Source: Candidatus Tritonobacter lacicola (GTDB lineage Bacteria; Auribacterota; Tritonobacteria; Tritonobacterales; Tritonobacteraceae). From it: a stretch of DNA of 64,000 nucleotides. The notes beneath the pieces are model-generated. The model was not told the origin of the DNA and ran no database searches. It worked only from the letters and a program-made list of their open reading frames with translations. The stretch's first letter is position 1. Each line of letters opens with the position of its first letter. This document shows, piece after piece, positions 1-64,000 of the stretch. The translations under genes were made by a program, and so were the position numbers. Location: NCBI GenBank assembly GCA_030765135.1, contig JAVCDC010000080.1, positions 33,336-97,335 on the forward strand, read 5' to 3'.

Positions 1-1356
1 GCCTGCCTGACGCTCGTTCCTTTCTACCTCCTGGTGAGGCTCATGATGGGGTGGAAAGTCTCCCTGGCGGTCACCTTTCTGTTTTCGGTCTCCCGCTGGC
101 ACCTGTGCTACGCGAGGATATCCCACAACGTCTTTTTACCCGTATTCTTCGTAATATTGTGCATCTACCTGTTGGTGAGGACCCGGTATTCGTGGAAGCC
201 GTCCAACTACGTGTGGGTGGGCCTCCTCGCGGCCGTCCTGCTTTTTTCCTACGCCGGCTATCGGGCGACGATCATCATTGCTGGTTACTACCTCGTCGAG
301 AAGATCGTCCGGGGGGCGTGGGGGTGGAGGAAGCGTCCGGGGAGGGGCGGCGACGTTGTCTGCGCCTCCCTCGGAAGAACCGCCCTCGGCTTGCTTATCG
401 CCCTGGGCGTCGCGCTCGCCATCGCGCTTCCCATGTTCAACCAGGTACAGTCGGCTCGCTACTATTTCGAGGCAGCCAGCCGAACCACCCAGCCCTATGG
501 GGGGTATTACGCCGAGAAGGATTTCCACCAGTACCTTAAGCTGAGGTGGAGGAGGATCGTTGCCACCGCAGGATTGCTCACGTACCGCGGCGACGACGCT
601 CGGACGATGAATCTTCCGTCCGAGCCCATGATGGACCCCCTGAGCGGCTTGTTGTTCTTTCTCGGTTTCGCATACTGTATCGTCACGATGGGGAAGGACG
701 AACACCTGTTCTTCGCGGTGGTGTTGCTGGCTGGAGTGTTCCTGGGGGCGATATTCGTTCACAATTTCGACCCGCGCCGGCTGATCGGCATTATTCCCCT
801 CCTCTATATATTCGTCGCGTTCTCCCTCTCCGCCCTCTGGACGTATGTGAGCAGCCGCGGGTCCCGGCCGGCCCGCGGTGTCTTCATCGCCCTCGTGGTA
901 GCCGTTTGTCTCTTCTCCTTCTGGTACAACTACACCACATTCTTCTGCGCCCAGATCAGCGATAAAAGTGTTCGCGCGTCGTGGAAGAACCATTACACGA
1001 TCCTGATCGAGCATATAAAAGACCTCCATGAGGACAGCTACGTTGTTGTCATGAGCCCGATCATACACAATTTGTTTATACCGAACGACTACGAGTGGAT
1101 GTACAAGGCGCAAGGGAAGTGCGTTCGCACTTTCGATGAGATCTTTCCCCTGCCGGAGCAAGAAAATGTCATCGTTATCTTTCAGGCCCCGCATAATGTG
1201 GAGGCGCTTGCCAAAAGGTTCGGAAAGATGCACCCCGGCGCATCGTGCAGATACCACACCGACCCGGACAGAAATGATTTGCGAATAGCAGTCTGTACCC
1301 TGGATAACCGCGTTTCCGCGCCCGGTGAAAAAGATCCCGGTGTTAAAGAGAAGTAG
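1..1356 (+). CDS. Multi-pass membrane protein, GT39/ArnT-like glycosyltransferase (5'-truncated by window edge)
   Basis: Frame open from base 1 (ACLTLVPFYLLVRLMMGWKV...), many hydrophobic helices, C-terminal soluble tail; similar layout to the GT39-like ORF at 6347. Confidence 0.6.
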   Translation, partial: ACLTLVPFYLLVRLMMGWKVSLAVTFLFSVSRWHLCYARISHNVFLPVFFVILCIYLLVRTRYSWKPSNYVWVGLLAAVLLFSYAGYRATIIIAGYYLVEKIVRGAWGWRKRPGRGGDVVCASLGRTALGLLIALGVALAIALPMFNQVQSARYYFEAASRTTQPYGGYYAEKDFHQYLKLRWRRIVATAGLLTYRGDDARTMNLPSEPMMDPLSGLLFFLGFAYCIVTMGKDEHLFFAVVLLAGVFLGAIFVHNFDPRRLIGIIPLLYIFVAFSLSALWTYVSSRGSRPARGVFIALVVAVCLFSFWYNYTTFFCAQISDKSVRASWKNHYTILIEHIKDLHEDSYVVVMSPIIHNLFIPNDYEWMYKAQGKCVRTFDEIFPLPEQENVIVIFQAPHNVEALAKRFGKMHPGASCRYHTDPDRNDLRIAVCTLDNRVSAPGEKDPGVKEK

Positions 1357-1374
1357 AGATGTCAGCGATTCGCG

Positions 1375-2610
1375 TTGCTGAATGAGATGAAAGTGTTATT
1401 TCGATGCTGGTTTAACGTTGTGAATTGTAGAAATAAATTGATAGTAGGGTGGGTGCTCGCGTTGTTACTTTTGTTAAACGTGAGCGCTGACGGCTGGATC
1501 AAGCTCGCCAAGGAGAGTCAGCCGAAGGTGCTGCTCTTCGGCCTGGATGCAGGTGATTGGAACATATTGAGAGAGATGTTCGATCAGGGCCGTTGTCCGG
1601 TATTGAAGAAGATGGTTCGGGATGGCGCCTCGGGGTATCTAGAGACTTTTTACAGGGACTCCCCGGTGATATGGACCACGATAGCAACGGGCCGGTCCAA
1701 AGATGTTCACGGTGTGAAAGGTTATAACACGACCTCTGGAGAGAGAAAGGTTAAGGCATTGTGGAACGTGGTCTCCGACTACGGCAAGAAAGGTATTTTT
1801 ATCGGTTGGTGGGCCACGTACCCTACCGAGGAGGTGAATGGTATTATTATCTCGGATCAAGCCCTGGCGGGCAACCTCATCAAGGGAACCGGAAAAAAAG
1901 ACGTTATTTACCCGGCTTCCAGATTCGCGGAGTTTAAAGAAGCTATGTTGAAAGACTCTGAACCCGTTGCCGATACTCTTTCCGATGACAGGATTAAGTT
2001 CCGCCACAGATGGGATACGGCTTTTGCCAATATTGCCGATTACCTCATAGGTGAGAAATGGGACATTTTTTCTCTCTACCTGAGGGTGGTTGATATCTCA
2101 AGCCATGTTTTAACGGACAGGTTGTATAAGAAAAAGGGGCAGCCCCCCTTCGAGAGGATATTGGCCGAAGAAGGAAAGGAAAAAGAGTACTGGCAGACGA
2201 TTTATAATTACTATGAACGTTGCGACGCTATACTCGGGAACCTTTTAAAGAAAAGTGGTCCCGACACGATCGCGATAGTAGTTTCGGATCACGGTTTCTC
2301 CTACGACGGGCGGGATCACAGGTTCTTTCCTATACCGAAGGGCATCGTAATTACATCGGGGCCCGGTATAAAAAAAGGTTTTAAAATTGAGGGTGCGACA
2401 ATTCTGGATGTTATGCCGACGACGCTGGTGACCATGGGTCTGCCCGTGAGCAGGGAACTGGAGGGCAATCCTCTTCTTGAGATATTCGAGGGCAGCCGCA
2501 AGATTAAGTATGTTGACAGCTATGGGCCGCGCCTGGCCGGGCCGGGAGCGGAGGGCAAGCTGGAGAAGGATTTTGTGAAGGAACTGAAAGCCCTTGGCTA
2601 TATACAGTGA
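1375..2610 (+). CDS. Alkaline phosphatase superfamily protein (type I phosphodiesterase/nucleotide pyrophosphatase-like)
   Basis: N-terminal TM/signal, LLFGLDAGDWNIL, PVIWTTIATGRSKDVHGV nucleophile region, VVSDHGFSYDG metal site, C-terminal LKALGYIQ. Confidence 0.8.
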   Translation: MLNEMKVLFRCWFNVVNCRNKLIVGWVLALLLLLNVSADGWIKLAKESQPKVLLFGLDAGDWNILREMFDQGRCPVLKKMVRDGASGYLETFYRDSPVIWTTIATGRSKDVHGVKGYNTTSGERKVKALWNVVSDYGKKGIFIGWWATYPTEEVNGIIISDQALAGNLIKGTGKKDVIYPASRFAEFKEAMLKDSEPVADTLSDDRIKFRHRWDTAFANIADYLIGEKWDIFSLYLRVVDISSHVLTDRLYKKKGQPPFERILAEEGKEKEYWQTIYNYYERCDAILGNLLKKSGPDTIAIVVSDHGFSYDGRDHRFFPIPKGIVITSGPGIKKGFKIEGATILDVMPTTLVTMGLPVSRELEGNPLLEIFEGSRKIKYVDSYGPRLAGPGAEGKLEKDFVKELKALGYIQ

Positions 2611-2663
2611 GGGGGCCGCTGCGCCGGAATCCTTCGCTTACGGGGGGCGGATGACGGCCTCCC

Positions 2664-3311
2664 TTAGTGGGATGCCATCCAGACCTCGGCTTCTTTGATG
2701 AACAGCCAGTCGGTTCCGGTTGCGCCGTCACCGAATTGTTTGCTGATGGAGAACCTCACATACCGGCATTTATAGGGAGCGAACTGGGTCTCGAAGGCGC
2801 ATTGCCCGGCTTCACCGAGGGCGCTCTCCGGCTCGCCCGCCTTCCCGAGGAGCTTCTCCTCCCCGCCGAAGTTCCCGTTTGTGCTGCCGTACACCTCGAC
2901 GTAGTTTGCGCCGTAATCGCATACGTTGTCTTGCAAGTCGAACTTGCTAAAGAAGGTGTAGAGGGTTGCGGCGTGTATCTTCTCCTCCCGGCCGAGGTCG
3001 ATGTCGAGGGTTACGTCCATTGAGTCGTTGTTCCTGGAATACCCGAAACACGACTCCATCGCCACGGGTTTCCTGCCGTCGGTGGCGTCGGCGGTGTAGG
3101 TGTCCGCGTAGCCGTTTGGACTCGGATTGACCGTGTAGCTTTTATTCAAGGCTACATTTTTAGAACTCTCAGTCGGCTTCTTGCTCGCTATCTCTTCTGC
3201 CGGGGAAGAGGATTTATCCCCTTCGCCATTTTTATCCCGCTTGCATCCTGTATAGATCACGAGAGGCGCAACGAGGCACAATGTAAAGAAAACTTTCGTA
3301 TAGTTCATCAT
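2664..3311 (-). CDS. Predicted lipoprotein with discoidin-like (F5/8 type C-like) carbohydrate-binding domain
   Basis: Signal plus lipobox (VIYTGC); NVALNKSYT...ATDG...DIDLG...VEVYGSTNG...CRYVRFSI pattern typical of galactose-binding-like domains. Confidence 0.55.
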   Translation of the reverse strand: MMNYTKVFFTLCLVAPLVIYTGCKRDKNGEGDKSSSPAEEIASKKPTESSKNVALNKSYTVNPSPNGYADTYTADATDGRKPVAMESCFGYSRNNDSMDVTLDIDLGREEKIHAATLYTFFSKFDLQDNVCDYGANYVEVYGSTNGNFGGEEKLLGKAGEPESALGEAGQCAFETQFAPYKCRYVRFSISKQFGDGATGTDWLFIKEAEVWMASH

Positions 3312-3343
3312 TAACTACTCCTTCAGTGTACGCTGTGACTTCT

Positions 3344-6106
3344 TCACGGTGTAGAGTGTAGCAACCGGAGCAGACTTGAGCAAGCAGGCGCTTGCGGAGA
3401 CCGCCTTTCGACCGTGTCACCTACTGCTTCTTCCCTGGCGTGAAAGAGCGCATCCGGAGGCACCGGAATCTTCTTGCCGTGGGGGGAGTACAGGAGCACC
3501 AGCTCGGGTTGCGGATTCCTTTTCTCCGAAAGGCGGAGCCTCAGCACGTGGAAGCCCGGTGCTGCCGGTATGTAGCCTTCCCAGTATTGCGGGTTGTGGA
3601 GCCGCTGTCTGCCCGTGGCGTCCATGATCTTGAGTCCGTCCATCCACATCTCGATCTCAGACCGCCCCTGCACTGCGAATTTCAACGCCTTGTTGTACGG
3701 GCATTTCGGTATATTGATGTAACCGTCCCACTGTATATAAATCCCTTCGTCGGGCATCCGCGCATCATCCCTGACCCACCTGGGAAGGAGTTCGCCGGAG
3801 ACGACGGCCTCAGAAACTGGCGCGCCCATGAAACGGGGATTGTCGTAACGCTTTATCAGGAGGCCCTGCCGGAGGCTCGCGGGATCGACAGGAGCGGCGG
3901 GAAGCTGTTCGGTCTTCACCGACGCTCCGTCCATTTTGTTCACTTCCTCGGCTAGCTCGTCGGCGACGCCGGGCATATCGTCGATGAGGTTAACCTGCTC
4001 CAGCGGGTCGTCTTTGAAGGCGTAGAGCCGGCTGCGCGGATGGCCGGGGTCTATCAGCTTGTAGTCGCCCTTGGTAGCGGTAGTCCTGGACCGGTGGATG
4101 ATATGGAAGTAGGTCCTGCGCGGTTCGGCGCTGCCGCCCGTGGATGCCATGAGCGGCACGAGGCTTCTCCCGCGCAGACTCTCGATTCCCTGCACTCCGG
4201 CTATGTCCAGGATTGTCGGGAAGATGTCTATCAGCCCAACCGTCTCTGATACGGTTTTGGGCTCGAACCCCGGGGCCCTGATGAGGAGGGGGACCAGGAC
4301 CTCACCGTTGAAGGAGCCGCGGGAGTGACCGCAGTAGCCGTGCTCCCCGAGGCCGGCGCCGTGGTCTGCCGTGACGATGAGCATACTGTTGTTGTAGAGG
4401 CCCTCGTCCTTGAGGTGGTCCAGCAGCTTATTGAAATCACGGTCGACTAATTTTATAGTCGTGTCGTAGTTGTCCACACTCGTCGCGCCGAAGGATATCT
4501 CGCGGAACTCCGGATCCCTCGTGCGGGAGTACCCAGGGTCGACGGCACCGTGGAGGCCCAGGTAGTGGAGGTAGCAGAAGGACTTTCCCGCCTTAATGGC
4601 GCTTGTCTTCTCTTTCACCTTTTTCAGCAAAGACCTATCGGTGCATGGCGCCCAGTCGTGAAACCCCCTGGAGTAGCCCCAGTATGCGGGGAAGAGGGTT
4701 CCGGCCCCGAGCGTGTAGAAGCCGTTTTGCTCCAGGACCTGCGCGAGCATCGGGGAGGTGTCGGAACTGATCTTGTAATCCGGTCCATGCATGAGAAAGA
4801 GGTGTCGGAAATCTCGCGAGGTAAAGAGCGTCGGGATTGATTCCGACGTGCGGCACCCCGGGGCGATACAGTACCTGAAGAGGACGGCCTCCTCGGAAAA
4901 CGAGTCGATAGTGGGGGAGGTTTCGCGCGAGTACCCGTAGCATGAGAGGTGGTCGGCGCGGAGTGCGTCGATTATGATGAGAAAGACCCTGAGGGACTCC
5001 GGGCGCGGAATGCGCGGCGTGGCGGCTCTCGCAGCGGGCCGGGCGATCGGCACCGGATGCTCTCCCGGCACAGGTGCCGTAACACCGTGTTTCCCGATTG
5101 CTGTGATGGCTGCGTGCTTGACGTGAAGCAGCGGCAGGAGAAGGCTGCCCTCGAGCGAGGTGTCGCCCCGCGTCGCGGGGCGCAGATCCAGGCGAACGGC
5201 TATAACCGCCGCAGCGGCTATGACGGCCGCGAACAGGGCAAAGACGGCGCGGGCGGCCGCCCGCCGATCACTTAGAAGTTTTACGCTGAGCATGAGGGAG
5301 AGCGCGAACAGGTCCAGCAGCAGGTAGGCCAGGATCCTGATTAAAAGATGCGCCCCGCCGTATAGGCCGACGTACATATGAGATTCGAGCCAGTAGAGGC
5401 AGACAGCGAGTGCGGGGCAGACAACGAGCATGCATGTTCTTGCGAGCCGGGATATGCGCATCTCCCCGCCCCCGCCCGCCGTCGCTCGCAATGCCCCGAT
5501 GAAGTAGAGGAGCCCTAAAGAGAGGAGCGAGGCCCACCATATTCCCATGTAGAAGGAGATCTGGATTGGCCTGAATCGGTAATGCAGCAGTGAAAAGAGC
5601 GATGTGCCTGAAGCCGCGGTAAAAAAGAGCGCGGAAGCGAGCACGGTCGCCAGGAGAAGCCGGGCGGGATGAGCACAGCGGCAGGCGAGCAGCTTCAGTG
5701 CGATGACGGCGATGAGAGCTCCGGCAAGAGCCACGGATAGGTACGCCCACCATCCGCAGAGCGCGTGTCGCTGTTCCAGAATGGATTCCAGTAACGGGTA
5801 GGCGGGGCCAATGACCAGGATGAGGATGCCCAGCGCCCATATGGAATTCCTGAGCAACCGGCCCCCGCCTGTGCGGCACGCGTTCACGATCCGAAAGAGA
5901 ACCCCCTCGAGTATCCCAACGAGGGTTCCCCATAGGAGAAAGAGGCCGATCATGCCGAGGGGAAGTAGGCACGCCTCCAAGGGCTCCGTCGCCCGGGGCG
6001 CGCTGCCCGAGAGAAGCTGGTCAAACGCGCCACACGAGCCGAGGATGAAGAAGGCTATCTGGCTTGCCATAACTTCCGGCAGCCATTCTTTAAGTGTCTT
6101 AATCAT
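3344..6106 (-). CDS. Membrane-anchored sulfatase (AlkP superfamily) with C-terminal PA14-like region
   Basis: Multi-TM N-terminus; VFLIIIDALRADHLSCYGYSRETSPTID (DxLRaDhLscYGY), TADHGAGLGEHG; C-terminal GIYIQWDGYINIP...FAVQGRSEIEMWMDG. Confidence 0.8.
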   Translation of the reverse strand: MIKTLKEWLPEVMASQIAFFILGSCGAFDQLLSGSAPRATEPLEACLLPLGMIGLFLLWGTLVGILEGVLFRIVNACRTGGGRLLRNSIWALGILILVIGPAYPLLESILEQRHALCGWWAYLSVALAGALIAVIALKLLACRCAHPARLLLATVLASALFFTAASGTSLFSLLHYRFRPIQISFYMGIWWASLLSLGLLYFIGALRATAGGGGEMRISRLARTCMLVVCPALAVCLYWLESHMYVGLYGGAHLLIRILAYLLLDLFALSLMLSVKLLSDRRAAARAVFALFAAVIAAAAVIAVRLDLRPATRGDTSLEGSLLLPLLHVKHAAITAIGKHGVTAPVPGEHPVPIARPAARAATPRIPRPESLRVFLIIIDALRADHLSCYGYSRETSPTIDSFSEEAVLFRYCIAPGCRTSESIPTLFTSRDFRHLFLMHGPDYKISSDTSPMLAQVLEQNGFYTLGAGTLFPAYWGYSRGFHDWAPCTDRSLLKKVKEKTSAIKAGKSFCYLHYLGLHGAVDPGYSRTRDPEFREISFGATSVDNYDTTIKLVDRDFNKLLDHLKDEGLYNNSMLIVTADHGAGLGEHGYCGHSRGSFNGEVLVPLLIRAPGFEPKTVSETVGLIDIFPTILDIAGVQGIESLRGRSLVPLMASTGGSAEPRRTYFHIIHRSRTTATKGDYKLIDPGHPRSRLYAFKDDPLEQVNLIDDMPGVADELAEEVNKMDGASVKTEQLPAAPVDPASLRQGLLIKRYDNPRFMGAPVSEAVVSGELLPRWVRDDARMPDEGIYIQWDGYINIPKCPYNKALKFAVQGRSEIEMWMDGLKIMDATGRQRLHNPQYWEGYIPAAPGFHVLRLRLSEKRNPQPELVLLYSPHGKKIPVPPDALFHAREEAVGDTVERRSPQAPACSSLLRLLHSTP

Positions 6107-6346
6107 AAATGGACCTGATTTTGTACTTATCCATGTGGCTATAGTAATTGGTCGACAGGCACCTCTTATCAGCTGCTTATTAATTATTATTCAACTCCTT
6201 AATCAATAGCAAGGAGACAAGTATGCGGGCTGCAGGGGCTATCGTTTTGGGTGATACCCGCTATGTCTGCGGCGAGTGCTTACTCCGCCTTTGTATTACT
6301 TGAAAACACTCCCCTTTTTACTTAAGGTAATCGAGAGATCAACCTC

Positions 6347-9049
6347 TTGGAAAAGCCCATACAGATGACCTCCCCTTCAGGAGAGAGAGCGTGGTGGAAG
6401 TGGCTGGCGGTCTCCCTCCTCCTTGTCGCCGTTGCGGGCGCCGTCACGGCCCAGGTCTTCTTCGATGGGAAGATGTACTTCGGCCTCGCCGCTGTCCTGT
6501 ACCTGTCGAGCCTGATCCTCTTCGCCGTTGTACTGGCGAAGCCTATCTGGAGAGCGTTTCCAAAGCCGGCGGCGGGCTATCGGTCGGAGAACATCTTCTT
6601 CGATAATCGACGGTTGGAGCCCCAGATTAAACCTCTCTGGGAGATCGTCGGTTTCATTGCCGTCATCGCCATCGGGATATTCTTCCGCTTCTATCAGCTG
6701 GACGCAGTGCCGCCAGGGTTCAATCACGATGCGGCACTGGAAAGCCGGTACGCCATAGAGTTTCTACAAGGGAAGGAAACCCTGAAGCCTTTCTATGTCG
6801 CACCTGGCCGCTTTGGCAACGAGACATTCCAGCCTCTTGTGACCGCCCTCTATATGACTTTCTTGGGTGTTATCCCCCTTGCGTGCAAGCTTTCGTCGGC
6901 GACCTCCGGCCTGGCAGCCCTTATTGTTTTTTACTTTTTGGTGCGGTTCATGTTTGGTAAGAGGATGGCTCTCATATCCGCCTTTTTTATGTCGGTGTGC
7001 GGCTGGCACTTCATCTTCAGCCGTGTCGGCTGGCGCTGCATAGCTGTTCCCCTCTGGGAAATTGTCGCTCTTTTTCTCCTCTTTGCGGCCATTAAGCGCA
7101 GGAAGCTGGCTCTCTTTGCCTTAGCGGGCGCGGCAACAGCCATCAACCTGCTAACCTATAGCGTAAGCCGAACTTTTATCGTAAAGGAACTGGCCATAGC
7201 CGGGTATTTGTGGATTAAGAAGATAATCACCATCAAGTCATATTGGAAACCGGGCGTGCTTTTCCTGGTCGTTTTCACTGTCTGTTCTCTTCCTGTTGTG
7301 CATTACGCAATTAACAACATGGAGGCCTTTCAGGGCCGTGCACGCGCGATCCTCATTACCGGCCGGTTGGGAAGGGAAGGTATTGCACCTCTCCTGGAGA
7401 ACCTGAAGAGGACGGTCCTGAACTTCAACTACCGCGCCGGCGGGAACGATTTTTTCGTGAACGAGCCCATCCTCGATTTCCCCCTCTCCGTATTCTTTGT
7501 CTTCGGCTTTGCCATATGCTGCCTCCTCTTTAACCGGCCCCGCTATGGCATTCTGCTGATATGGTTCCTCATGTCGCTGGTTCCCGGCTTATTGACAGCG
7601 CCCAATGCCAATCGCAATATAGGCGCCCTTCCGCCCGCGATGATCATTGCTGCTATTGCCTGCGATACGGCCATCGCTTCTCTCTGGGGCACGCTTTCGC
7701 GCTTTTGGAGGAGGGCAGGCACAGTCCTGGCCGTTCTTGCCGTTACCATCGGACTGGTCATTACATACTGCAACTACCGGTGGTATATATCTCCGGATAC
7801 CCGGCGGGAACTGTGGGGGGTTTACCCCGAGACGAGGGTGGTGGGGGAATATATGGATACTATCCTTGATGAATACGATGTCTACGTAGCGGATAATTAT
7901 CCCATAGATGCGCTAACCTTCCTGACCTATCGCGGGGGGGACTTTGTCCCCCGTTTTCACCATCTCTGGGAGAGAGGCCACAGGATCCTCGAGAAGGATT
8001 TAGCGCCTCCTTCCGGAAAAGGCGTGGCGTTCATCGCGAAGCCGATACGAAAGAACGAGCCTGTTTTCAGAAGGCTCCTGGCCCGGTACCCGGGATCGCA
8101 GCTCATAGAACTCAAGGAAGTTATTAATCTCAAAGATCCCGATAAGGTCATCGCTAAGGTCGTCCTCATCGGGCCACAGGCCCTGAAGAACAAGGTGCCC
8201 CTTAAGGTAGTGGAAACTTGGGAAGAGGAGCAAAGGAAGCGCGCGCCGCGTATCTTTATAGGCGGAAGGGGAAGCGGACCCGGCCTCTTTGATAACATTA
8301 TGGATCTCACCGTGGATGGGAAGGGCAACATTTACGCCGTTGATATGGTGAACAGGAGGGTTCAGAAATTCGACCCGCGCGGCAAGTATCTTCTCTCATG
8401 GGGGAGGGCAGGGGCGCGGCCGGGAGAGTTCAACGAGCCCAGGGGAATTGCTGTGGATCGCAGAGGCAATGTCTACGTCGTCGACACGTGGAATCACAGG
8501 GTGCAGAAGTTCACTCCGGAAGGGGAGTTTTTAAAAGCGTGGACATCGCCTGGCGGTTTATATGGTCCCCGTGGGATTGCAGTGAAGGGGAAGCGGGTTT
8601 ATGTTGCAGATTCGGGAAATAACCGGATTGAGGTTTTTGACACAAAGGGGAAGCATAAGGTGAGCTGGGGGAGAAGGGGTACCGGTCCGGGAGAGTTTGC
8701 CGAGCCTGTCGGCATAGCCGTTGATGAAAAGGGTTTCGTGTATGTCGTTGATTCCGCTAATAACAGGATCCAGAAGCTGGACAGCAAGGGTGATTTCGTG
8801 GTCTCTTGGAAGGTGGAGGGATGGAATGACAGTCATCTTAAGGAGGCCTATATCGCGTGTGACGGGTCGGGGAATGTCTACATCGCGGATCCACTTTCCG
8901 GGAGCGTCTTTCGATACTCCGGCGAAGGTTTGTTGATCGGGAGGGTCGAGGGGCAACTAAAGGGGCCAACAGGATTGGCCGTGAGGGGTAGGGAGATATA
9001 TATCAGCGAGAGGGGCGCGAACAGGATAAGGAGGGAGAAGCTTGAATAA
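6347..9049 (+). CDS. GT39-like multi-pass glycosyltransferase fused to C-terminal NHL-repeat beta-propeller
   Basis: TTG start (ATG alternative at 6365); multi-TM N-terminus; about six NHL repeats (EPRGIAVDRRGNVYVVDTWNHRVQKFTPEGEFL...). Confidence 0.8.
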   Translation: MEKPIQMTSPSGERAWWKWLAVSLLLVAVAGAVTAQVFFDGKMYFGLAAVLYLSSLILFAVVLAKPIWRAFPKPAAGYRSENIFFDNRRLEPQIKPLWEIVGFIAVIAIGIFFRFYQLDAVPPGFNHDAALESRYAIEFLQGKETLKPFYVAPGRFGNETFQPLVTALYMTFLGVIPLACKLSSATSGLAALIVFYFLVRFMFGKRMALISAFFMSVCGWHFIFSRVGWRCIAVPLWEIVALFLLFAAIKRRKLALFALAGAATAINLLTYSVSRTFIVKELAIAGYLWIKKIITIKSYWKPGVLFLVVFTVCSLPVVHYAINNMEAFQGRARAILITGRLGREGIAPLLENLKRTVLNFNYRAGGNDFFVNEPILDFPLSVFFVFGFAICCLLFNRPRYGILLIWFLMSLVPGLLTAPNANRNIGALPPAMIIAAIACDTAIASLWGTLSRFWRRAGTVLAVLAVTIGLVITYCNYRWYISPDTRRELWGVYPETRVVGEYMDTILDEYDVYVADNYPIDALTFLTYRGGDFVPRFHHLWERGHRILEKDLAPPSGKGVAFIAKPIRKNEPVFRRLLARYPGSQLIELKEVINLKDPDKVIAKVVLIGPQALKNKVPLKVVETWEEEQRKRAPRIFIGGRGSGPGLFDNIMDLTVDGKGNIYAVDMVNRRVQKFDPRGKYLLSWGRAGARPGEFNEPRGIAVDRRGNVYVVDTWNHRVQKFTPEGEFLKAWTSPGGLYGPRGIAVKGKRVYVADSGNNRIEVFDTKGKHKVSWGRRGTGPGEFAEPVGIAVDEKGFVYVVDSANNRIQKLDSKGDFVVSWKVEGWNDSHLKEAYIACDGSGNVYIADPLSGSVFRYSGEGLLIGRVEGQLKGPTGLAVRGREIYISERGANRIRREKLE

Positions 9050-9096
9050 ATTAATTCGCTTCCTGCCTGCCGGCAGGCAGGCGCTCATTAATTTAT
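9046..9096. repeat. Palindromic hairpin element (copy A) overlapping the stop codon of the upstream CDS
   Basis: ataaattaattcgcttcctgcctg / caggcaggcgctcattaatttat arms; related to the element at 14563. Confidence 0.75.
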
Positions 9097-9199
9097 CCGG
9101 CTCCGGCTTCGTCGTAGCACCCTTGTTCAGTGATTAACCTGAAATTGTACCCTTTCCGAGACGCAGGAGAGAGTATTTGCTATAATAGGTGAGAAACTG

Positions 9200-9273
9200 G
9201 CGGGTGTAGCACAATGGTAGTGCTCCGGCTTCCCAAGCCGACTACGAGGGTTCGATTCCCTTCACCCGCTCCA
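9200..9273 (+). tRNA. tRNA-Gly (anticodon CCC), CCA encoded
   Basis: Acceptor GCGGGTG/CACCCGC, anticodon loop TTCCCAA, T loop GGGTTCGATTCCC, terminal TCCA. Confidence 0.92.
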
Positions 9274-9433
9274 AAAACAATCTTAGGCGGGATATTTATC
9301 GAGGGTGGTTAAATAAAAGGGTTCTCAGTCACCCCGCTGAACGCGGGGTGCCTGATCTCCGTCAGGCGAGTTGACCTGCCGGACAGGCGGCACCGCCGGA
9401 GGCGGTGACGGAGATTCCCTTCACCCGCTCCAA
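9254..9433. repeat. 21-bp direct repeat of tRNA-Gly 3' end (9254..9274 and 9413..9433) bracketing palindrome-rich DNA
   Basis: gattcccttcacccgctccaa occurs exactly at both positions. Confidence 0.85.
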
Positions 9434-9514
9434 CTTCAAGGTCACGGTTACGGTGACGAAGCCCTGCCTGCCCCGGTGAACATCGGGGTTTCGGTAACGG
9501 TAACGGTGACGTAA

Positions 9515-9673
9515 ATGACGGGTAAGAAGAGGATAACGAGCTTCAAAGACCTGGACGCATACCAGAATACATATCAGGCTGCGTCAAAGTTGCCATGCTT
9601 GTCAAAATGGATGGGATGGCGGAATGGCTGTCTTCTTCGCAATTGCGACTATGCTGAGGCCGAATGGCAATGA
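9515..9673 (+). pseudogene. Truncated four-helix-bundle (23S rRNA intervening-sequence-type) protein fragment
   Basis: MTGKKRITSFKDLDAYQNTYQAA... matches the N-terminus of the intact protein at 41658 (KSFQDLHVYQNLYRA); similarity then lost. Confidence 0.6.
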
Positions 9674-10381
9674 GATTTTCCTCAGGAGAAATCTCTCCAG
9701 GCCCATAGCTGCCGCAAGGGCATTATTGAGGATTTGCGGCGGGATCCAGAAATCCGTTTTGTATTGTTTCCCTCTCCTGAATGGCATGATCGCTTTCCTG
9801 GTCAAACGGACGATAAGAGCAGGCAGATATAAGATCGTATTGAATCGGGAGATATAGATGATTTTAAAGCCGGCCTTTCGAAGCTCTTGCTCGAGCAGGC
9901 GTCGATTGTACCTTTTTATATGGCCGAAAGCGAGGTCATGTTCGCTGAAGAACCATTGACCGGCCGGGACCGTCACAAGGAGGGTCACTCTATCTGTTAA
10001 AGAGCGGTTAATTTGTTTGAGGAAGCGAACGGGATCTCGGAGATGCTCTAAAAGGTCGAGGAGTAGAATTCCATCGACCTCTTGGGTCATGTTTCCCATG
10101 ACATCGAGTCTGTCGCCCAGGAATACGGGACACCCTGTTTTTCTTCTCGCTATATTTGCAGCGCGGGGTGAGATCTCCGTCCCGATCGCTCTGTAGTATT
10201 TTCTTAACTGAGCGAGGTTCCCACCCGTTCCACACCCCACCTCCACGACGGTGAGGCCCTTGTTACGGGGCAGGTAGAAGGAAAGTCGGTCCAGGATAAT
10301 TTTTCTTCTTGCAAGGAACCACCAATGTCGATCCTCTATTTCGCGGTGGAGCTCGTATCTGAGCTCTGGCATCTCGCTCAT
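9602..10381 (-). CDS. Class I SAM-dependent methyltransferase
   Basis: LTVVEVGCGTGGNLAQL motif, DGILLLDLLEHLRDP; start set to MSEMPELRYELHREIEDRHWWF after the upstream GT stop. Confidence 0.85.
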   Translation of the reverse strand: MSEMPELRYELHREIEDRHWWFLARRKIILDRLSFYLPRNKGLTVVEVGCGTGGNLAQLRKYYRAIGTEISPRAANIARRKTGCPVFLGDRLDVMGNMTQEVDGILLLDLLEHLRDPVRFLKQINRSLTDRVTLLVTVPAGQWFFSEHDLAFGHIKRYNRRLLEQELRKAGFKIIYISRFNTILYLPALIVRLTRKAIMPFRRGKQYKTDFWIPPQILNNALAAAMGLERFLLRKISLPFGLSIVAIAKKTAIPPSHPF

Positions 10382-10389
10382 GGGATGGG

Positions 10390-11415
10390 CTAGATTTCCT
10401 CTGCAATGAAGCTGTGGGGCCGTCGTTTGACCTCGGTGTATACGTGTCCCAGATAGCACCCGATAATGCTGATATAGAGTGATAGGAACCCGCCGAGCCC
10501 TACCAGGAGGGTGCTGTAGGTAGCCCATCCCGGTATCGCCATGTCGGTAAAAACGCGGGTGTAAACGATGCCCAGAATGACGATCAAGCTGAGCATCAGA
10601 CTGAGGAGCCCGACGACCAGTCCGAACTGGAGGGGGGCGCTGGAGAAGGATGTTATGCTGGTTATAGCCAATTGCAAGAGTTTCAGGAGGGACTGCCGTG
10701 GAACGGTGTCGTACCGCTTGTTCCTCGAATACCGGACCTCTTCCTGGCGGAATCCCACCCAGGAGCGAAGCCCGGGGATGTAACGAACTCTCTCTGGAAG
10801 GGTGTTGATCAACTGAACGATCCGACTGTCGAGTAGGCAGAATAAGCCTGACTGGGGAACCATGGGAGGTGAGGAGAGGCGGCTGAAGAGGTAGTAGAAT
10901 AACTTAAAAAGGATCTTCTTAGGGACGCTTACCTTTCTCCCTTCTTTAACCGTGTAAACAATCTCCGCTCCGTTCCGCCACTTCTGAAAGAGCTCCGGTA
11001 TGAGCTCGGGAGGGTCCTCAAGGTCGCCATCAATGATGACGACCGCGCGGCCCCTCGCCCTCTCAAGGGCCGTGGTGACGGCAGCCTGAAGCCCGAAGTT
11101 GCGCGAATGGCGGACGCCTCGAAGGAATGGTTTCTGTTGAGCCAGTCTATTTATCTTTCCCCAGGTCTCGTCCCTGCTGCCGTCGTCGACAATGAGAATC
11201 TCAAAATTGGTCGTGCAGCTTGCGGCAGCCCGGGCACAGCGTTCCACGAACTCATCGATAACGCCTTCTTCGCACCACATGGGTGCGCATATTGATAGTT
11301 CTAAATCGGTCGGCCCGGTCCTGAGGGGCGACAGACATATGGGGCAATTGCGGGCTACAGATCCGCTGGAGACAGCAAAATCTTCCCCGCACTTTTTGCA
11401 TGTGTGGATTTTCAT
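10390..11415 (-). CDS. Glycosyltransferase family 2 with N-terminal zinc ribbon (polyprenyl-phosphate GT-like)
   Basis: CKKCGEDF...CPIC ribbon; LIVDDGSRDETW, DGDLEDPPELI; two C-terminal TM helices. Confidence 0.85.
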   Translation of the reverse strand: MKIHTCKKCGEDFAVSSGSVARNCPICLSPLRTGPTDLELSICAPMWCEEGVIDEFVERCARAAASCTTNFEILIVDDGSRDETWGKINRLAQQKPFLRGVRHSRNFGLQAAVTTALERARGRAVVIIDGDLEDPPELIPELFQKWRNGAEIVYTVKEGRKVSVPKKILFKLFYYLFSRLSSPPMVPQSGLFCLLDSRIVQLINTLPERVRYIPGLRSWVGFRQEEVRYSRNKRYDTVPRQSLLKLLQLAITSITSFSSAPLQFGLVVGLLSLMLSLIVILGIVYTRVFTDMAIPGWATYSTLLVGLGGFLSLYISIIGCYLGHVYTEVKRRPHSFIAEEI

Positions 11416-11578
11416 GAGATGCTCTGGGCAAACTTTAACATTGATGATCGAGTACAGCCAAGGATTTAAGTTAATCTAAATATGCTTTTTTTGTATAATC
11501 AAGCGCAATACTATAAGATTATTGAAAAATAAGGTAAATGCTCGGATAAGTTGGCCCAAAGCCGATGGAGCGCTTACA

Positions 11579-11800
11579 GTGCCTATTTTTGAATATAAGT
11601 GCAACAAATGTGGGAAGAGCTTCGAGATTCTTATCAGGGGGAGCGAACGGCCTCGCTGCCCGGCTTGCGGGAGCGGCAAGCTGACAAAGAAGTTTTCGAA
11701 GTTCGGTTTTAAATCCGGGAACAGGGTCGTAACATCGGCGGGGGCTGCTTCGTGCTCCACGTGTGCGCCTTCGCCCGGCCAGTGCACAACCTGCAGGTAG
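11579..11800 (+). CDS. FmdB-family zinc ribbon protein
   Basis: GTG start; VPIFEYKCNKCGKSFEILI...RPRCPACGSGKLTKKFSKFGF. Confidence 0.85.
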   Translation: MPIFEYKCNKCGKSFEILIRGSERPRCPACGSGKLTKKFSKFGFKSGNRVVTSAGAASCSTCAPSPGQCTTCR

Positions 11801-11802
11801 CC

Positions 11803-12282
11803 ATGCATATCATATGGGCGCCATGGAGAGTGAAGTACATCCTCGGGGGGGCCGGGGACGGCTGTATCTTCTGCGATAAGCTGAAGGAGAATAAGGACCC
11901 GGAGAACCATATCCTCTTCCGGGGGAAGAAGTCCTTCTGCCTACTCAACGCCTACCCGTATAACAGCGGTCATGTGATGGTGGCCCCCTACAGCCACGTG
12001 GGGGAGCTGGAGCTCCTCGATGATGAAGAACTCCTTGACCTGATGAAGGTCACGCGGATGGCCATGAAGGCCCTTAACGCCGCTTTGAAGCCGGACGGCT
12101 TCAACATCGGTATAAACGTCGGCAGGGTCGCGGGAGCCGGCATCACCGACCACGTTCACGTCCATATCGTCCCCAGGTGGGGCGGCGACACGAACTTCAT
12201 GCCGGTGACGGCAGGTACGAAGGTTATTCCCCAGTCACTCGACGGAATGTACGAAACGCTCATCAAAGAATTTGCTTCTTGA
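11803..12282 (+). CDS. HIT family hydrolase/AP4A phosphorylase-like
   Basis: MHIIWAPWRVKYI...CIFC; HVHVHIVPRW HIT motif. Confidence 0.9.
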   Translation: MHIIWAPWRVKYILGGAGDGCIFCDKLKENKDPENHILFRGKKSFCLLNAYPYNSGHVMVAPYSHVGELELLDDEELLDLMKVTRMAMKALNAALKPDGFNIGINVGRVAGAGITDHVHVHIVPRWGGDTNFMPVTAGTKVIPQSLDGMYETLIKEFAS

Positions 12283-12410
12283 CCCTACTGCGCTGACAGT
12301 AGCCACGACCGTCCTTTTTTAACTCTTGCTCTTCGGCTTTTCATATGTGAATAGAGAAAGAATCGGGAAAAGAATTAAACTTCCTGCGATGTTTTACCGT
12401 TTAAAAAAGT

Positions 12411-12998
12411 GTGGCCGGAATGTGTCCTGAAGAGAAAAAGCTTATTGCAGATTTCCAGGGCGGTGACGGCGGCGCCTTCGACAAGATCTTTGAGATGTAC
12501 CGGGAGAGAGCCTACCGGGCAGCGTACGCATGGACCCGGAACAGGGATGACGCCCTCGATATCGTCCAGGAGGCGTTCATAAAACTCTACAAGGTCCTGG
12601 GGCGGTGGAAACCCAGGGCTTCGGTCTACACATGGCTCTACAGGGTGATTATTAACCTCTCGATAGACAGGGGACGCAAAAAGACCCGCCGCAGGGAGGT
12701 CCGCACGGGAGATATTGTGCCCGAGGAGAGGGACGAGAGGCTTATCTCCCGGGATATCGGCGGGTTCGAGAGCGTCGCGAGGGAAGAGACGAGGACCTTC
12801 ATAAGACGGGCGGTCTCTTCGCTTCCACCGAAACAGAGGGCCGCTTTGATATTGAAATATTTCGAGGGGTTGACTATAGCCGAGATCGCCGTAATCCAGG
12901 GCTGCTCCCAGGGGGCAATCAAGGCGAACCTGTTCCATGCGGTCAACAAGCTCAGAATAATACTTAAAAAAAATGGAACCACGGATTATGCGGATTGA
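12411..12998 (+). CDS. RNA polymerase sigma factor, ECF/sigma-70 family
   Basis: Region 2 (DALDIVQEAFIKLYKVLGRWKPRASVYTWLYRVIINLSIDRGRK) and region 4 (LPPKQRAALILKYFEGLTIAEIAVIQGCSQGAIKANLFHAVNKL); ATG alternative at 12420. Confidence 0.9.
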   Translation: MAGMCPEEKKLIADFQGGDGGAFDKIFEMYRERAYRAAYAWTRNRDDALDIVQEAFIKLYKVLGRWKPRASVYTWLYRVIINLSIDRGRKKTRRREVRTGDIVPEERDERLISRDIGGFESVAREETRTFIRRAVSSLPPKQRAALILKYFEGLTIAEIAVIQGCSQGAIKANLFHAVNKLRIILKKNGTTDYAD

Positions 12999-13054
12999 AC
13001 GGATTAAAATCCAGGAACCAGAACGTATTATTTATTTATTCAGTCTAATCCGCC
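12977..13054. repeat. Imperfect inverted repeat of 9-nt periodic motif (cggattaaa-type) overlapping the sigma-factor 3' end
   Basis: ggaaccacggattatgcggattgaacggatta ... taatccgcc. Confidence 0.7.
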
Positions 13055-13058
13055 AAAT

Positions 13059-13085
13059 TAATTTAATCGTATAGGAATTTGTTAT
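13059..13085. repeat. 27-bp dispersed repeat, identical to 29051..29077
   Basis: taatttaatcgtataggaatttgttat at both sites. Confidence 0.85.
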
Positions 13086-13093
13086 TTAGACTA

Positions 13094-13155
13094 GCCACAA
13101 AGGCACGAAGACACGAAGAAAAGCTAATAATAATTATTCTTTGTGTCTTAGTGGC
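13094..13155. repeat. Inverted repeat of gccacaaaggcacgaagacacgaag type
   Basis: gccacaaaggcacgaagacac ... ttctttgtgtcttagtggc. Confidence 0.7.
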
Positions 13156-13210
13156 AAAAGTCCCCGGCGAAGCCGGGATAAGTGCTTAAAAGGAGTGAGA
13201 GGAGAGAAAA

Positions 13211-13816
13211 ATGAGATGTTCTAAATTCAGAAAGGCTGTTCTCCCGCTGGCGATGGAGACCGGGGACGAGAGGGAGCTGGCTCTTCGCCTGGAGAGGACG
13301 GATGTGAAATTGAGGTCCCACCTCGACTCATGTGAAGAGTGCAGGAGCTACCTCCGGTCGTGCCGGGAGACTCTCGCCGGCCTGAGCGTCCTGGAAGCGG
13401 ATCAGCCCGGCGAACGGAAATGGTCGGAGGTGCGGGACGCGATCCATGAGGCAGTGCGGCAGAAGGCCCCTGTTTACGGGGTGGCGTGGCCGTCGTTGTC
13501 CCGGGTGTCGTGGGCAAGGGCAGGTGCCATCGCGGCCGTGGCCCTCATCATCTCCGCGGTCAGCTTTGTGTATTTCAGGCCCGGGCCGCTCGATGAATCG
13601 CTTCCGCGGGCATTGCGGGTGGCCGGCGCCCCGGGCGGCGAGGAGGCGGATCTGGCATTTCTCGATGAATTGGAGGTGACAGACAGGGAATACGATGAGC
13701 TTATTTCCGAGATAGATGAGTTAATGCGTGAAATAGACACGGCGTATGCCCAGCTTGACATCGGTACGGGGGAGGTGTCGCTGGACAAAGGGCGCTTTGA
13801 GAATATCCCCACATAA
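13211..13816 (+). CDS. Predicted anti-sigma factor (zinc-finger-like N-terminus, one TM helix)
   Basis: HLDSCEECRSYLRSC (HxxxCxxC), TM helix, position downstream of the ECF sigma factor. Confidence 0.65.
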   Translation: MRCSKFRKAVLPLAMETGDERELALRLERTDVKLRSHLDSCEECRSYLRSCRETLAGLSVLEADQPGERKWSEVRDAIHEAVRQKAPVYGVAWPSLSRVSWARAGAIAAVALIISAVSFVYFRPGPLDESLPRALRVAGAPGGEEADLAFLDELEVTDREYDELISEIDELMREIDTAYAQLDIGTGEVSLDKGRFENIPT

Positions 13817-13984
13817 TTAACATATTTATCAAAACCACTGAGGACACTGAGAAATAATGCCTAGGAAGAATAAGAAACCGCTGATTAGGCGGATTAAGCG
13901 GATTTTATTAGCTGTAGTTTAATAGTGAATACATACCAATTCAGAGGCTTCAGTGTTTTAATTTTTTCATGCAAGGAGGAAATC

Positions 13985-14566
13985 GTGAAAATATGGTTGA
14001 TTGCTTTTACTGTCGTTGCTTTCGGGCTCACAGCCTGCTCCGGCCAGCCGGTCGATCCCGCTGATGTAGAGGAGGAGGGGTGCATTCCTTTCGAGGGGGG
14101 GGCGCTCATGGAGCAAGGGCGGGGACCTGTAGGTTCTGCCGGTTTGCCGGGACGGCCGGGGCGCATGAGGGGAGCCACGGGAAGGAGGAGGCCGAAGAAA
14201 AGGGGGTTCAGGGAGAATTTCAAGGCCGTCAAGGCGGAGTTCGACCTTCTGAAAAGGGAGATTGACGAGAATACGCGGAAGCTGAGGGATCTGCGGGAAC
14301 AACTTTCTTCCGCGCGGGACGGGTTGGAAGAAGCCAGGATCAAGAACGAGATGCGCAGAATTGTCGAAAAGCTCTCTCAATATGAGATTCTTCTGGCCGA
14401 GAAGAAGGTAGAGGTTTCCAAGAAGGCCATGGATCGCGCTTTAGACAGGTATACCAGATCAGAGGTTGAGCTCGAGCAGGCCCGGAGGAGATCGAGGCAC
14501 CGCCTTAAGTGGCTCGAGAAACGGTCAGAAGAGGAAACATCCCCCTGCCGGGATGCTCCCAGATAA
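13985..14566 (+). CDS. Predicted lipoprotein with coiled-coil region
   Basis: GTG start with AGGAGG RBS; lipobox LTAC; heptad-rich helical C-terminus. Confidence 0.6.
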   Translation: MKIWLIAFTVVAFGLTACSGQPVDPADVEEEGCIPFEGGALMEQGRGPVGSAGLPGRPGRMRGATGRRRPKKRGFRENFKAVKAEFDLLKREIDENTRKLRDLREQLSSARDGLEEARIKNEMRRIVEKLSQYEILLAEKKVEVSKKAMDRALDRYTRSEVELEQARRRSRHRLKWLEKRSEEETSPCRDAPR

Positions 14567-14614
14567 ATTAGCTTATTTCCTGCCTGTTAGCAGGCAGGAA
14601 GTAAGCTAATTTAT
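14563..14614. terminator. 24-bp-stem hairpin (copy B of element at 9046), overlaps the stop codon
   Basis: ataaattagcttatttcctgcctg ttag caggcaggaagtaagctaatttat. Confidence 0.7.
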
Positions 14615-14705
14615 TGCCGGATAAGCAAACAATACCGCCCGTGCCCTGTTTGCTTTTCTTCTTTCTTTTTTGATATACTCCATCCGCAGCGGCGGGGTTA
14701 TATCC

Positions 14706-15833
14706 ATGAATATTAATGAAGAGAGGCTTATCGAGAGATTCCTTGAGCTCGTAGAAATAGACGGGCCGTCGAAGAAGGAGAGGAAGGTTGCCGATTATAT
14801 AAAGAAATGTCTCGAGAAGACGGCCGATGAGGTTGTCGAGGACGACGCGGGTCCGAAAACAGGGGGGAACTCAGGCAATATCGTGGCCAGGGTTCACGGC
14901 GCCGAATCTGCCCCGCCGATAATATTTTCCGCCCACATCGACACGATATCCTCCACCGGGGGGGTTGATCCGAGGATAGTGGATGGCTACATAAAGAGCT
15001 GCGGAAAAACGATCCTCGGCGCCGATGACAGGGCAGCCGTGGCCGCGATGCTCGAGATGGCCGAAGTTCTGAAAGAGGAGGGGTTGGATCATCCTCCCCT
15101 GGAGCTCCTCTTCACCGTGGGCGAGGAGGTGGGGCTGAGCGGGATAAAGGCACTGGACGACAGTATTCTCAAGGGCCGTACGGCCTACGTTCTCGACAGC
15201 GATCAGCCCCCGGGAACAATTATCAACAGGGGGCCCTTCGGGGAGAAGCTGCTTGTGGAGATAAAGGGGAGGGCTGCGCATGCCGGCGCCGAGCCGGAGA
15301 AAGGCATAGACGCCATAGTGCTTGCAAGCCGGGCCATCGCGAGGATGAGGCTGGGTCGCGTTTCTGAAGATGTCAGGGCCAACATAGGACTTATTTCGGG
15401 CGGTATTGCCACGAATATCGTTCCTCCCTCCGTGTCGATCCAGGGCGAGGCGAGGGGTTATTCGCAGGAAGCGGTAATGGAGCAGGTGGAGCATATGTGG
15501 AAGTGTTTCGAGGAAGAGGCGTTCGCCGCCGGGGCGGAGGTTGACTTCAGGAATTCGAGAGATTACGATGGCTTCTTTATAAGCGAGGAGAAAACCATAT
15601 TTCGCCTGGCCGCCGCCGCCGCGGAGAGCGCCGGCCTCGATGTCGCGGCGGGCTCCTCGTGCGGCGCCAGCGACGGCAATTTCCTTAACGCCCGGGGAAT
15701 CGAGGCGGTAGTGCTGGGCATAGGCTACGAGGGGGCCCATACAGTGGACGAGAGGATAGCCGTTTCCAGTCTTGTCTCCTGTTGCCGCTGGATAGTTCAC
15801 ATCGCCCGTTGTTGTCACGATTCGCGTGGTTGA
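14706..15833 (+). CDS. M20-family metallopeptidase, PepT-like tripeptidase
   Basis: PIIFSAHIDTISS, ILGADDRAAVAAMLE, TVGEEVGLSGIKAL, GIGYEGAHTVDERI. Confidence 0.85.
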   Translation: MNINEERLIERFLELVEIDGPSKKERKVADYIKKCLEKTADEVVEDDAGPKTGGNSGNIVARVHGAESAPPIIFSAHIDTISSTGGVDPRIVDGYIKSCGKTILGADDRAAVAAMLEMAEVLKEEGLDHPPLELLFTVGEEVGLSGIKALDDSILKGRTAYVLDSDQPPGTIINRGPFGEKLLVEIKGRAAHAGAEPEKGIDAIVLASRAIARMRLGRVSEDVRANIGLISGGIATNIVPPSVSIQGEARGYSQEAVMEQVEHMWKCFEEEAFAAGAEVDFRNSRDYDGFFISEEKTIFRLAAAAAESAGLDVAAGSSCGASDGNFLNARGIEAVVLGIGYEGAHTVDERIAVSSLVSCCRWIVHIARCCHDSRG

Positions 15834-15902
15834 ATATTCTAGGACTTGGGGACTGTGTTAAGATTCTGACAATAGGACAATAGAAGATCAAAGGAGGAAG
15901 CA

Positions 15903-16064
15903 ATGGCAGACAAGCCCGCGTCGAAGGTTGAACAGAAGATATGCGATGACTGCATCATGAGGAAGAACTGCGAGTATATCCCTGATGAGTACGAGCTCAT
16001 CCGCTGTATGGATAAGGTTACGGAGAAGAAATCAACCTCTCCTGAAAAAGAAAAAGGAGAGTGA
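15903..16064 (+). CDS. Small Cys-containing protein (53 aa), unknown function
   Basis: AAAGGAGG RBS then ATG; MADKPASKVEQKICDDCIMRKNCEYIPDEYELIRCMDK...; below ORF-track size cutoff. Confidence 0.6.
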   Translation: MADKPASKVEQKICDDCIMRKNCEYIPDEYELIRCMDKVTEKKSTSPEKEKGE

Positions 16065-16097
16065 ACGTCCGGCAACGTTAGTTCCGGTGATCGGATA

Positions 16098-16715
16098 ATG
16101 CTTGATTCAAGTGTCCTTGTACTGAACAGGTTGTGGCAGGCGGTAAACCTGTGCCCGGCGAAAAGGGCCTTCTGCCTCCTGTACATGGACCACGCCCATG
16201 TCGTCATGGAGATAGAAGGGACATTCGACACGTTCGACTTCCGGAAGTGGAGGAAGCTCTCCGAGCATGCGGATGGCGATGAGGTTATCCACACGGTTGA
16301 TTTTAAGCTTTTAATCCCGCACGTGGTCGTCCTTCGTTACTACGACAGGCTGCCCCGCATAGAGGTAAAGTTCAGCCGGGAAAACGTCTTTCGCCGCGAC
16401 CGGGATACGTGCCAGTATTGCGGCAGGCGTCTCCCGAAGAAAGACCTCAATATCGATCATGTTTTTCCCAGGCACCTTGGTGGTGAGACGACATGGGAAA
16501 ATGTCGTATGCAGCTGTATCGAGTGTAACTTCGGTAAGGCGCACAGGATGCTGGGCCAGGTGAAGATGCGCCTGATAAGGCAGCCCAAGAAGCCCTTCTG
16601 GCAGCCTTTCTGGAGCGGAGGGTTCGATGCCAGCAGGCCCAAGAGCTGGAGCCATTTCCTGGGGCTGAACGGCGATGAGGTCCAGATCGGCGATGGAGCA
16701 GGTTCTCGACGGTAA
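16098..16715 (+). CDS. HNH endonuclease family protein
   Basis: CQYCGRRLPKKDLNIDHVFPRHLGGETTWENVVCSCIECNFGK. Confidence 0.9.
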   Translation: MLDSSVLVLNRLWQAVNLCPAKRAFCLLYMDHAHVVMEIEGTFDTFDFRKWRKLSEHADGDEVIHTVDFKLLIPHVVVLRYYDRLPRIEVKFSRENVFRRDRDTCQYCGRRLPKKDLNIDHVFPRHLGGETTWENVVCSCIECNFGKAHRMLGQVKMRLIRQPKKPFWQPFWSGGFDASRPKSWSHFLGLNGDEVQIGDGAGSRR

Positions 16716-17526
16716 ACTGGGGAGGCTTCGGGCCCTGATAAGCGGCTACGGCAGCCTCATCGTTGCTTTCTCCGGTGGTGTGGACAGCACCCTCCTCCTG
16801 AAGGTTGCACACGATACACTCGGAGAAAAAGCTGCTGCCGTAACTGCCAGGTTGAAATCATTCCCGGAGAGGGAGTACGAGGCGGCGAAATCAATCGCCC
16901 GGAATATCGGCGCGCGCCACATAACGGTTGATTCGGAGTGCCTGGGCATAGAGGGGTTCCGGATGAATCTCCCCGACAGGTGTTACTTCTGTAAGAAGGA
17001 GATCTTCGGCAAGCTCATGGAGATTGCCCGCGCGGAGGGAATACGCTTTGTCGCGGACGGCGATAGCTGCGACGACCTCAAAGATTACAGGCCGGGCTCG
17101 AAGGCGGCTGCCGAACTGGGCGTCGTCTCACCCCTGCGGGAAGCGTGCCTTTCGAAGGAAGATATCAGGGCCCTCTCGAAAGAGCTGGGACTCTCCACGT
17201 GGGATAAGCCGCCGTTTGCCTGCCTCGCTTCAAGGTTCCCCTGCGGCACGGAGATAACGGAGGAGGCCCTCGATACGGTGAACAGGGCGGAGCAGGTCCT
17301 CCTTGACCTGGGATTCAGGCAGGTGAGGGTGCGGCACTACGGCACAATGGCCAGGATAGAGGTTGGAGCAGACGAGGTGGAGCGCTTCTTCGGGAGAGGA
17401 ATGAAGGACGGCATAGTAAGGGCGCTGAAGGAACTCGGTTACAGGCACGTCTGCCTGGACCTGGAGGGCTACCGGACGGGAAGCATGAATGAGACATTAG
17501 GGTTGCGAGACGAGAAGAATAGGTAA
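16693..17526 (+). CDS. larE: ATP-dependent sacrificial sulfur transferase LarE (PP-loop)
   Basis: SGGVDSTLLL PP-loop; NLPDRCYFCKKEIF; KPPFACLASRFPCGTEIT. Confidence 0.85.
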   Translation: MEQVLDGKLGRLRALISGYGSLIVAFSGGVDSTLLLKVAHDTLGEKAAAVTARLKSFPEREYEAAKSIARNIGARHITVDSECLGIEGFRMNLPDRCYFCKKEIFGKLMEIARAEGIRFVADGDSCDDLKDYRPGSKAAAELGVVSPLREACLSKEDIRALSKELGLSTWDKPPFACLASRFPCGTEITEEALDTVNRAEQVLLDLGFRQVRVRHYGTMARIEVGADEVERFFGRGMKDGIVRALKELGYRHVCLDLEGYRTGSMNETLGLRDEKNR

Positions 17527-17540
17527 AAAAGCAGACATTC

Positions 17541-17632
17541 GTAATCTTACTCGTACTCGTAATCGGTTATAGTATTAACGACATAAAGGGAATGACGAGT
17601 AGGAGTACGAGTACGATTACGAGTAAGAGTAG
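17541..17632. repeat. Palindromic 6-nt-periodic element (tactcg/cgagta type)
   Basis: cttactcgtactcgtaatcg ... gagtacgagtacgattacgagtaagag; similar element at 32049. Confidence 0.75.
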
Positions 17633-17674
17633 AAGCGCAACTATGATATAAGAAGACTGGAGGAGCGGGGACTG

Positions 17675-17893
17675 GTGAAGACGTACGGCATGGGGGCTAT
17701 GTGGGTCGAGGAGTCGGAGGACCTCATCGTCCATCACACCCGTGAAGTCATCCCAGGGCTGATCGTGACGGGTATGGCCGTCTCGACTACGTTCGGGCTT
17801 CCCCGCATGGGGCCCACTTTCGGCGGCATGCTCCTCTCCGGCCGCGAGGGCGCCAAACTTGCCATGAAGAAGCTTGGCATAAAAATAGTTTAA
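17675..17893 (+). pseudogene. C-terminal fragment of a Thi4-family thiazole synthase
   Basis: [44 protein letters not shown] matches the Thi4 C-terminal signature; N-terminal two-thirds absent. Confidence 0.7.
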
Positions 17894-18023
17894 GGTTGCT
17901 GCTTCTTCTTTAGCTCTTTGTGGCCCTTGCTGTTCTTCAATCATTTTTTCATACAGGTTCATATGCTAATTCGTGGATAATCATTTTTCTTTCGAACTGT
18001 GGTGAAATAGCCGACTTGATGAT

Positions 18024-21000
18024 ATGGAACAAGCTCGCTTGAAGGAAATAAATCTCGGTATCGATATCGGCTCGGTGAGCGTCAATGTAGCCGTCCTTGC
18101 GCCTGACGGGGATATGGTTGACGAGCGTTATATCCGGCACAGGGGCCGGCCTTTTACCGTCGCCCTGGAGGCCCTCCGGGAGGTGATTTCCCGTTACGGA
18201 GAGGGGGCCGTCCGGCACGTGGCGATGACGGGCTCGGGCGGCCGCAAGGTGGCGGAGGCGCTGTCGGTTCCCTATGTCAACGAGATCGTGGCCCAGGCAA
18301 AGGCGGCCGAGGCGATCCAGCCGGAGGCGAGGACGATCATCGAGATCGGCGGCGAGGACTCCAAGCTGATCAACCTGAAGAGCGAAGACGGCGGGCTGGC
18401 GGTGGAGGATTTCGCGATGAACACGATATGCGCCGCCGGGACCGGATCGTTCCTGGACCAGCAGGCGAGCCGCCTCAACCTCTCCATCGAGGACGAGTTC
18501 GGAAAACTGGCCCTGAAGTCGAAGAACCCCCCGCGCATAGCAGGCCGCTGCTCGGTCTTCGCCAAGACCGATATGATCCACCTCCAGCAGCAGGCCACGC
18601 CGGATTACGACATCGTTGCCGGCCTGTGCTACGCGATGGCGAGAAATTTCAAGAGCAATCTCGGCCGCGGCATGGACTTCGTCAAGCCCGTGGCCTTCCA
18701 CGGCGGCGTCGCGGCAAACATCGGTGTCGTCAAGGCACTCAAGGATGTATTCGACCTGAAAGACGGAGAGCTTATCGTCCCTCACCACCACGCCTCCATG
18801 GGGGCCATAGGTGCCGCCCTCGAAGCCGCAGAGAAGGGTTTCTCCACGGGCGGTTTGTCCATGGAGGGGCTGGAGAGGGCAGGAAGGGAGCTCGCGTCGA
18901 TGAAGGAGATTGATTACCGTCTGGAGCCCCTCTCCTCCGGTGTGGAGGAGGTGAAAGAGAGGCTGTCCACGGGCCGGGCAGTGGCCGGCATGGACGTGTA
19001 CCTGGGAATTGACGTGGGCTCCATCAGCACGAACGTGGTCGCGATAGACGCGGAGGGCGGACTACTGGCGAAAAGCTATCTCATGACGTCCGGGCGTCCC
19101 CTCGATGCGGTTAAGAAGGGGCTGGCCGAGGTTCATGAGAGACTCGGCGTGCAGGTGAACGTGAGAGGGGTGGGGAGCACGGGCTCCGGGCGGTACCTCA
19201 CAGGGGACTTCGTCGGAGCGGACGTGGTGAGGAATGAGATAACCGCCCAGGCGCGGGCGGCGATCGCCATCGACCCGGATGTCGACACGGTCTTCGAGAT
19301 CGGCGGGCAGGACTCCAAATACATAAGCCTGGCCGGCGGCGTCGTGATAGATTTCGAGATGAACCACGCCTGTGCCGCCGGGACGGGATCGTATCTCGAG
19401 GAGCAGGCGGAGAAGCTGGGCATCGACATCAAGGCCGAGTTCGGCGACCTGGCACTGAAAAGCCGCTTTCCGGTAAGGCTGGGAGAGCGCTGCACCGTTT
19501 TCATGGAGTCCGACGTCGTTCACTATCAGCAGGCGGGGGCCTCCATCGACGAGCTGGTGGGAGGCCTCTCCTATTCCATAGTCCGCAATTACCTGAACAG
19601 GGTGGTTGGCAAACGGATGGTGGGCGAGAGGATTTTATTCCAGGGGGGGGTGGCAGCGAACAGAGGCGTGGTCGCCGCCTTCAACAAGGTCGTGGGCAAG
19701 ACCGTTGTTGTTCCCCCTCACCACGAGGTGACGGGCGCCATAGGCGTTGCCCTCCTCGCGAGGGAGCATGCCGGGTCTTCAGCGGGGGATTTCAGGAGCG
19801 GTTTCCGCGGGTTTCAACTCGCCTCCCGGAAGTACGCTCTCAAATCGTTCACCTGCTCCCACTGCCCGAACATGTGCGAGGTGAAAGAGGTTGTCATCGA
19901 GGGCGAGCAGCCCCTGTACTACGGGAGCAGGTGCGACCGCTACAACATAAAAAAGGTGAAGAGGGATAACACCATTCCCGACCTTTTCCTCGAGAGGGAG
20001 GCCATTCTGGAGGGCTATCTAAAGGCCCCCTATAACTACAACGGGATCGACATAGGCATTCCGAGGGCCCTCTTCTTCCATGAATACATGCCTTTCTGGG
20101 CTACGTTCTTTTCCTCCCTGGGCTTCAGGGTCGTGCTGTCCCGTCGAACAAACAAGACCGTGATAAAGAGGGGCGTCGAGTCGGTCCTCTCCGAGACATG
20201 CTTCCCCGTCAAGGCCGCCCACGGCCACGTGATCGATCTCGTGGAGAAGGGGATAAAGCACATATTTATTCCCAGCATTATCACGAGCACCAGGGACGAT
20301 CAAAGACAGGAGAGAAATTTCTTTTGCCCCTATGTCCAGACGATACCCTATCTTGTGAGCGTCGCGCTTCGCGTGGAGCTTTCGGGGAGTACGTTGATAC
20401 GACCGGTCATCTACCTCGACAGGGACAGGGAGGAGATGGTCAGCGCCCTCTTAGGGTGCCTGGAGCCGTACGGGGTGTCCGGGAAGGACGTGGCCGGGGC
20501 CGTGGACATGGCCTGGGACTCGCAGAACGAATTCAACCGGCGGCTGAAGGAGAGGGGACGGGAGGTCCTTGCCGGCTTGCAGTCCGGGGAGAGGGCGTGT
20601 GTTATCGTAAGCAGGGCCTACAACGGCTGCGACCCGGAAATCAACCTTGACCTTCCGGGGAAGCTGCGCGATCTGGGTGTGATGGCAATACCCATGGATT
20701 TTCTCGAGATAGATGCCCGGGGCGATGAGGACCACTGGGACAACATGTTCTGGAAGTACGGCCAGCGGATACTCAAGGCCGCCGGCATCATCAACCGGGA
20801 CGAGCGCATCAACGCCGTCTATCTCTCCAACTTCGGTTGCGGACCTGATTCCTTTCTTACCACCTTCTTCAGGAAGGCGATGGGGGGGAAGCCGTTCCTG
20901 CAGCTGGAGATCGACGAGCACAGCGCCGATGCGGGCATTAGAACACGTTGCGAGGCTTTTCTGGACAGCATGAAGAACGTCGACGGCAGGAAAGCATGGC

Positions 21001-22244
21001 CCTTTTCACCGGCCTCGTTTTTCGTGAAGAAGAGCGTCGATGGACGGATACTGTTTATCCCCCATATGTGCGAGCATGCCCATGGCCTGGCGGCGGCGTT
21101 CAGGACATCCGGCATAGACGCGAGGGTCATGCCGCCTTCCGACGAAGAGAGCCTCGAGCTCGGCAGGAGATACACGGTGGGGAAGGAGTGCTTTCCGGCC
21201 ATCATCACCACCGGCGACATGCTGAGACAGATTTCCTCGCCCGATTTCGACCCTTCGGCCAGCGCGTTCTTCATGCCGTCGGGAACGGGTCCCTGCCGGT
21301 TCGGCCAGTACAATACACTGCACAAAATCATTCTCACCGACCTCGGGTTCGGGGATGTGCCGGTGATGTCTCTGAACCAGGGCAGAAAGTTCTACGAGGA
21401 TTTTAAAGATTTGAAATCGGACCCCAGCAGAAACGCCTGGCACGCTATCCTATCGTCGGACCTCATCACGAAGGCCCTCCACGCGATCAGACCTTACGAG
21501 ACGGAGAAGGGCCTGGCCGACAGGGTGCACGAGGAGGCTATTGCCAGGATCTGCTACGGGATCATGAACGGCAGGACCTTCGCCGCCGTGAGGGAGTGCG
21601 CGAACATGTTCAGGGAGATCCCGACGGATGGCAGGGGCTCAAGGCCCCTGGTCGCCGTGGTCGGGGAGATTTTTGTCAGGCAGCATGTGTTCAGTAACAA
21701 CGATCTCATCCGCCAGCTGGAGGGGCAGGGAGCGGAGGTCGTCCTATCGAGCTTCGCCGAGTGGATCTACTACATCAACTTCACCGGGATGAGGCAGAAC
21801 AGGGAGTTCGGGGACTACCGCCACTATTTCCAGACGCGCGTAAAGGACACGGTGGAGCTTGTTGACGAGATGCGGATGTCCAGGTATTTCCGCGGTCTCT
21901 TCAGCCCCCTCCGCGAGACGAGGCCGCGGAAATACCTGGATCTCAGCAACAGGTACATCCACGACTCGTTCGAGGGAGAGACGACCGTCACGCTGGGCAA
22001 GTCGATCGAGTCTTACCACGAGGGGACCTCCGGCATCGTAAACGTGATGCCTTTTACGTGCATGCCAGGCACCATCGTGAGCGGCATGCTCAAGCAGTTC
22101 CGGGCGGACCACGATTCCATCCCGGTAATATCCATCGCCTACGAGGGGCAAAAAGAGATGGGGGCGGTGACCAGGCTCGAGGCCTTCATGCACCAGGTGC
22201 GCGAGTATCACCGTTCCCGCGAGGGCGCGGGGCGCCGACCTTGA
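18024..22244 (+). CDS. Giant 2-hydroxyacyl-CoA dehydratase activase-like protein (tandem BadF/BcrA ASKHA domains plus dehydratase-related C-terminus)
   Basis: Two ASKHA modules (LGIDIGSVSVNVAV..., LGIDVGSISTNVVAID..., AAGTGSFLDQQA / AAGTGSYLEEQA) followed by CxxCxxC-type linker and IDIGIPRALFFHEYMPFWATFF. Confidence 0.85.
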   Translation: MEQARLKEINLGIDIGSVSVNVAVLAPDGDMVDERYIRHRGRPFTVALEALREVISRYGEGAVRHVAMTGSGGRKVAEALSVPYVNEIVAQAKAAEAIQPEARTIIEIGGEDSKLINLKSEDGGLAVEDFAMNTICAAGTGSFLDQQASRLNLSIEDEFGKLALKSKNPPRIAGRCSVFAKTDMIHLQQQATPDYDIVAGLCYAMARNFKSNLGRGMDFVKPVAFHGGVAANIGVVKALKDVFDLKDGELIVPHHHASMGAIGAALEAAEKGFSTGGLSMEGLERAGRELASMKEIDYRLEPLSSGVEEVKERLSTGRAVAGMDVYLGIDVGSISTNVVAIDAEGGLLAKSYLMTSGRPLDAVKKGLAEVHERLGVQVNVRGVGSTGSGRYLTGDFVGADVVRNEITAQARAAIAIDPDVDTVFEIGGQDSKYISLAGGVVIDFEMNHACAAGTGSYLEEQAEKLGIDIKAEFGDLALKSRFPVRLGERCTVFMESDVVHYQQAGASIDELVGGLSYSIVRNYLNRVVGKRMVGERILFQGGVAANRGVVAAFNKVVGKTVVVPPHHEVTGAIGVALLAREHAGSSAGDFRSGFRGFQLASRKYALKSFTCSHCPNMCEVKEVVIEGEQPLYYGSRCDRYNIKKVKRDNTIPDLFLEREAILEGYLKAPYNYNGIDIGIPRALFFHEYMPFWATFFSSLGFRVVLSRRTNKTVIKRGVESVLSETCFPVKAAHGHVIDLVEKGIKHIFIPSIITSTRDDQRQERNFFCPYVQTIPYLVSVALRVELSGSTLIRPVIYLDRDREEMVSALLGCLEPYGVSGKDVAGAVDMAWDSQNEFNRRLKERGREVLAGLQSGERACVIVSRAYNGCDPEINLDLPGKLRDLGVMAIPMDFLEIDARGDEDHWDNMFWKYGQRILKAAGIINRDERINAVYLSNFGCGPDSFLTTFFRKAMGGKPFLQLEIDEHSADAGIRTRCEAFLDSMKNVDGRKAWPFSPASFFVKKSVDGRILFIPHMCEHAHGLAAAFRTSGIDARVMPPSDEESLELGRRYTVGKECFPAIITTGDMLRQISSPDFDPSASAFFMPSGTGPCRFGQYNTLHKIILTDLGFGDVPVMSLNQGRKFYEDFKDLKSDPSRNAWHAILSSDLITKALHAIRPYETEKGLADRVHEEAIARICYGIMNGRTFAAVRECANMFREIPTDGRGSRPLVAVVGEIFVRQHVFSNNDLIRQLEGQGAEVVLSSFAEWIYYINFTGMRQNREFGDYRHYFQTRVKDTVELVDEMRMSRYFRGLFSPLRETRPRKYLDLSNRYIHDSFEGETTVTLGKSIESYHEGTSGIVNVMPFTCMPGTIVSGMLKQFRADHDSIPVISIAYEGQKEMGAVTRLEAFMHQVREYHRSREGAGRRP

Positions 22245-22327
22245 ATAGTCAGGTTGTTATCGGCGAGTGGTCACCGCTGCACGGGACATAGACGATGGAT
22301 GCCATAGTTACGATTAAGAGTACGAGG

Positions 22328-23386
22328 ATGTGCCGATTGCCGTATTTACTTGCCAGCTTTTTGATCAGCACTGCTTTACTCCTTCCCCTGCAAGCCCAAG
22401 GGCGGATAGAGATCATTTTAATGGGGCAGACCAGGGGGTTGAGGCCGCCCCCCCTGGGCGACGAGAACTGGTTCTGCGGAACTCCCTTCGGCCACACGGC
22501 GCTCTACATAGAGAGCGCCTGCCCCGATGATGAAAGGGTCGTCCGCCAGTGCCGCGAGGGGGAGAGGGGCGGCCTGGTGCTCACGGTCGACAAGCAGTTG
22601 AAGGATACCTTCTTTACAGCAGTCCCGCGGGAAGAGTTTTTCTACGGACCGCTCGATCCGGATGCCCTGCCTGCCTCGGTCAGCAGGGAAGATATCAAGG
22701 AAGCCTTCGATATTTTTAACGATAAATACGGCTTCCTTTACAAGAAGGGGCCCGGAATCTCGGGATTCGGCCAGGATTACGGCATACTCTATATCAGGAA
22801 GGCGTGGGGCATCGTGTACCCCACCACTAAAGAGGAGGAGGCGAGGATCATCGAGTACTGGCGGGACCACGTGCGCGACGAGTTCTACCCGGTAGCCAAC
22901 AACTGCGCCTCGACCATAACGGAGTCACTGAACAACGCGGGCCTGGGCTTCCACACGTTTATCCGCCGCCGTGCCTCCTACAACGCTTTTATTTACGCGA
23001 TCAAAAAGCTCCTCCTTGCGGGGGCGGGGGCGAGGGCGCCTGACGGGAATTACTTAAGGAGAGAAGGAGCTTATGTCACGGAATACAGCCAGCTCAAATC
23101 CAAGGCTGTTATCTCCTCGAACAGGCCGTTCAACGTTTACACACTGCGCAACCTCGAATATCTTGTCTGGCTCTCCCCGAAGGGAGAACCATCTCTCCCA
23201 AGCGACAAGCCAATCAACTACAGTGAATACCCGGCGGGGAATGAGGTCGCTCTTACGAACCCGGCCAGGGGTTTTCTGTCAAGCCGTCCCCGGTGGCTCC
23301 TGTCAAAGCCCGACGAGTTCATCAGGCTCTGGATACAGTCGGTCAAGGGTGTATGGTATCTCATCAATCCCGTGAAGGGCATTTAG
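22328..23386 (+). CDS. Predicted secreted protein with His/Cys (papain/DUF4105-like) signature
   Basis: Signal peptide MCRLPYLLASFLISTALLLPLQAQG; TPFGHTALYIES ... NNCASTITESLNNAG. Confidence 0.5.
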   Translation: MCRLPYLLASFLISTALLLPLQAQGRIEIILMGQTRGLRPPPLGDENWFCGTPFGHTALYIESACPDDERVVRQCREGERGGLVLTVDKQLKDTFFTAVPREEFFYGPLDPDALPASVSREDIKEAFDIFNDKYGFLYKKGPGISGFGQDYGILYIRKAWGIVYPTTKEEEARIIEYWRDHVRDEFYPVANNCASTITESLNNAGLGFHTFIRRRASYNAFIYAIKKLLLAGAGARAPDGNYLRREGAYVTEYSQLKSKAVISSNRPFNVYTLRNLEYLVWLSPKGEPSLPSDKPINYSEYPAGNEVALTNPARGFLSSRPRWLLSKPDEFIRLWIQSVKGVWYLINPVKGI

Positions 23387-23469
23387 TTTGAGCTTCGATT
23401 TTAATGGAACTTTATGACATGATCAGGTGTCTTATTAATGGATTGGTAAGTACCTAGAAGGAAATTGCT

Positions 23470-24696
23470 ATGGAATGGGCTAAGAAGATATTGGGCGTAT
23501 TGTTAGTGATTGTAGTGGCGGGAACGGTATGGTCTGAGGAGAAGCCGGCTGTAAAGGCCGGGAACGATCGTGCCGTGGTTGTGAAGGGGAACAACGAGTT
23601 CGCCTTCGACCTCTACGCGAAGCTGCGCGGAAGGGAGGGGAACCTTTTTCTCTCTCCCTTCAGCATCTCGACGGCGCTGGCGATGACATACGCCGGGGCG
23701 CGTGGCGGGACGGAGGCACAGATGGCAAAGGCCCTTCATCTCACGCTGCCGGGTGAAGAGCTGCATTCCGCCTTCGCCGGACTGATACGGGGTCTGGATG
23801 AGGATAAAAAAGGGCGGGGCTACGAGCTCGTCGTCGCCAACGCCCTGTGGGGACAGAAGGGCTACGGTTTTCTCAAGGAATACCTGGATTTAACAAGGTC
23901 CTGTTATGGAGCAGGTCTCCACGAGGTTGATTTCGAGAAGGCCGCGGAGGCCGCGCGGAAGTCCATCAATGCCTGGGTCGAGAAAAAAACCAAAGATAAG
24001 ATCAAGGACCTTATAAAGCCCGGCGTGCTGTCCTCCCTCACGCGGCTTGTCCTGACAAACGCAATCTACTTCAAGGGCCAGTGGGCTTCACGGTTCAAGG
24101 AGGAAGCGACGAAGGACGGGCCGTTCACGCTCTCCTCCGGCAAGAAGGTTACCGTCCCCATGATGAACCAAACGGAGGAGTTCGGTTATATGGAGGACGG
24201 GTATATGCAGGCCCTGGAGCTTCCCTATATCGGTGACAGGTTGTCCATGGTTGTCTTACTGCCGAAGAAGGTAGATGGTATGGCGGTCCTCGAGAAATCT
24301 CTCACGGCGAAAAACCTGTCACAGTGGCTGTCGCGATTGCATAAGCGGAAGGTCGTCGTCGCATTGCCGAGGTTTAAGTTCACCTCGGAGTTCGGCCTGG
24401 CAGATGTACTCAAGTCGATGGGAATGACCGACGCCTTCTCCCTGCCGCCCGCCGACTTCTCTGGAATGGACGGAAAGAAGGACCTCTTTATCTCTGCCGT
24501 TATCCACAAGGCGTTCGTCGATGTGAACGAGGAGGGGACTGAGGCCGCCGCGGCCACCGCTGTTGTGATGAAATTGGAAGCCGCAATGCCGGAGCCGGTC
24601 CCAGTATTCCGGGCCGACCACCCTTTCCTTTTCATCATCCGCGACACAAAGACCGGCAGCATCCTCTTCATGGGACGCATGATTGACCCATCTTGA
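23470..24696 (+). CDS. Secreted serpin (serine protease inhibitor family)
   Basis: NLFLSPFSISTALAMTYAGARGGTEAQM; LVLTNAIYFKGQW; VDVNEEGTEAAAATAVVM hinge; DHPFLFIIRDTKTGSILFMGRM. Confidence 0.95.
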   Translation: MEWAKKILGVLLVIVVAGTVWSEEKPAVKAGNDRAVVVKGNNEFAFDLYAKLRGREGNLFLSPFSISTALAMTYAGARGGTEAQMAKALHLTLPGEELHSAFAGLIRGLDEDKKGRGYELVVANALWGQKGYGFLKEYLDLTRSCYGAGLHEVDFEKAAEAARKSINAWVEKKTKDKIKDLIKPGVLSSLTRLVLTNAIYFKGQWASRFKEEATKDGPFTLSSGKKVTVPMMNQTEEFGYMEDGYMQALELPYIGDRLSMVVLLPKKVDGMAVLEKSLTAKNLSQWLSRLHKRKVVVALPRFKFTSEFGLADVLKSMGMTDAFSLPPADFSGMDGKKDLFISAVIHKAFVDVNEEGTEAAAATAVVMKLEAAMPEPVPVFRADHPFLFIIRDTKTGSILFMGRMIDPS

Positions 24697-24928
24697 GGAT
24701 GCTCAACTGCCCCGGATACAAAGGCCGAACAGTAGGTCAGGGATGAAACTCCGGGGGCAGCTAATAACCAAGTAACAAGAAACAAACACCAAACAATGCC
24801 CAATATTCAATAACCGGTCTCCAAACGGAATCTACTTCTATCTGGAGAAATTAATTACCGGGTTTGGTTATTTGAATTTGGAGTTTGTGATTTGTTCGGT
24901 TATTGTTACTTGTATCTTGGTGTTTGAT

Positions 24929-25591
24929 CTATAGTTTCGAGTAGTCCACGACCTCCACCCCTTTAGGGGCTTTGAACTTGAAGAAGCTGTCCTTGATCGG
25001 CGGGTTGATGGAGATGTTCGTGAACTCGAAGACGGTCGTGTCCTTCGACCTCTCGAACTGCTCGGTCCTGACGGGGACCATTTTTTCACGGTCCAGCCAG
25101 ACGCGTATTTTTTCCAGGACGTTCGCTATCTCCTTGTTCCTGGGGAAGAAGTCCAGGACGAAGGCGCCGCCTTCATCCTCGCTGACCAGGCTGATTGCGA
25201 AGTTTTTCTTGAGCTCCGATGCAGGTACGCCGAATCCTATAAGGAGCGTCGATATCTTGTAGTCCCTGCCCAGGTCAATCTTCTGTATCTGCTTGATGTC
25301 GGGGATGTACGTCCAGGCGACGCCGTCGTTGAGGTATACCTCGTTCGAGTCGGGTGGGGCGTAGTGCCATGCCATCTTCCCGCCTTTTTTATAGTATATC
25401 CTGCCCCTGGATTCCTGCTTATCATCGAAGAGTGAGAAGCGTTTGACCTGTGTGAAGTCCGCCGTGAGGGTCTCTATCTTACCGCCCTTCTCCTCCATCA
25501 GGGCGAGGACCCTGTCCAGCTGATCGCCGTATGAAGGTACGGCAAAGGATATAAGGATCAAGCAGAGGGACTGGAATAAGACCTTTTTCAT
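24929..25591 (-). CDS. lolA: Outer-membrane lipoprotein carrier protein LolA-like
   Basis: Signal peptide; TLTADFTQVKRFSLFDDKQESRGRIYYKKGGKMAWHYAPPDSNEVYLNDGVAWTYIPD. Confidence 0.85.
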   Translation of the reverse strand: MKKVLFQSLCLILISFAVPSYGDQLDRVLALMEEKGGKIETLTADFTQVKRFSLFDDKQESRGRIYYKKGGKMAWHYAPPDSNEVYLNDGVAWTYIPDIKQIQKIDLGRDYKISTLLIGFGVPASELKKNFAISLVSEDEGGAFVLDFFPRNKEIANVLEKIRVWLDREKMVPVRTEQFERSKDTTVFEFTNISINPPIKDSFFKFKAPKGVEVVDYSKL

Positions 25592-25602
25592 AACTTATTA
25601 TA

Positions 25603-26388
25603 TCAGGCCGGCTTTCTCCTGGAAAAGCAGCCTTTTTTCTGAAGAAGCTTGAGAAGGCCCGCCAGGGCGGAAGCCGCCACGATGGCCAGGAGGGCCTTCC
25701 ATCCCGGTTTCCATTCGTAGCCGATCACGGCCAGGATCGCGTACCTGGGCCATCTTCCCACCAGGGAGGCGAAGAAGAATCTCATTTTCGGGTACACGGC
25801 CGAGATGGCGAGCATCCTTATGACGTCTATGGGCAGGGGGAGGAAAGAAGCGACGGCTATTGTGATAAAAGGCGCCTTATTGAACCAGCGTACGCTTCTT
25901 TCGTGCGTCCTTGTTTGCCGGATTTTATCCACGGGCCTGAACTTGAAGGTGTAGGTGAGGATGTGGTAGTCGTGCATGTTGGCTATGGCCGATGCTATGG
26001 CCCCGACGGAGGCGACGAGAAACGTGGCGAAGATGAGCGGGTGGTATGCCTCGGCGAGCATGAGACACGGCGGCGCCGTCGGCAGGGGGCAGAAGGTGGA
26101 TGCCACGCTCATGTAGAGGAAGAAGTAGATCAGGTTGGAAGGGGTTTCCCCGGCGGCCTGGCCGAGAATAAGGAGAACGGCGCCCATGCCGAGCACCAGG
26201 AGGCCGTAAAATATGAACCATTTTTTCAGAGCTTTTACGGCCCTCGATACGTCCGTCCGGTTACAGGAGGGTGTTATCTTTCGGGATTGTGCTTCTGCCG
26301 GGGTGCTAACCGCCTGACTGTTGTTCCCGGCCTCCCTGCTTTCTAGCGTCCGGGTTCCGGAACAACGATAAGACATCCGTTCCATCAT
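25603..26388 (-). CDS. DedA/VTT-domain membrane protein (start uncertain)
   Basis: Multi-TM; APFITIAVASFLPLPIDVIRMLAISAVYPKMRFFFASLVGRWPRYAILAVIGY. Confidence 0.65.
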   Translation of the reverse strand: MMERMSYRCSGTRTLESREAGNNSQAVSTPAEAQSRKITPSCNRTDVSRAVKALKKWFIFYGLLVLGMGAVLLILGQAAGETPSNLIYFFLYMSVASTFCPLPTAPPCLMLAEAYHPLIFATFLVASVGAIASAIANMHDYHILTYTFKFRPVDKIRQTRTHERSVRWFNKAPFITIAVASFLPLPIDVIRMLAISAVYPKMRFFFASLVGRWPRYAILAVIGYEWKPGWKALLAIVAASALAGLLKLLQKKGCFSRRKPA

Positions 26389-27056
26389 CCCTTGATCTTT
26401 CCGTCCAGCATGTGGAGGACGCGGCCCGCCATGCCCGCTATCTTCTTATTGTGCGTTACGATAATGAGTGTGCGTCCGTTCTCCCTGTTCAGCTTCGTGA
26501 GGAGCTCCATGATCCCGCGCGATGTCTTCGAGTCCAGGCTGCCCGTCGGCTCGTCGGCCAGAATGACGGCGGGGTTGCACACGAGGGCCCTTGCTATCGA
26601 TACCCGCTGCTGCTCGCCGACCGAGAGCTCGTTCGGACGCCTGTCCATCTTGTCCTCCAGGCCCACGAGCTGGAGGTATCGGCATATCTCATCCCCGGCG
26701 GCCATTCCGCGAAGCCGTGTCGCTATCCCGAGATTGGCCCGCGCCGTCAGGGTCGGGATGAGGTTGAACTGCTGGAAGACGAAACCGATCGACTTCCTCC
26801 TCAGCCCGGTTAGATCCCGGTCCTTGAGATTTTCAGTAGGTATCCCGTTGATGATTACCCTCCCCGATGTGGGCGTGATGAGGGCCCCCAGCAGGTATAG
26901 AAGGGTCGACTTGCCGCAGCCGGAGGGACCGACGATTGAGACGTGTTCCCCCTCTTCAATTGACAGTGAAATACCCTGAACGGCTTCGACACTGACATTG
27001 CCGGGATGGTAGGTCTTGGCCACGTCCTCGGCTTTAAGGACTGTCTCTTTATTCAT
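26385..27056 (-). CDS. ABC transporter ATP-binding protein (LolD/MacB type)
   Basis: GPSGCGKSTLL Walker A, LSVGEQQRVSIARAL signature, VILADEPTGSLD Walker B. Confidence 0.92.
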   Translation of the reverse strand: MNKETVLKAEDVAKTYHPGNVSVEAVQGISLSIEEGEHVSIVGPSGCGKSTLLYLLGALITPTSGRVIINGIPTENLKDRDLTGLRRKSIGFVFQQFNLIPTLTARANLGIATRLRGMAAGDEICRYLQLVGLEDKMDRRPNELSVGEQQRVSIARALVCNPAVILADEPTGSLDSKTSRGIMELLTKLNRENGRTLIIVTHNKKIAGMAGRVLHMLDGKIKG

Positions 27057-28152
27057 ACCGCAACGCCTCGATTGGATCCAAGAATGATGCCCGGAGAGCG
27101 GGATAGAGCGCGCCGAGAACTCCACCGAGAATTCCCAGCCCACCGGCTATAACGATCCACCCTGTCGATGTCTCTATTGTGAGAAGCGGGTGGGCGAACA
27201 GTATCCATCGCGTTGAGAGGAATGAGAGAAGGTATCCGACGAGTACACCCATGGCGCACAGGATGACCGACTCCAGGACGATGCTTCTCATGATGTAGGA
27301 TCTTGTTGCACCGATGGCCCTCAGGATCCCGATCTCGCGCGTCCTTTCAAGTATTGTGGTATAGAGGGCCAGCAGAATCACCAGGAAGCTTATTATCAAA
27401 GCGGCCGAGATTATGGTCCCTATGAATTCATCGAGATAGTCGATGTTACCCTGGAGTGCCTCCGCGTAGGCGGCGACTTCGGTCGGTCGCAGTCCGGGAT
27501 ATCGACCGGCTATCTCTTCGGCTACCGTGGAGACGACATTTTCGTCCCGGCTCGCGCACTTGATGAAGAAGAGCGAAGCTTTATCTTTCTGCTTCAGGAG
27601 ATCCTGAAGGGCCGGCAGGGGCATGGAGACGCGAGAACCTATTCCCGCCCTGTAGATTCCGCAGATCGTGAACGGCCGCGCCAGGAACGTCACCTCGTCT
27701 CCCACCTTGTAGCCCGTCGCCTTCGCGAGCCGCTCGTCAACCATTACCTCATTGTCGTTCGTCCAGTATCTTCCCTTCTTGAGGGATAGGCCCGCGCCGA
27801 TCCTGTCGAAGCTTTCGAGGTCTATCCCGTAGATGACGTGTATGACGTTGTTTATCGTGGTCGTCCACGTCATGAGGGGCGAGACCCCGGCGACGCCGTC
27901 GATCTCCTCGATCTTTCCGGCGTAGGCGACCGGAAGGTTGCCGCTCCTCAATCCCAGGAAGTAGGAGCTCCCGGCCGGCTGAACAATAATGTCCGCGCCG
28001 ATCCTGACGACCCTCCTCGATGATTCGGATATCACGCCGCTGCAGAGGCCGACGAGGACGAGCAGGAGCGTTATGCCGAGGGCGACCGCGAGTATGCAGA
28101 TGGCGCTTCGCACCTTGCGTCGCTGCAAGTTGGAAATGGCCAGAGAGATCAT
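27049..28152 (-). CDS. ABC transporter permease, FtsX/MacB_PCD type
   Basis: N-terminal TM plus periplasmic domain plus three C-terminal TMs; TTILERTREIGILRAIGATRSYI. Confidence 0.9.
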   Translation of the reverse strand: MISLAISNLQRRKVRSAICILAVALGITLLLVLVGLCSGVISESSRRVVRIGADIIVQPAGSSYFLGLRSGNLPVAYAGKIEEIDGVAGVSPLMTWTTTINNVIHVIYGIDLESFDRIGAGLSLKKGRYWTNDNEVMVDERLAKATGYKVGDEVTFLARPFTICGIYRAGIGSRVSMPLPALQDLLKQKDKASLFFIKCASRDENVVSTVAEEIAGRYPGLRPTEVAAYAEALQGNIDYLDEFIGTIISAALIISFLVILLALYTTILERTREIGILRAIGATRSYIMRSIVLESVILCAMGVLVGYLLSFLSTRWILFAHPLLTIETSTGWIVIAGGLGILGGVLGALYPALRASFLDPIEALRYE

Positions 28153-28949
28153 TTGTTGACCGGCAGGTCACTGAGGGAGAAGGCCCCGGGGGGGACACTG
28201 CCGGCCCTATCGACGGATTTAAGGGATATATCCAGAACTGCCCCGTCCCCGGGCCAGAAGAGGGTTATCTGTGTGGGAGTGGGGGATAGGCCCGGTTCCC
28301 CTTTAGTGTAGTCTTGCATCGTCGCCATCATGATGGGAATACCGCTCCCGTCATAGTGCACGAGGCCCGCGATCCGCAGCGATTTATTGTCTATCCATAT
28401 TTTCTTTTCGAGGTTACAGCCGCTTTCTTCCCGCCCGGCAAGAGATAGTATGTAATACTTCGGCGTGCACTCCAGGAGGATGATTTCGTCGTCTGAAATG
28501 GATGGCGCGAAAAGGGAACCCAGTGCCCCGTCAAGGAGCCTGCGGCAGAGGGCCCCTTCACCGGAGCTCCCCGGCCTGGTGAACTCGCCCGTGGAATATG
28601 TGTACATGAGAAGCTCATCCCCGTCTGCTGCTGCCTCGAATAGAGTCGGTCCCAGGCTCCTGTATCCCTTGACCCGGAGTTTCCGTGAAGGGTCGGCGAT
28701 TATGAGCGCGCGGCAGGACCGGGGCCTGGCATCGGGTCCAGCCCAGTAGGTCAGCATTCCCTTGAGTTTCAGGGGGCGTGCCCCCCCGGCCTTTTCGTTA
28801 ATGACTTGCCGGAGTTCAGATGCGCCCTTCGGCCTGTCGGGGTAGCTCCATCCGCCCGTAACTTCGTGCCTTGCACACCCGCAGATGAGCGAAAAGATGG
28901 CGGCCAGAACAGGCGTAAATCTATTTACTATATTGAACTTGTGGCTCAT
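28149..28949 (-). CDS. Predicted lipoprotein, LolA/LppX-like fold candidate
   Basis: Lipobox CGC; 4-nt overlap with the permease gene; lipoprotein-like beta-rich sequence. Confidence 0.5.
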   Translation of the reverse strand: MSHKFNIVNRFTPVLAAIFSLICGCARHEVTGGWSYPDRPKGASELRQVINEKAGGARPLKLKGMLTYWAGPDARPRSCRALIIADPSRKLRVKGYRSLGPTLFEAAADGDELLMYTYSTGEFTRPGSSGEGALCRRLLDGALGSLFAPSISDDEIILLECTPKYYILSLAGREESGCNLEKKIWIDNKSLRIAGLVHYDGSGIPIMMATMQDYTKGEPGLSPTPTQITLFWPGDGAVLDISLKSVDRAGSVPPGAFSLSDLPVNK

Positions 28950-29050
28950 TCGTTGTATATATAAATAAGTATGTCATTATCACCATATAGGACAGTGATT
29001 CCTAGGAAAAAAAGATGCTACAGTAGATGCTTAGTACTCTATATTCAGGC

Positions 29051-29077
29051 TAATTTAATCGTATAGGAATTTGTTAT
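29051..29077. repeat. 27-bp dispersed repeat, identical to 13059..13085
   Basis: taatttaatcgtataggaatttgttat. Confidence 0.85.
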
Positions 29078-29086
29078 ATTTACAGA

Positions 29087-29194
29087 GGTCCCGGTAGGGA
29101 TCCCGCCGGAGGGTCTAAGATCCGGCAGTTATTGACGGAAAGTCCCACCGGGACCGGGGTAGGGTGCGTCCCGAAAGCATTCGGGACGGCTACC
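29087..29194. other. Structured intergenic element: nested hairpins plus a 37-bp hairpin repeat (second copy at 33286..33322)
   Basis: GGTCCCGGT/ACCGGGACC, GCCGGA/TCCGGC, then GTCCCGAAAGCATTCGGGAC; 37-mer differs at one base from the 33286 copy. Confidence 0.7.
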
Positions 29195-29271
29195 ATATAG
29201 TTACGAAGCTAGGGAATTTGATATATTTTAATAAATTTGCGAGCGTAGTGAGCTAATTTATCGAGAGGGAG

Positions 29272-30885
29272 GTGCAAGAAGTGGGCAACCAGCAGCTTAT
29301 CAACGGTGTCGATACAAAGGTGTCTTACAGGACGCTCTCAGGAGGCGAGATTACCCCCTTAAAGAAGGGGCTTCCCAAGACGATACAGTCCATATGCCCG
29401 GAGTGCATGAACGTTATAGACGCCGAGCTATACCCTGAAGACGGTAAGGTCATGATGAGGAAGTCGTGCCCGAGTCACGGCTCCTGGACGGATATCTACT
29501 GGGGCGATGTCGATCTTTATCTACGGGCCGAGAAGTGGTATTTTCACGATGGAAAAGGCCTCTCTAATCCCCAGACGGAGAGCACGGGGAACTGCCCCTT
29601 CGAGTGCGGCCTGTGCAATATCCACACGAGCCACACGGGGCTGGGAAACATCGATCTCACCAACAGGTGCAACCTCACATGCCCGATATGTTTCGCCAAC
29701 GCGAACGTCACGAAGTATGTCTATGAGCCCACGCTTGACCAGGTCCGGGATATGCTTATGGCCTACCGCCGTTGCCTTCCCGTCCCCGGCAGGATTATCC
29801 AGTTCTCGGGAGGCGAGCCGACTCTATCGCCCATCTTCCTCGACTCCCTGAGTCTCGCGCGGGAGCTTGGCTTTACCCATATACAGGTAGCAAGCAACGG
29901 GTTGAAGTTTGCCGACGAGGGATTTGCCCACGCCGCGGCGGAGGCGGGCCTTCACACGATCTACCTCCAGTTCGACGGTTTAAGCGATGATATCTATAAG
30001 GTTACACGTGGAAGAGCCGTCCTGGACGAGAAGCTCAGGGCCATAGAGAACATACGCCGGGCCGGTATGAAGCTCGTCTTCGTAGTCACGGTCGTCAAGG
30101 GCCTGAACGACCGGCACGTCGGCGAGATACTGAAGTTCGCGATCGAAAACGTCGACGTTATCGCGGGCATAAGTTTCCAGCCCGTCTGCTTCACGGGAAG
30201 GATATCCCGGGAGGAGAGGATGGCGAAGAGGATCACCTTGCCGGATGTCATGAAGGGCCTCTGCGAGCAGACGGGGATAACGAGGCCGACGGATTTCTAT
30301 CCCGTCTGCTGCTCGGTCCCCTTCTCGAAGATGTTCGGCGCCATCAGGGGCGAGGCCAACATCGAGTTCACGTGCCACCCGCACTGCACGTTATGCACGT
30401 ATCTCGTCGTCGACCCCCACGGCAGGGCACACTGCTTCAGCAGGTTCCTCGATATGGATGACTTCTTCCACGCCCTATACAGGCTCGCCGATAAGCTGAA
30501 GAAGTCCAGGCTCAAATCCCTGGCCAAGGTGAAGACCTTCTACGCCCTGAAAAAATTCTGGCACCAGGAGAGGGCGCCCGAGGGGCTGACCTTCGAGAAG
30601 TTCGCCCACACGCTCTCGGGGATAGTGGACAAGAGCGTGGGCCGGGGTGAGGGTGAGAAGAAGACGTACAAGACGCTCATGGTGGGCGGCATGCACTTCA
30701 TGGACGCCTACAACTACGATCTCGACCGTATCAAGAGATGCGTGATACATTTCGCGACGCCCGAGGGAAAGCTCATATCCTTCTGCTCGTACAACTCGGG
30801 ACCCACCTACAGGACGGCGACGGAAAGGCGTTTCTCCGTCCCCCTGGATGAGTGGAGGAAGAAACAGGGAGAGGCTGGCGAATAA
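29272..30885 (+). CDS. Radical SAM protein, tetraether/membrane-spanning lipid synthase (Tes, MJ0619-like) family candidate
   Basis: CPECMNVIDAEL / CPSHGSWTDIYWGD metal-binding N-terminus, GNCPFECGLCNIHTSHT, radical SAM CNLTCPICFAN, downstream Cys-rich FTCHPHCTLCTYL; TTG or GTG start nearby. Confidence 0.8.
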   Translation: MQEVGNQQLINGVDTKVSYRTLSGGEITPLKKGLPKTIQSICPECMNVIDAELYPEDGKVMMRKSCPSHGSWTDIYWGDVDLYLRAEKWYFHDGKGLSNPQTESTGNCPFECGLCNIHTSHTGLGNIDLTNRCNLTCPICFANANVTKYVYEPTLDQVRDMLMAYRRCLPVPGRIIQFSGGEPTLSPIFLDSLSLARELGFTHIQVASNGLKFADEGFAHAAAEAGLHTIYLQFDGLSDDIYKVTRGRAVLDEKLRAIENIRRAGMKLVFVVTVVKGLNDRHVGEILKFAIENVDVIAGISFQPVCFTGRISREERMAKRITLPDVMKGLCEQTGITRPTDFYPVCCSVPFSKMFGAIRGEANIEFTCHPHCTLCTYLVVDPHGRAHCFSRFLDMDDFFHALYRLADKLKKSRLKSLAKVKTFYALKKFWHQERAPEGLTFEKFAHTLSGIVDKSVGRGEGEKKTYKTLMVGGMHFMDAYNYDLDRIKRCVIHFATPEGKLISFCSYNSGPTYRTATERRFSVPLDEWRKKQGEAGE

Positions 30886-30893
30886 AGAGAAGC

Positions 30894-30973
30894 AACCACT
30901 GAAAACACTGAGTACACTGAGGAGAATAAATACCTCCGTAAAGTTTCAGTGCTTTCAGTGTCTTCAGTGGTTT
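30894..30973. repeat. Inverted repeat with 9-nt periodic arms (cactgagta type)
   Basis: aaccactgaaaacactgagtacactgagg ... tttcagtgctttcagtgtcttcagtggttt. Confidence 0.8.
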
Positions 30974-30999
30974 ACCTTCGCTACGTAAGGTACGTTGAC

Positions 31000-32016
31000 G
31001 TGTCCAAGGCACTTTCCGCGACGAGGAAGAAGCTTAAGCTGGTTTCCAGCTTTGTCAGGGGGCGCCCTATCTGGTGCACCTGGCAGGTCACCTACCGGTG
31101 TCTCTTCCGCTGCAGGATCTGCGACTACTGGAAAAATCAGCCCGCGGCCGGGTCGGAGCTTTCGCTGGAGGAAATAGCACGGGGCTCTGAGAATATCTCA
31201 AGGCTCGGCTCGTTTGTTATATCGATAGGCGGGGGCGAGCCCTTCCTGAGAGATGACCTTCCGGACATCATAAAAGCTCTTTCTCTGCACCACCTTCCCC
31301 TGGTCACGACGAACGGTTATCTCATTACAAGGTCACTGGCCCGTGAGGTCTTCCGGTCGGGCCTCTGGGGCGTCAGCGTCTCCTTGGATTACTGCGACCC
31401 GGACAGGCACGATGCCCAGAGGGGAGTGAAGGGGGCGTTCGAGAGGGCGCTGAACGCGATCAAAATTTTCTCGGAGGAGAGGCAAAGCCCCCTCCAGAGG
31501 GTGAACCTCATGGCCGTCCTTAAGGACGACAACCTGGGCGAAATGGAAGGGCTCATCCGCCTGGCGGAGAAACACGGCGCTTATTTCATGGTCCAGCCTT
31601 ACTGCGACATAAAGAGCGGAAAGGACGTATACAGGCCGGAGGGGAAGGTTAGCGCCCGTCTTCTCGAACTCAGGAAGAAGCACAAGAATTTTCTATCCAA
31701 CCCGTTGTTCCTCAGCAGGTTCGATGCCGCGCTCGATGGCGGCGTCCCCGGCTGTGTTGCAGGGAAGGCGTTTTTTAATATAGATAATTACGGCAATGTC
31801 GCAATGTGTGTCGAGGCGCTGGATAAGCCCGTTGCCAACATCCTGAAGAACACACCGGAAGAGATAATGGCCGGCTTGAAGACGGCATATAAGGAAAACA
31901 GCTGTAGGGCTTGCTGGTACAACTGCCGGGGAGAGGTCGAGTCCCTTTATTCGCTGCGCGGCTTCATCGCGGCCTTACCCACAATCTTCGCCTCCAGCGG
32001 CACCCCCTCCGAGTAA
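31000..32016 (+). CDS. Radical SAM protein with SPASM-like C-terminal cysteines
   Basis: WQVTYRCLFRCRICDYW (CxxxCxxC), IGGGEPFLRDDL; C-terminal CVAG...MCVEAL...CRACWYNCRGE; GTG start chosen inside the ORF because the upstream part is repeat-derived. Confidence 0.85.
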   Translation: MSKALSATRKKLKLVSSFVRGRPIWCTWQVTYRCLFRCRICDYWKNQPAAGSELSLEEIARGSENISRLGSFVISIGGGEPFLRDDLPDIIKALSLHHLPLVTTNGYLITRSLAREVFRSGLWGVSVSLDYCDPDRHDAQRGVKGAFERALNAIKIFSEERQSPLQRVNLMAVLKDDNLGEMEGLIRLAEKHGAYFMVQPYCDIKSGKDVYRPEGKVSARLLELRKKHKNFLSNPLFLSRFDAALDGGVPGCVAGKAFFNIDNYGNVAMCVEALDKPVANILKNTPEEIMAGLKTAYKENSCRACWYNCRGEVESLYSLRGFIAALPTIFASSGTPSE

Positions 32017-32048
32017 GGGTGTACGCGCTCTATTCATTTGTCCTTTGA

Positions 32049-32108
32049 TTCGTACTCGTAATCGTAATCGATTGTAGGGCGCAGGGGATTACGAGTAAGA
32101 GTAAGAGG
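32049..32108. repeat. Palindromic 6-nt-periodic element (second copy type of 17541)
   Basis: cgtactcgtaatcgtaatcgatt ... ggattacgagtaagagtaagag. Confidence 0.75.
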
Positions 32109-32159
32109 GGGCAGTTTTCATTCCACCCCGGTCAGATACACCGCAAGAAGCGCTGTTTC

Positions 32160-32906
32160 TCAGGCCTGCAGTGGGATGAGCAGGGGGATGAGTATTCCCA
32201 GGGCGATGTAGATGTCGTACTGCCAGCAGTAGCGCGGGAACTCCCAGAATAAAAGATTGCCTATGATGGGCGGCTTGTAGAGTTCGGTGCCGGGCCTCTC
32301 AAGCTTATTCTTCGTGTAAAGGATCCTGTGTATGGCTGTAACGTTGGCGAATATCGCCAGCTCCCACATGACTGACGGGATCCTGTTGAAGAGGCCGGCC
32401 ATAATGATCATGAAGGTCCTCTCGGGCCTCTCCCAGAAGCCGACCGCGCAGTCAATCCCGAATTTTTCCGCCCTGGCCCTGGCATAGCTGGTGAGGATGC
32501 TGCCGGCCAGGGCGACGAAAGCCAGGACCATATAGAACTCGCTGCCGATCCGGGAGAAATGGATGATTATACCGGTGAAGAGCGCGATATCCGCGTACCT
32601 GTCCATTGTCGAGTCGAGGAAGGAGCCGAATTTCGTCACCCTGTTGAGGACTCTGGCAACCGTGCCGTCCAGGATGTCCATGAAGCCGTCCAATATGATG
32701 AAATAAGCGGCCAGCCTGTAACGTCCGAGGGCGAAGCTTATCCCGGCCATGATGCAGAAGACGGTCCCCATGCAGGTGAGGAGATTGGGAGTCGCGCCGA
32801 TCCCGGCGAGGGTCCTTCCCAGCCAGAGGCGGAACCTGTTTATGATGCGCCGGATGAATTCGGTGTAGGTCATCATGATTGAGCTTGCGTTGGCTAAAGG
32901 TACCAC
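32160..32906 (-). CDS. CDP-alcohol phosphatidyltransferase family protein
   Basis: DGTVARVLNRVTKFGSFLDSTMDRYAD fits DGx2ARx8Gx3Dx3D; multi-TM. Confidence 0.92.
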   Translation of the reverse strand: MVPLANASSIMMTYTEFIRRIINRFRLWLGRTLAGIGATPNLLTCMGTVFCIMAGISFALGRYRLAAYFIILDGFMDILDGTVARVLNRVTKFGSFLDSTMDRYADIALFTGIIIHFSRIGSEFYMVLAFVALAGSILTSYARARAEKFGIDCAVGFWERPERTFMIIMAGLFNRIPSVMWELAIFANVTAIHRILYTKNKLERPGTELYKPPIIGNLLFWEFPRYCWQYDIYIALGILIPLLIPLQA

Positions 32907-32995
32907 ACAGCCGGTACATTTTTCAATCTCGGGAGGTACCGGAGGATAAGAGTTGATGAGTTAAATGAGTTAAATGAGTGATCCGAGTAATTCAG

Positions 32996-33164
32996 AAGGT
33001 GTGAAAAAATCTGTTTCAGCGCGTCATTGCGAGGACGCCACACGAAGTGTGGCGGACGAAGCAATCTCAACTGCTTCCAAGGAAAGAGATTGCTTCGCTT
33101 CGCTCGCAATGACATTTTTTTCGATTGGTACAATTGCTCAAATAATTTTATTTTTTCACACCTT
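32996..33164. repeat. Composite nested inverted repeat
   Basis: Outer arms aaggtgtgaaaaaat/attttttcacacctt (15 bp perfect); inner gtcattgcgag...gaagcaatctc / gagattgcttcgcttcgctcgcaatgac; innermost cgccacacgaagtgtggcg. Confidence 0.85.
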
Positions 33165-33285
33165 CTCACGGACTAAGTTGATTGAAACCTTCACCTTTTA
33201 ACTTTCAACTGTCTTTTCCCCTGTGTCCTCCATAGCTCATTTTTGATAGTATCTTGATGGGATAGGAATTGGTTATGTTTTCAAA

Positions 33286-33322
33286 GGTAGGGTGCGCCCC
33301 GAAAGCATTCGGGACGGCTACC
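33286..33322. repeat. 37-bp hairpin repeat (second copy of 29158..29194)
   Basis: ggtagggtgcgccccgaaagcattcgggacggctacc. Confidence 0.85.
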
Positions 33323-33367
33323 GTATAACTGAAAGGATAACTTGGTAAGGGAGATCCTGGCTGCACA

Positions 33368-33775
33368 GTGAAGAAGCACACCATTGAAGTGAGGGTCAGG
33401 TACGCCGAGACCGACCAGATGGGGATCGTGTATCATACGAACCACTTCGTGTGGTTCGAGGTTGCGCGGACCGAGTTTTTCCGGGCCCTCGGTTTGCCGT
33501 ATTCGGAGCTTGAAGAGAAAGGATATTTCCTCCCAGTCCTCAAGGCTCACTGCGAATATAAGTCCCACCTCGGGTACGATGACGAGGCGACTGTAACCGC
33601 TTTCATAGCCGCGCACAAAGGGACACGGATAAGCTTCCATTACGAGGTAAGGAATAAATCAAGTGGCAAGCTGGTGGCCACCGGCTACACGGTCCACGCT
33701 TTCATGAACTCAGATGGCAAGCCCGTAAAGATTCCGGCGGAGGTCTTCAATGCGATAGGGGAGTCGATGGAATGA
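33368..33775 (+). CDS. Acyl-CoA thioesterase, YbgC-like (hotdog fold)
   Basis: VRVRYAETDQMGIVYHTNHFVWFEVARTEFFRALGLPYSELEEKG. Confidence 0.92.
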   Translation: MKKHTIEVRVRYAETDQMGIVYHTNHFVWFEVARTEFFRALGLPYSELEEKGYFLPVLKAHCEYKSHLGYDDEATVTAFIAAHKGTRISFHYEVRNKSSGKLVATGYTVHAFMNSDGKPVKIPAEVFNAIGESME

Positions 33776-33838
33776 AAGAGAGCGGAAGCTCAGGCTACCT
33801 GGGATGGATTGACGAAGTGGTTTCGGGCGAGCCCGAAA

Positions 33839-34606
33839 ATGATTCATGTAAATGACAGAAAACCGGGCGGCATCTTTCCTTTCATAACCATTGCCGTTAT
33901 CGTTCTGAACTGCCTGGTCTTGCTCTACGGACTTTCCCTGGGCCCGCGTTTTGAGGCGTTCGTGTATCGCTTTGGCCTGATCCCTTACGAAGTGACCCGC
34001 GGCCGGCAGGTGATATTTGTCTGTCGCCACCTGGTAAGGGATGAGCGCACGGGAGACCTGCAGGTAATGGCTGAGGTATCAGAGGAAGGCTTTCCTGACG
34101 CCCGGTCTGTTCTCAAGGAGGCGTATTTCCCGATACTGTCCTCCATGTTTCTGCACGCCAATCTTCTTCACCTGGCGGGGAACATGGTTTTCTTATGGCT
34201 TTTCGGTCCCAGGATAGAGAACTACCTGGGGCACCTGAGGTTTCTCTGGTTTTACCTGCTCTGCGGTATCATGGCTTCCTTCTGCCATATCGCTTCGAAT
34301 GGCGGCTCGGAAGTACCCACCATCGGAGCCAGCGGGTCCATCTCGGGCATACTCGGGGCTTGCCTCCTGCTGTATCCTAACTACCGGGTCTTCAGGTCTC
34401 TGCCCTTCTTTTACTTCATCAGGATCGGGGCGGTACCGGCGTTTTTCCTCATAGGCATGTGGTTTATCGGCCTGGTGATCTACTCGATAGCGGGTTGTTC
34501 AGTAGCGTGGTTCGCCCATATCGGCGGTTTTGTTGGGGGATTGCTCCTGATACTTATCCTCAGGCCGAGAAAGGGCCTGAGGCGAAGGATTCGCTATTTT
34601 GTTTGA
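33839..34606 (+). CDS. Rhomboid family intramembrane serine protease
   Basis: GASGSISGILGA active-site Ser, H in AHIGGFVGG, multi-TM. Confidence 0.92.
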   Translation: MIHVNDRKPGGIFPFITIAVIVLNCLVLLYGLSLGPRFEAFVYRFGLIPYEVTRGRQVIFVCRHLVRDERTGDLQVMAEVSEEGFPDARSVLKEAYFPILSSMFLHANLLHLAGNMVFLWLFGPRIENYLGHLRFLWFYLLCGIMASFCHIASNGGSEVPTIGASGSISGILGACLLLYPNYRVFRSLPFFYFIRIGAVPAFFLIGMWFIGLVIYSIAGCSVAWFAHIGGFVGGLLLILILRPRKGLRRRIRYFV

Positions 34607-34609
34607 TAG

Positions 34610-34659
34610 ATAATTCCGCGGGAACGATACTCATTTGAGTATCTTGTCCACGGAATTAT
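34610..34659. terminator. Bidirectional hairpin between convergent genes
   Basis: ataattccgcgggaacgatactc attt gagtatcttgtccacggaattat. Confidence 0.65.
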
Positions 34660-35867
34660 TAGGCGCCGAACTTGGCGAGCCTGTGCGCGTTCGCCAGTGC
34701 GATCGACATCAGGTGCACTGTGGGCATCCTTCCCAGCCCGCCCGCCAGGCATGAGATCTCGTCGAAGCGTTCGACAGTATCGGGGCGGCAGCATCCGGAG
34801 CGAACTATTGCCGGAACGGGATGCCAGCTATGCGCCGCCAGGGACGCAGGCGTGGAGTGGTCCCCCGTAACGACGAGAACATCCGGGTTTAATGCTGAAA
34901 TTTCAGGTATTATGGCGTCTATCTTTTCCAGTGCTGCCACCTTGGCGTCGAAGTCGCCGTCCTCGCCCCGCGCGTCCGTGTCCTTGACATGGAAGAAGAA
35001 GAAGTCGAACTTGCCGTAGTTTTCTCTCAGGGCGGTGAGCTGCTCGTCGAGCGTTTTCGTCAGGGGATGGAGCGTCATACCGATGAGGCTGGCAATCCCC
35101 CTGTACATAGGGTAGTTCGCTATTGCAAGGCAGCTCAGGCCGAATCTCTTCTTCATGCTTTTAAAGGGTCTGTGCTTCGCGAACCCCCTGAGGAGCACCA
35201 TGTTCGCCTTCGGCTCGTCAGAGAGTGCTTCCCCGGCCCTGGAGATAAATTCTGCGAGCAGCGCGCATGTACACTCCGCTTCTTTCGCCAGAGGTTCGGG
35301 GTCGAGAGGGGGCACACCCGTCTCCTGCGGGTCCGTGTCGTGAACGAGGTCCGACAGGTTGTCCGCGCGGATGACCAGTAGCGCCCGGTGCTCCTTGACC
35401 GTTCTCACGAATATATCCGCCTTGTCGCCGAGGCTCACCTTCTCCATGATTTTCTCGCAGAGCCGCTCGTTCGTGCCGGTGTCGATCCTGCCGGCTCTCC
35501 GGTCCGTGATGTTGCCGCTTGAGTCGATCGTCGCGAAGTTGATCCGGGCCGCGAGGTCCCTGCCGGTGAGCTCGAAGCCTATGCCGGCCGCTGCCAGGAC
35601 CCCGCGTCCGACGCTGCTCTTGACCGGGTCGTAGCCGAAGAGAGAGAAGTGCCCCGGCCCGCTTCCCGGGGTTATACCCGGCGATACCGGGTCGAGGACG
35701 CCGCAGAGCGACTCTCTCGCGAGTGTGTCCATGTTGGGTATGTTTGCGACCTGCATCTCGGTCCCCGCCTTCCCCGGGAAGGGGAGGCCGCTAACGCCGT
35801 CTATGATGAGGAATATTATCTTCGAGTCGTTCTGCACGACAAGATCGTCCGGAAGAATCATTTTCAT
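34659..35867 (-). CDS. apgM: 2,3-bisphosphoglycerate-independent phosphoglycerate mutase, archaeal (ApgM) type
   Basis: IIFLIIDGVSGLPFPGK; ANIPNMDTLARE; GPGHFSLFGYDP; VVTGDHSTP. Confidence 0.85.
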   Translation of the reverse strand: MKMILPDDLVVQNDSKIIFLIIDGVSGLPFPGKAGTEMQVANIPNMDTLARESLCGVLDPVSPGITPGSGPGHFSLFGYDPVKSSVGRGVLAAAGIGFELTGRDLAARINFATIDSSGNITDRRAGRIDTGTNERLCEKIMEKVSLGDKADIFVRTVKEHRALLVIRADNLSDLVHDTDPQETGVPPLDPEPLAKEAECTCALLAEFISRAGEALSDEPKANMVLLRGFAKHRPFKSMKKRFGLSCLAIANYPMYRGIASLIGMTLHPLTKTLDEQLTALRENYGKFDFFFFHVKDTDARGEDGDFDAKVAALEKIDAIIPEISALNPDVLVVTGDHSTPASLAAHSWHPVPAIVRSGCCRPDTVERFDEISCLAGGLGRMPTVHLMSIALANAHRLAKFGA

Positions 35868-35905
35868 TGCTTATCTCCCTTTCTTGTTAAGAAGCAACTA
35901 CAATA

Positions 35906-36109
35906 AACCACTGAGGACACGGAGTTAAAAAGCACTGAGGGCACAGAGGTAATAATACGGAAAAAGCAATGCAAAACAAAATCTATTTATCCACGAATTA
36001 TTGAAAATCCGGCTTATTGACGGACACTAATTCTCACGAATTTAAGGGAAAAAATACTCTTCAATCAAAACGAATTATAGAGCCGCGGATTATACGGATT
36101 TAACGGATT
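35906..36109. repeat. Cluster of intergenic periodic repeats (cactgagg..., atccacgaatta, ccgcggattatacggatt)
   Basis: accactgaggacacggag; tccacgaattattg; gccgcggattatacggatttaacggatt. Confidence 0.65.
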
Positions 36110-36168
36110 TTTATATATTCCAATCACTTCCAATCAGCATAATAAGTAAAAAGTGCAATTCGTGGATA

Positions 36169-37104
36169 TCATTTTTTTATTTCTTCTTCGAATATTTTCA
36201 TGATGGCGCCGAGGAGAATGCCGTAATCGCTGACGGTCAGGGCCTCGCTGTCCAGCCGATCCATTATGCCGGATACGATTGCGAGGCCGGCCGCGATGAC
36301 GGGAGCGCGCTCCTTCATGAGGCCGGGGACAGTTTCCCTCTCGGTGAGTTTCATGCGGACGAGCCTCTCGTAGGAATTTTTTACCTGCTCACGGCTTATT
36401 CTCATTCCGTGTATTCGGCTGCCGTCGTACTTTTTCATGCCCAGTTCAATGGCCGCCGCGGTCGTTATTGTCCCCCCCGCCCCGGCAAGCGAGGAGGGGA
36501 GAAGCTCACGATGGGGGAGGGCGGCCGCGAGAGTGCGGTATATCGAATTCTCCATTCTCTTTATCTCCGATGGAGCGGGCGGGTCGGAGACGAGGAAACG
36601 GTCTGTGAGGGTGAGGCATCCCGTCTCGCAGCTTATGATGTCGGGCCCTTTTTCACCCGGTTTCCAGACGATCTCCGTGCTGCCGCCGCCGATGTCGATG
36701 ACTGCAGCGTTTTCGCTTTCTATTCTCAGTGCCCTGGTTACCCCCGAGTAGGTGAGCTCGGCCTCCTCCAGGCCGCTGATGATATGAATGGGGATGCCGG
36801 CTTCTTCCTCCATGAGCGCAATTATATCGCCGGAGTTGGCGGCGGACCGCAGGGCCATTGTCCCGTTCGCCCGTATGTGTACGGCACCCGCATCGCGCGC
36901 CCTTTGAGCGAAGCTGCGGATTGCCTTCGCCGAAATCGCGGCGGCCCCGGGAAATATCCGCCCCTCTTGAGACAGACCCCTTCCCAGGGCCGTGACTTTG
37001 AGGCCCCTGTCGACAGCGCGCCACCGCTCCCCATCCACTACGTCGCAGGTGAGAAAGCGGGTTGAATGCGTGCCCACGTCTATGGCGCATATCCTGATCG
37101 GCAT
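36169..37104 (-). CDS. Ppx/GppA-family exopolyphosphatase
   Basis: ICAIDVGTHSTRFL; NGTMALRSAANS; AVIDIGGGSTEIVW; SLAGAGGTITTAAAI. Confidence 0.92.
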   Translation of the reverse strand: MPIRICAIDVGTHSTRFLTCDVVDGERWRAVDRGLKVTALGRGLSQEGRIFPGAAAISAKAIRSFAQRARDAGAVHIRANGTMALRSAANSGDIIALMEEEAGIPIHIISGLEEAELTYSGVTRALRIESENAAVIDIGGGSTEIVWKPGEKGPDIISCETGCLTLTDRFLVSDPPAPSEIKRMENSIYRTLAAALPHRELLPSSLAGAGGTITTAAAIELGMKKYDGSRIHGMRISREQVKNSYERLVRMKLTERETVPGLMKERAPVIAAGLAIVSGIMDRLDSEALTVSDYGILLGAIMKIFEEEIKK

Positions 37105-37159
37105 GGCATGGCCGATTATAGCAGTCAGGTTCGTGCCTGTAAATGAAGGGGGCATTGGG

Positions 37160-37250
37160 ATTGAAGATTGAAGATTGACGATTGAAGATTGAAGATTGAA
37201 AAATGGGGATTGAAGAATGGGGATTGAAGATTGAAGATTGAAGATTGACG
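37160..37250. repeat. 7-nt tandem repeat array (attgaag)
   Basis: attgaagattgaagattgacgattgaagattgaagattgaaaaatgggg... Confidence 0.9.
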
Positions 37251-37305
37251 AAATGGGTTTGCTAATACCGGCATCCTGTGGTAGATATGTATAAAGGAGG
37301 GGCGT

Positions 37306-37482
37306 ATGCGGTTAGGACCCTGGGAAATTATCCTTATTATCGTGGTGATTCTCCTCATCTTCGGAGCCAGGAGGATTCCCGAGGTCATGAGGTCTCTCGG
37401 GCTGGGGATGAAGGAGTTCAAGAAGGCCGCGGGGGAGGAGAGCGAAGAAGAGAAGCCGGAGGGTGGAGAGAAGAAGGGATGA
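37306..37482 (+). CDS. tatA: Twin-arginine translocase subunit TatA/E (58 aa)
   Basis: MRLGPWEIILIIVVILLIFGARRIPEVMRSLGLGMKEFKKAAGEE; immediately upstream of tatC; RBS aaaggagg. Confidence 0.92.
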   Translation: MRLGPWEIILIIVVILLIFGARRIPEVMRSLGLGMKEFKKAAGEESEEEKPEGGEKKG

Positions 37483-38227
37483 TGTTAAGCCTTTCCTCGA
37501 GCATCTTGAGGATTTCCGCTGGACGGTTATCCGGATGCTCGCCGCTCTCGCTGTTGCCACGGTAATCTGCTACGTATTCCACCCTCAGCTTTTACGGGTT
37601 GTCGTCAGGCCTTTGAGAGCGGCCACATCGGAAGTTGAAGTTCTTCAGGAGCAGGGCAGGCTTCTCCAGGCACTGAGCCCCACGGCCTCGTTCGTCGTTT
37701 CTCTCAGGATTTCTCTTCTCGCCGGTCTGATTGTATCAATGCCCCTCCTCCTTGCGTGCGTTGGCGGATTTATCCTGCCGGCCCTCACCGACACCGAGAA
37801 GAGGTGCCTCCGTCCGGCTTTCGCATCGGGGTTTGTCCTCTTCGTCGCCGGTGTTCTTTTCAGCTACTTCATCGTCCTCCCCATAGCGCTGCGGTATCTC
37901 TGGAATTATTCACTCAGGATGGGCGTCGTCAACATGTGGACCGTGGAGCGGTACTGCTCCTTTTTTGCCAGGTTCATGCTCGCCTTCGGCATTGCTTTCG
38001 AGATGCCCGTCGTCGTGCTTGTCCTTGTCAAGCTGGGAATAGTGGATCACGCGTTTCTCAAATCGAAGCGAAGCTACGTCGTTGTCGGAATCCTCATACT
38101 CTCCGCCGCCCTCACGCCTCCCGATGTTTTCACCATGATAATTCTTGCCGGCCCGATGATCCTGCTTTACGAGGCTTGTGTCTGGATCTCGAAGGTACTG
38201 GAGAAGAAGGAGCGTCTTGCCGGCTGA
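37463..38227 (+). CDS. tatC: Twin-arginine translocase subunit TatC
   Basis: FLEHLEDFRWTVIRML; six-TM layout; VLVLVKLGIV. Confidence 0.92.
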   Translation: MERRRDDVKPFLEHLEDFRWTVIRMLAALAVATVICYVFHPQLLRVVVRPLRAATSEVEVLQEQGRLLQALSPTASFVVSLRISLLAGLIVSMPLLLACVGGFILPALTDTEKRCLRPAFASGFVLFVAGVLFSYFIVLPIALRYLWNYSLRMGVVNMWTVERYCSFFARFMLAFGIAFEMPVVVLVLVKLGIVDHAFLKSKRSYVVVGILILSAALTPPDVFTMIILAGPMILLYEACVWISKVLEKKERLAG

Positions 38228-38365
38228 TTTTTTCGCTGCTTGAGGCGAAAGGGTAGAATCTAGGGTTGGAAAATAATCCTGTCACTGATAAACTTATCCA
38301 AAATGGCGGTCCAATCGATTTTTTGCACAGCCAGAAATTAAGATATTTTTGCGAAGCAAAAATAT

Positions 38366-38441
38366 GGGGGTGTAGCTCAGCTGGGAGAGCGTCGCGTTCG
38401 CAATGCGAAGGCCGGGGGTTCGAGTCCCCCCATCTCCACCA
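38366..38441 (+). tRNA. tRNA-Ala (anticodon CGC), CCA encoded
   Basis: GGGGGTGTAGCTCAGCTGGGAGAGC, loop TTCGCAA, GGGGGTTCGAGTCCCCC, ACCA. Confidence 0.95.
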
Positions 38442-38446
38442 TTAAT

Positions 38447-38485
38447 AAAAATCCCACTTCGCCTGGAAGGCGAAGTGGGATTTTT
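38447..38485 (+). terminator. Rho-independent terminator after tRNA-Ala
   Basis: aaaaatcccacttcgcc tggaa ggcgaagtgggattttt. Confidence 0.9.
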
Positions 38486-38571
38486 ATGCGCTTCACGCTC
38501 CACGAGATACGCCGGTTTAGCCTTGTTAACGCTTCGCCGTTTCCTCTACAATAGTTCACCAATCCGGTGAA

Positions 38572-39447
38572 ATGATGTTTTTCGATATTATAAAGACGAT
38601 GCGGCCGAGGCAGTGGACGAAGAACCTGTTCGTCTTCGCGGCCCTTGTCTTTTCACGGAGGTTCCTGGAACCCGGCGACACCCTTCGGGTGCTGGGCTCT
38701 TTCATCATCTTTTGCGTCCTCTCCGGAGCCGTCTATATCATCAATGATATAGTCGACAGGGAGAAGGACAGGCGGCACGAGCTCAAGCGCACACGCCCAA
38801 TAGCTTCAGGAAGACTATCTTGCGGAACGGCGGCCCTTTTCGCGGCGGTCCTTGCCGCCGCCGCCTTTGTCGCCGCGTTCTCTCTCGGCCGTTCGTTCGG
38901 CGTCGTGGCGGCTTGCTACTTCGCGTTGATGATCGTCTATTCCTTCTTTCTCAAACACGTCGTTATTGTGGACGTGCTAGTGATAGCCTCCGGCTTCGTC
39001 CTCAGGGCGGCGGCCGGTGGCTGCGTGATCCACGTTGTAATATCGCCATGGCTGTTGATCTGTACGATCCTGATAGCCCTCTTCATGGTCCTGAGCAAGC
39101 GCCGGCACGAGCTCGTCCTCCTCGAGGACAATGCGGCAAAACACAGGAGGACACTGCTGGAATACTCCCCCTACCTTCTAGACCAGATGATCGCCGTCGT
39201 CACATCCTCCACCGTGATGGCCTATGCCCTCTACACGATGTGGCCCCGCACGATAGAGGAGGTGAGCCCTTATCTCTACCTGACTATCCCCTTTGTTCTC
39301 TACGGTATCTTCAGGTACCTTTATCTCGTACACCAGAAGGAGAAGGGAGGGAGCCCCGAGAGGCTCCTCCTCTCAGACATGCCGCTCATGGTCGATATAA
39401 TCCTCTGGATTATCGCGGTCGGGGTCATTTTAAGCATTTCTAATTAA
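38572..39447 (+). CDS. UbiA-superfamily prenyltransferase, decaprenyl-phosphate phosphoribosyltransferase-like
   Basis: [45 protein letters not shown]. Confidence 0.85.
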
Positions 39448-39490
39448 CGTTGTATTTTGCAAAAACTTGATAACTGCGGAGTGTGAAGAT

Positions 39491-40432
39491 ATGAATGGAA
39501 GATGCGTGGTGACCGGCGGCGCCGGGTTCCTGGGGTCGCACCTGTGCGACCGCCTTTTAAATGAGGGATACGAGGTTATCTGTATCGATAACCTGTTGAC
39601 CGGCTCCATGAGGAACATAGAGCAGTTCGAGGGCAACGAGCGCTTTTCCTTTATCCGGCAGGATGTGACGACCTACCTCTCGATAGAAGGGCCGCTCGAT
39701 TTCGTTTTTCATTTCGCCTCCCCGGCAAGCCCGATAGACTACATCATGTTCCCGATCCAGACTTTGAAGGTTGGGGCGCTCGGCGTTCACAAGACGCTCG
39801 GGCTCGCCAAGGCCAAGAACGCCGTACACGTGCTCGCCTCGACGTCGGAGGTTTACGGCGACCCCCTGGTCCATCCCCAGAAGGAGGACTACTGGGGGAA
39901 CGTCAACCCGATCGGGCCGCGGGGAGTTTACGACGAGGCGAAGAGGTTTGCCGAGGCCATGGCCATGGCATACTACCGGTACCACCGCGTGAAGAGTCGT
40001 ATTGTCAGGATATTCAACACCTACGGCCCCCGGATGAGGGCCCGTGACGGCAGGGTGGTCCCGGCCTTCATCTGCCAGGCACTGAAGGAGGAGCCCATCA
40101 CGGTCTTCGGCGACGGGTCACAGACCAGGAGCTTCTGCTACGTATCGGACCTGGTGGAGGGTATATGGCGGCTGGCGAAATCAAACATCTCCACTCCCGT
40201 CAACATCGGCAATCCTTACGAGCTGACCGTCAGAGAATTCGCGGACGTTATCCTTTCTTTGACAGGAAGCAGCAGCGAGATCGTCCACGAGGCTCTGCCC
40301 AAGGACGACCCGAAGGTGCGAAAGCCCGACATCACCAAGGCGAAGGCCGAGCTCGGGTGGGAGCCGGTGGTATCCCTCGAAGAGGGGCTCCGGCAGGCCA
40401 TAAAGTACTTCAAAGAAACCATTGATATTTAG
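39491..40432 (+). CDS. NAD-dependent epimerase/dehydratase, UDP-glucuronate decarboxylase-like
   Basis: [60 protein letters not shown]. Confidence 0.88.
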
Positions 40433-40522
40433 CTTTTAGAATCGCTTCCCCAATAAGCACGATGGGAAGCAGCAATAAATATACCTGAAAGTTCATTTAT
40501 TTCTGCACATTTGTCCCGGAAT

Positions 40523-41566
40523 ATGAGAGTAACAGTTCTCTACAGGGATCTTTCGCTCGATATCCCGAAATTACCCGCCACGGAGGAAAAGCCGGTCGCT
40601 CACGCATCCCCTCCCGTAGTAGACTCCAGGCAGGACACGAGCCACTGCGACTCCGTCATTGAGGTGCTGGGAAGGCTGGGCCACGACGCGTTCAAGGTCA
40701 ACGCGACAATTGACTGGCTCAAGGGCCTTCATCAGGGGCAGTACGAGCTGGTGTTCAATCTCTGCGACGACGGTTTCAGGTGCCGGTCGGAGCTCGAGCC
40801 CCACGTCTCGGCAGTCATGGACGTGTTCGACATACCGTATACCGGCGCCGGTTATCTTTCCCTGGGTATGTGCCTCGACAAGCATCTCACCAAGAAGCTT
40901 ATGGAGGCGCACGGAATCAGGACTCCGAAGTATCAGCTCTTCGAAAGGGTGGATGAGAAGCTCAAGAAGAGTTTGTCCTTTCCGTTGATAGTGAAGCCCT
41001 GCCGTGAGGACGCCAGCATAGGTATCGAGAGGGACTCCGTTGTTTATGATGAAGCCGCCCTGAGGAAGAAGATCGGTGCGGTGATAGGGAAACTCAAGCA
41101 GCCGGCGCTCGTAGAGGAGTACATCGATGGCAGGGAGATCAATGTCGGTATAATCGGGGACGGAGAGAAGGTCGTTCTTCCGCTCTCAGAGATCATTTTC
41201 GACGGCCTCCCGGAACACCTCGACAGGATCTGCTGCTACGAGGCGAAGTGGATCGAGGAGAGCGTCGAGTTCAGAAAGACGCCGCCGAAATGTCCCGCCG
41301 TTGTTGATAATAAGTTGCGAAACAAGCTCGTGAAAATCGCCCTGAGGGCCTATGGGATAATGCGGTGCAGGGACTACGGAAGGATCGATTTCAGGATCGA
41401 CGGAGAGGGGGTTCCCTATATCCTGGAGGTGAACCCGAACCCCGACATATCGGAGGACGCCGGCCTAGCCAACATGGCCCGCGCCGCGGGAATGTCCTAC
41501 GCGGACCTGATAGGCTATATTGTCAACAGCGCGTGCGACCGGCACGGGATGTATCCTGGTATGTAA
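40523..41566 (+). CDS. ATP-grasp enzyme, D-alanine-D-alanine ligase-like
   Basis: FNLCDDGFRCRSELEPHVSAVMDVFDIPYTGAGYLSLGMCLDKHLTKKLMEAHGIRTPKY; ALVEEYIDGREINVGI; ILEVNPNPDI. Confidence 0.85.
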   Translation: MRVTVLYRDLSLDIPKLPATEEKPVAHASPPVVDSRQDTSHCDSVIEVLGRLGHDAFKVNATIDWLKGLHQGQYELVFNLCDDGFRCRSELEPHVSAVMDVFDIPYTGAGYLSLGMCLDKHLTKKLMEAHGIRTPKYQLFERVDEKLKKSLSFPLIVKPCREDASIGIERDSVVYDEAALRKKIGAVIGKLKQPALVEEYIDGREINVGIIGDGEKVVLPLSEIIFDGLPEHLDRICCYEAKWIEESVEFRKTPPKCPAVVDNKLRNKLVKIALRAYGIMRCRDYGRIDFRIDGEGVPYILEVNPNPDISEDAGLANMARAAGMSYADLIGYIVNSACDRHGMYPGM

Positions 41567-41611
41567 TAAATTTGATAGGACATATGCTGCGGTTACTGCA
41601 GCATCTTTTTC

Positions 41612-42140
41612 AGAAATCGGTTGTTGGAAAACGGAAAACTGTAGGGAAAACAGAAAAGTGGAACAAAAAGAAGACAAGAAAAAGACCATAAAGAGTTTTC
41701 AGGATCTACATGTTTATCAGAATCTTTACCGGGCGATGATACTGGTTTTAACCAAGATTATTCCTAAGCTGCCGAAAGAGGAGAAATACGATCTGAAGGA
41801 CCAGATGAGAAGAGCTTGTAAAGCTGCTCCTGCTTTAGTTGCGGAAGGCTTTGCGAAAAGATATCAGAAGAAGAACTGGCAGAAATACCTCGATGACACC
41901 AGGGGTGAGTGCAATGAGATGATACATCATTTATCGGTTTGTATAGATGTGTACGCTGATCACGTGAACGCTGCTTTATGTAAAGATGCCGTTGATTTAT
42001 ACGATATTTCCTGCGCTCAATTATACAATCTGAAAAAGGTTTGGCGAGATTTCCACAAGGATGACTGACATAAATTTACCTCTTTCCGATTTCTGTTTTC
42101 CCTACAGTTTTCGGTTTTCCATTAACCGTTTTCCGATTTC
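41612..42140. mobile_element. Inverted-repeat-bounded cassette carrying a four-helix-bundle (IVS-type) gene
   Basis: ggaaaacggaaaactgtagggaaaacagaaa (41626..41656) and near-perfect reverse complement (42090..42120, one mismatch) flank the CDS. Confidence 0.65.
41658..42068 (+). CDS. Four-helix-bundle protein, 23S rRNA intervening-sequence family
   Basis: KSFQDLHVYQNLYRAMILVLTKIIPKLPKEEKYDLKDQMRRACKAAPALVAEGFAKRYQKK...; GTG start at the inner edge of the left IR. Confidence 0.85.
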   Translation: MEQKEDKKKTIKSFQDLHVYQNLYRAMILVLTKIIPKLPKEEKYDLKDQMRRACKAAPALVAEGFAKRYQKKNWQKYLDDTRGECNEMIHHLSVCIDVYADHVNAALCKDAVDLYDISCAQLYNLKKVWRDFHKDD

Positions 42141-42207
42141 AGGGCGAATACTATTTCGCATAGTATATCCAGGGTTCAGGATTGCAGTATAGCCAGAACG
42201 CGTATCC

Positions 42208-43557
42208 ATGGAAATATCATATCATCTTCTCAAGCGTGGCCTGAGCATCACCGTCGATGGTGTTTCCGTCTCCATCACCTACCCCCAGGGAGTTTTCGAG
42301 AAACTCACCCTCCCCCAGAAAAAGCTCGTCTGCGCCAACCTCGTTTACGCCAAGACCATTCCACTGCGCCTTATAAAAAATAACAGGGTCATGAAGTACC
42401 GGACCCCGGTTCCCGTTCTCAAGCCCTTCTTCGACAGTGCCTTGATAGGGGACATCGCGCGTGTCAACGACCAGTCCGACTACATGACGAACGAGACCCT
42501 ATTTCAGCGGTTTCTAGACACGGCGGTTCTTTTCCTCAGCAACGACTTCGAGGCGCCCGGGGACTTCTCGTGCGATGGGAACAGAGCTCTCCTGACGATG
42601 TCTTTCGGAAAGGACAGCCTCCTCAGTTACTGCCTGGCGAGGGAGATGGGTATCCCGTACAGGCTCGTCTTCATACGAGATATCCACGGTGACGATGAGA
42701 TGGACATGAAGCTCCGTATCGCGAAGCGGTTCATGAAAGAGCAGGGAGAGGAGATGATAGAGGTCATCGACAGGAGCGACGAGCTCTACAACGACGAGCG
42801 GATAAACGTCGCGACGCTCGAGATATGCCAGTCCAACGCCATGAACTCGTTTCTCCTGGGCCTCGTTCCCGTGGCGCACCATTGCAGCGCCCGCTACATT
42901 GCCCTGGGCAACGAGAAGAACCTGGACTACCCGTTCATGGATGATGAGGGCTACACCTGTTATTATTCATACGAGCAGACGGAGGAGTGGACGCTCCAGC
43001 AGGACGTCTTCATGAGGCTGCTTACCGGGGGCAAGCTCGGTGTCATAAGTCTTGTCAAACCCCTTCCCAGCATTGCCGAGATAAAGGTCCTGTATGGCCG
43101 CTACCCCGATATTGCAAGGTACCAGATGTCCTGCACCCTCGACGACGCGGCGGACGGGAAGAAGAACCACTGGTGCGAGAACTGCCCGACCTGCACGGAG
43201 ACGTATCTCTACCTGAAAGCGTTCGGCCTCGACCCCGGGAAGTTCGGTCTGAAAAAGGACCTCCTGGCGAAGAAGTTCGAGAGTTGCTTCCCCCTCTTCG
43301 ACGGGGAGGACATAACCGCCTACGAGAAGTCGCGGAACGTGCGGGACGAGAACCTCCTTGCCTTCTACCTCGCCTATAAAAGGGGCGTCGAGGGTTACTG
43401 CATGGACATCTTCAAGAGGCGGTACCTGAAGGAGGCAAGAAGGAGGGAGAAGAGGCTCCGAAAGCTTTTCCTGGCCCCTCATGAGACGCCCCTCGTCCCG
43501 CCCGAATACCGGAAGGCCCTTTACGCCATCTTCAGGGAGGAGTTGAACTCGATATGA
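42208..43557 (+). CDS. PP-loop ATPase superfamily protein (QueC/asparagine-synthase-like), unknown substrate
   Basis: LLTMSFGKDSLLSYCLAREMGIPYRLVFI PP-loop; CENCPTCTETYLYL Cys cluster. Confidence 0.7.
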   Translation: MEISYHLLKRGLSITVDGVSVSITYPQGVFEKLTLPQKKLVCANLVYAKTIPLRLIKNNRVMKYRTPVPVLKPFFDSALIGDIARVNDQSDYMTNETLFQRFLDTAVLFLSNDFEAPGDFSCDGNRALLTMSFGKDSLLSYCLAREMGIPYRLVFIRDIHGDDEMDMKLRIAKRFMKEQGEEMIEVIDRSDELYNDERINVATLEICQSNAMNSFLLGLVPVAHHCSARYIALGNEKNLDYPFMDDEGYTCYYSYEQTEEWTLQQDVFMRLLTGGKLGVISLVKPLPSIAEIKVLYGRYPDIARYQMSCTLDDAADGKKNHWCENCPTCTETYLYLKAFGLDPGKFGLKKDLLAKKFESCFPLFDGEDITAYEKSRNVRDENLLAFYLAYKRGVEGYCMDIFKRRYLKEARRREKRLRKLFLAPHETPLVPPEYRKALYAIFREELNSI

Positions 43558-44024
43558 TCAGGAAATTGATAAAGGACGACATAGTCCCGATCAGGGATTT
43601 TTTAGAAGCGACGCGCATGTTCAAGGAAGAGGAGCTTGACGTCGCCGTCGAGATGATGGAAGAGTGCGCCGGGGATGCCGAACAGGAGGATTACATCTCG
43701 TACGTCAGCGTGGCAGGTGAGCGAGTAGTCGGCTGGATCTGTTTCGGGAAGACCGACTTCTGCGAGGGCGTCTACGACATGTACTGGATATGCGTGGACG
43801 GCGAGTTCCAGGGCGAGGGCGTGGGGAAGAGGCTGATCCTCTTTATGGAAAAGTATTTGAAGGAGAGGGATGACCTGCGCATGATGGTCGCAGAGACCTC
43901 GTCGCAGGAGAAGTACCGCCCGACGTGCAGGTTCTACGAAAAGTGCGGCTTCTCCATCGAGGCCGCCCTCCGCGATTTCTACTCCCCCGGCGACGACAAG
44001 CTGATTTACGTCAAAAGGTATTAA
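43554..44024 (+). CDS. GNAT-family N-acetyltransferase
   Basis: ICVDGEFQGEGVGKRLILFMEKYLKE; FYEKCGFSIEA; overlaps the PP-loop stop by 4 nt. Confidence 0.9.
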   Translation: MIRKLIKDDIVPIRDFLEATRMFKEEELDVAVEMMEECAGDAEQEDYISYVSVAGERVVGWICFGKTDFCEGVYDMYWICVDGEFQGEGVGKRLILFMEKYLKERDDLRMMVAETSSQEKYRPTCRFYEKCGFSIEAALRDFYSPGDDKLIYVKRY

Positions 44025-44073
44025 CCCCGGTTATCCCTTCAGTAGGGTCCGGGTCTTAAAAGTTAAATATTAG

Positions 44074-45357
44074 TCAGGAAACGCCTTGCTCGATCAGGCG
44101 GCGGACGTCGCCCACCCAGGGGCTCCCGGGGATGTCCGACTGGGGGATGGCGCTCGAGCGGACGAAGAGGAATGCGTCGTCCTGCGTGTGCTTTCCAGTG
44201 AAGACGCCCTTCCGGGTCAGCCCCTTCGCGACGAGGCGGGCCTTCAGGTCGAATCCTTTGTGTGGAAGGACGACCAGGTCGGGGGCTTTATCGAGGTATG
44301 GGCCTGAAAAAGTCTCCTCTCTCCGGCAGATCTTCCTGACGACAGGGCGGCCGTCAACTGTCAACTCCTCGAAAGCGGCGGCGATTTCCTCGGCAACTTT
44401 CGCACGGTCATCCGGCTTCACGCAGCCCCGCGGGTACCTGTCCGTAAGGTTCACGTGTATACGTGCGGGGTCGAGAGCGAAGGCCCTGGAGCCGTCCGCG
44501 ACTCCGTTGAAGGAGTCGGGCGTTGCGTTCTCTATGTTCAGGAACCCCTTCTCCTTGAGAAAGTAGTTGACGTTAATTTCCTTCTCGATCACGCCGAAGC
44601 CGTGGTCGGAGAGCATCATGAAGAGGTCGTCTGCGCCGACCTTCCCGTATATCTCTCCTACGACATCGTCGAGTTTCCTGAAATGGTCGCGGAAGGCCCC
44701 GGCGTAGGGATGGCTCTCGTTCTCGAATGCCTCGAAGAGGAAGTGGCCGAGGCGGTCGGTCCCGGTGAAGACTAAGAAAAAGATGTCCCACTCCTCGTTG
44801 TCCCAGAGATAACGATATGTGCGTATCCTCGCCTCCAGGGTCCTGTCGAGATCCTCGATGAAGGCGTCCATGTCCTCGTGCCCCTTCATCGCGTCCACGT
44901 CTATCCTGTAGCCGAGCTCATGCAGCCTCGGGACGAGGAACCTGGGATAGGTGGCTTTCGGCAGGTCGAGGGCGACGAAGCCCGAGATGAGGACGCCGTT
45001 AAGCTCCCTCGCCGGGTAGGTGGCGGGTATGTTCACGATGACATAGCGCCGCTCCGGGGCCTCCTCCCAGAATGTTTTTGCCTTGAGGTCGTTGAAGTTG
45101 GGGAAGGAGAAGTCGTATGTATCGGGAGCGAGGTTCATGAAGCCGTAGATGTCGTGCTCGCCGGGGTTCTTTCCCGTGATTATGGTGGACCAGGCCACGC
45201 ACGATATGTCAGGCACGGTGGACTCCATCTTCCTGAGCGTCCCGTCTCCAAGGATTCTTCCCATGTTGGGCATTGTTCCGTCTGACACGTACCTCGTTAT
45301 CAGGGGGTGGGGCACGCCGTCCATGCCTATGATGATTCCCCGTCTTTTTCCCGCCAT
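44074..45357 (-). CDS. Alkaline phosphatase superfamily phosphodiesterase-like protein
   Basis: IIIGMDGVPHPLITRY; VAWSTIITGKNPGEHDIYGF; MLSDHGFGVI; GKHTQDDAFLF. Confidence 0.88.
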   Translation of the reverse strand: MAGKRRGIIIGMDGVPHPLITRYVSDGTMPNMGRILGDGTLRKMESTVPDISCVAWSTIITGKNPGEHDIYGFMNLAPDTYDFSFPNFNDLKAKTFWEEAPERRYVIVNIPATYPARELNGVLISGFVALDLPKATYPRFLVPRLHELGYRIDVDAMKGHEDMDAFIEDLDRTLEARIRTYRYLWDNEEWDIFFLVFTGTDRLGHFLFEAFENESHPYAGAFRDHFRKLDDVVGEIYGKVGADDLFMMLSDHGFGVIEKEINVNYFLKEKGFLNIENATPDSFNGVADGSRAFALDPARIHVNLTDRYPRGCVKPDDRAKVAEEIAAAFEELTVDGRPVVRKICRREETFSGPYLDKAPDLVVLPHKGFDLKARLVAKGLTRKGVFTGKHTQDDAFLFVRSSAIPQSDIPGSPWVGDVRRLIEQGVS

Positions 45358-45496
45358 CTTCGACCTCCGTATTTCCGTATTGCAGAAGTCTTACAATAAA
45401 GGCTCTCTTCCTATCTTTCCAGTGAATTTCTATGCCATAGTTGTATAAATACTTTGGGTTCTCTTTCACTTTGTGTGCGTAGAAGCTTTTCTGTAA

Positions 45497-45731
45497 AACC
45501 ACGGAGCACACTGAGACCACGGAGTGAAATACAAGAGGCTGAGTCACTGCCGTCGGAATCCAGAAAGATAGGACGCAGATAAACGCTGATTATCAGGATT
45601 GTATCTGATTTTGATTATCTCCGAAGATCTGCGAGAATCTGCGTCCCATACTATAGTTACGAAGCTAAGCTCGAAAGTGATTGCTTTATTCTCCGATTAT
45701 CTTCTCCGTGAACTCCGTGCTCTCCGTGGTG
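45497..45731. repeat. Nested inverted repeats (accacggag/ctccgtggt outer; ggacgcagat/atctgcgtcc inner at 45571..45647)
   Basis: accacggagcacactgagaccacggagtg ... ctccgtgaactccgtgctctccgtggtgt. Confidence 0.8.
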
Positions 45732-46001
45732 TATACTGAAGATTACCCCACACTATTCGGGAAAGACCTATATTTTGTAGGCCACCGCTTTTCGAAGACA
45801 CTGAGCAAAGCCGAAGGGAACTGTGGCTTTCTTGTAACGGCTCACTTCGACACATTCGACAAGCTCAGCGTTTTAAAAAACCGTGGAATTCATTTCGCAG
45901 GTGTAGGAACGTCCTCGCGGGAGAGAGGACACTGCGTGTGTCTGGAAGGAAGTAGTAATCTTGTACTTCCAGCAACCAGCAACGAGAAACCAGCAACCGC
46001 C

Positions 46002-47240
46002 TTAAAGGCTGTGCGTTATTATGCCGCCGGCTACGATGTCGTTCCCGCGCTCGAGGACGAAGCGGCCCAGTTCGGGGATGAAGCGGAACAGCTCGAAGGA
46101 GACGGGCTTCTCGCACTCTATGAGTATCTCGCCCACCTCGTTCTCCTTAAGCACCCTGGCGTTATCCTCGATTACGTCGAGGGTGGAGGAGTCTATCCTT
46201 CGCATGATCTCCTTGACGGTGCAGGGGGTCTCCTGCGTGTTGGCGCGGAAGGTGAGCTTCTCGCCGATATCGAAGGCCTGGGGGGACATCCAGAATAGGG
46301 TGGCGATGATTTTCTTTCCCGTCCGCGGGCGGTTGCCGGGATCGCTCAGGAGGTCGCCCCTCTTGGCTGTTCCGTCATCGGAGATGGTGATGCCTATGCT
46401 TTCACAGGCCTCCGCGGAGTGTCTCTCCCTGTTGAACTCCAGTACGCCGGTTATTTTGACCTTGATGTCCTCGGGGAGGAGGACGAGCTCTTCGCCGTCC
46501 TTGAGTTTCCCTGACTCGATCCTTCCGGCGATTATCCTTTTGCCCTCGACCTCGTACACGTCCTGGACGGGCATGCGGAGCGGCTTCTCCGAGATGTCCT
46601 TGTCCTTCTCCAGCGCGTCCAGAGCACCGAATACGGTCGGCCCGTCGTACCATGGTATCTTGTCCGACTTCTTCGCGAAGTTTTCGCCGAGTGTCCCGAC
46701 GGCGGGCACTATATACGACGGTGTGATGTCCAGCCTTTTAAGAAATGCGGTTACCTCGTCCCTCACCTCCTCGAAGCGCTCCCGGCTGTAATCGACGAGG
46801 TCCATCTTGTTCATTACCAGGATGTTCTTCTTGAGGTTGAGCATGCCGAGTATGTAGGCGTGGCGCTTCGTCTGCTCCTGGACCCCTTCGTCCACGTCTA
46901 TAACGAGGATCGAGGTCTCGGCCTGGCTCGCGCCGGTGATCATGTTCTTCATGAACTCCTTGTGCCCCGGTGCGTCTATGATGACGTAGTCCCTCGACGG
47001 GGTGTTGAAGAAGGTCTGGGCGGTGTCTATGGTGATGCCGCGCTCACGCTCCTCCCTGAGGTGGTCCATGACGAATGCGAACTCAACGGGCATTCCCATC
47101 TCCTCGCACGTCTTGCGTATAACCTCCATCCTGTCGGGCGGGAGGGAGCCCGTGTCGTAGAGCAGCCTGCCGATGAGCGTGGACTTGCCGTGGTCCACGT
47201 GGCCGACGATGACGATCTTCATGCTTTCTCTCTTGCCCAT
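46002..47240 (-). CDS. cysN: Sulfate adenylyltransferase subunit 1 (CysN GTPase), not fused to CysC
   Basis: [61 protein letters not shown]. Confidence 0.88.
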
Positions 47241-47271
47241 ATCAACCTCTCTTTAAATAATCTTTTTAATT

Positions 47272-47352
47272 AACCGCGGATTAAACGGATTAGACTGATT
47301 ACTTGGAATAATTTACCAGGGGGATTCTTTACAATCCGCTACATCCGCGGTT
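47272..47352. repeat. Inverted repeat of 9-nt periodic motif between cysD and cysN
   Basis: aaccgcggattaaacggatt ... aatccgctacatccgcggtt. Confidence 0.85.
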
Positions 47353-47393
47353 CAAGCCAGTTTCTTTTCCTCTTTAAACTTTTAACCGTTTTC

Positions 47394-48197
47394 CTACATA
47401 TAACCGAGGGCGCGGAGCTTCTGCATGGTGTAAGCGTCCTCCTTGTCCTGGGCCCTTCCCGATCGCTCCGAGACGTCGGTCGTCTCGATCTCGTGGATTA
47501 TCTTGTCGATATCGTCCGCGTCGGAGTCCACGGTCGTGCAGCAGCAGGCGCACCCGATTGAGCGGTAGCGCTTGCCGTTCTTGGCGAAGTATAGATCCAC
47601 GACGGGGAGGTCTTCCTTCTTTACGTAGCGCCAGATATCAAGCTCCGTCATGTGGAGAATCGGGTGGACTCTCAGGTGGTCGTGCCCTTCGGTGCTCGAC
47701 TTGAACTGGTCCCACAGCTCCGGCGGCTGGTCCTCGTAGTTCCACTTGAAATGCTCGTCGCGGGGAGAGAAGTAGCGCTCCTTCGAGCGTATGCCGTGCT
47801 CGTCGCGCCTGATTCCCAGGAGTATGGCGTCGAGCTGCAGCTCGGCCAGGAAGTCCTTCAGCGCCTGGGTCTTGAGCGCGTTGCAGCAGTCCAGCTTGGC
47901 GCCCTTGTCCGGCCCCATGCCGGCGTCGATCGCCCTGTCGTTTCTGGCGACTTTCAGGTCCAGGTTCCACTCCTTTGCGTACTTTTCGCGGAACTCGTAT
48001 ATCTCCTTGAACTTGTAGCTCGTATCGATGTGAATTATGGGGAAGGGAACCTCGCCGAAGAATGCCTTCCGGCACATCCAGAGGAGGGACGTCGAGTCCT
48101 TCCCGATGGACCATAGCATGCCGATCCTGTCGAACCTGCTGTAGGCCTCCCGTATCACGTAGATTGTTTTGCTCTCAAGCTCCGTCAGGTAATCCAT
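47394..48197 (-). CDS. cysD: Sulfate adenylyltransferase subunit 2 (CysD)
   Basis: LWSIGKDSTSLLWM; PFPIIHIDTSYKFKEIYEFRE; AILLGIRRDEHGIRSKERYFSPRDEHFKWN. Confidence 0.92.
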   Translation of the reverse strand: MDYLTELESKTIYVIREAYSRFDRIGMLWSIGKDSTSLLWMCRKAFFGEVPFPIIHIDTSYKFKEIYEFREKYAKEWNLDLKVARNDRAIDAGMGPDKGAKLDCCNALKTQALKDFLAELQLDAILLGIRRDEHGIRSKERYFSPRDEHFKWNYEDQPPELWDQFKSSTEGHDHLRVHPILHMTELDIWRYVKKEDLPVVDLYFAKNGKRYRSIGCACCCTTVDSDADDIDKIIHEIETTDVSERSGRAQDKEDAYTMQKLRALGYM

Positions 48198-48208
48198 TAC
48201 AACTCCTC

Positions 48209-49033
48209 CTAAAACTCAACTTTGAAAAATCGTTTGAATATTATACCGAATACTATCGCCAGCAGGAAATAAACGATGCTCCAGTGCAGGTTGAGGCCGA
48301 AAAAACCGATAGTCGCGTGAGTGTAGCCCACAAATACGCTCCGTACGGGCAGCTTGCTTTCTATGGGGGGCTCCCCCGGGCAGATGAGGGCGCCCAGGAC
48401 GACGGACCTCTCCCTGACCGGGTAGATCCTCCGCACCCCTTTCCCTGCGTCCACGCCCTTGCCGATCCGGGCGCCGCCGATCTTGAATACAACCTCGTGC
48501 ATGCCCCTGTCCTCGACCCTGATTCTCCAGTCTATCTCGTTGAGCGCCGCTATCCTCAGGGGCGGAGTCTCCACCGTCAGGCCTTCGGAGGCCGTCAGCT
48601 CCACGCCGGCGTTCACGGCTTTCGTCCCCTCTGAGAGCTTGATCGACACGGGTACGACATCGCCGGGCGCGAGGTGAGAGTAGCCGTACCTGAGCTGCAT
48701 CTGGACGCAGACGATGAGGATCGGGACGAGCACCACTGCGAAGGGGAGGAGGGAGTGACCCATGTAGCGGAGCACGTTCGAGAAGACCTTCCCCTGCGAG
48801 CCGAGTATCTGTGAAATATCGTCCCGGAAGAGGTAGATGCCGAGGAAATGGCCCTGTATCCGCTTCTTGAGCAGTTTTATAGCTTGCTGGTTGGAGACAT
48901 GCTTGTAGATATAGAGGACGAAGAAGGCCGTCAGGAGTGCCAGGAAAGCCACGCCCCACACGGGCGCCAGGTTTCTGAAAGGATAGAGCAGGACATCAAA
49001 CGCCCTGGCCAGGATACTGAATAAAGCGTACAT
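48209..49033 (-). CDS. Membrane protein of unknown function (TM segments flanking an extracytoplasmic beta-rich domain)
   Basis: Three predicted TM stretches; 12-nt gap upstream of cysD. Confidence 0.6.
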   Translation of the reverse strand: MYALFSILARAFDVLLYPFRNLAPVWGVAFLALLTAFFVLYIYKHVSNQQAIKLLKKRIQGHFLGIYLFRDDISQILGSQGKVFSNVLRYMGHSLLPFAVVLVPILIVCVQMQLRYGYSHLAPGDVVPVSIKLSEGTKAVNAGVELTASEGLTVETPPLRIAALNEIDWRIRVEDRGMHEVVFKIGGARIGKGVDAGKGVRRIYPVRERSVVLGALICPGEPPIESKLPVRSVFVGYTHATIGFFGLNLHWSIVYFLLAIVFGIIFKRFFKVEF

Positions 49034-49045
49034 GATTAATTCAGT

Positions 49046-49100
49046 TTATGAGTTATATGAGTTATATGAGTTTTATGAGTTCAATGAGTTACTGAGTTCT
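49046..49100. repeat. 9-nt tandem repeat array (atgagttat)
   Basis: atgagttatatgagttatatgagttttatgagttcaatgagtt. Confidence 0.8.
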
Positions 49101-49287
49101 ATGATAGATAGCCGAGTCCGCGCAGTTTCTCCTTCACCTTTTCCTCGTCGTCGCCGGCGTCGATGTCCCGGACGGTTTTTTCGAGGATGTGGATGATGAA
49201 CTCCTCGGTGCTCGAGTAGCCCGCCGTTCCGGCGCATTTCTCGAGCTTCTCGTATAAATCGCTCTCGATCTTTATCTTCTTCGCCAT
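49099..49287 (-). CDS. Small RHH-like (CopG-like) protein with C-terminal LRGLGYLS
   Basis: MAKKIKIESDLYEKLEKCAGTAGYSSTEEFIIHILEKTVRDI. Confidence 0.6.
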   Translation of the reverse strand: MAKKIKIESDLYEKLEKCAGTAGYSSTEEFIIHILEKTVRDIDAGDDEEKVKEKLRGLGYLS

Positions 49288-49398
49288 ATTACCCCTCCCT
49301 GTCTTTATTCATGGATAGTATTCCTTCTTTCTTCTTCACGAATTTTCACCAATTTCGCAAATTCAAGAAAGGAACCCTTGCAATTAAAATAAATATTA

Positions 49399-49477
49399 AA
49401 CCGCGGATTATACGGATTGAACGGATTTGTATTTATACCTGTTCTTTTAATCAGTCTAATCCGTTAAATCCGTGGTT
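49399..49477. repeat. Inverted repeat of 9-nt periodic motif
   Basis: aaccgcggattatacggattgaacggatt ... aatccgttaaatccgtggtt. Confidence 0.85.
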
Positions 49478-49581
49478 CCATTTCTTCACCTTTAATTCCT
49501 CTTCATGTCTTTTAAGCTTGCATGCCTCAGGCGAGGTCTTTACGGTTCCATTTTTTCATTGAACATTGTTTATTCGTTTTT

Positions 49582-51618
49582 TTATATGTATCCAAGAGCC
49601 TTCATTTTCTTGTCCATATCTTTCTTTGCCTTCTCGTCCATCGGGGGCGTTTTGCCGAATATATTACTCCCGATCATGTCCGGCGGTTTCGGGATGCCGA
49701 ATTCCCCCAGGATTGTCGGGGCCAGGTCGTAAAGGTGTGGGCCGTCCATGTTTATCTTCTTGTTGGTAAAGAGGATGCCGGGAACTATCTCGGTAGCCCC
49801 GCAGTGGTCCCCGCTCCATTTCTCCTTGCTCACCTTTATAAGCTCATCGGTTATGTCTCCGAGGGCGCTCTCCCAGGATATCCGGTAACCCCAGTCGAAG
49901 CCGACGATGATGTCGGGGGCCTTATCGACGTAATCGCCGGAGTACACCTCCCTCGTTATGTGGGCGCGCTTGATCACCTTTTCGCCGTTCTCCGGGTCTT
50001 TGACTTTCCCGAGCTTACCGGCCAGCTCTTTAAGCAGGATATCTCTCTCCCGGCCGGGATCTACGATTCCCTTTCCCTCCCTGCTACGGAGGTTGAGGTA
50101 GAGCGAGTTGAGCCCCAGGCCGTAGGCCCTGGTCCTGGACCAGTCGATGTTCTTGAAGAGGGAGCCGGTTGCGGCGCCGTTCCTCAGCACGAGGTAGCCG
50201 TTCCGAAGCAGCCAGGTGTTGAGGTTGAAGCCCTTGTAGTAGGGGGAGAAGCCGTGGTCGGACATGATTATGAGTGTCGTGTCTGCGTCCATTCTGTCGA
50301 GGACCTTCCCGACTGTTTTATCCATCTTTTCGTAAATCTCCTCGATGACGTCGCCGAGCTTTGCCCGCGCCTCGGGGTCATATGCAGGGTGTTTCTTATC
50401 CCTCAGGTGCCAGAAGATATGTGTTCCCAGGTCTGTGCTCGAGTAGTAGAAGAAGAAGAGCCCCTTCTCGAACCTGCCGAAGAGGTAGTCGAAGATGCGG
50501 TCGCGCTGTTTCAGAATGAGCTGCGACTGCGTGTAGAACTCTTCCGTGGTGAAGGTGTCGTTGGAGAGGGTCTTCGTGTCCTCGGGCATCCCCTGCGTGT
50601 AGAAGTAGCCGGCGTTGTCGGCTATCTCCTTAGCGAACCCCCTCGGCGTGTCTATCGGCAGGGCGGGCGCCTTCGGGTCTATGTTGATAGGGCTGACGTA
50701 GAGCCTGAAGTGCGGGTGGACCCCCTTCAGGTACATCCTGCATATCCCCTTCACGGGAGGGGCCAGGGCGAGCGGCTTGAAGCTAAGGACGATCCACCCG
50801 CTCCACTCGCCTTCATTCAGGATGATATTTTGGCCGGGGAGGTCGATCCGCGCCACGGGGTTCTCCGGGTCGACCCACGCCGTGAAGTCGACCTTTATCT
50901 TGGGGCTTCCCTTCCTGAAGCTGTTGGGCGGCCCGCTTATGGTGGAGCGCACCGCGCCGTCCATTACTCTAACCACGTTGAACTCCGCCCCGGACGGGTC
51001 CTCGGGTATGTCGGCCGGCTCGGTCGTGAAGTACTGGTAGGTGCCGTAGGTGCCCTGGAGGTCGGGCGTCCCCATGCCCGAGACGGACTCGGCGCCGCAA
51101 TCGACGGGCGGGAAGTTCGAGGGGATCCTGAATATGGTTGCGGGGATGCCGTTCTCGACCAGGTACGCCCAGAAGGCTTTTCCCTTCCGATTAAGAACCA
51201 CCGCGCCTTTTGAGAGGGGCATGATATATTCGCCCACTTTCCATGTTTTTTCCGGCGGGATTGTCTCGGACGTCGAGAGGTAGGGGAGGTACGTCGCCGG
51301 GTCCCTGTGGATGAAGTCGAATATGGCGTGGCCGCCGGGGTTCTTACCGGTTATGAAGTTCGACCAGGCGACGGGGCTCTGTGGCGGGATACTTGACCAG
51401 AGGTCCTTGAAGCTTCCCGTCTCGCTCAGCCTCTTGAAATTGGGGAGCTTCTCCTCATCGAACATCTCACGCACTATCCTCGGGTCCATACCGTCAAACG
51501 CCAGGACGATGACCTTCTTCTTCCCGTCCCGCTTTTCGGCGTGACATGTCTTTGCTGCTGGAAGGAGCAGGCCCGCCCCTGCCAGCAGGAGTGTCAGATA
51601 TTTTACCGTCTTGTTCAT
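49582..51618 (-). CDS. Secreted/periplasmic alkaline phosphatase superfamily phosphodiesterase-like protein
   Basis: Signal peptide; VLAFDGMDPRIVREMF; SPVAWSNFITGKNPGGHAIFDF; IIMSDHGFSPYYKGFNLNTWLL; C-terminal KMKALGYI. Confidence 0.9.
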   Translation of the reverse strand: MNKTVKYLTLLLAGAGLLLPAAKTCHAEKRDGKKKVIVLAFDGMDPRIVREMFDEEKLPNFKRLSETGSFKDLWSSIPPQSPVAWSNFITGKNPGGHAIFDFIHRDPATYLPYLSTSETIPPEKTWKVGEYIMPLSKGAVVLNRKGKAFWAYLVENGIPATIFRIPSNFPPVDCGAESVSGMGTPDLQGTYGTYQYFTTEPADIPEDPSGAEFNVVRVMDGAVRSTISGPPNSFRKGSPKIKVDFTAWVDPENPVARIDLPGQNIILNEGEWSGWIVLSFKPLALAPPVKGICRMYLKGVHPHFRLYVSPINIDPKAPALPIDTPRGFAKEIADNAGYFYTQGMPEDTKTLSNDTFTTEEFYTQSQLILKQRDRIFDYLFGRFEKGLFFFYYSSTDLGTHIFWHLRDKKHPAYDPEARAKLGDVIEEIYEKMDKTVGKVLDRMDADTTLIIMSDHGFSPYYKGFNLNTWLLRNGYLVLRNGAATGSLFKNIDWSRTRAYGLGLNSLYLNLRSREGKGIVDPGRERDILLKELAGKLGKVKDPENGEKVIKRAHITREVYSGDYVDKAPDIIVGFDWGYRISWESALGDITDELIKVSKEKWSGDHCGATEIVPGILFTNKKINMDGPHLYDLAPTILGEFGIPKPPDMIGSNIFGKTPPMDEKAKKDMDKKMKALGYI

Positions 51619-53747
51619 GTTGTTATTTCGCCGGCTTTTTCCAATTGGACATTGATTTTTACCTGCAGATCTTTTCCGTCAATATGTGCCGGCGGCTTTA
51701 TGCCGAAGAGGTTGAGGATGGTTGGCGCGATGTCCCGCAGGTCCGGCTCCGGCTTGTTGATTCTCCTGTTGCAGAACAGGACGCCCGGGACAAACCGGTG
51801 GTCAATGCAGTGGTCCGCGCTCCACGCCTTGTCGTTGTCCGTGAACACCTCCTCCGTGACCTTGCCTGTCACCGACTCCCATGAGGCGCGGAAGCCGGGA
51901 TGATATCCCGCGATCAGGTCCGGCCCGTTGCCGATATATGGGCCGCTGTATATCTCTTTCGTGTCGTACAGAGTGGTTATCGCCTCCTCGCCCGTCTCCT
52001 CGTCCCTCAGGCCGGATAATTTTTCAATGATCTCGCGTTTCAGCCCGTCGGCTTCTTTCGGGTCCACGGCGCCCTGCGCCTCCCTTCCCTTGAGGTTCAG
52101 GTATACGCCCGAGAGGCCGATGGCGTATGCTTTCGTCCCCGGCCAGTCAACCCCCTCGAACCAATCGCCGCACGTCGTCTTGCCGTCTTTCAGCGCCAGG
52201 TAGCCGTTCTTGAGGAACCATGTGTTGAGGTTGACACCCCTCTTGAAGAGCTTGAAGCCGTGGTCCGAGAGGATGATAAGGAGGTCGTCCGGGTTCAGCT
52301 TTTTCATGATGCGGCCCACGAGCCCGTCCATGCGCCTGTAGAGCTCCTCGATGACGAGGGGCTTCGGCGCCTCGCTTTCCTTGAGGGCCGGGTGGTCCTT
52401 CTCCATGTATCGCCAGAACTCGTGCTGGACGACATCCGTGGTGTCGAATACGCAGCACAGGAGGCCTTTCTTGACCTGCCGGAGGGAATGGAAGAAGATG
52501 TCCTCGAGCTTCTTGTGGACGTTGTACGTCTGCTGGAGGAAGCCGTCGTCGGTGAGGACCTTCTCGTTGAGCGCCCAGGTGTCCTGGGGGAGGCCCAGAG
52601 TCGCGAAAGGCCCCAGCACCTTGGAAAGGTACACGGAGTAGATAAGCGGGTGGGAGACGGGGATGGCCGGCTTCTCCGGATCGATGTTGATGGGGGAGAG
52701 GTAAAGCTCGAGAGGGGATGTGTTTTTCAGGAAGAACTGCGCGATACCGTTGATCTTTGTCCCGGGTCCCGCCCGGAACGTCAGCTTGATCCAGTCCGAC
52801 AGGCGCCCCTCGTAGAGGTCGTGGCTCTCGCCGTTTATCTTGACCCGCGCCGTTTTCATGCCGCTGTTGACCGATATCTCAAGGGGGATTTTAATGTCGC
52901 CGTCGTCCCTGAAGGGATTTTTAGGGCCGGATATGTCCGTTTTAAAGACAGGGCCGTCCCCGTCGAGTTTTACGATGTAGCCGCCCGTGTACTCCGCTTC
53001 ACCGGTCTCCCTGTTGGTGTAGAAGGCGAACGTGCCCTGGGAGCCCTTGATGTCCGGCGCGCAGAGGCCGGAGAGGAGGAGCCCCCTGAATTTCTCCGGT
53101 GGGAATGTTATGGGTACTTTAAGGATTATGCTGAAGATGCCGTGTTCGCCGAGCGTCTTCCAGAAAGGGAGACTCTTCCTGAGCATCTTGATAACGGGTT
53201 TCCCGATCGGTATTTTTATCTTGCCGAGCCGGATCGCCCGGGAGGACTCCCCGATCTCCGCCGAGGAGAGGGCGGGCAGATAGGTCTTCGGGTTGCGCGC
53301 AAGGAAGTCGAAAATGTTGTGCTTGCCGGGGTTGACGCCCGTCATGAACGATGACCACGCCACGGGCGATATCGGCGGGTTGGACGTTTTCAGGGGCGAG
53401 AAGTGTCCCCCGGCACGGAGCCTCGAAAAATTGGGAAGCTTCCCCGCTTCCATGTATCCTTCGGCGAGTACGGGGTCCATGCCGTCGAGTCCCACGATTA
53501 CGACGCGGTTGACCCTCGCCTTCGACATTGCCTTTTTTGAACGTTTCTTAATGAGGATAAGCCTTACCGGCAGTGTGAGGATGACCGCGAAGGCGAGAAG
53601 GGCCGCTCCCAGGATGAAGATGAAGGAGCTGAGGAAGGCGAACCCGGCCCCGGGGCCTATGTAGCCGTAAGAGAGCGAGGGCGTGCAGAGGCCGCCCAGG
53701 AGAGCGATGATCGCGCCGCATTTTATCTGTTTCGCCGGAATATTCAT
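51615..53747 (-). CDS. Membrane-anchored alkaline phosphatase superfamily phosphodiesterase-like protein
   Basis: VIVGLDGMDPVLAEGYM; SPVAWSSFMTGVNPGKHNIFDFL; ILSDHGFKLFKRGVNLNTWFL; 4-nt overlap with the next gene. Confidence 0.9.
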   Translation of the reverse strand: MNIPAKQIKCGAIIALLGGLCTPSLSYGYIGPGAGFAFLSSFIFILGAALLAFAVILTLPVRLILIKKRSKKAMSKARVNRVVIVGLDGMDPVLAEGYMEAGKLPNFSRLRAGGHFSPLKTSNPPISPVAWSSFMTGVNPGKHNIFDFLARNPKTYLPALSSAEIGESSRAIRLGKIKIPIGKPVIKMLRKSLPFWKTLGEHGIFSIILKVPITFPPEKFRGLLLSGLCAPDIKGSQGTFAFYTNRETGEAEYTGGYIVKLDGDGPVFKTDISGPKNPFRDDGDIKIPLEISVNSGMKTARVKINGESHDLYEGRLSDWIKLTFRAGPGTKINGIAQFFLKNTSPLELYLSPINIDPEKPAIPVSHPLIYSVYLSKVLGPFATLGLPQDTWALNEKVLTDDGFLQQTYNVHKKLEDIFFHSLRQVKKGLLCCVFDTTDVVQHEFWRYMEKDHPALKESEAPKPLVIEELYRRMDGLVGRIMKKLNPDDLLIILSDHGFKLFKRGVNLNTWFLKNGYLALKDGKTTCGDWFEGVDWPGTKAYAIGLSGVYLNLKGREAQGAVDPKEADGLKREIIEKLSGLRDEETGEEAITTLYDTKEIYSGPYIGNGPDLIAGYHPGFRASWESVTGKVTEEVFTDNDKAWSADHCIDHRFVPGVLFCNRRINKPEPDLRDIAPTILNLFGIKPPAHIDGKDLQVKINVQLEKAGEITT

Positions 53748-53866
53748 AAAGTCAGCCCGTCATAGTATAACGCGGTCAAGGCGGTGTAAATGCTAAAAGA
53801 TATCGTCGGCGAGGGAGAAACAAGCAGTATCCGACCAGTATATTACTGAAAAGAACGTTAAAAAAT

Positions 53867-53902
53867 GTGTAACGTGTAACGTGTAACGTGAAACGTGGAA
53901 CG
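53867..53902. repeat. 7-nt tandem repeat array (gtgtaac)
   Basis: gtgtaacgtgtaacgtgtaacgtgaaacgtggaac. Confidence 0.9.
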
Positions 53903-54137
53903 GAAAAAAGATACAAGATGAAAAAACAGATGCGGGATGCAAGAAAGAACGTGAAATGTGTAACGAAAGGAAAGAATGAAGCAAAGGATGTTCAGTTCTT
54001 TTCCCTGATATTCCCCGATATTCCCTGTTTCTCTGTCTTCCGTTACCTCGGCATCGGGCCGCTGGAAGATGCATTCGGCTGTACGCAGGCTCCCTTCGGT
54101 AAGCTCAGGGTCTTCGAAAAGCCTGCGGCTACCAGGC

Positions 54138-57100
54138 TCAACTTCCGGGCGCCGCTACGCCTACCGTGTCGTTGCCTTCAGGTATTTTCCAGAGGTCGCG
54201 GGCAAGGGGCGAGGGATTCCTCGAAGCAGCGTCCCAGTAGGTCCAGTCTCCCGGCTCGGGGGCGTTCCAGACGTAGAAGCCGTAGTCCCCGACGTAGTTC
54301 TCTATCACACCCAGCTCGTCGGGCGCGCCGCGGCCTATGCCGACAACCTGCTCTATGTCGTTCCTCTGGGGGATGACCCAGAAGTCCCGCGCAAGGGCCG
54401 ACGGGTTACGCGCAAGGGCATCATTGTACGTCCAGTCGCCCGCTAAAGGCATGTTCCACACGTACAGGAGGTAGTCTCCCCCGTCGTTTCTAACCACCAG
54501 GAGGCTGTCCGCATCCCCGTCCCCCGTCGTGTCCAGGCCGCACATCGCCGCAGCGTCGTCACCCTGCGGTATAATCCACAGGTCCCGCGCCAGGGCCGAG
54601 GGATTCCTCGCGTGAGCGTCCCAGTACGTCCAGTCTCCCGGGACAGGGCTGTTCCACAGGTAGAGGTTGTAGTCGCCGCTTTGATCCTTCATGGAGGCTA
54701 TGCGGCTTCCGCCGCCGTCGGCCATCATGACCGTGACCGTGTCGTTGCCATGAGCTATCATCCAGAAGTCGCGTGCAAGGGCCGAGGGGTTCCGCCCGTC
54801 TGCGTCCCAGTAGGACCAGTCGCCCGGAACCGGCACGTTGTAGAGGTAGAGGTTTCTGTCCGTGCCTGCACCGTCCGCCTTCAGGACTGCAAGCTCCTGC
54901 TCGCCCGCTCCGTTCGCGTCTATCTCCGTCATAGCGACAGTGTTGTTGCCCGACGGGATGATCCAGAATTCCCTGCCGAGGGGTGAGGGGTTCCTTGACT
55001 CTGCGTCCCAGTAGGTACTGTCTCCCGCCTCGGGCAACTCGTAGCCGTACAGGTTGTAGTCGCCGCCCTGGTCCTTCATCAGTGCCAGGGGCACGACGGG
55101 CAGTGCCGTGGGCGTGATTGTGGGGGTCGCCGTGGCGGACGGCGTCGACGTGAGAGTGTTCGTGGGAGTCACGGTTGGTGTATCGGTCGGCGTTGATGTT
55201 GGTGTGTTCGTTGGCGTTAGAGAAGGTGTGTCCGTCGGCGTGTTCGTCGGCGTCTGTGTCGGAGTGGGCGTCGGCGTGACGATATAACAATTCCATGAGA
55301 ATTTACTGAGAAAGATGTCTCCGCCGCCGCCGTATGATGACTGATAGGGGTCCTCGACGGGGAAGTCCGTCGAGGAGGTGAAGCCGGCCGCGTAGGCTGC
55401 TGAACCTGAATCGACGGCGACGGCCCGCCCGTAGTCGTCGCCGCTCCCTCCAAGGAGGGTGGAGTAGAAAAGAGAGGAACCGGAGGCGTCGAACCGTGTC
55501 AGGAAGGCATCGATGCCCTGCATCACCGACTGGTAGGGGTTCGCCAGGGGGAAGTCGGAGGCGTAGGTCTCGCCGATGGCGTGGGCCCGCCCGACCCCAT
55601 CAACGGCAATGCAGTAGCCATAATCGTCGGCGCTGGAGCCGAGGTAGGACGCGTAAACCAGGGAGGAGCCGGACGAGGAGAGCTTCGCCACCCAGACATC
55701 GTCGTTCCCGGCCCGCGAGGGCTGGTAGGAGTTGCAGGTGGGAAAGTCGTCCGAGTCGGTGATGCCGACGGCGTATGCCGAGCGGTCCGCGCCCAGGGCG
55801 ATCCCCCGGCCCTCGTCGAACGCGCTCCCTCCAAGGTAGGTCGAATAGATCAGCGCGGAACCGGTTGAGGAGAACTTTGTGATGAAGGCGTCCGCATCGG
55901 TCATCGCCGCGAAACTCGCCTGGTAAGGATTTACCGTCGGGAAATCGGTCGAGTCGGTATAGCCGATGACGTAGGAGTGCCCGTCCCCGTCGACGGCAGC
56001 TCCGCTTCCCGCCTGGCCCGCGGAGCCTCCCAGGAAGCTTGAGTAGACGAGAGCGGAACCGGTGGAGGAGAGCTTGGTGATGCTGGCGGCGGAGGTGCCG
56101 GGATAGGCCGCCTGGTAAGGGTTCAGGGTCGGGAAATCACTGGAGTACGTCATGCCCGTGATGTAGGCGCAGAGCGCGGTGTCCACGGCGATGTATCCCC
56201 CCTGATCCGGATCGCTTCCTCCCAGGTAGGTGGAGTAGAGCAGGGCCGATCCGGAGGAGGAGAGCTTGGAGACGAAGTAGTCGAAGTCTCCGAAACCGCC
56301 TCCCAGGGCCCCCTGGTAGGGGTTCACGGTGGGGAAGTCGTGGGAGATGGTGTAGCCGCCCACGTAGGCGCAGTTCGAGGAATCGAGGGCGATGGATCGC
56401 ACCTCGTCCACCACGCTTCCCCCCAGGTAGGTGGAGTAGACGAGGGAGGAGCCGGAGGAGGAGAGCTTACTCACCACGACGTTGCCGAAGCCGGGAAGGC
56501 CCGCCTGATAGGCGTTGAGGGTCGGGAAATCGGTGGACCAGCTCTGCCCGGCGACATAGGCGCTCGCCGCGGAATCCACTGCGATGCCCCAGGTGGTGTC
56601 CGTGTCGCTCCCTCCCAGGAACGTGGAATACTCGAGCTCCAGGAGACAGACCATGTTCGTCGGCGTGCTCGACGGAGTCGCCGTAGAGGTCTGTGTGACC
56701 GTTGGAGTGGCGGTTGCCTGGGCCTCTCCGAAGGCGCGCAGCACGCCGTCGCCGAAGCCGACATAGAGACGCCCCCCGGAATCTATGACGGGGGAAGACT
56801 CCACATCGCCCCCCGTCGCCCAGCTCCACGCCAGCGAGCCGTCCGAATTGAGGACGTAGAGTGAGCTGGTATCCGAGCCGCAATATACCCGACCGGCGGA
56901 GCCCACGGCGGGGGAGGAATCCACGTCGCCGACCGTCCTGTAGCTCCATCTTAACGCGCCGTCGGAATCGAGGGCGTAAAGGCGGTTGTCCCGCGATCCC
57001 ACGTAGAGAGCGCTATCGCTCCCGATAGCCGGCGATGAGTAAACATCGTTTCCCGTCTCATAGCTCCATAAGAGGGCGCCCGTGGAGGCGAGGCTGTAGA

Positions 57101-58049
57101 GCCTGTCATCGTTTGAGCCCACGTAGAGTGACCCGTCGCTCCCGACGGCCGGCGAGGACTCAACCCAGCCTCCCATCCTATAGCTCCACGAGAGGGCGCC
57201 CGTGGAGGTGATACCGTAAAGCCTGTTACCATCTGAGCCCACGTAGAGGGACCCGTCACCCCCGATGGCCGGCGAGGAGTGAATCTCGCCTCCCGCCACA
57301 TAGCTCCACGAGAGAGAGCCCGTGGAGGTGAGGCTGTAGAGCCTGTGATCGAGTGAGCCCACGTAGAGTGCCCCGTCACTCCCTATGGCAGGCGATGAGC
57401 GAACCCAGTATCCCGTCGCATAGGTCCAGGAGAGTCCGCCCGTGGAGGTGAGGCTGTAGAGGTTGTAATCCCTTGAGCCTGCGTAGAGTGCCCCGTCACT
57501 CCCTATGGCCGGCGATGAGTAAATATCGTTTCCCGTCACATAGGTCCAGGAGAGGGCGCCAGTGGAGGTGAGGCTGTAGAGCCTGTCATCGAGTGAGCCC
57601 ACGTAGAGGGCCCCGTCACTCCTTATGGCAGGCGATGAGCGAACTTCGTTTCCCGTCGCATAGGTCCACGAGATGGCCCCCGTTTGCGGCCCAGCGTACG
57701 GGCTCAGGCCCGTATGGAGCGCGTCGTGGCGGAACATAGGCCATGGCCCGGAATCGGTCTGGCCGTAGCTCAACCTGCTGATGAAGACGTCCTTCGTCGG
57801 ATTTCCCCCGCCGTCGGTGCCCTCGCTCCAGGTCGACTGGTAGGGGTTGGCGGTGGGGAAGTCGGAGGAGTAGGTGTAGCCGGCCACGTACACGGATCCG
57901 GCGGAATCGATGGCCATGTCGTTCGCCTGGTCGTTCTGGTTCCCTCCCAGGTAGGTCGAGTACTCGAGTTGAACGTTCTGGGCGCGTGCCGGGGCGCTCG
58001 CGGCGAGCACCATGAGAGAAAGCACTGCCGGGAAGACCGGGCTTTTCAT
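54138..58049 (-). CDS. Large secreted repeat protein: SBBP-type repeats, PQQ-like propeller repeats, TP-rich linker, five C-terminal [13 protein letters not shown] repeats
   Basis: Signal [24 protein letters not shown] with AAGGAGG RBS; repeats of YLGGS..D...G.A.D, of [15 protein letters not shown] (40-aa period), [10 protein letters not shown], [28 protein letters not shown]. Confidence 0.85.
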
Positions 58050-58321
58050 GGAAAACCTCCTTGGGTGGTACGGACGTCTGCGACGGAGAGGGGCACGCCC
58101 CGATTGCGCGGTGGTAAGTCGACCGTGTGATCTTTGATACAGGCTGTTCATGTGTTTCCGTTCATTCTAGGCGCGTGCCGCTCCAACATCAATTTTTTTT
58201 CCGTATATTTCTTGTTTTACAGGACGTTTACTCGCACTCTATTTAATTTTGATATATCATTTTTCATGCCGGGGCTCTCCGGCAGCCGTGAAGGACACGG
58301 CCGCCGTATTCTTCCCGGGGA

Positions 58322-61300
58322 ATGCCGATGAAGCGAAAAGAGTGGGAGCCGGTTGCATCCGTTGCCCGTGTCCTGGGAGAGGGAGATAACGTCTTCGTCT
58401 CGGGGCTCTGCGGGAGCGCTGCTCCCTTCTTCGTCGCCCGCCTGGCCGAGAAACGGGAGGGGTCCCTCCTGGTCGTCACCCGGGGGGCGAAGGAGGAGCG
58501 GGACTTCTTCGACGACCTTCGCACGTTCTCCTCCCGGCCCGTTCACCTCTTCCCCTCACGCGAGACGCTGCCGGGAGAGGGACGGGAGCACCCCGATATC
58601 GTGGAGGCCAGGTTCCGCGTTCTGGACATGCTCCTGCGGGGGGCAATCGACGGCATCCTCGTCTCGTCGGTCAAGGCCCTCCTCCAGAAGCTGCCCCCCG
58701 GGGGGCTTCTCTCCGCCTCCTCGATGCACATAGAGGTGGGAACGAGGCTCGACCTCAAGGGCGCCATCTCCCGCCTTACCGCCCTCGGCTACGAGAGGGA
58801 GGCCGCGGTGTACGAGCGCGGCCAGCTCAGCGTGCGGGGCGGGATACTCGACGTCTTTCCGGGCAGCGCGCCGTCCCCTATCCGGGTCGAGCTTGACGGG
58901 GACGTCGTGGCGTCCGTCAGGCTCTTCGATCCCGCCGACCAGCGGTCCAGGTCGACGGTGAAAGAGTTCACGGTCATGGTCCTGGACGAGCTCGCCTGCG
59001 GCGGAAAGAGCGTCTCCCTCATCGACTATCTCCCGTCCCCGTCGCTGGTGTGCCTAGCCGGCCCGGCCGGGATCAAGGAGGCCGCCCTCGGTCCGGGGGC
59101 GGGCTGCGGGGACCTCTTCACGTTCGGTCACCTCATCGAGAAGGCGGGGTCCTTTGGCCTCGTGTACATGTCCGACGTCGGCGAGGAGATAGAGGAAGCG
59201 GGGGAGGCGCGCCGGGTCCGTGCCGGTTCAAGGTCGGCCGAGCTTCTCGACGGCCCCGGTGTGCTTCCCGGCGTGAAGGCCGAGTTCTGGCGCGGGGCGT
59301 TCGAGAGGATCGCCGGCTGGGTGGAGGAAGGCTACAGAGTCCGGGTCTACTGCAACAACGAGGGTGAGCGATCCAGGCTTCTCGAGCTGGTGGGGGAGAG
59401 GGCGAAGCTCCTTGGCTCCGTGGAGATAGGCTCTGTTGCCTCCTCTTTTCTCGTTCCTGAGATGAAGCTTGTCTTCATCTCGGACTCGGAGATATTCGGC
59501 CGGTACAAGATCCGGCGCCCGGTGGAACGAAGGGCCCGGCAGAGGCCGTTCGGGGAGGTCTCCTCCGAGTTCGAGCCGGGAGAGTACGTCATCCACGTCG
59601 GCCAGGGAATCGGGCGGTACATAGGCCTCAGGAAGCTGAAGCGGGAGGGCGCCGAAAGGGAGTACCTGGCGATCGAGTACCGCGGCAGCTCGAAGCTTTA
59701 CGTCCCTGTCGAGCAGGCGCACCTGGTCGAGAGGTATGTCGGCCTGGGGAGTCGCCGCCCGACGCTCGACGTGCTCGGCTCCGGGCGTTGGACGCGAAGG
59801 AAGGCGGGTGTGGAGAGGGCGATAGTCGACTTCGCGGCCGGGCTCCTGGAGCTCCAGGCGATTCGGTCGTCGCTGCGCGGCATCAGCTACTCCCCCGACA
59901 CGCCGTGGCAGCGTGAGTTCGAGGCCTCTTTCATCTACGAGGAGACGCCCGACCAGGAGAAGGCGATAGAAGAGGTCAAGGCGGACATGGAGAGCGAATG
60001 CCCCATGGACAGGCTGATCTGCGGGGACGTCGGCTACGGGAAGACGGAGGTCGCAATCAGGGCCGCCTTCAAGGCCGTGATGGACGGCAAACAGGTTGCC
60101 GTCCTGGTCCCCACGACGGTCCTCGCCCAGCAGCACTTCACCACTTTCACGGACAGGCTCGCGGATTACCCGGTCGAGGTGCGGGCGCTGAGCCGGTTCC
60201 AGTCCCCGAAGGAGCAGGAGGAGGCCATAGAGGGTCTCATCGCGGGGAAGGTAGATATCGTGATAGGCACCCACCGGCTCCTGCAGTCTGACGTCCTCTT
60301 CAATGACCTCGGCCTGGTCGTGATCGACGAGGAGCAGCGGTTCGGTGTCGGGCACAAGGAGAGGCTGAAGCGGCTCCGGAAGCTGGTGGACGTTCTGACG
60401 ATGACGGCGACGCCGATCCCCAGGACGCTCTACCTTTCGATAACCGGCCTGAGGGACATGTCTGTCATCGACACGCCCCCCAGGGACAGGCTGGCGGTCC
60501 ACACGGAGATAATCCACCACGACGAGAAAACTGTCAGAGACGCGATCCTCCGGGAGCTTGCCAGGGAAGGGCAGGTGTACTACGTTCACAACAGGGTGGC
60601 GACGATCGGGAGGGTGGCGAAGGGCATAGAGAGGCTGGTGCCGGAGGCAAGGGTGGCCGTCGCGCACGGGCAGATGGGCGAGGGCCTCCTCGAGGAGACG
60701 ATGAGGAGGTTTTTCACGGGCGAGGTCGACGTTCTCGCCTGCACGACGATCATCGAGTCGGGCCTGGACATCCCGAACGTCAACACGATATTCATAGACG
60801 CCGCACACCGCTTCGGCCTGGCCGACCTCTACCAGCTCCGGGGGCGGGTGGGCAGGTACAAGCACCGGGCGTTCGCGTACCTGATCATCCCGCGCGGCCC
60901 GATAGGTGACGAGGGCCGCAGGCGCCTCAGGGCGATAGCCGAGCACAGCGAGCTGGGGGCGGGCTTCGGCATCGCGATGCGCGACCTGGAGATACGCGGG
61001 GCGGGAAACGTCCTCGGGAGTGAGCAACACGGCCACATCATGGCCGTTGGCTTCGATCTCTACTGCAGGCTCCTGAAGGACGCGATCGCAGGGCTGGAGG
61101 GGAGGAAGGTCAGGCCGCGGTACGAGGTGTCGCTCAATATAGGCTTCTACCCGTGTATACCCCCGGACTACGTCCCCGCGGGCCGGATCAGGATAGACAT
61201 CTACCGGAGGGTGGGAGGGGCCGGGTCGCCTGACGGGATCGACGCGATGGGCGATGAGATGGGGGACCGTTTCGGGCCGCTGCCGGATGAGGCCCGGCGG

Positions 61301-61525
61301 TACCTGTTGCTGGCAAAGCTGAAGCTCCGGGCTTGGCAGGCGTGCGTGCGCTCCATCGAGCTGGTGAATAACCGCCTATTCATCGATGTACCGGGAGAGA
61401 GGATCATCGAGAAGGTGAAGAAGCGGTCGTTCACGGAGGTAAGCCGCGCTATTAACAAGGTGTTGAAGGGCCTGGAGCAGGGTGCTATAGTCCAGTCTCC
61501 CGGGGAGACGGCGGGGAGTAATTAA
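58322..61525 (+). CDS. mfd: Transcription-repair coupling factor Mfd
   Basis: UvrB-like module, RNAP-interaction domain (YVIHVGQGIGRYIGLRKL), ICGDVGYGKTEVAIRAAFKAVMDGKQVAVLVPTTVLAQQH, DEEQRFGVGHKERLK. Confidence 0.97.
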   Translation: MPMKRKEWEPVASVARVLGEGDNVFVSGLCGSAAPFFVARLAEKREGSLLVVTRGAKEERDFFDDLRTFSSRPVHLFPSRETLPGEGREHPDIVEARFRVLDMLLRGAIDGILVSSVKALLQKLPPGGLLSASSMHIEVGTRLDLKGAISRLTALGYEREAAVYERGQLSVRGGILDVFPGSAPSPIRVELDGDVVASVRLFDPADQRSRSTVKEFTVMVLDELACGGKSVSLIDYLPSPSLVCLAGPAGIKEAALGPGAGCGDLFTFGHLIEKAGSFGLVYMSDVGEEIEEAGEARRVRAGSRSAELLDGPGVLPGVKAEFWRGAFERIAGWVEEGYRVRVYCNNEGERSRLLELVGERAKLLGSVEIGSVASSFLVPEMKLVFISDSEIFGRYKIRRPVERRARQRPFGEVSSEFEPGEYVIHVGQGIGRYIGLRKLKREGAEREYLAIEYRGSSKLYVPVEQAHLVERYVGLGSRRPTLDVLGSGRWTRRKAGVERAIVDFAAGLLELQAIRSSLRGISYSPDTPWQREFEASFIYEETPDQEKAIEEVKADMESECPMDRLICGDVGYGKTEVAIRAAFKAVMDGKQVAVLVPTTVLAQQHFTTFTDRLADYPVEVRALSRFQSPKEQEEAIEGLIAGKVDIVIGTHRLLQSDVLFNDLGLVVIDEEQRFGVGHKERLKRLRKLVDVLTMTATPIPRTLYLSITGLRDMSVIDTPPRDRLAVHTEIIHHDEKTVRDAILRELAREGQVYYVHNRVATIGRVAKGIERLVPEARVAVAHGQMGEGLLEETMRRFFTGEVDVLACTTIIESGLDIPNVNTIFIDAAHRFGLADLYQLRGRVGRYKHRAFAYLIIPRGPIGDEGRRRLRAIAEHSELGAGFGIAMRDLEIRGAGNVLGSEQHGHIMAVGFDLYCRLLKDAIAGLEGRKVRPRYEVSLNIGFYPCIPPDYVPAGRIRIDIYRRVGGAGSPDGIDAMGDEMGDRFGPLPDEARRYLLLAKLKLRAWQACVRSIELVNNRLFIDVPGERIIEKVKKRSFTEVSRAINKVLKGLEQGAIVQSPGETAGSN

Positions 61526-61541
61526 CCACAAAATAAAGATG

Positions 61542-61627
61542 GCCACGAAAAGGCACAAGAGGCACAAAAAGAGGAATGGCAGATGAACGCAAAATGGACA
61601 AACATGTTTTTTGTGCCTTTTCGTGGC
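61542..61627. repeat. Inverted repeat (gccacgaaaaggcacaa type) between mfd and the PPIase gene
   Basis: gccacgaaaaggcacaagaggcacaaaaa ... tttttgtgccttttcgtggc. Confidence 0.85.
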
Positions 61628-61654
61628 TATAAAAAGATATTATTCGTTTTGCAA

Positions 61655-62623
61655 ATGATATCTGAAACTAATTGGCTGAGAACGGCTTGCATTGCTATCT
61701 TTGTTTTGTTGTCTCTCGCATGCCCGGCCGCGCACGGCGAGCCGTTCGATAAGATAGTCGCCGACGTCAACGGCGAGGTTATAACGCACAGCGAGCTTGA
61801 GGATGTCCTCGAGCCCCTGTACCGGAAATACGAGGACGTCTACTCCGGCCCGAAGCTCTTTGAGAAACTGCAGGCTGCGCGGTGGAGCATGCTTAACCAG
61901 CTGATCGAGGAGAAGCTGATCCTGCAGGAGGTTAAGAAGAAAGAGCTGGAAATCGGAGAGGAAGCCCTGATGAAGAGGATGGAGGAGGTTGAGTCGCGCT
62001 TCTCCTCCAGGGAGGAGTTCCAGAGAGAGCTGGCTCGGTCGGATATGACGCTCGATGAGTTCAGGGAGAGGGAGCGGGAAAGGCTGACGGCTTACTCCCT
62101 GCTGATGGAGGAGATATCCAGAAGGGTCATGATTACTCCCCAGTCGGTTATCTCCCACTACAACGCTCACCGGGACGAGTTCGTTGAACCCGAGAAGGTC
62201 CACCTCTTCCAGATATTCATAAAGAAAGGTGACGATGAGAAGCTGAAACTGGCGGAGGAGGTCCTCGATCGCCTCGATGGGGGAGATGATTTCAAAGAGC
62301 TGGCCCGGGCCTACTCCGATGGGCCCGAGAAGGCCACTGGAGGAGATTGGGGGTTCATAGAGAGGGGGTATCTCAACCCCGATACAATGGGGAAGGTCGA
62401 GGAGGCCGCATTCGGGATCGAGGCCGGCAGCCACAGCGGCATCGTCGAGACGCCGCTCGGCTACCACATCATCGTGGTCGATGCGGTACGGAAGGAGCGG
62501 GCCGTGCCCATATCCGAGGTGTGGAATCAGATCGAGAGGAGGCTGGGCCAGGCCGAGGCAGAGAAAGTAAGGGCCGAGTGGATTTCCGAGCTGAGGAAGA
62601 AAGCATATATCTCCGTAAAATAA
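61655..62623 (+). CDS. SurA/PrsA-like peptidyl-prolyl cis-trans isomerase (parvulin)
   Basis: Signal MISETNWLRTACIAIFVLLSLACPAAHG; DKIVADVNGEVITHSEL; parvulin core KVHLFQIFIKKGDD...GDWGFIERGYLNPD...VETPLGYHIIVV. Confidence 0.9.
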   Translation: MISETNWLRTACIAIFVLLSLACPAAHGEPFDKIVADVNGEVITHSELEDVLEPLYRKYEDVYSGPKLFEKLQAARWSMLNQLIEEKLILQEVKKKELEIGEEALMKRMEEVESRFSSREEFQRELARSDMTLDEFRERERERLTAYSLLMEEISRRVMITPQSVISHYNAHRDEFVEPEKVHLFQIFIKKGDDEKLKLAEEVLDRLDGGDDFKELARAYSDGPEKATGGDWGFIERGYLNPDTMGKVEEAAFGIEAGSHSGIVETPLGYHIIVVDAVRKERAVPISEVWNQIERRLGQAEAEKVRAEWISELRKKAYISVK

Positions 62624-62704
62624 TAAGTCTAGCTCCCTCTAGGTCTAAGTGTAGATAAATAATGCCCGGCGCGTTCAGGATATTAAAATCCGAAACAAAT
62701 CCGA

Positions 62705-63739
62705 ATGACTAAAACAGGTTTCGAATTCAGAAAAAGAACCAAGACATTGAATAAGCCGCTTATTGGTATAACGATAGGGGACCCGGCGGGCGTCGGGCCG
62801 GAAGTGGCGCTGAAGGCCGCCCTCTCAGGCGATGTTCAGGGTGTTTGCTATCCCTTTCTTATAGGGACTCTTTCCATCGTCGAACGGCACGCGGAATGGC
62901 TGGGCATGACAAAAAGGATAATATCGATCCCCGAGGCCGCGGGAGTTCTTTCAGGGGAAGGAGAAATAGCAGTCCTCGATACGGGGGAAGGCGCTATCGA
63001 GAAGGGTGACCTGGGAAGAGCCGATGGAAAATGGGGAAAGCTCTCGATGTCATACGTGGAGCGTGCGGCCGGGCTGTGCCTCTCCGGTGATATCGCAGCC
63101 ATGGCGACGGCGCCTATCTGCAAGGAGGCGATCCACGCCGCGGGGTTTCGCTTCGAGGGGCACACCGACTACCTCGGCTCCCTTTGCGGGCGGGATGACT
63201 TCGTGATGATGCTCGTGGGGGGCGGCATCCGGACGGTCCTGGCGACGGTCCACGTGCCGCTGAGGAGCGTGCCGGAAGTGCTGACTTCGCGTAAGGTCCT
63301 GAACGCCGTGGAGAAGGGCAACGCTGTTCTCATAAGGCTGGGCATTGAGAGGCCCCGCATAGCGGTAAACGGCCTCAATCCACACGCGGGGGAGGGGGGA
63401 GCCTTCGGAGACGAGGAGGCGGCGATCATCTCTCCCGCCATAGAAGAGGCTGGAGCGATGGGCCTGGATGTAACCGGCCCCCTCCCGCCGGACACCTCGT
63501 TCTGGCGCATGCTGAAAGGGGAGTTTGACCTGGTAGTCTCCATGTATCACGATCAGGGGCTCATTCCCCTCAAGACAATCGCTTTCGACATGGGCGTGAA
63601 CGTAACGCTCGGCCTTCCGATCGTGCGCACCTCGCCCGACCACGGCACGGCCTTCGGCATCGCGGGGCGGGGAAAGGCCGACCCGGCGAGCATGATCGAG
63701 GCGGTCAAGCTTGCCGCCCGCCTGGCCGGCTCAATGTAA
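62705..63739 (+). CDS. pdxA: 4-hydroxythreonine-4-phosphate dehydrogenase
   Basis: GITIGDPAGVGPEVALKA; TAPICKEAIHAAGFRFEGHTDYLG; NGLNPHAGEGGAFG; YHDQGLIPLKTIAFDMGVNVTLGLPIVRTSPDHGTAFGIAG. Confidence 0.95.
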   Translation: MTKTGFEFRKRTKTLNKPLIGITIGDPAGVGPEVALKAALSGDVQGVCYPFLIGTLSIVERHAEWLGMTKRIISIPEAAGVLSGEGEIAVLDTGEGAIEKGDLGRADGKWGKLSMSYVERAAGLCLSGDIAAMATAPICKEAIHAAGFRFEGHTDYLGSLCGRDDFVMMLVGGGIRTVLATVHVPLRSVPEVLTSRKVLNAVEKGNAVLIRLGIERPRIAVNGLNPHAGEGGAFGDEEAAIISPAIEEAGAMGLDVTGPLPPDTSFWRMLKGEFDLVVSMYHDQGLIPLKTIAFDMGVNVTLGLPIVRTSPDHGTAFGIAGRGKADPASMIEAVKLAARLAGSM

Positions 63740-63790
63740 CCGCGGAACTAGGAGTGTGTCCGAGTAATAGCAATTTGAGCTTTTATCACA

Positions 63791-63829
63791 GTCATTGCGA
63801 GCCCTGCGAAGCTGGGCGAAGCAATCTCC
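63791..63829. repeat. Partial copy of the gtcattgcgag...gaagcaatctc repeat (compare 33022..33113)
   Basis: gtcattgcgagccctgcgaagctgggcgaagcaatctcc. Confidence 0.75.
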
Positions 63830-64000
63830 AAAATTGCAGGTATATGAATCGACAGTACTACATCTATATTATGACTCAGTAGTGTCCCAACGTTCGCTTC
63901 GTTAAAATTCGCAAGATGCTATTAAATAGGAAGTTGCAAAGAAAAATGCCTGTTTCCGACTTGAAAGTGAGTGTACGCTCACACCCTTCAAAACGCAAGG

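Follow-up and report, generated by a model that had tools for sequence, protein, structure and literature searches.

The window analysed here is a stretch of 64,000 nucleotides from the uncultured bacterium Candidatus Tritonobacter lacicola. Among its genes is tes (29272..30885, + strand), whose product is assigned to the tetraether lipid synthases (Tes). GTG 29281 is more likely to be the true start than the listed GTG 29272 because an SD-like sequence, GGGAGGTG, lies directly upstream of it. The NCBI equivalog model for Tes, NF045702, matched the 29272 protein with 556.4 bits (E 4.9e-167) over profile positions 2-485 of 486; the curated equivalog cut-off of this model is 450 bits. The crystallised protein MJ0619 (7tol) matched with 437 bits (E 6e-130). 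An AlphaFold model of the protein (pLDDT 88) gave a full-length fold match to 7TOM, with TM-scores of 0.86/0.93 and 40% identity. The original prediction had placed the protein in the MJ0619/Tes family and had proposed HMM and structure searches against Tes. Profile score, MJ0619 match, metal-site ligands and fold all back that placement and, judged by sequence and modelled fold, the 29272 protein is a member of the Tes family. Other radical SAM clades (MoaA, TrsS and the SPASM maturases) were ruled out by score and fold, and a PHROGs search gave radical SAM matches that were weak only. In the Tes tree, the source class falls among bacterial sequences, and one archaeal clade stands separate. 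A folded element upstream of tes was also considered as a riboswitch and rejected; it had no Rfam match and is a dispersed genomic repeat.

The metal sites were checked in an alignment of 91 sequences with MJ0619 as the structural reference. The motifs that had been picked out from the sequence (CPEC, CPSHGSW, CxxxCxxC and CHPHCTLC) were all at their stated place. Three FeS sites plus a rubredoxin-like site had been expected and, in the alignment, all ligand positions of the rubredoxin site and of the three [4Fe-4S] clusters are kept. The rubredoxin-like site (C-x2-C ... C-x2-H) comprises C42 and C45 of CPEC and C66 and H69 of CPSHGSW. The N-terminal auxiliary [4Fe-4S] site lies in CPFECGLCNIH (C108, C112, C115 and H118), where H118, to judge from its conservation, would be the counterpart of MJ0619 His83. 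The radical SAM motif CX3CX2C reads CNLTCPIC (C133, C137, C140), and the SAM contacts F141, G181, R246, Q303 and R310 are kept, corresponding to MJ0619 F106, G145, R210, Q268 and R275. At the C-terminal [4Fe-4S] site the labile Met is kept (M474, equivalent to MJ0619 Met439), and C372, C490 and C505, which align with MJ0619 C338, C455 and C470, are taken by conservation as the Cys ligands of the cluster. CHPHCTLC had been read as part of the Tes layout. This holds for its second Cys, C372, which alone in the motif matches the invariant Cys (91/91 sequences); C375 is a Cys in 10/91 rows and falls outside the general Tes layout. MJ0619 Ser271 is replaced by Cys306 at a position that is variable across the alignment, and Tyr459, invariant in archaeal Tes, is replaced by Phe494. 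The Y459F variant of MJ0619 retained robust activity.

The two neighbours that had been described next to tes are both present. The first, rSAM2 (30949..32016, + strand), is a radical SAM protein of 355 aa (PF04055, 81 bits) with a Cys-rich C-terminal tail; its gene begins 63 bp past tes and probably shares the tes transcript. rSAM2 had no named NCBIfam family above the cut-off and no SPASM match in Pfam. Its model (pLDDT 72) had the SPASM/twitch peptide maturases as closest folds, and showed two N-terminal helices only (low confidence) in contrast to the six-helix domain of Gms. Gms (GMGT synthase) was rejected as its identity, given the 355 aa length against the >420 aa required and the lack of a SPASM Pfam match. 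The second neighbour is a convergent CDP-alcohol phosphatidyltransferase (32160..32906, - strand; PF01066, 68.5 bits) carrying the D-x2-D-G-x2-A-R-x8-G-x3-D-x3-D motif (DILDGTVARVLNRVTKFGSFLDSTMD). Its best NCBIfam models were archaetidylinositol-P synthase (154.4 bits, cut-off 180) and PIP synthase (127.9 bits, cut-off 170), and inositol-phosphate synthase (PF07994) was found in 0/7 class genomes. An inositol head group is unsupported, as the protein falls below both inositol-phosphate model cut-offs in a class without PF07994.

Divergent from tes, on the - strand, runs an operon whose first gene encodes a putative lipoprotein (28149..28949) with a possible lipobox, LICGC. This product had no match in Pfam or NCBIfam and has weak homologues at the same place in the class relatives G003 and G005. 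Beyond it lie a MacB/LolC-type ABC permease (27049..28152; PF02687 and PF12704), an ABC transporter ATPase (26385..27143; PF00005, 124.7 bits), a VTT-domain membrane protein of the DedA/SNARE-associated type (25603..26388; PF09335, 40.6 bits) and a LolA-like periplasmic lipid/lipoprotein carrier (24929..25591; PF03548, 65.7 bits). As listed, the start of the ATPase gene overlaps the next gene, and the true start probably lies further downstream. The order of the LolA, VTT, ATPase and permease genes is kept in G001, G003 and G005, and LolA is also found directly past Tes in two other genomes (L026 and L062). A serpin and a protein of no known type lie in the window between tes and the PlsA/Ger-like gene described next.

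Further upstream, the gene at 18024..22244 (+ strand) encodes a protein of 1406 aa with two activation domains (2x PF01869) and DUF2229 (PF09989), unique of its type in the genome. From its domains, it is a likely candidate for a PlsA/Ger-like ester-to-ether reductase, a maker of ether bonds. Validated Ger has the two-activation-domain form (PMC13274423), and the architecture of the 18024-22244 protein fits alkyl-ether formers. Since sequence does not separate Ger from PlsA (PMC13274423), the Tes partner may make vinyl ethers.

Neighbourhood conservation had been named earlier as a test by which the lipid locus might be refuted, and this test was passed. The order Tes - rSAM2 - CDP-alcohol transferase was found again in five class relatives, where the rSAM2 neighbours of Tes are 55-58% identical. 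The conserved cluster reaches beyond 29272-32906, out to the PlsA/Ger-like gene; it is whole in G003, which belongs to another family of the class, and partial in five further genomes. The PlsA/Ger-like gene lies inside the Tes cluster of G001, G003 and G005, and is on a different contig from Tes in G002, G004 and G006. In Acidobacteriota, Glassbacteria and Planctomycetota it adjoins Tes and is read from the same strand; most Tes loci of Bryobacterales have no PlsA-like gene nearby. Linkage of the two genes was seen in these three further phyla compared to a chance expectation of ~0.7% per genome, and its repetition suggests a shared product. By raw counts that ignore kinship, a PlsA/Ger-like protein occurs in 31/35 Tes-bearing bacterial genomes compared to 0/8 Tes-bearing archaeal genomes, in 7/7 Tes-positive compared to 6/37 Tes-negative genomes within the phylum, and in 4/14 Tes-negative bacteria of other phyla. 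The original prediction of a membrane-spanning lipid locus gains from the Tes identity and the conserved neighbours; it had overlooked the most telling partner, the PlsA/Ger-like gene, which lies outside the interval it considered.

Collectively, these results make it probable that this is a Ger and Tes locus for ether-linked, tail-to-tail coupled bacterial lipids of the membrane-spanning, brGDGT type. Tes family membership, the kept cofactor sites, gene linkage and co-occurrence are direct observations; we infer the catalytic steps in the source organism, the substrate, the step order and the accessory roles as follows. The PlsA/Ger-like protein would act on phospholipids, turning their ester-bound fatty acyl chains into ether-bound alkyl chains by reduction. 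In Tes, two SAM-derived 5'-deoxyadenosyl radicals would take hydrogen off the ends of two chains; the C-terminal [4Fe-4S] cluster would hold the first chain, and a C-C bond would then join both. The CDP-alcohol transferase probably sets the head group, rSAM2 may carry out further lipid modification, and the divergent ABC/LolA set may serve lipid or lipoprotein traffic. In a genome search for GGGPS (PF01884), the sole match was partial, covering 55 residues with 25.7 bits; this score nominally exceeds the Pfam cut-off of 23.9, but the match falls far short of full length. With no convincing GGGPS, bacterial acyl/alkyl lipids are the likely Tes substrate. The active site of MJ0619 binds E. coli ester phospholipids (PMC9433317). 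Tail coupling has been demonstrated for no bacterial Tes (PMC11868695), and we likewise infer the formation of tail-coupled lipids by this locus. A fuller version, in which Ger ethers, Tes coupling and the transferase head group form a self-contained bacterial tetraether pathway, with the LolA/ABC/lipoprotein operon as its own delivery system that carries the membrane-spanning products towards the outer membrane, is speculative and rather unlikely.

An alternative that we hold to be improbable, yet worth weighing, is that Tes couples ester-linked acyl chains into iso-diabolic-acid-type tetraesters, with the PlsA/Ger-like protein making plasmalogens or acting later or independently, and no diether-then-Tes route. 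The inseparability of Ger and PlsA, the binding of ester phospholipids by MJ0619 and the reported lack of selection between ester and ether bonds by Mss are consistent with tetraesters, whereas the two-activation-domain architecture matches alkyl-ether formers and the recurrent Tes-PlsA/Ger linkage points to one product. It is doubtful that chance, or general membrane housekeeping, brought Tes and its neighbours together outside any single pathway. LolA, ABC and VTT proteins belong to widespread housekeeping families, the serpin and the untyped protein intervene in the window, and the PlsA-like gene is unlinked to Tes in three class members; yet a second family of the class has the same gene order, and the Tes-PlsA/Ger linkage recurs in three more phyla against the ~0.7% per genome expected by chance. 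It is more doubtful still that this Tes-fold enzyme performs a different lipid reaction, such as the intramolecular ring closure of macrocyclic archaeol or another alkyl-chain modification, with no intermolecular coupling. MJ0619 also makes macrocyclic archaeol (PMC9433317), and the source class has Phe for Tyr459 and Cys for Ser271, but the ligands of the C-terminal cluster, the holder of the substrate radical, all appear kept and the full-length fold is unchanged. That the genome makes isoprenoid GDGTs of the archaeal kind, or a hybrid membrane, with Tes acting on its best-known substrate, phytanyl chains, as in archaea, is very improbable despite the archaetidylinositol-phosphate synthase being the nearest model of the transferase, given the partial match in a search that covered GGGPS among the archaeal lipid enzymes, the position of the class among bacterial Tes and the absence of the PlsA/Ger-like family from the archaeal Tes genomes searched; the hybrid membrane was rejected for want of a convincing GGGPS.

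The favoured Ger and Tes reading has several precedents. Compared to archaeal Tes (GDGT-MAS; MJ0619, 7TOL/7TOM), the window Tes has the same full-length homology, fold, metal-site ligands and SAM contacts, and differs in its bacterial host without convincing GGGPS, its PlsA/Ger-like partner, the Tyr459 and Ser271 replacements and the extra Cys375. Tes homologues from other bacteria, among them Acidobacteriota and Planctomycetota (PMC8941075, PMC11868695), belong to the same family, with 44-58% identity and a likewise putative function; the source class is a different one, with a conserved cluster of its own in which rSAM2 and the CDP-alcohol transferase take part. The route hypothesised for Solibacter usitatus, PlsAR - Tes - GrsA/B (PMC10087280), uses the same two key families for ether formation and tail coupling. 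That route is a proposal from lipids and homologues, whereas here gene linkage and co-occurrence connect PlsA/Ger and Tes. Ger (Thermotogota, Desulfatibacillum alkenivorans) and PlsA/PlsR, likened to the 18024-22244 protein by domain make-up, likewise have two BcrAD_BadFG domains and DUF2229 in one long protein, of 159 kDa for Ger (PMC11150832) compared to 1406 aa here. The bacterial membrane-spanning lipid synthase Mss is a radical SAM enzyme that couples tails with a catalytic architecture reported to be the same as that of Tes (PMC13274423). Mss was compared by its published description; the window protein exceeds the Tes equivalog cut-off.

Branched tetraethers are widely used in reconstructing past temperature and pH. 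Their makers and biosynthesis are still unsettled. Tes homologues in bacteria, and a route in which PlsAR precedes Tes, have already been published as hypotheses; what is new here is the linkage and co-occurrence evidence, rather than a new kind of enzyme. On its gene content, the locus is a good candidate for bacterial tetraether lipid making because a close Tes relative sits in a conserved cluster with a likely ether-bond-making enzyme. The cross-phylum linkage of Tes and PlsA/Ger-like genes supports, independently and at the genome level, the ether-then-couple route proposed for Solibacter, and names a two-gene set that is open to direct expression and testing.

The original prediction assigned the protein encoded at 29272-30885 (+) to the MJ0619/Tes family of tetraether lipid synthases. 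The open reading frame is present and bears the motifs claimed for it; a better start is the in-frame GTG at 29281, nine bases 3' of the listed start, with the SD-like sequence GGGAGGTG immediately upstream. The protein scored 556 bits against the NCBI equivalog model for Tes (curated cut-off 450), covering the entire profile, and matched the archaeal MJ0619 at 437 bits across 506 residues. Ligands, as named in the MJ0619 structure paper (PMC9433317), were checked in an alignment of 91 Tes sequences. All were retained: C42, C45, C66 and H69 for the rubredoxin-like iron, C108, C112, C115 and H118 for the N-terminal cluster, C133, C137 and C140 for the radical SAM cluster, and M474 (MJ0619 Met439) as the labile Met. 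C372, C490 and C505, equivalent to MJ0619 C338, C455 and C470, were retained in 89-91 of the 91 rows, and from this conservation they are likely the C-terminal cluster ligands. The Cys-rich CHPHCTLC also singled out in the prediction includes the kept C372, but its C375 is nearly restricted to the window's class. Phe494 replaces MJ0619 Tyr459; since the MJ0619 mutant Y459F showed robust activity (PMC9433317), this is no strong argument against coupling. Foldseek matched the AlphaFold model (mean pLDDT 88) to the MJ0619 structures 7TOM/7TOL at TM 0.86/0.93, with MoaA the next fold at 0.35 of the query. Collectively, the equivalog score, MJ0619 match, ligands and fold uphold the assignment, and the protein is almost certainly a genuine Tes-family member.

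The genome containing the window (3.2 Mb, 148 contigs, 94% complete, 1.6% contamination) encodes two closest Tes paralogues, whose matches to the Tes model (~203 and ~188 bits) are confined to its first 300 positions. These are tandem Tes/TrsS-like radical SAM genes on contig 108 (L019:3566-5350 and 5629-7161), which carries many further radical SAM genes; the genome has ~69. The region 5' of tes holds a folded inverted-repeat element (29085-29200, z -3.2; also listed at 33286-33327). It is a dispersed, MITE- or REP-like repeat, present across the genome as about ten long copies and about twenty fragments, and an Rfam search returned no match.

Tes, the radical SAM gene rSAM2 (30949-32016, +) and the convergent CDP-alcohol transferase (32160-32906, -) had been proposed as a tetraether-type lipid locus at 29272-32906. 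This neighbourhood proved to be conserved in class relatives G001-G004 and G006, but the proposal overlooked a PlsA/Ger-like partner, a candidate ester-to-ether reductase of 1406 aa at 18024-22244 (+). It has two BcrAD_BadFG domains and DUF2229. PMC13274423 ties the form with two activation domains to the Ger of Thermotogota and Desulfatibacillum, which is validated as alkyl-ether-forming, and cautions that sequence alone does not tell Ger and PlsA apart. The full cluster lies on one contig in G003, from a different family of the class, in the order PlsA-like, LolA, VTT, ABC ATPase, ABC permease, weak lipoprotein homologue, Tes, rSAM2, CDP-alcohol transferase. Tes with the PlsA-to-ABC side also occurs in G001 (contig 60) and G005, and Tes with the rSAM2/CDP-alcohol side in G001 (contig 54), G002, G004 and G006; in the last three, the PlsA-like gene and Tes are on separate contigs. 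In the window, 63 bp separate Tes from rSAM2 on the same strand, and the closely packed lipoprotein-ABC-VTT-LolA genes are divergent from Tes. A serpin (23470-24696, full-length, 432 bits) and one unknown protein separate the PlsA-like gene from LolA; the serpin looks inserted, since these two genes directly adjoin in G003.

PlsA/Ger-like homologues also adjoin Tes on the same strand in Acidobacteriota (L030, L033), Glassbacteria (L042) and eight Planctomycetota (L069, L070, L073, L080, L083, L090, L092, L097), and those in L030, L033, L042 and L070 have the Pfam domains of the window protein. Such adjacency was found at 11/56 bacterial loci (5/24 when only loci flanked by 4.5 kb or more on each side are counted) in a tally drawn up once the linkage had already been noticed; chance adjacency is ~0.7%, assuming a two-copy gene and a 3.5 Mb genome. 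The PlsA/Ger-like protein was detected in 31/35 Tes-bearing bacterial genomes compared to 0/8 archaeal Tes genomes, in 7/7 Tes-positive compared to 6/37 Tes-negative genomes of the window's phylum, and in 4/14 Tes-negative bacteria of other phyla (the Tes-positive G057 excluded). Fisher tests of co-occurrence with Tes gave p ~4e-5 and ~8e-5, a guide only because shared ancestry is uncorrected. The conserved-cluster companion of Tes is probably an ester-to-ether reductase.

In Planctomycetota (L069, L073, L080, L083, L092, L097) and one Terriglobia locus (L027), Tes is followed, directly or at a short distance, by a gene for a radical SAM/SPASM protein of ~500 aa that carries an N-terminal extension. 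The layout of this protein resembles the one described for the archaeal GMGT synthase Gms, so in planctomycetes the gene set may be Ger - Tes - Gms-like.

Tes was present in 7/7 class genomes searched and in 0/37 other genomes of the phylum. In a quick maximum-likelihood tree, the class formed one clade (SH-aLRT 100) adjoined by two planctomycete sequences (93), and fell among bacterial sequences, separate from a single archaeal clade; as the tree samples the 80 best database matches, we make no claim on deep branching order. G001 has two different Tes copies (contigs 54 and 60), that of G006 has an in-frame TAG (contig 63), and that of G005 is broken into two pieces/frames (contig 66), reflecting paralogy, decay, or imperfect bins or assembly error.

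The search for GGGPS in the genome returned only a 55-residue partial match, and isoprenoid glycerol ethers are therefore unlikely; fatty-acid-derived chains fit better as Tes substrate. The CDP-alcohol transferase, one of six in the genome, scores below the archaetidylinositol-phosphate and PIP synthase cut-offs, and an inositol-phosphate synthase domain is absent from the class. The rSAM2 protein has a Cys-rich tail and is conserved across the class. A LolA-family gene lies immediately 3' of Tes in Candidatus Eisenbacteria (L026:7527-8288) and in an unclassified bacterium (L062:7277-8278), a hint from two unrelated bacteria that the system may include lipid transport. Confidence in accessory-gene roles is low.

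Zeng et al. (2022) described 456 Tes homologues from bacteria and raised the possibility of brGDGT synthesis (PMC8941075), and Halamka et al. (2022) proposed a PlsAR -> Tes -> GrsA/B route for Solibacter usitatus (PMC10087280). A 2025 survey described Tes activity in bacteria as unconfirmed (PMC11868695), and the known bacterial route is Mss + Ger (PMC13274423). The portions covered of these four papers yielded no description of Tes-Ger gene linkage, and priority is not claimed. The locus probably pairs Ger with Tes to make membrane-spanning ether lipids. With a genuine Tes in an uncultured bacterial class, it shows a known enzyme family in a context that is informative.
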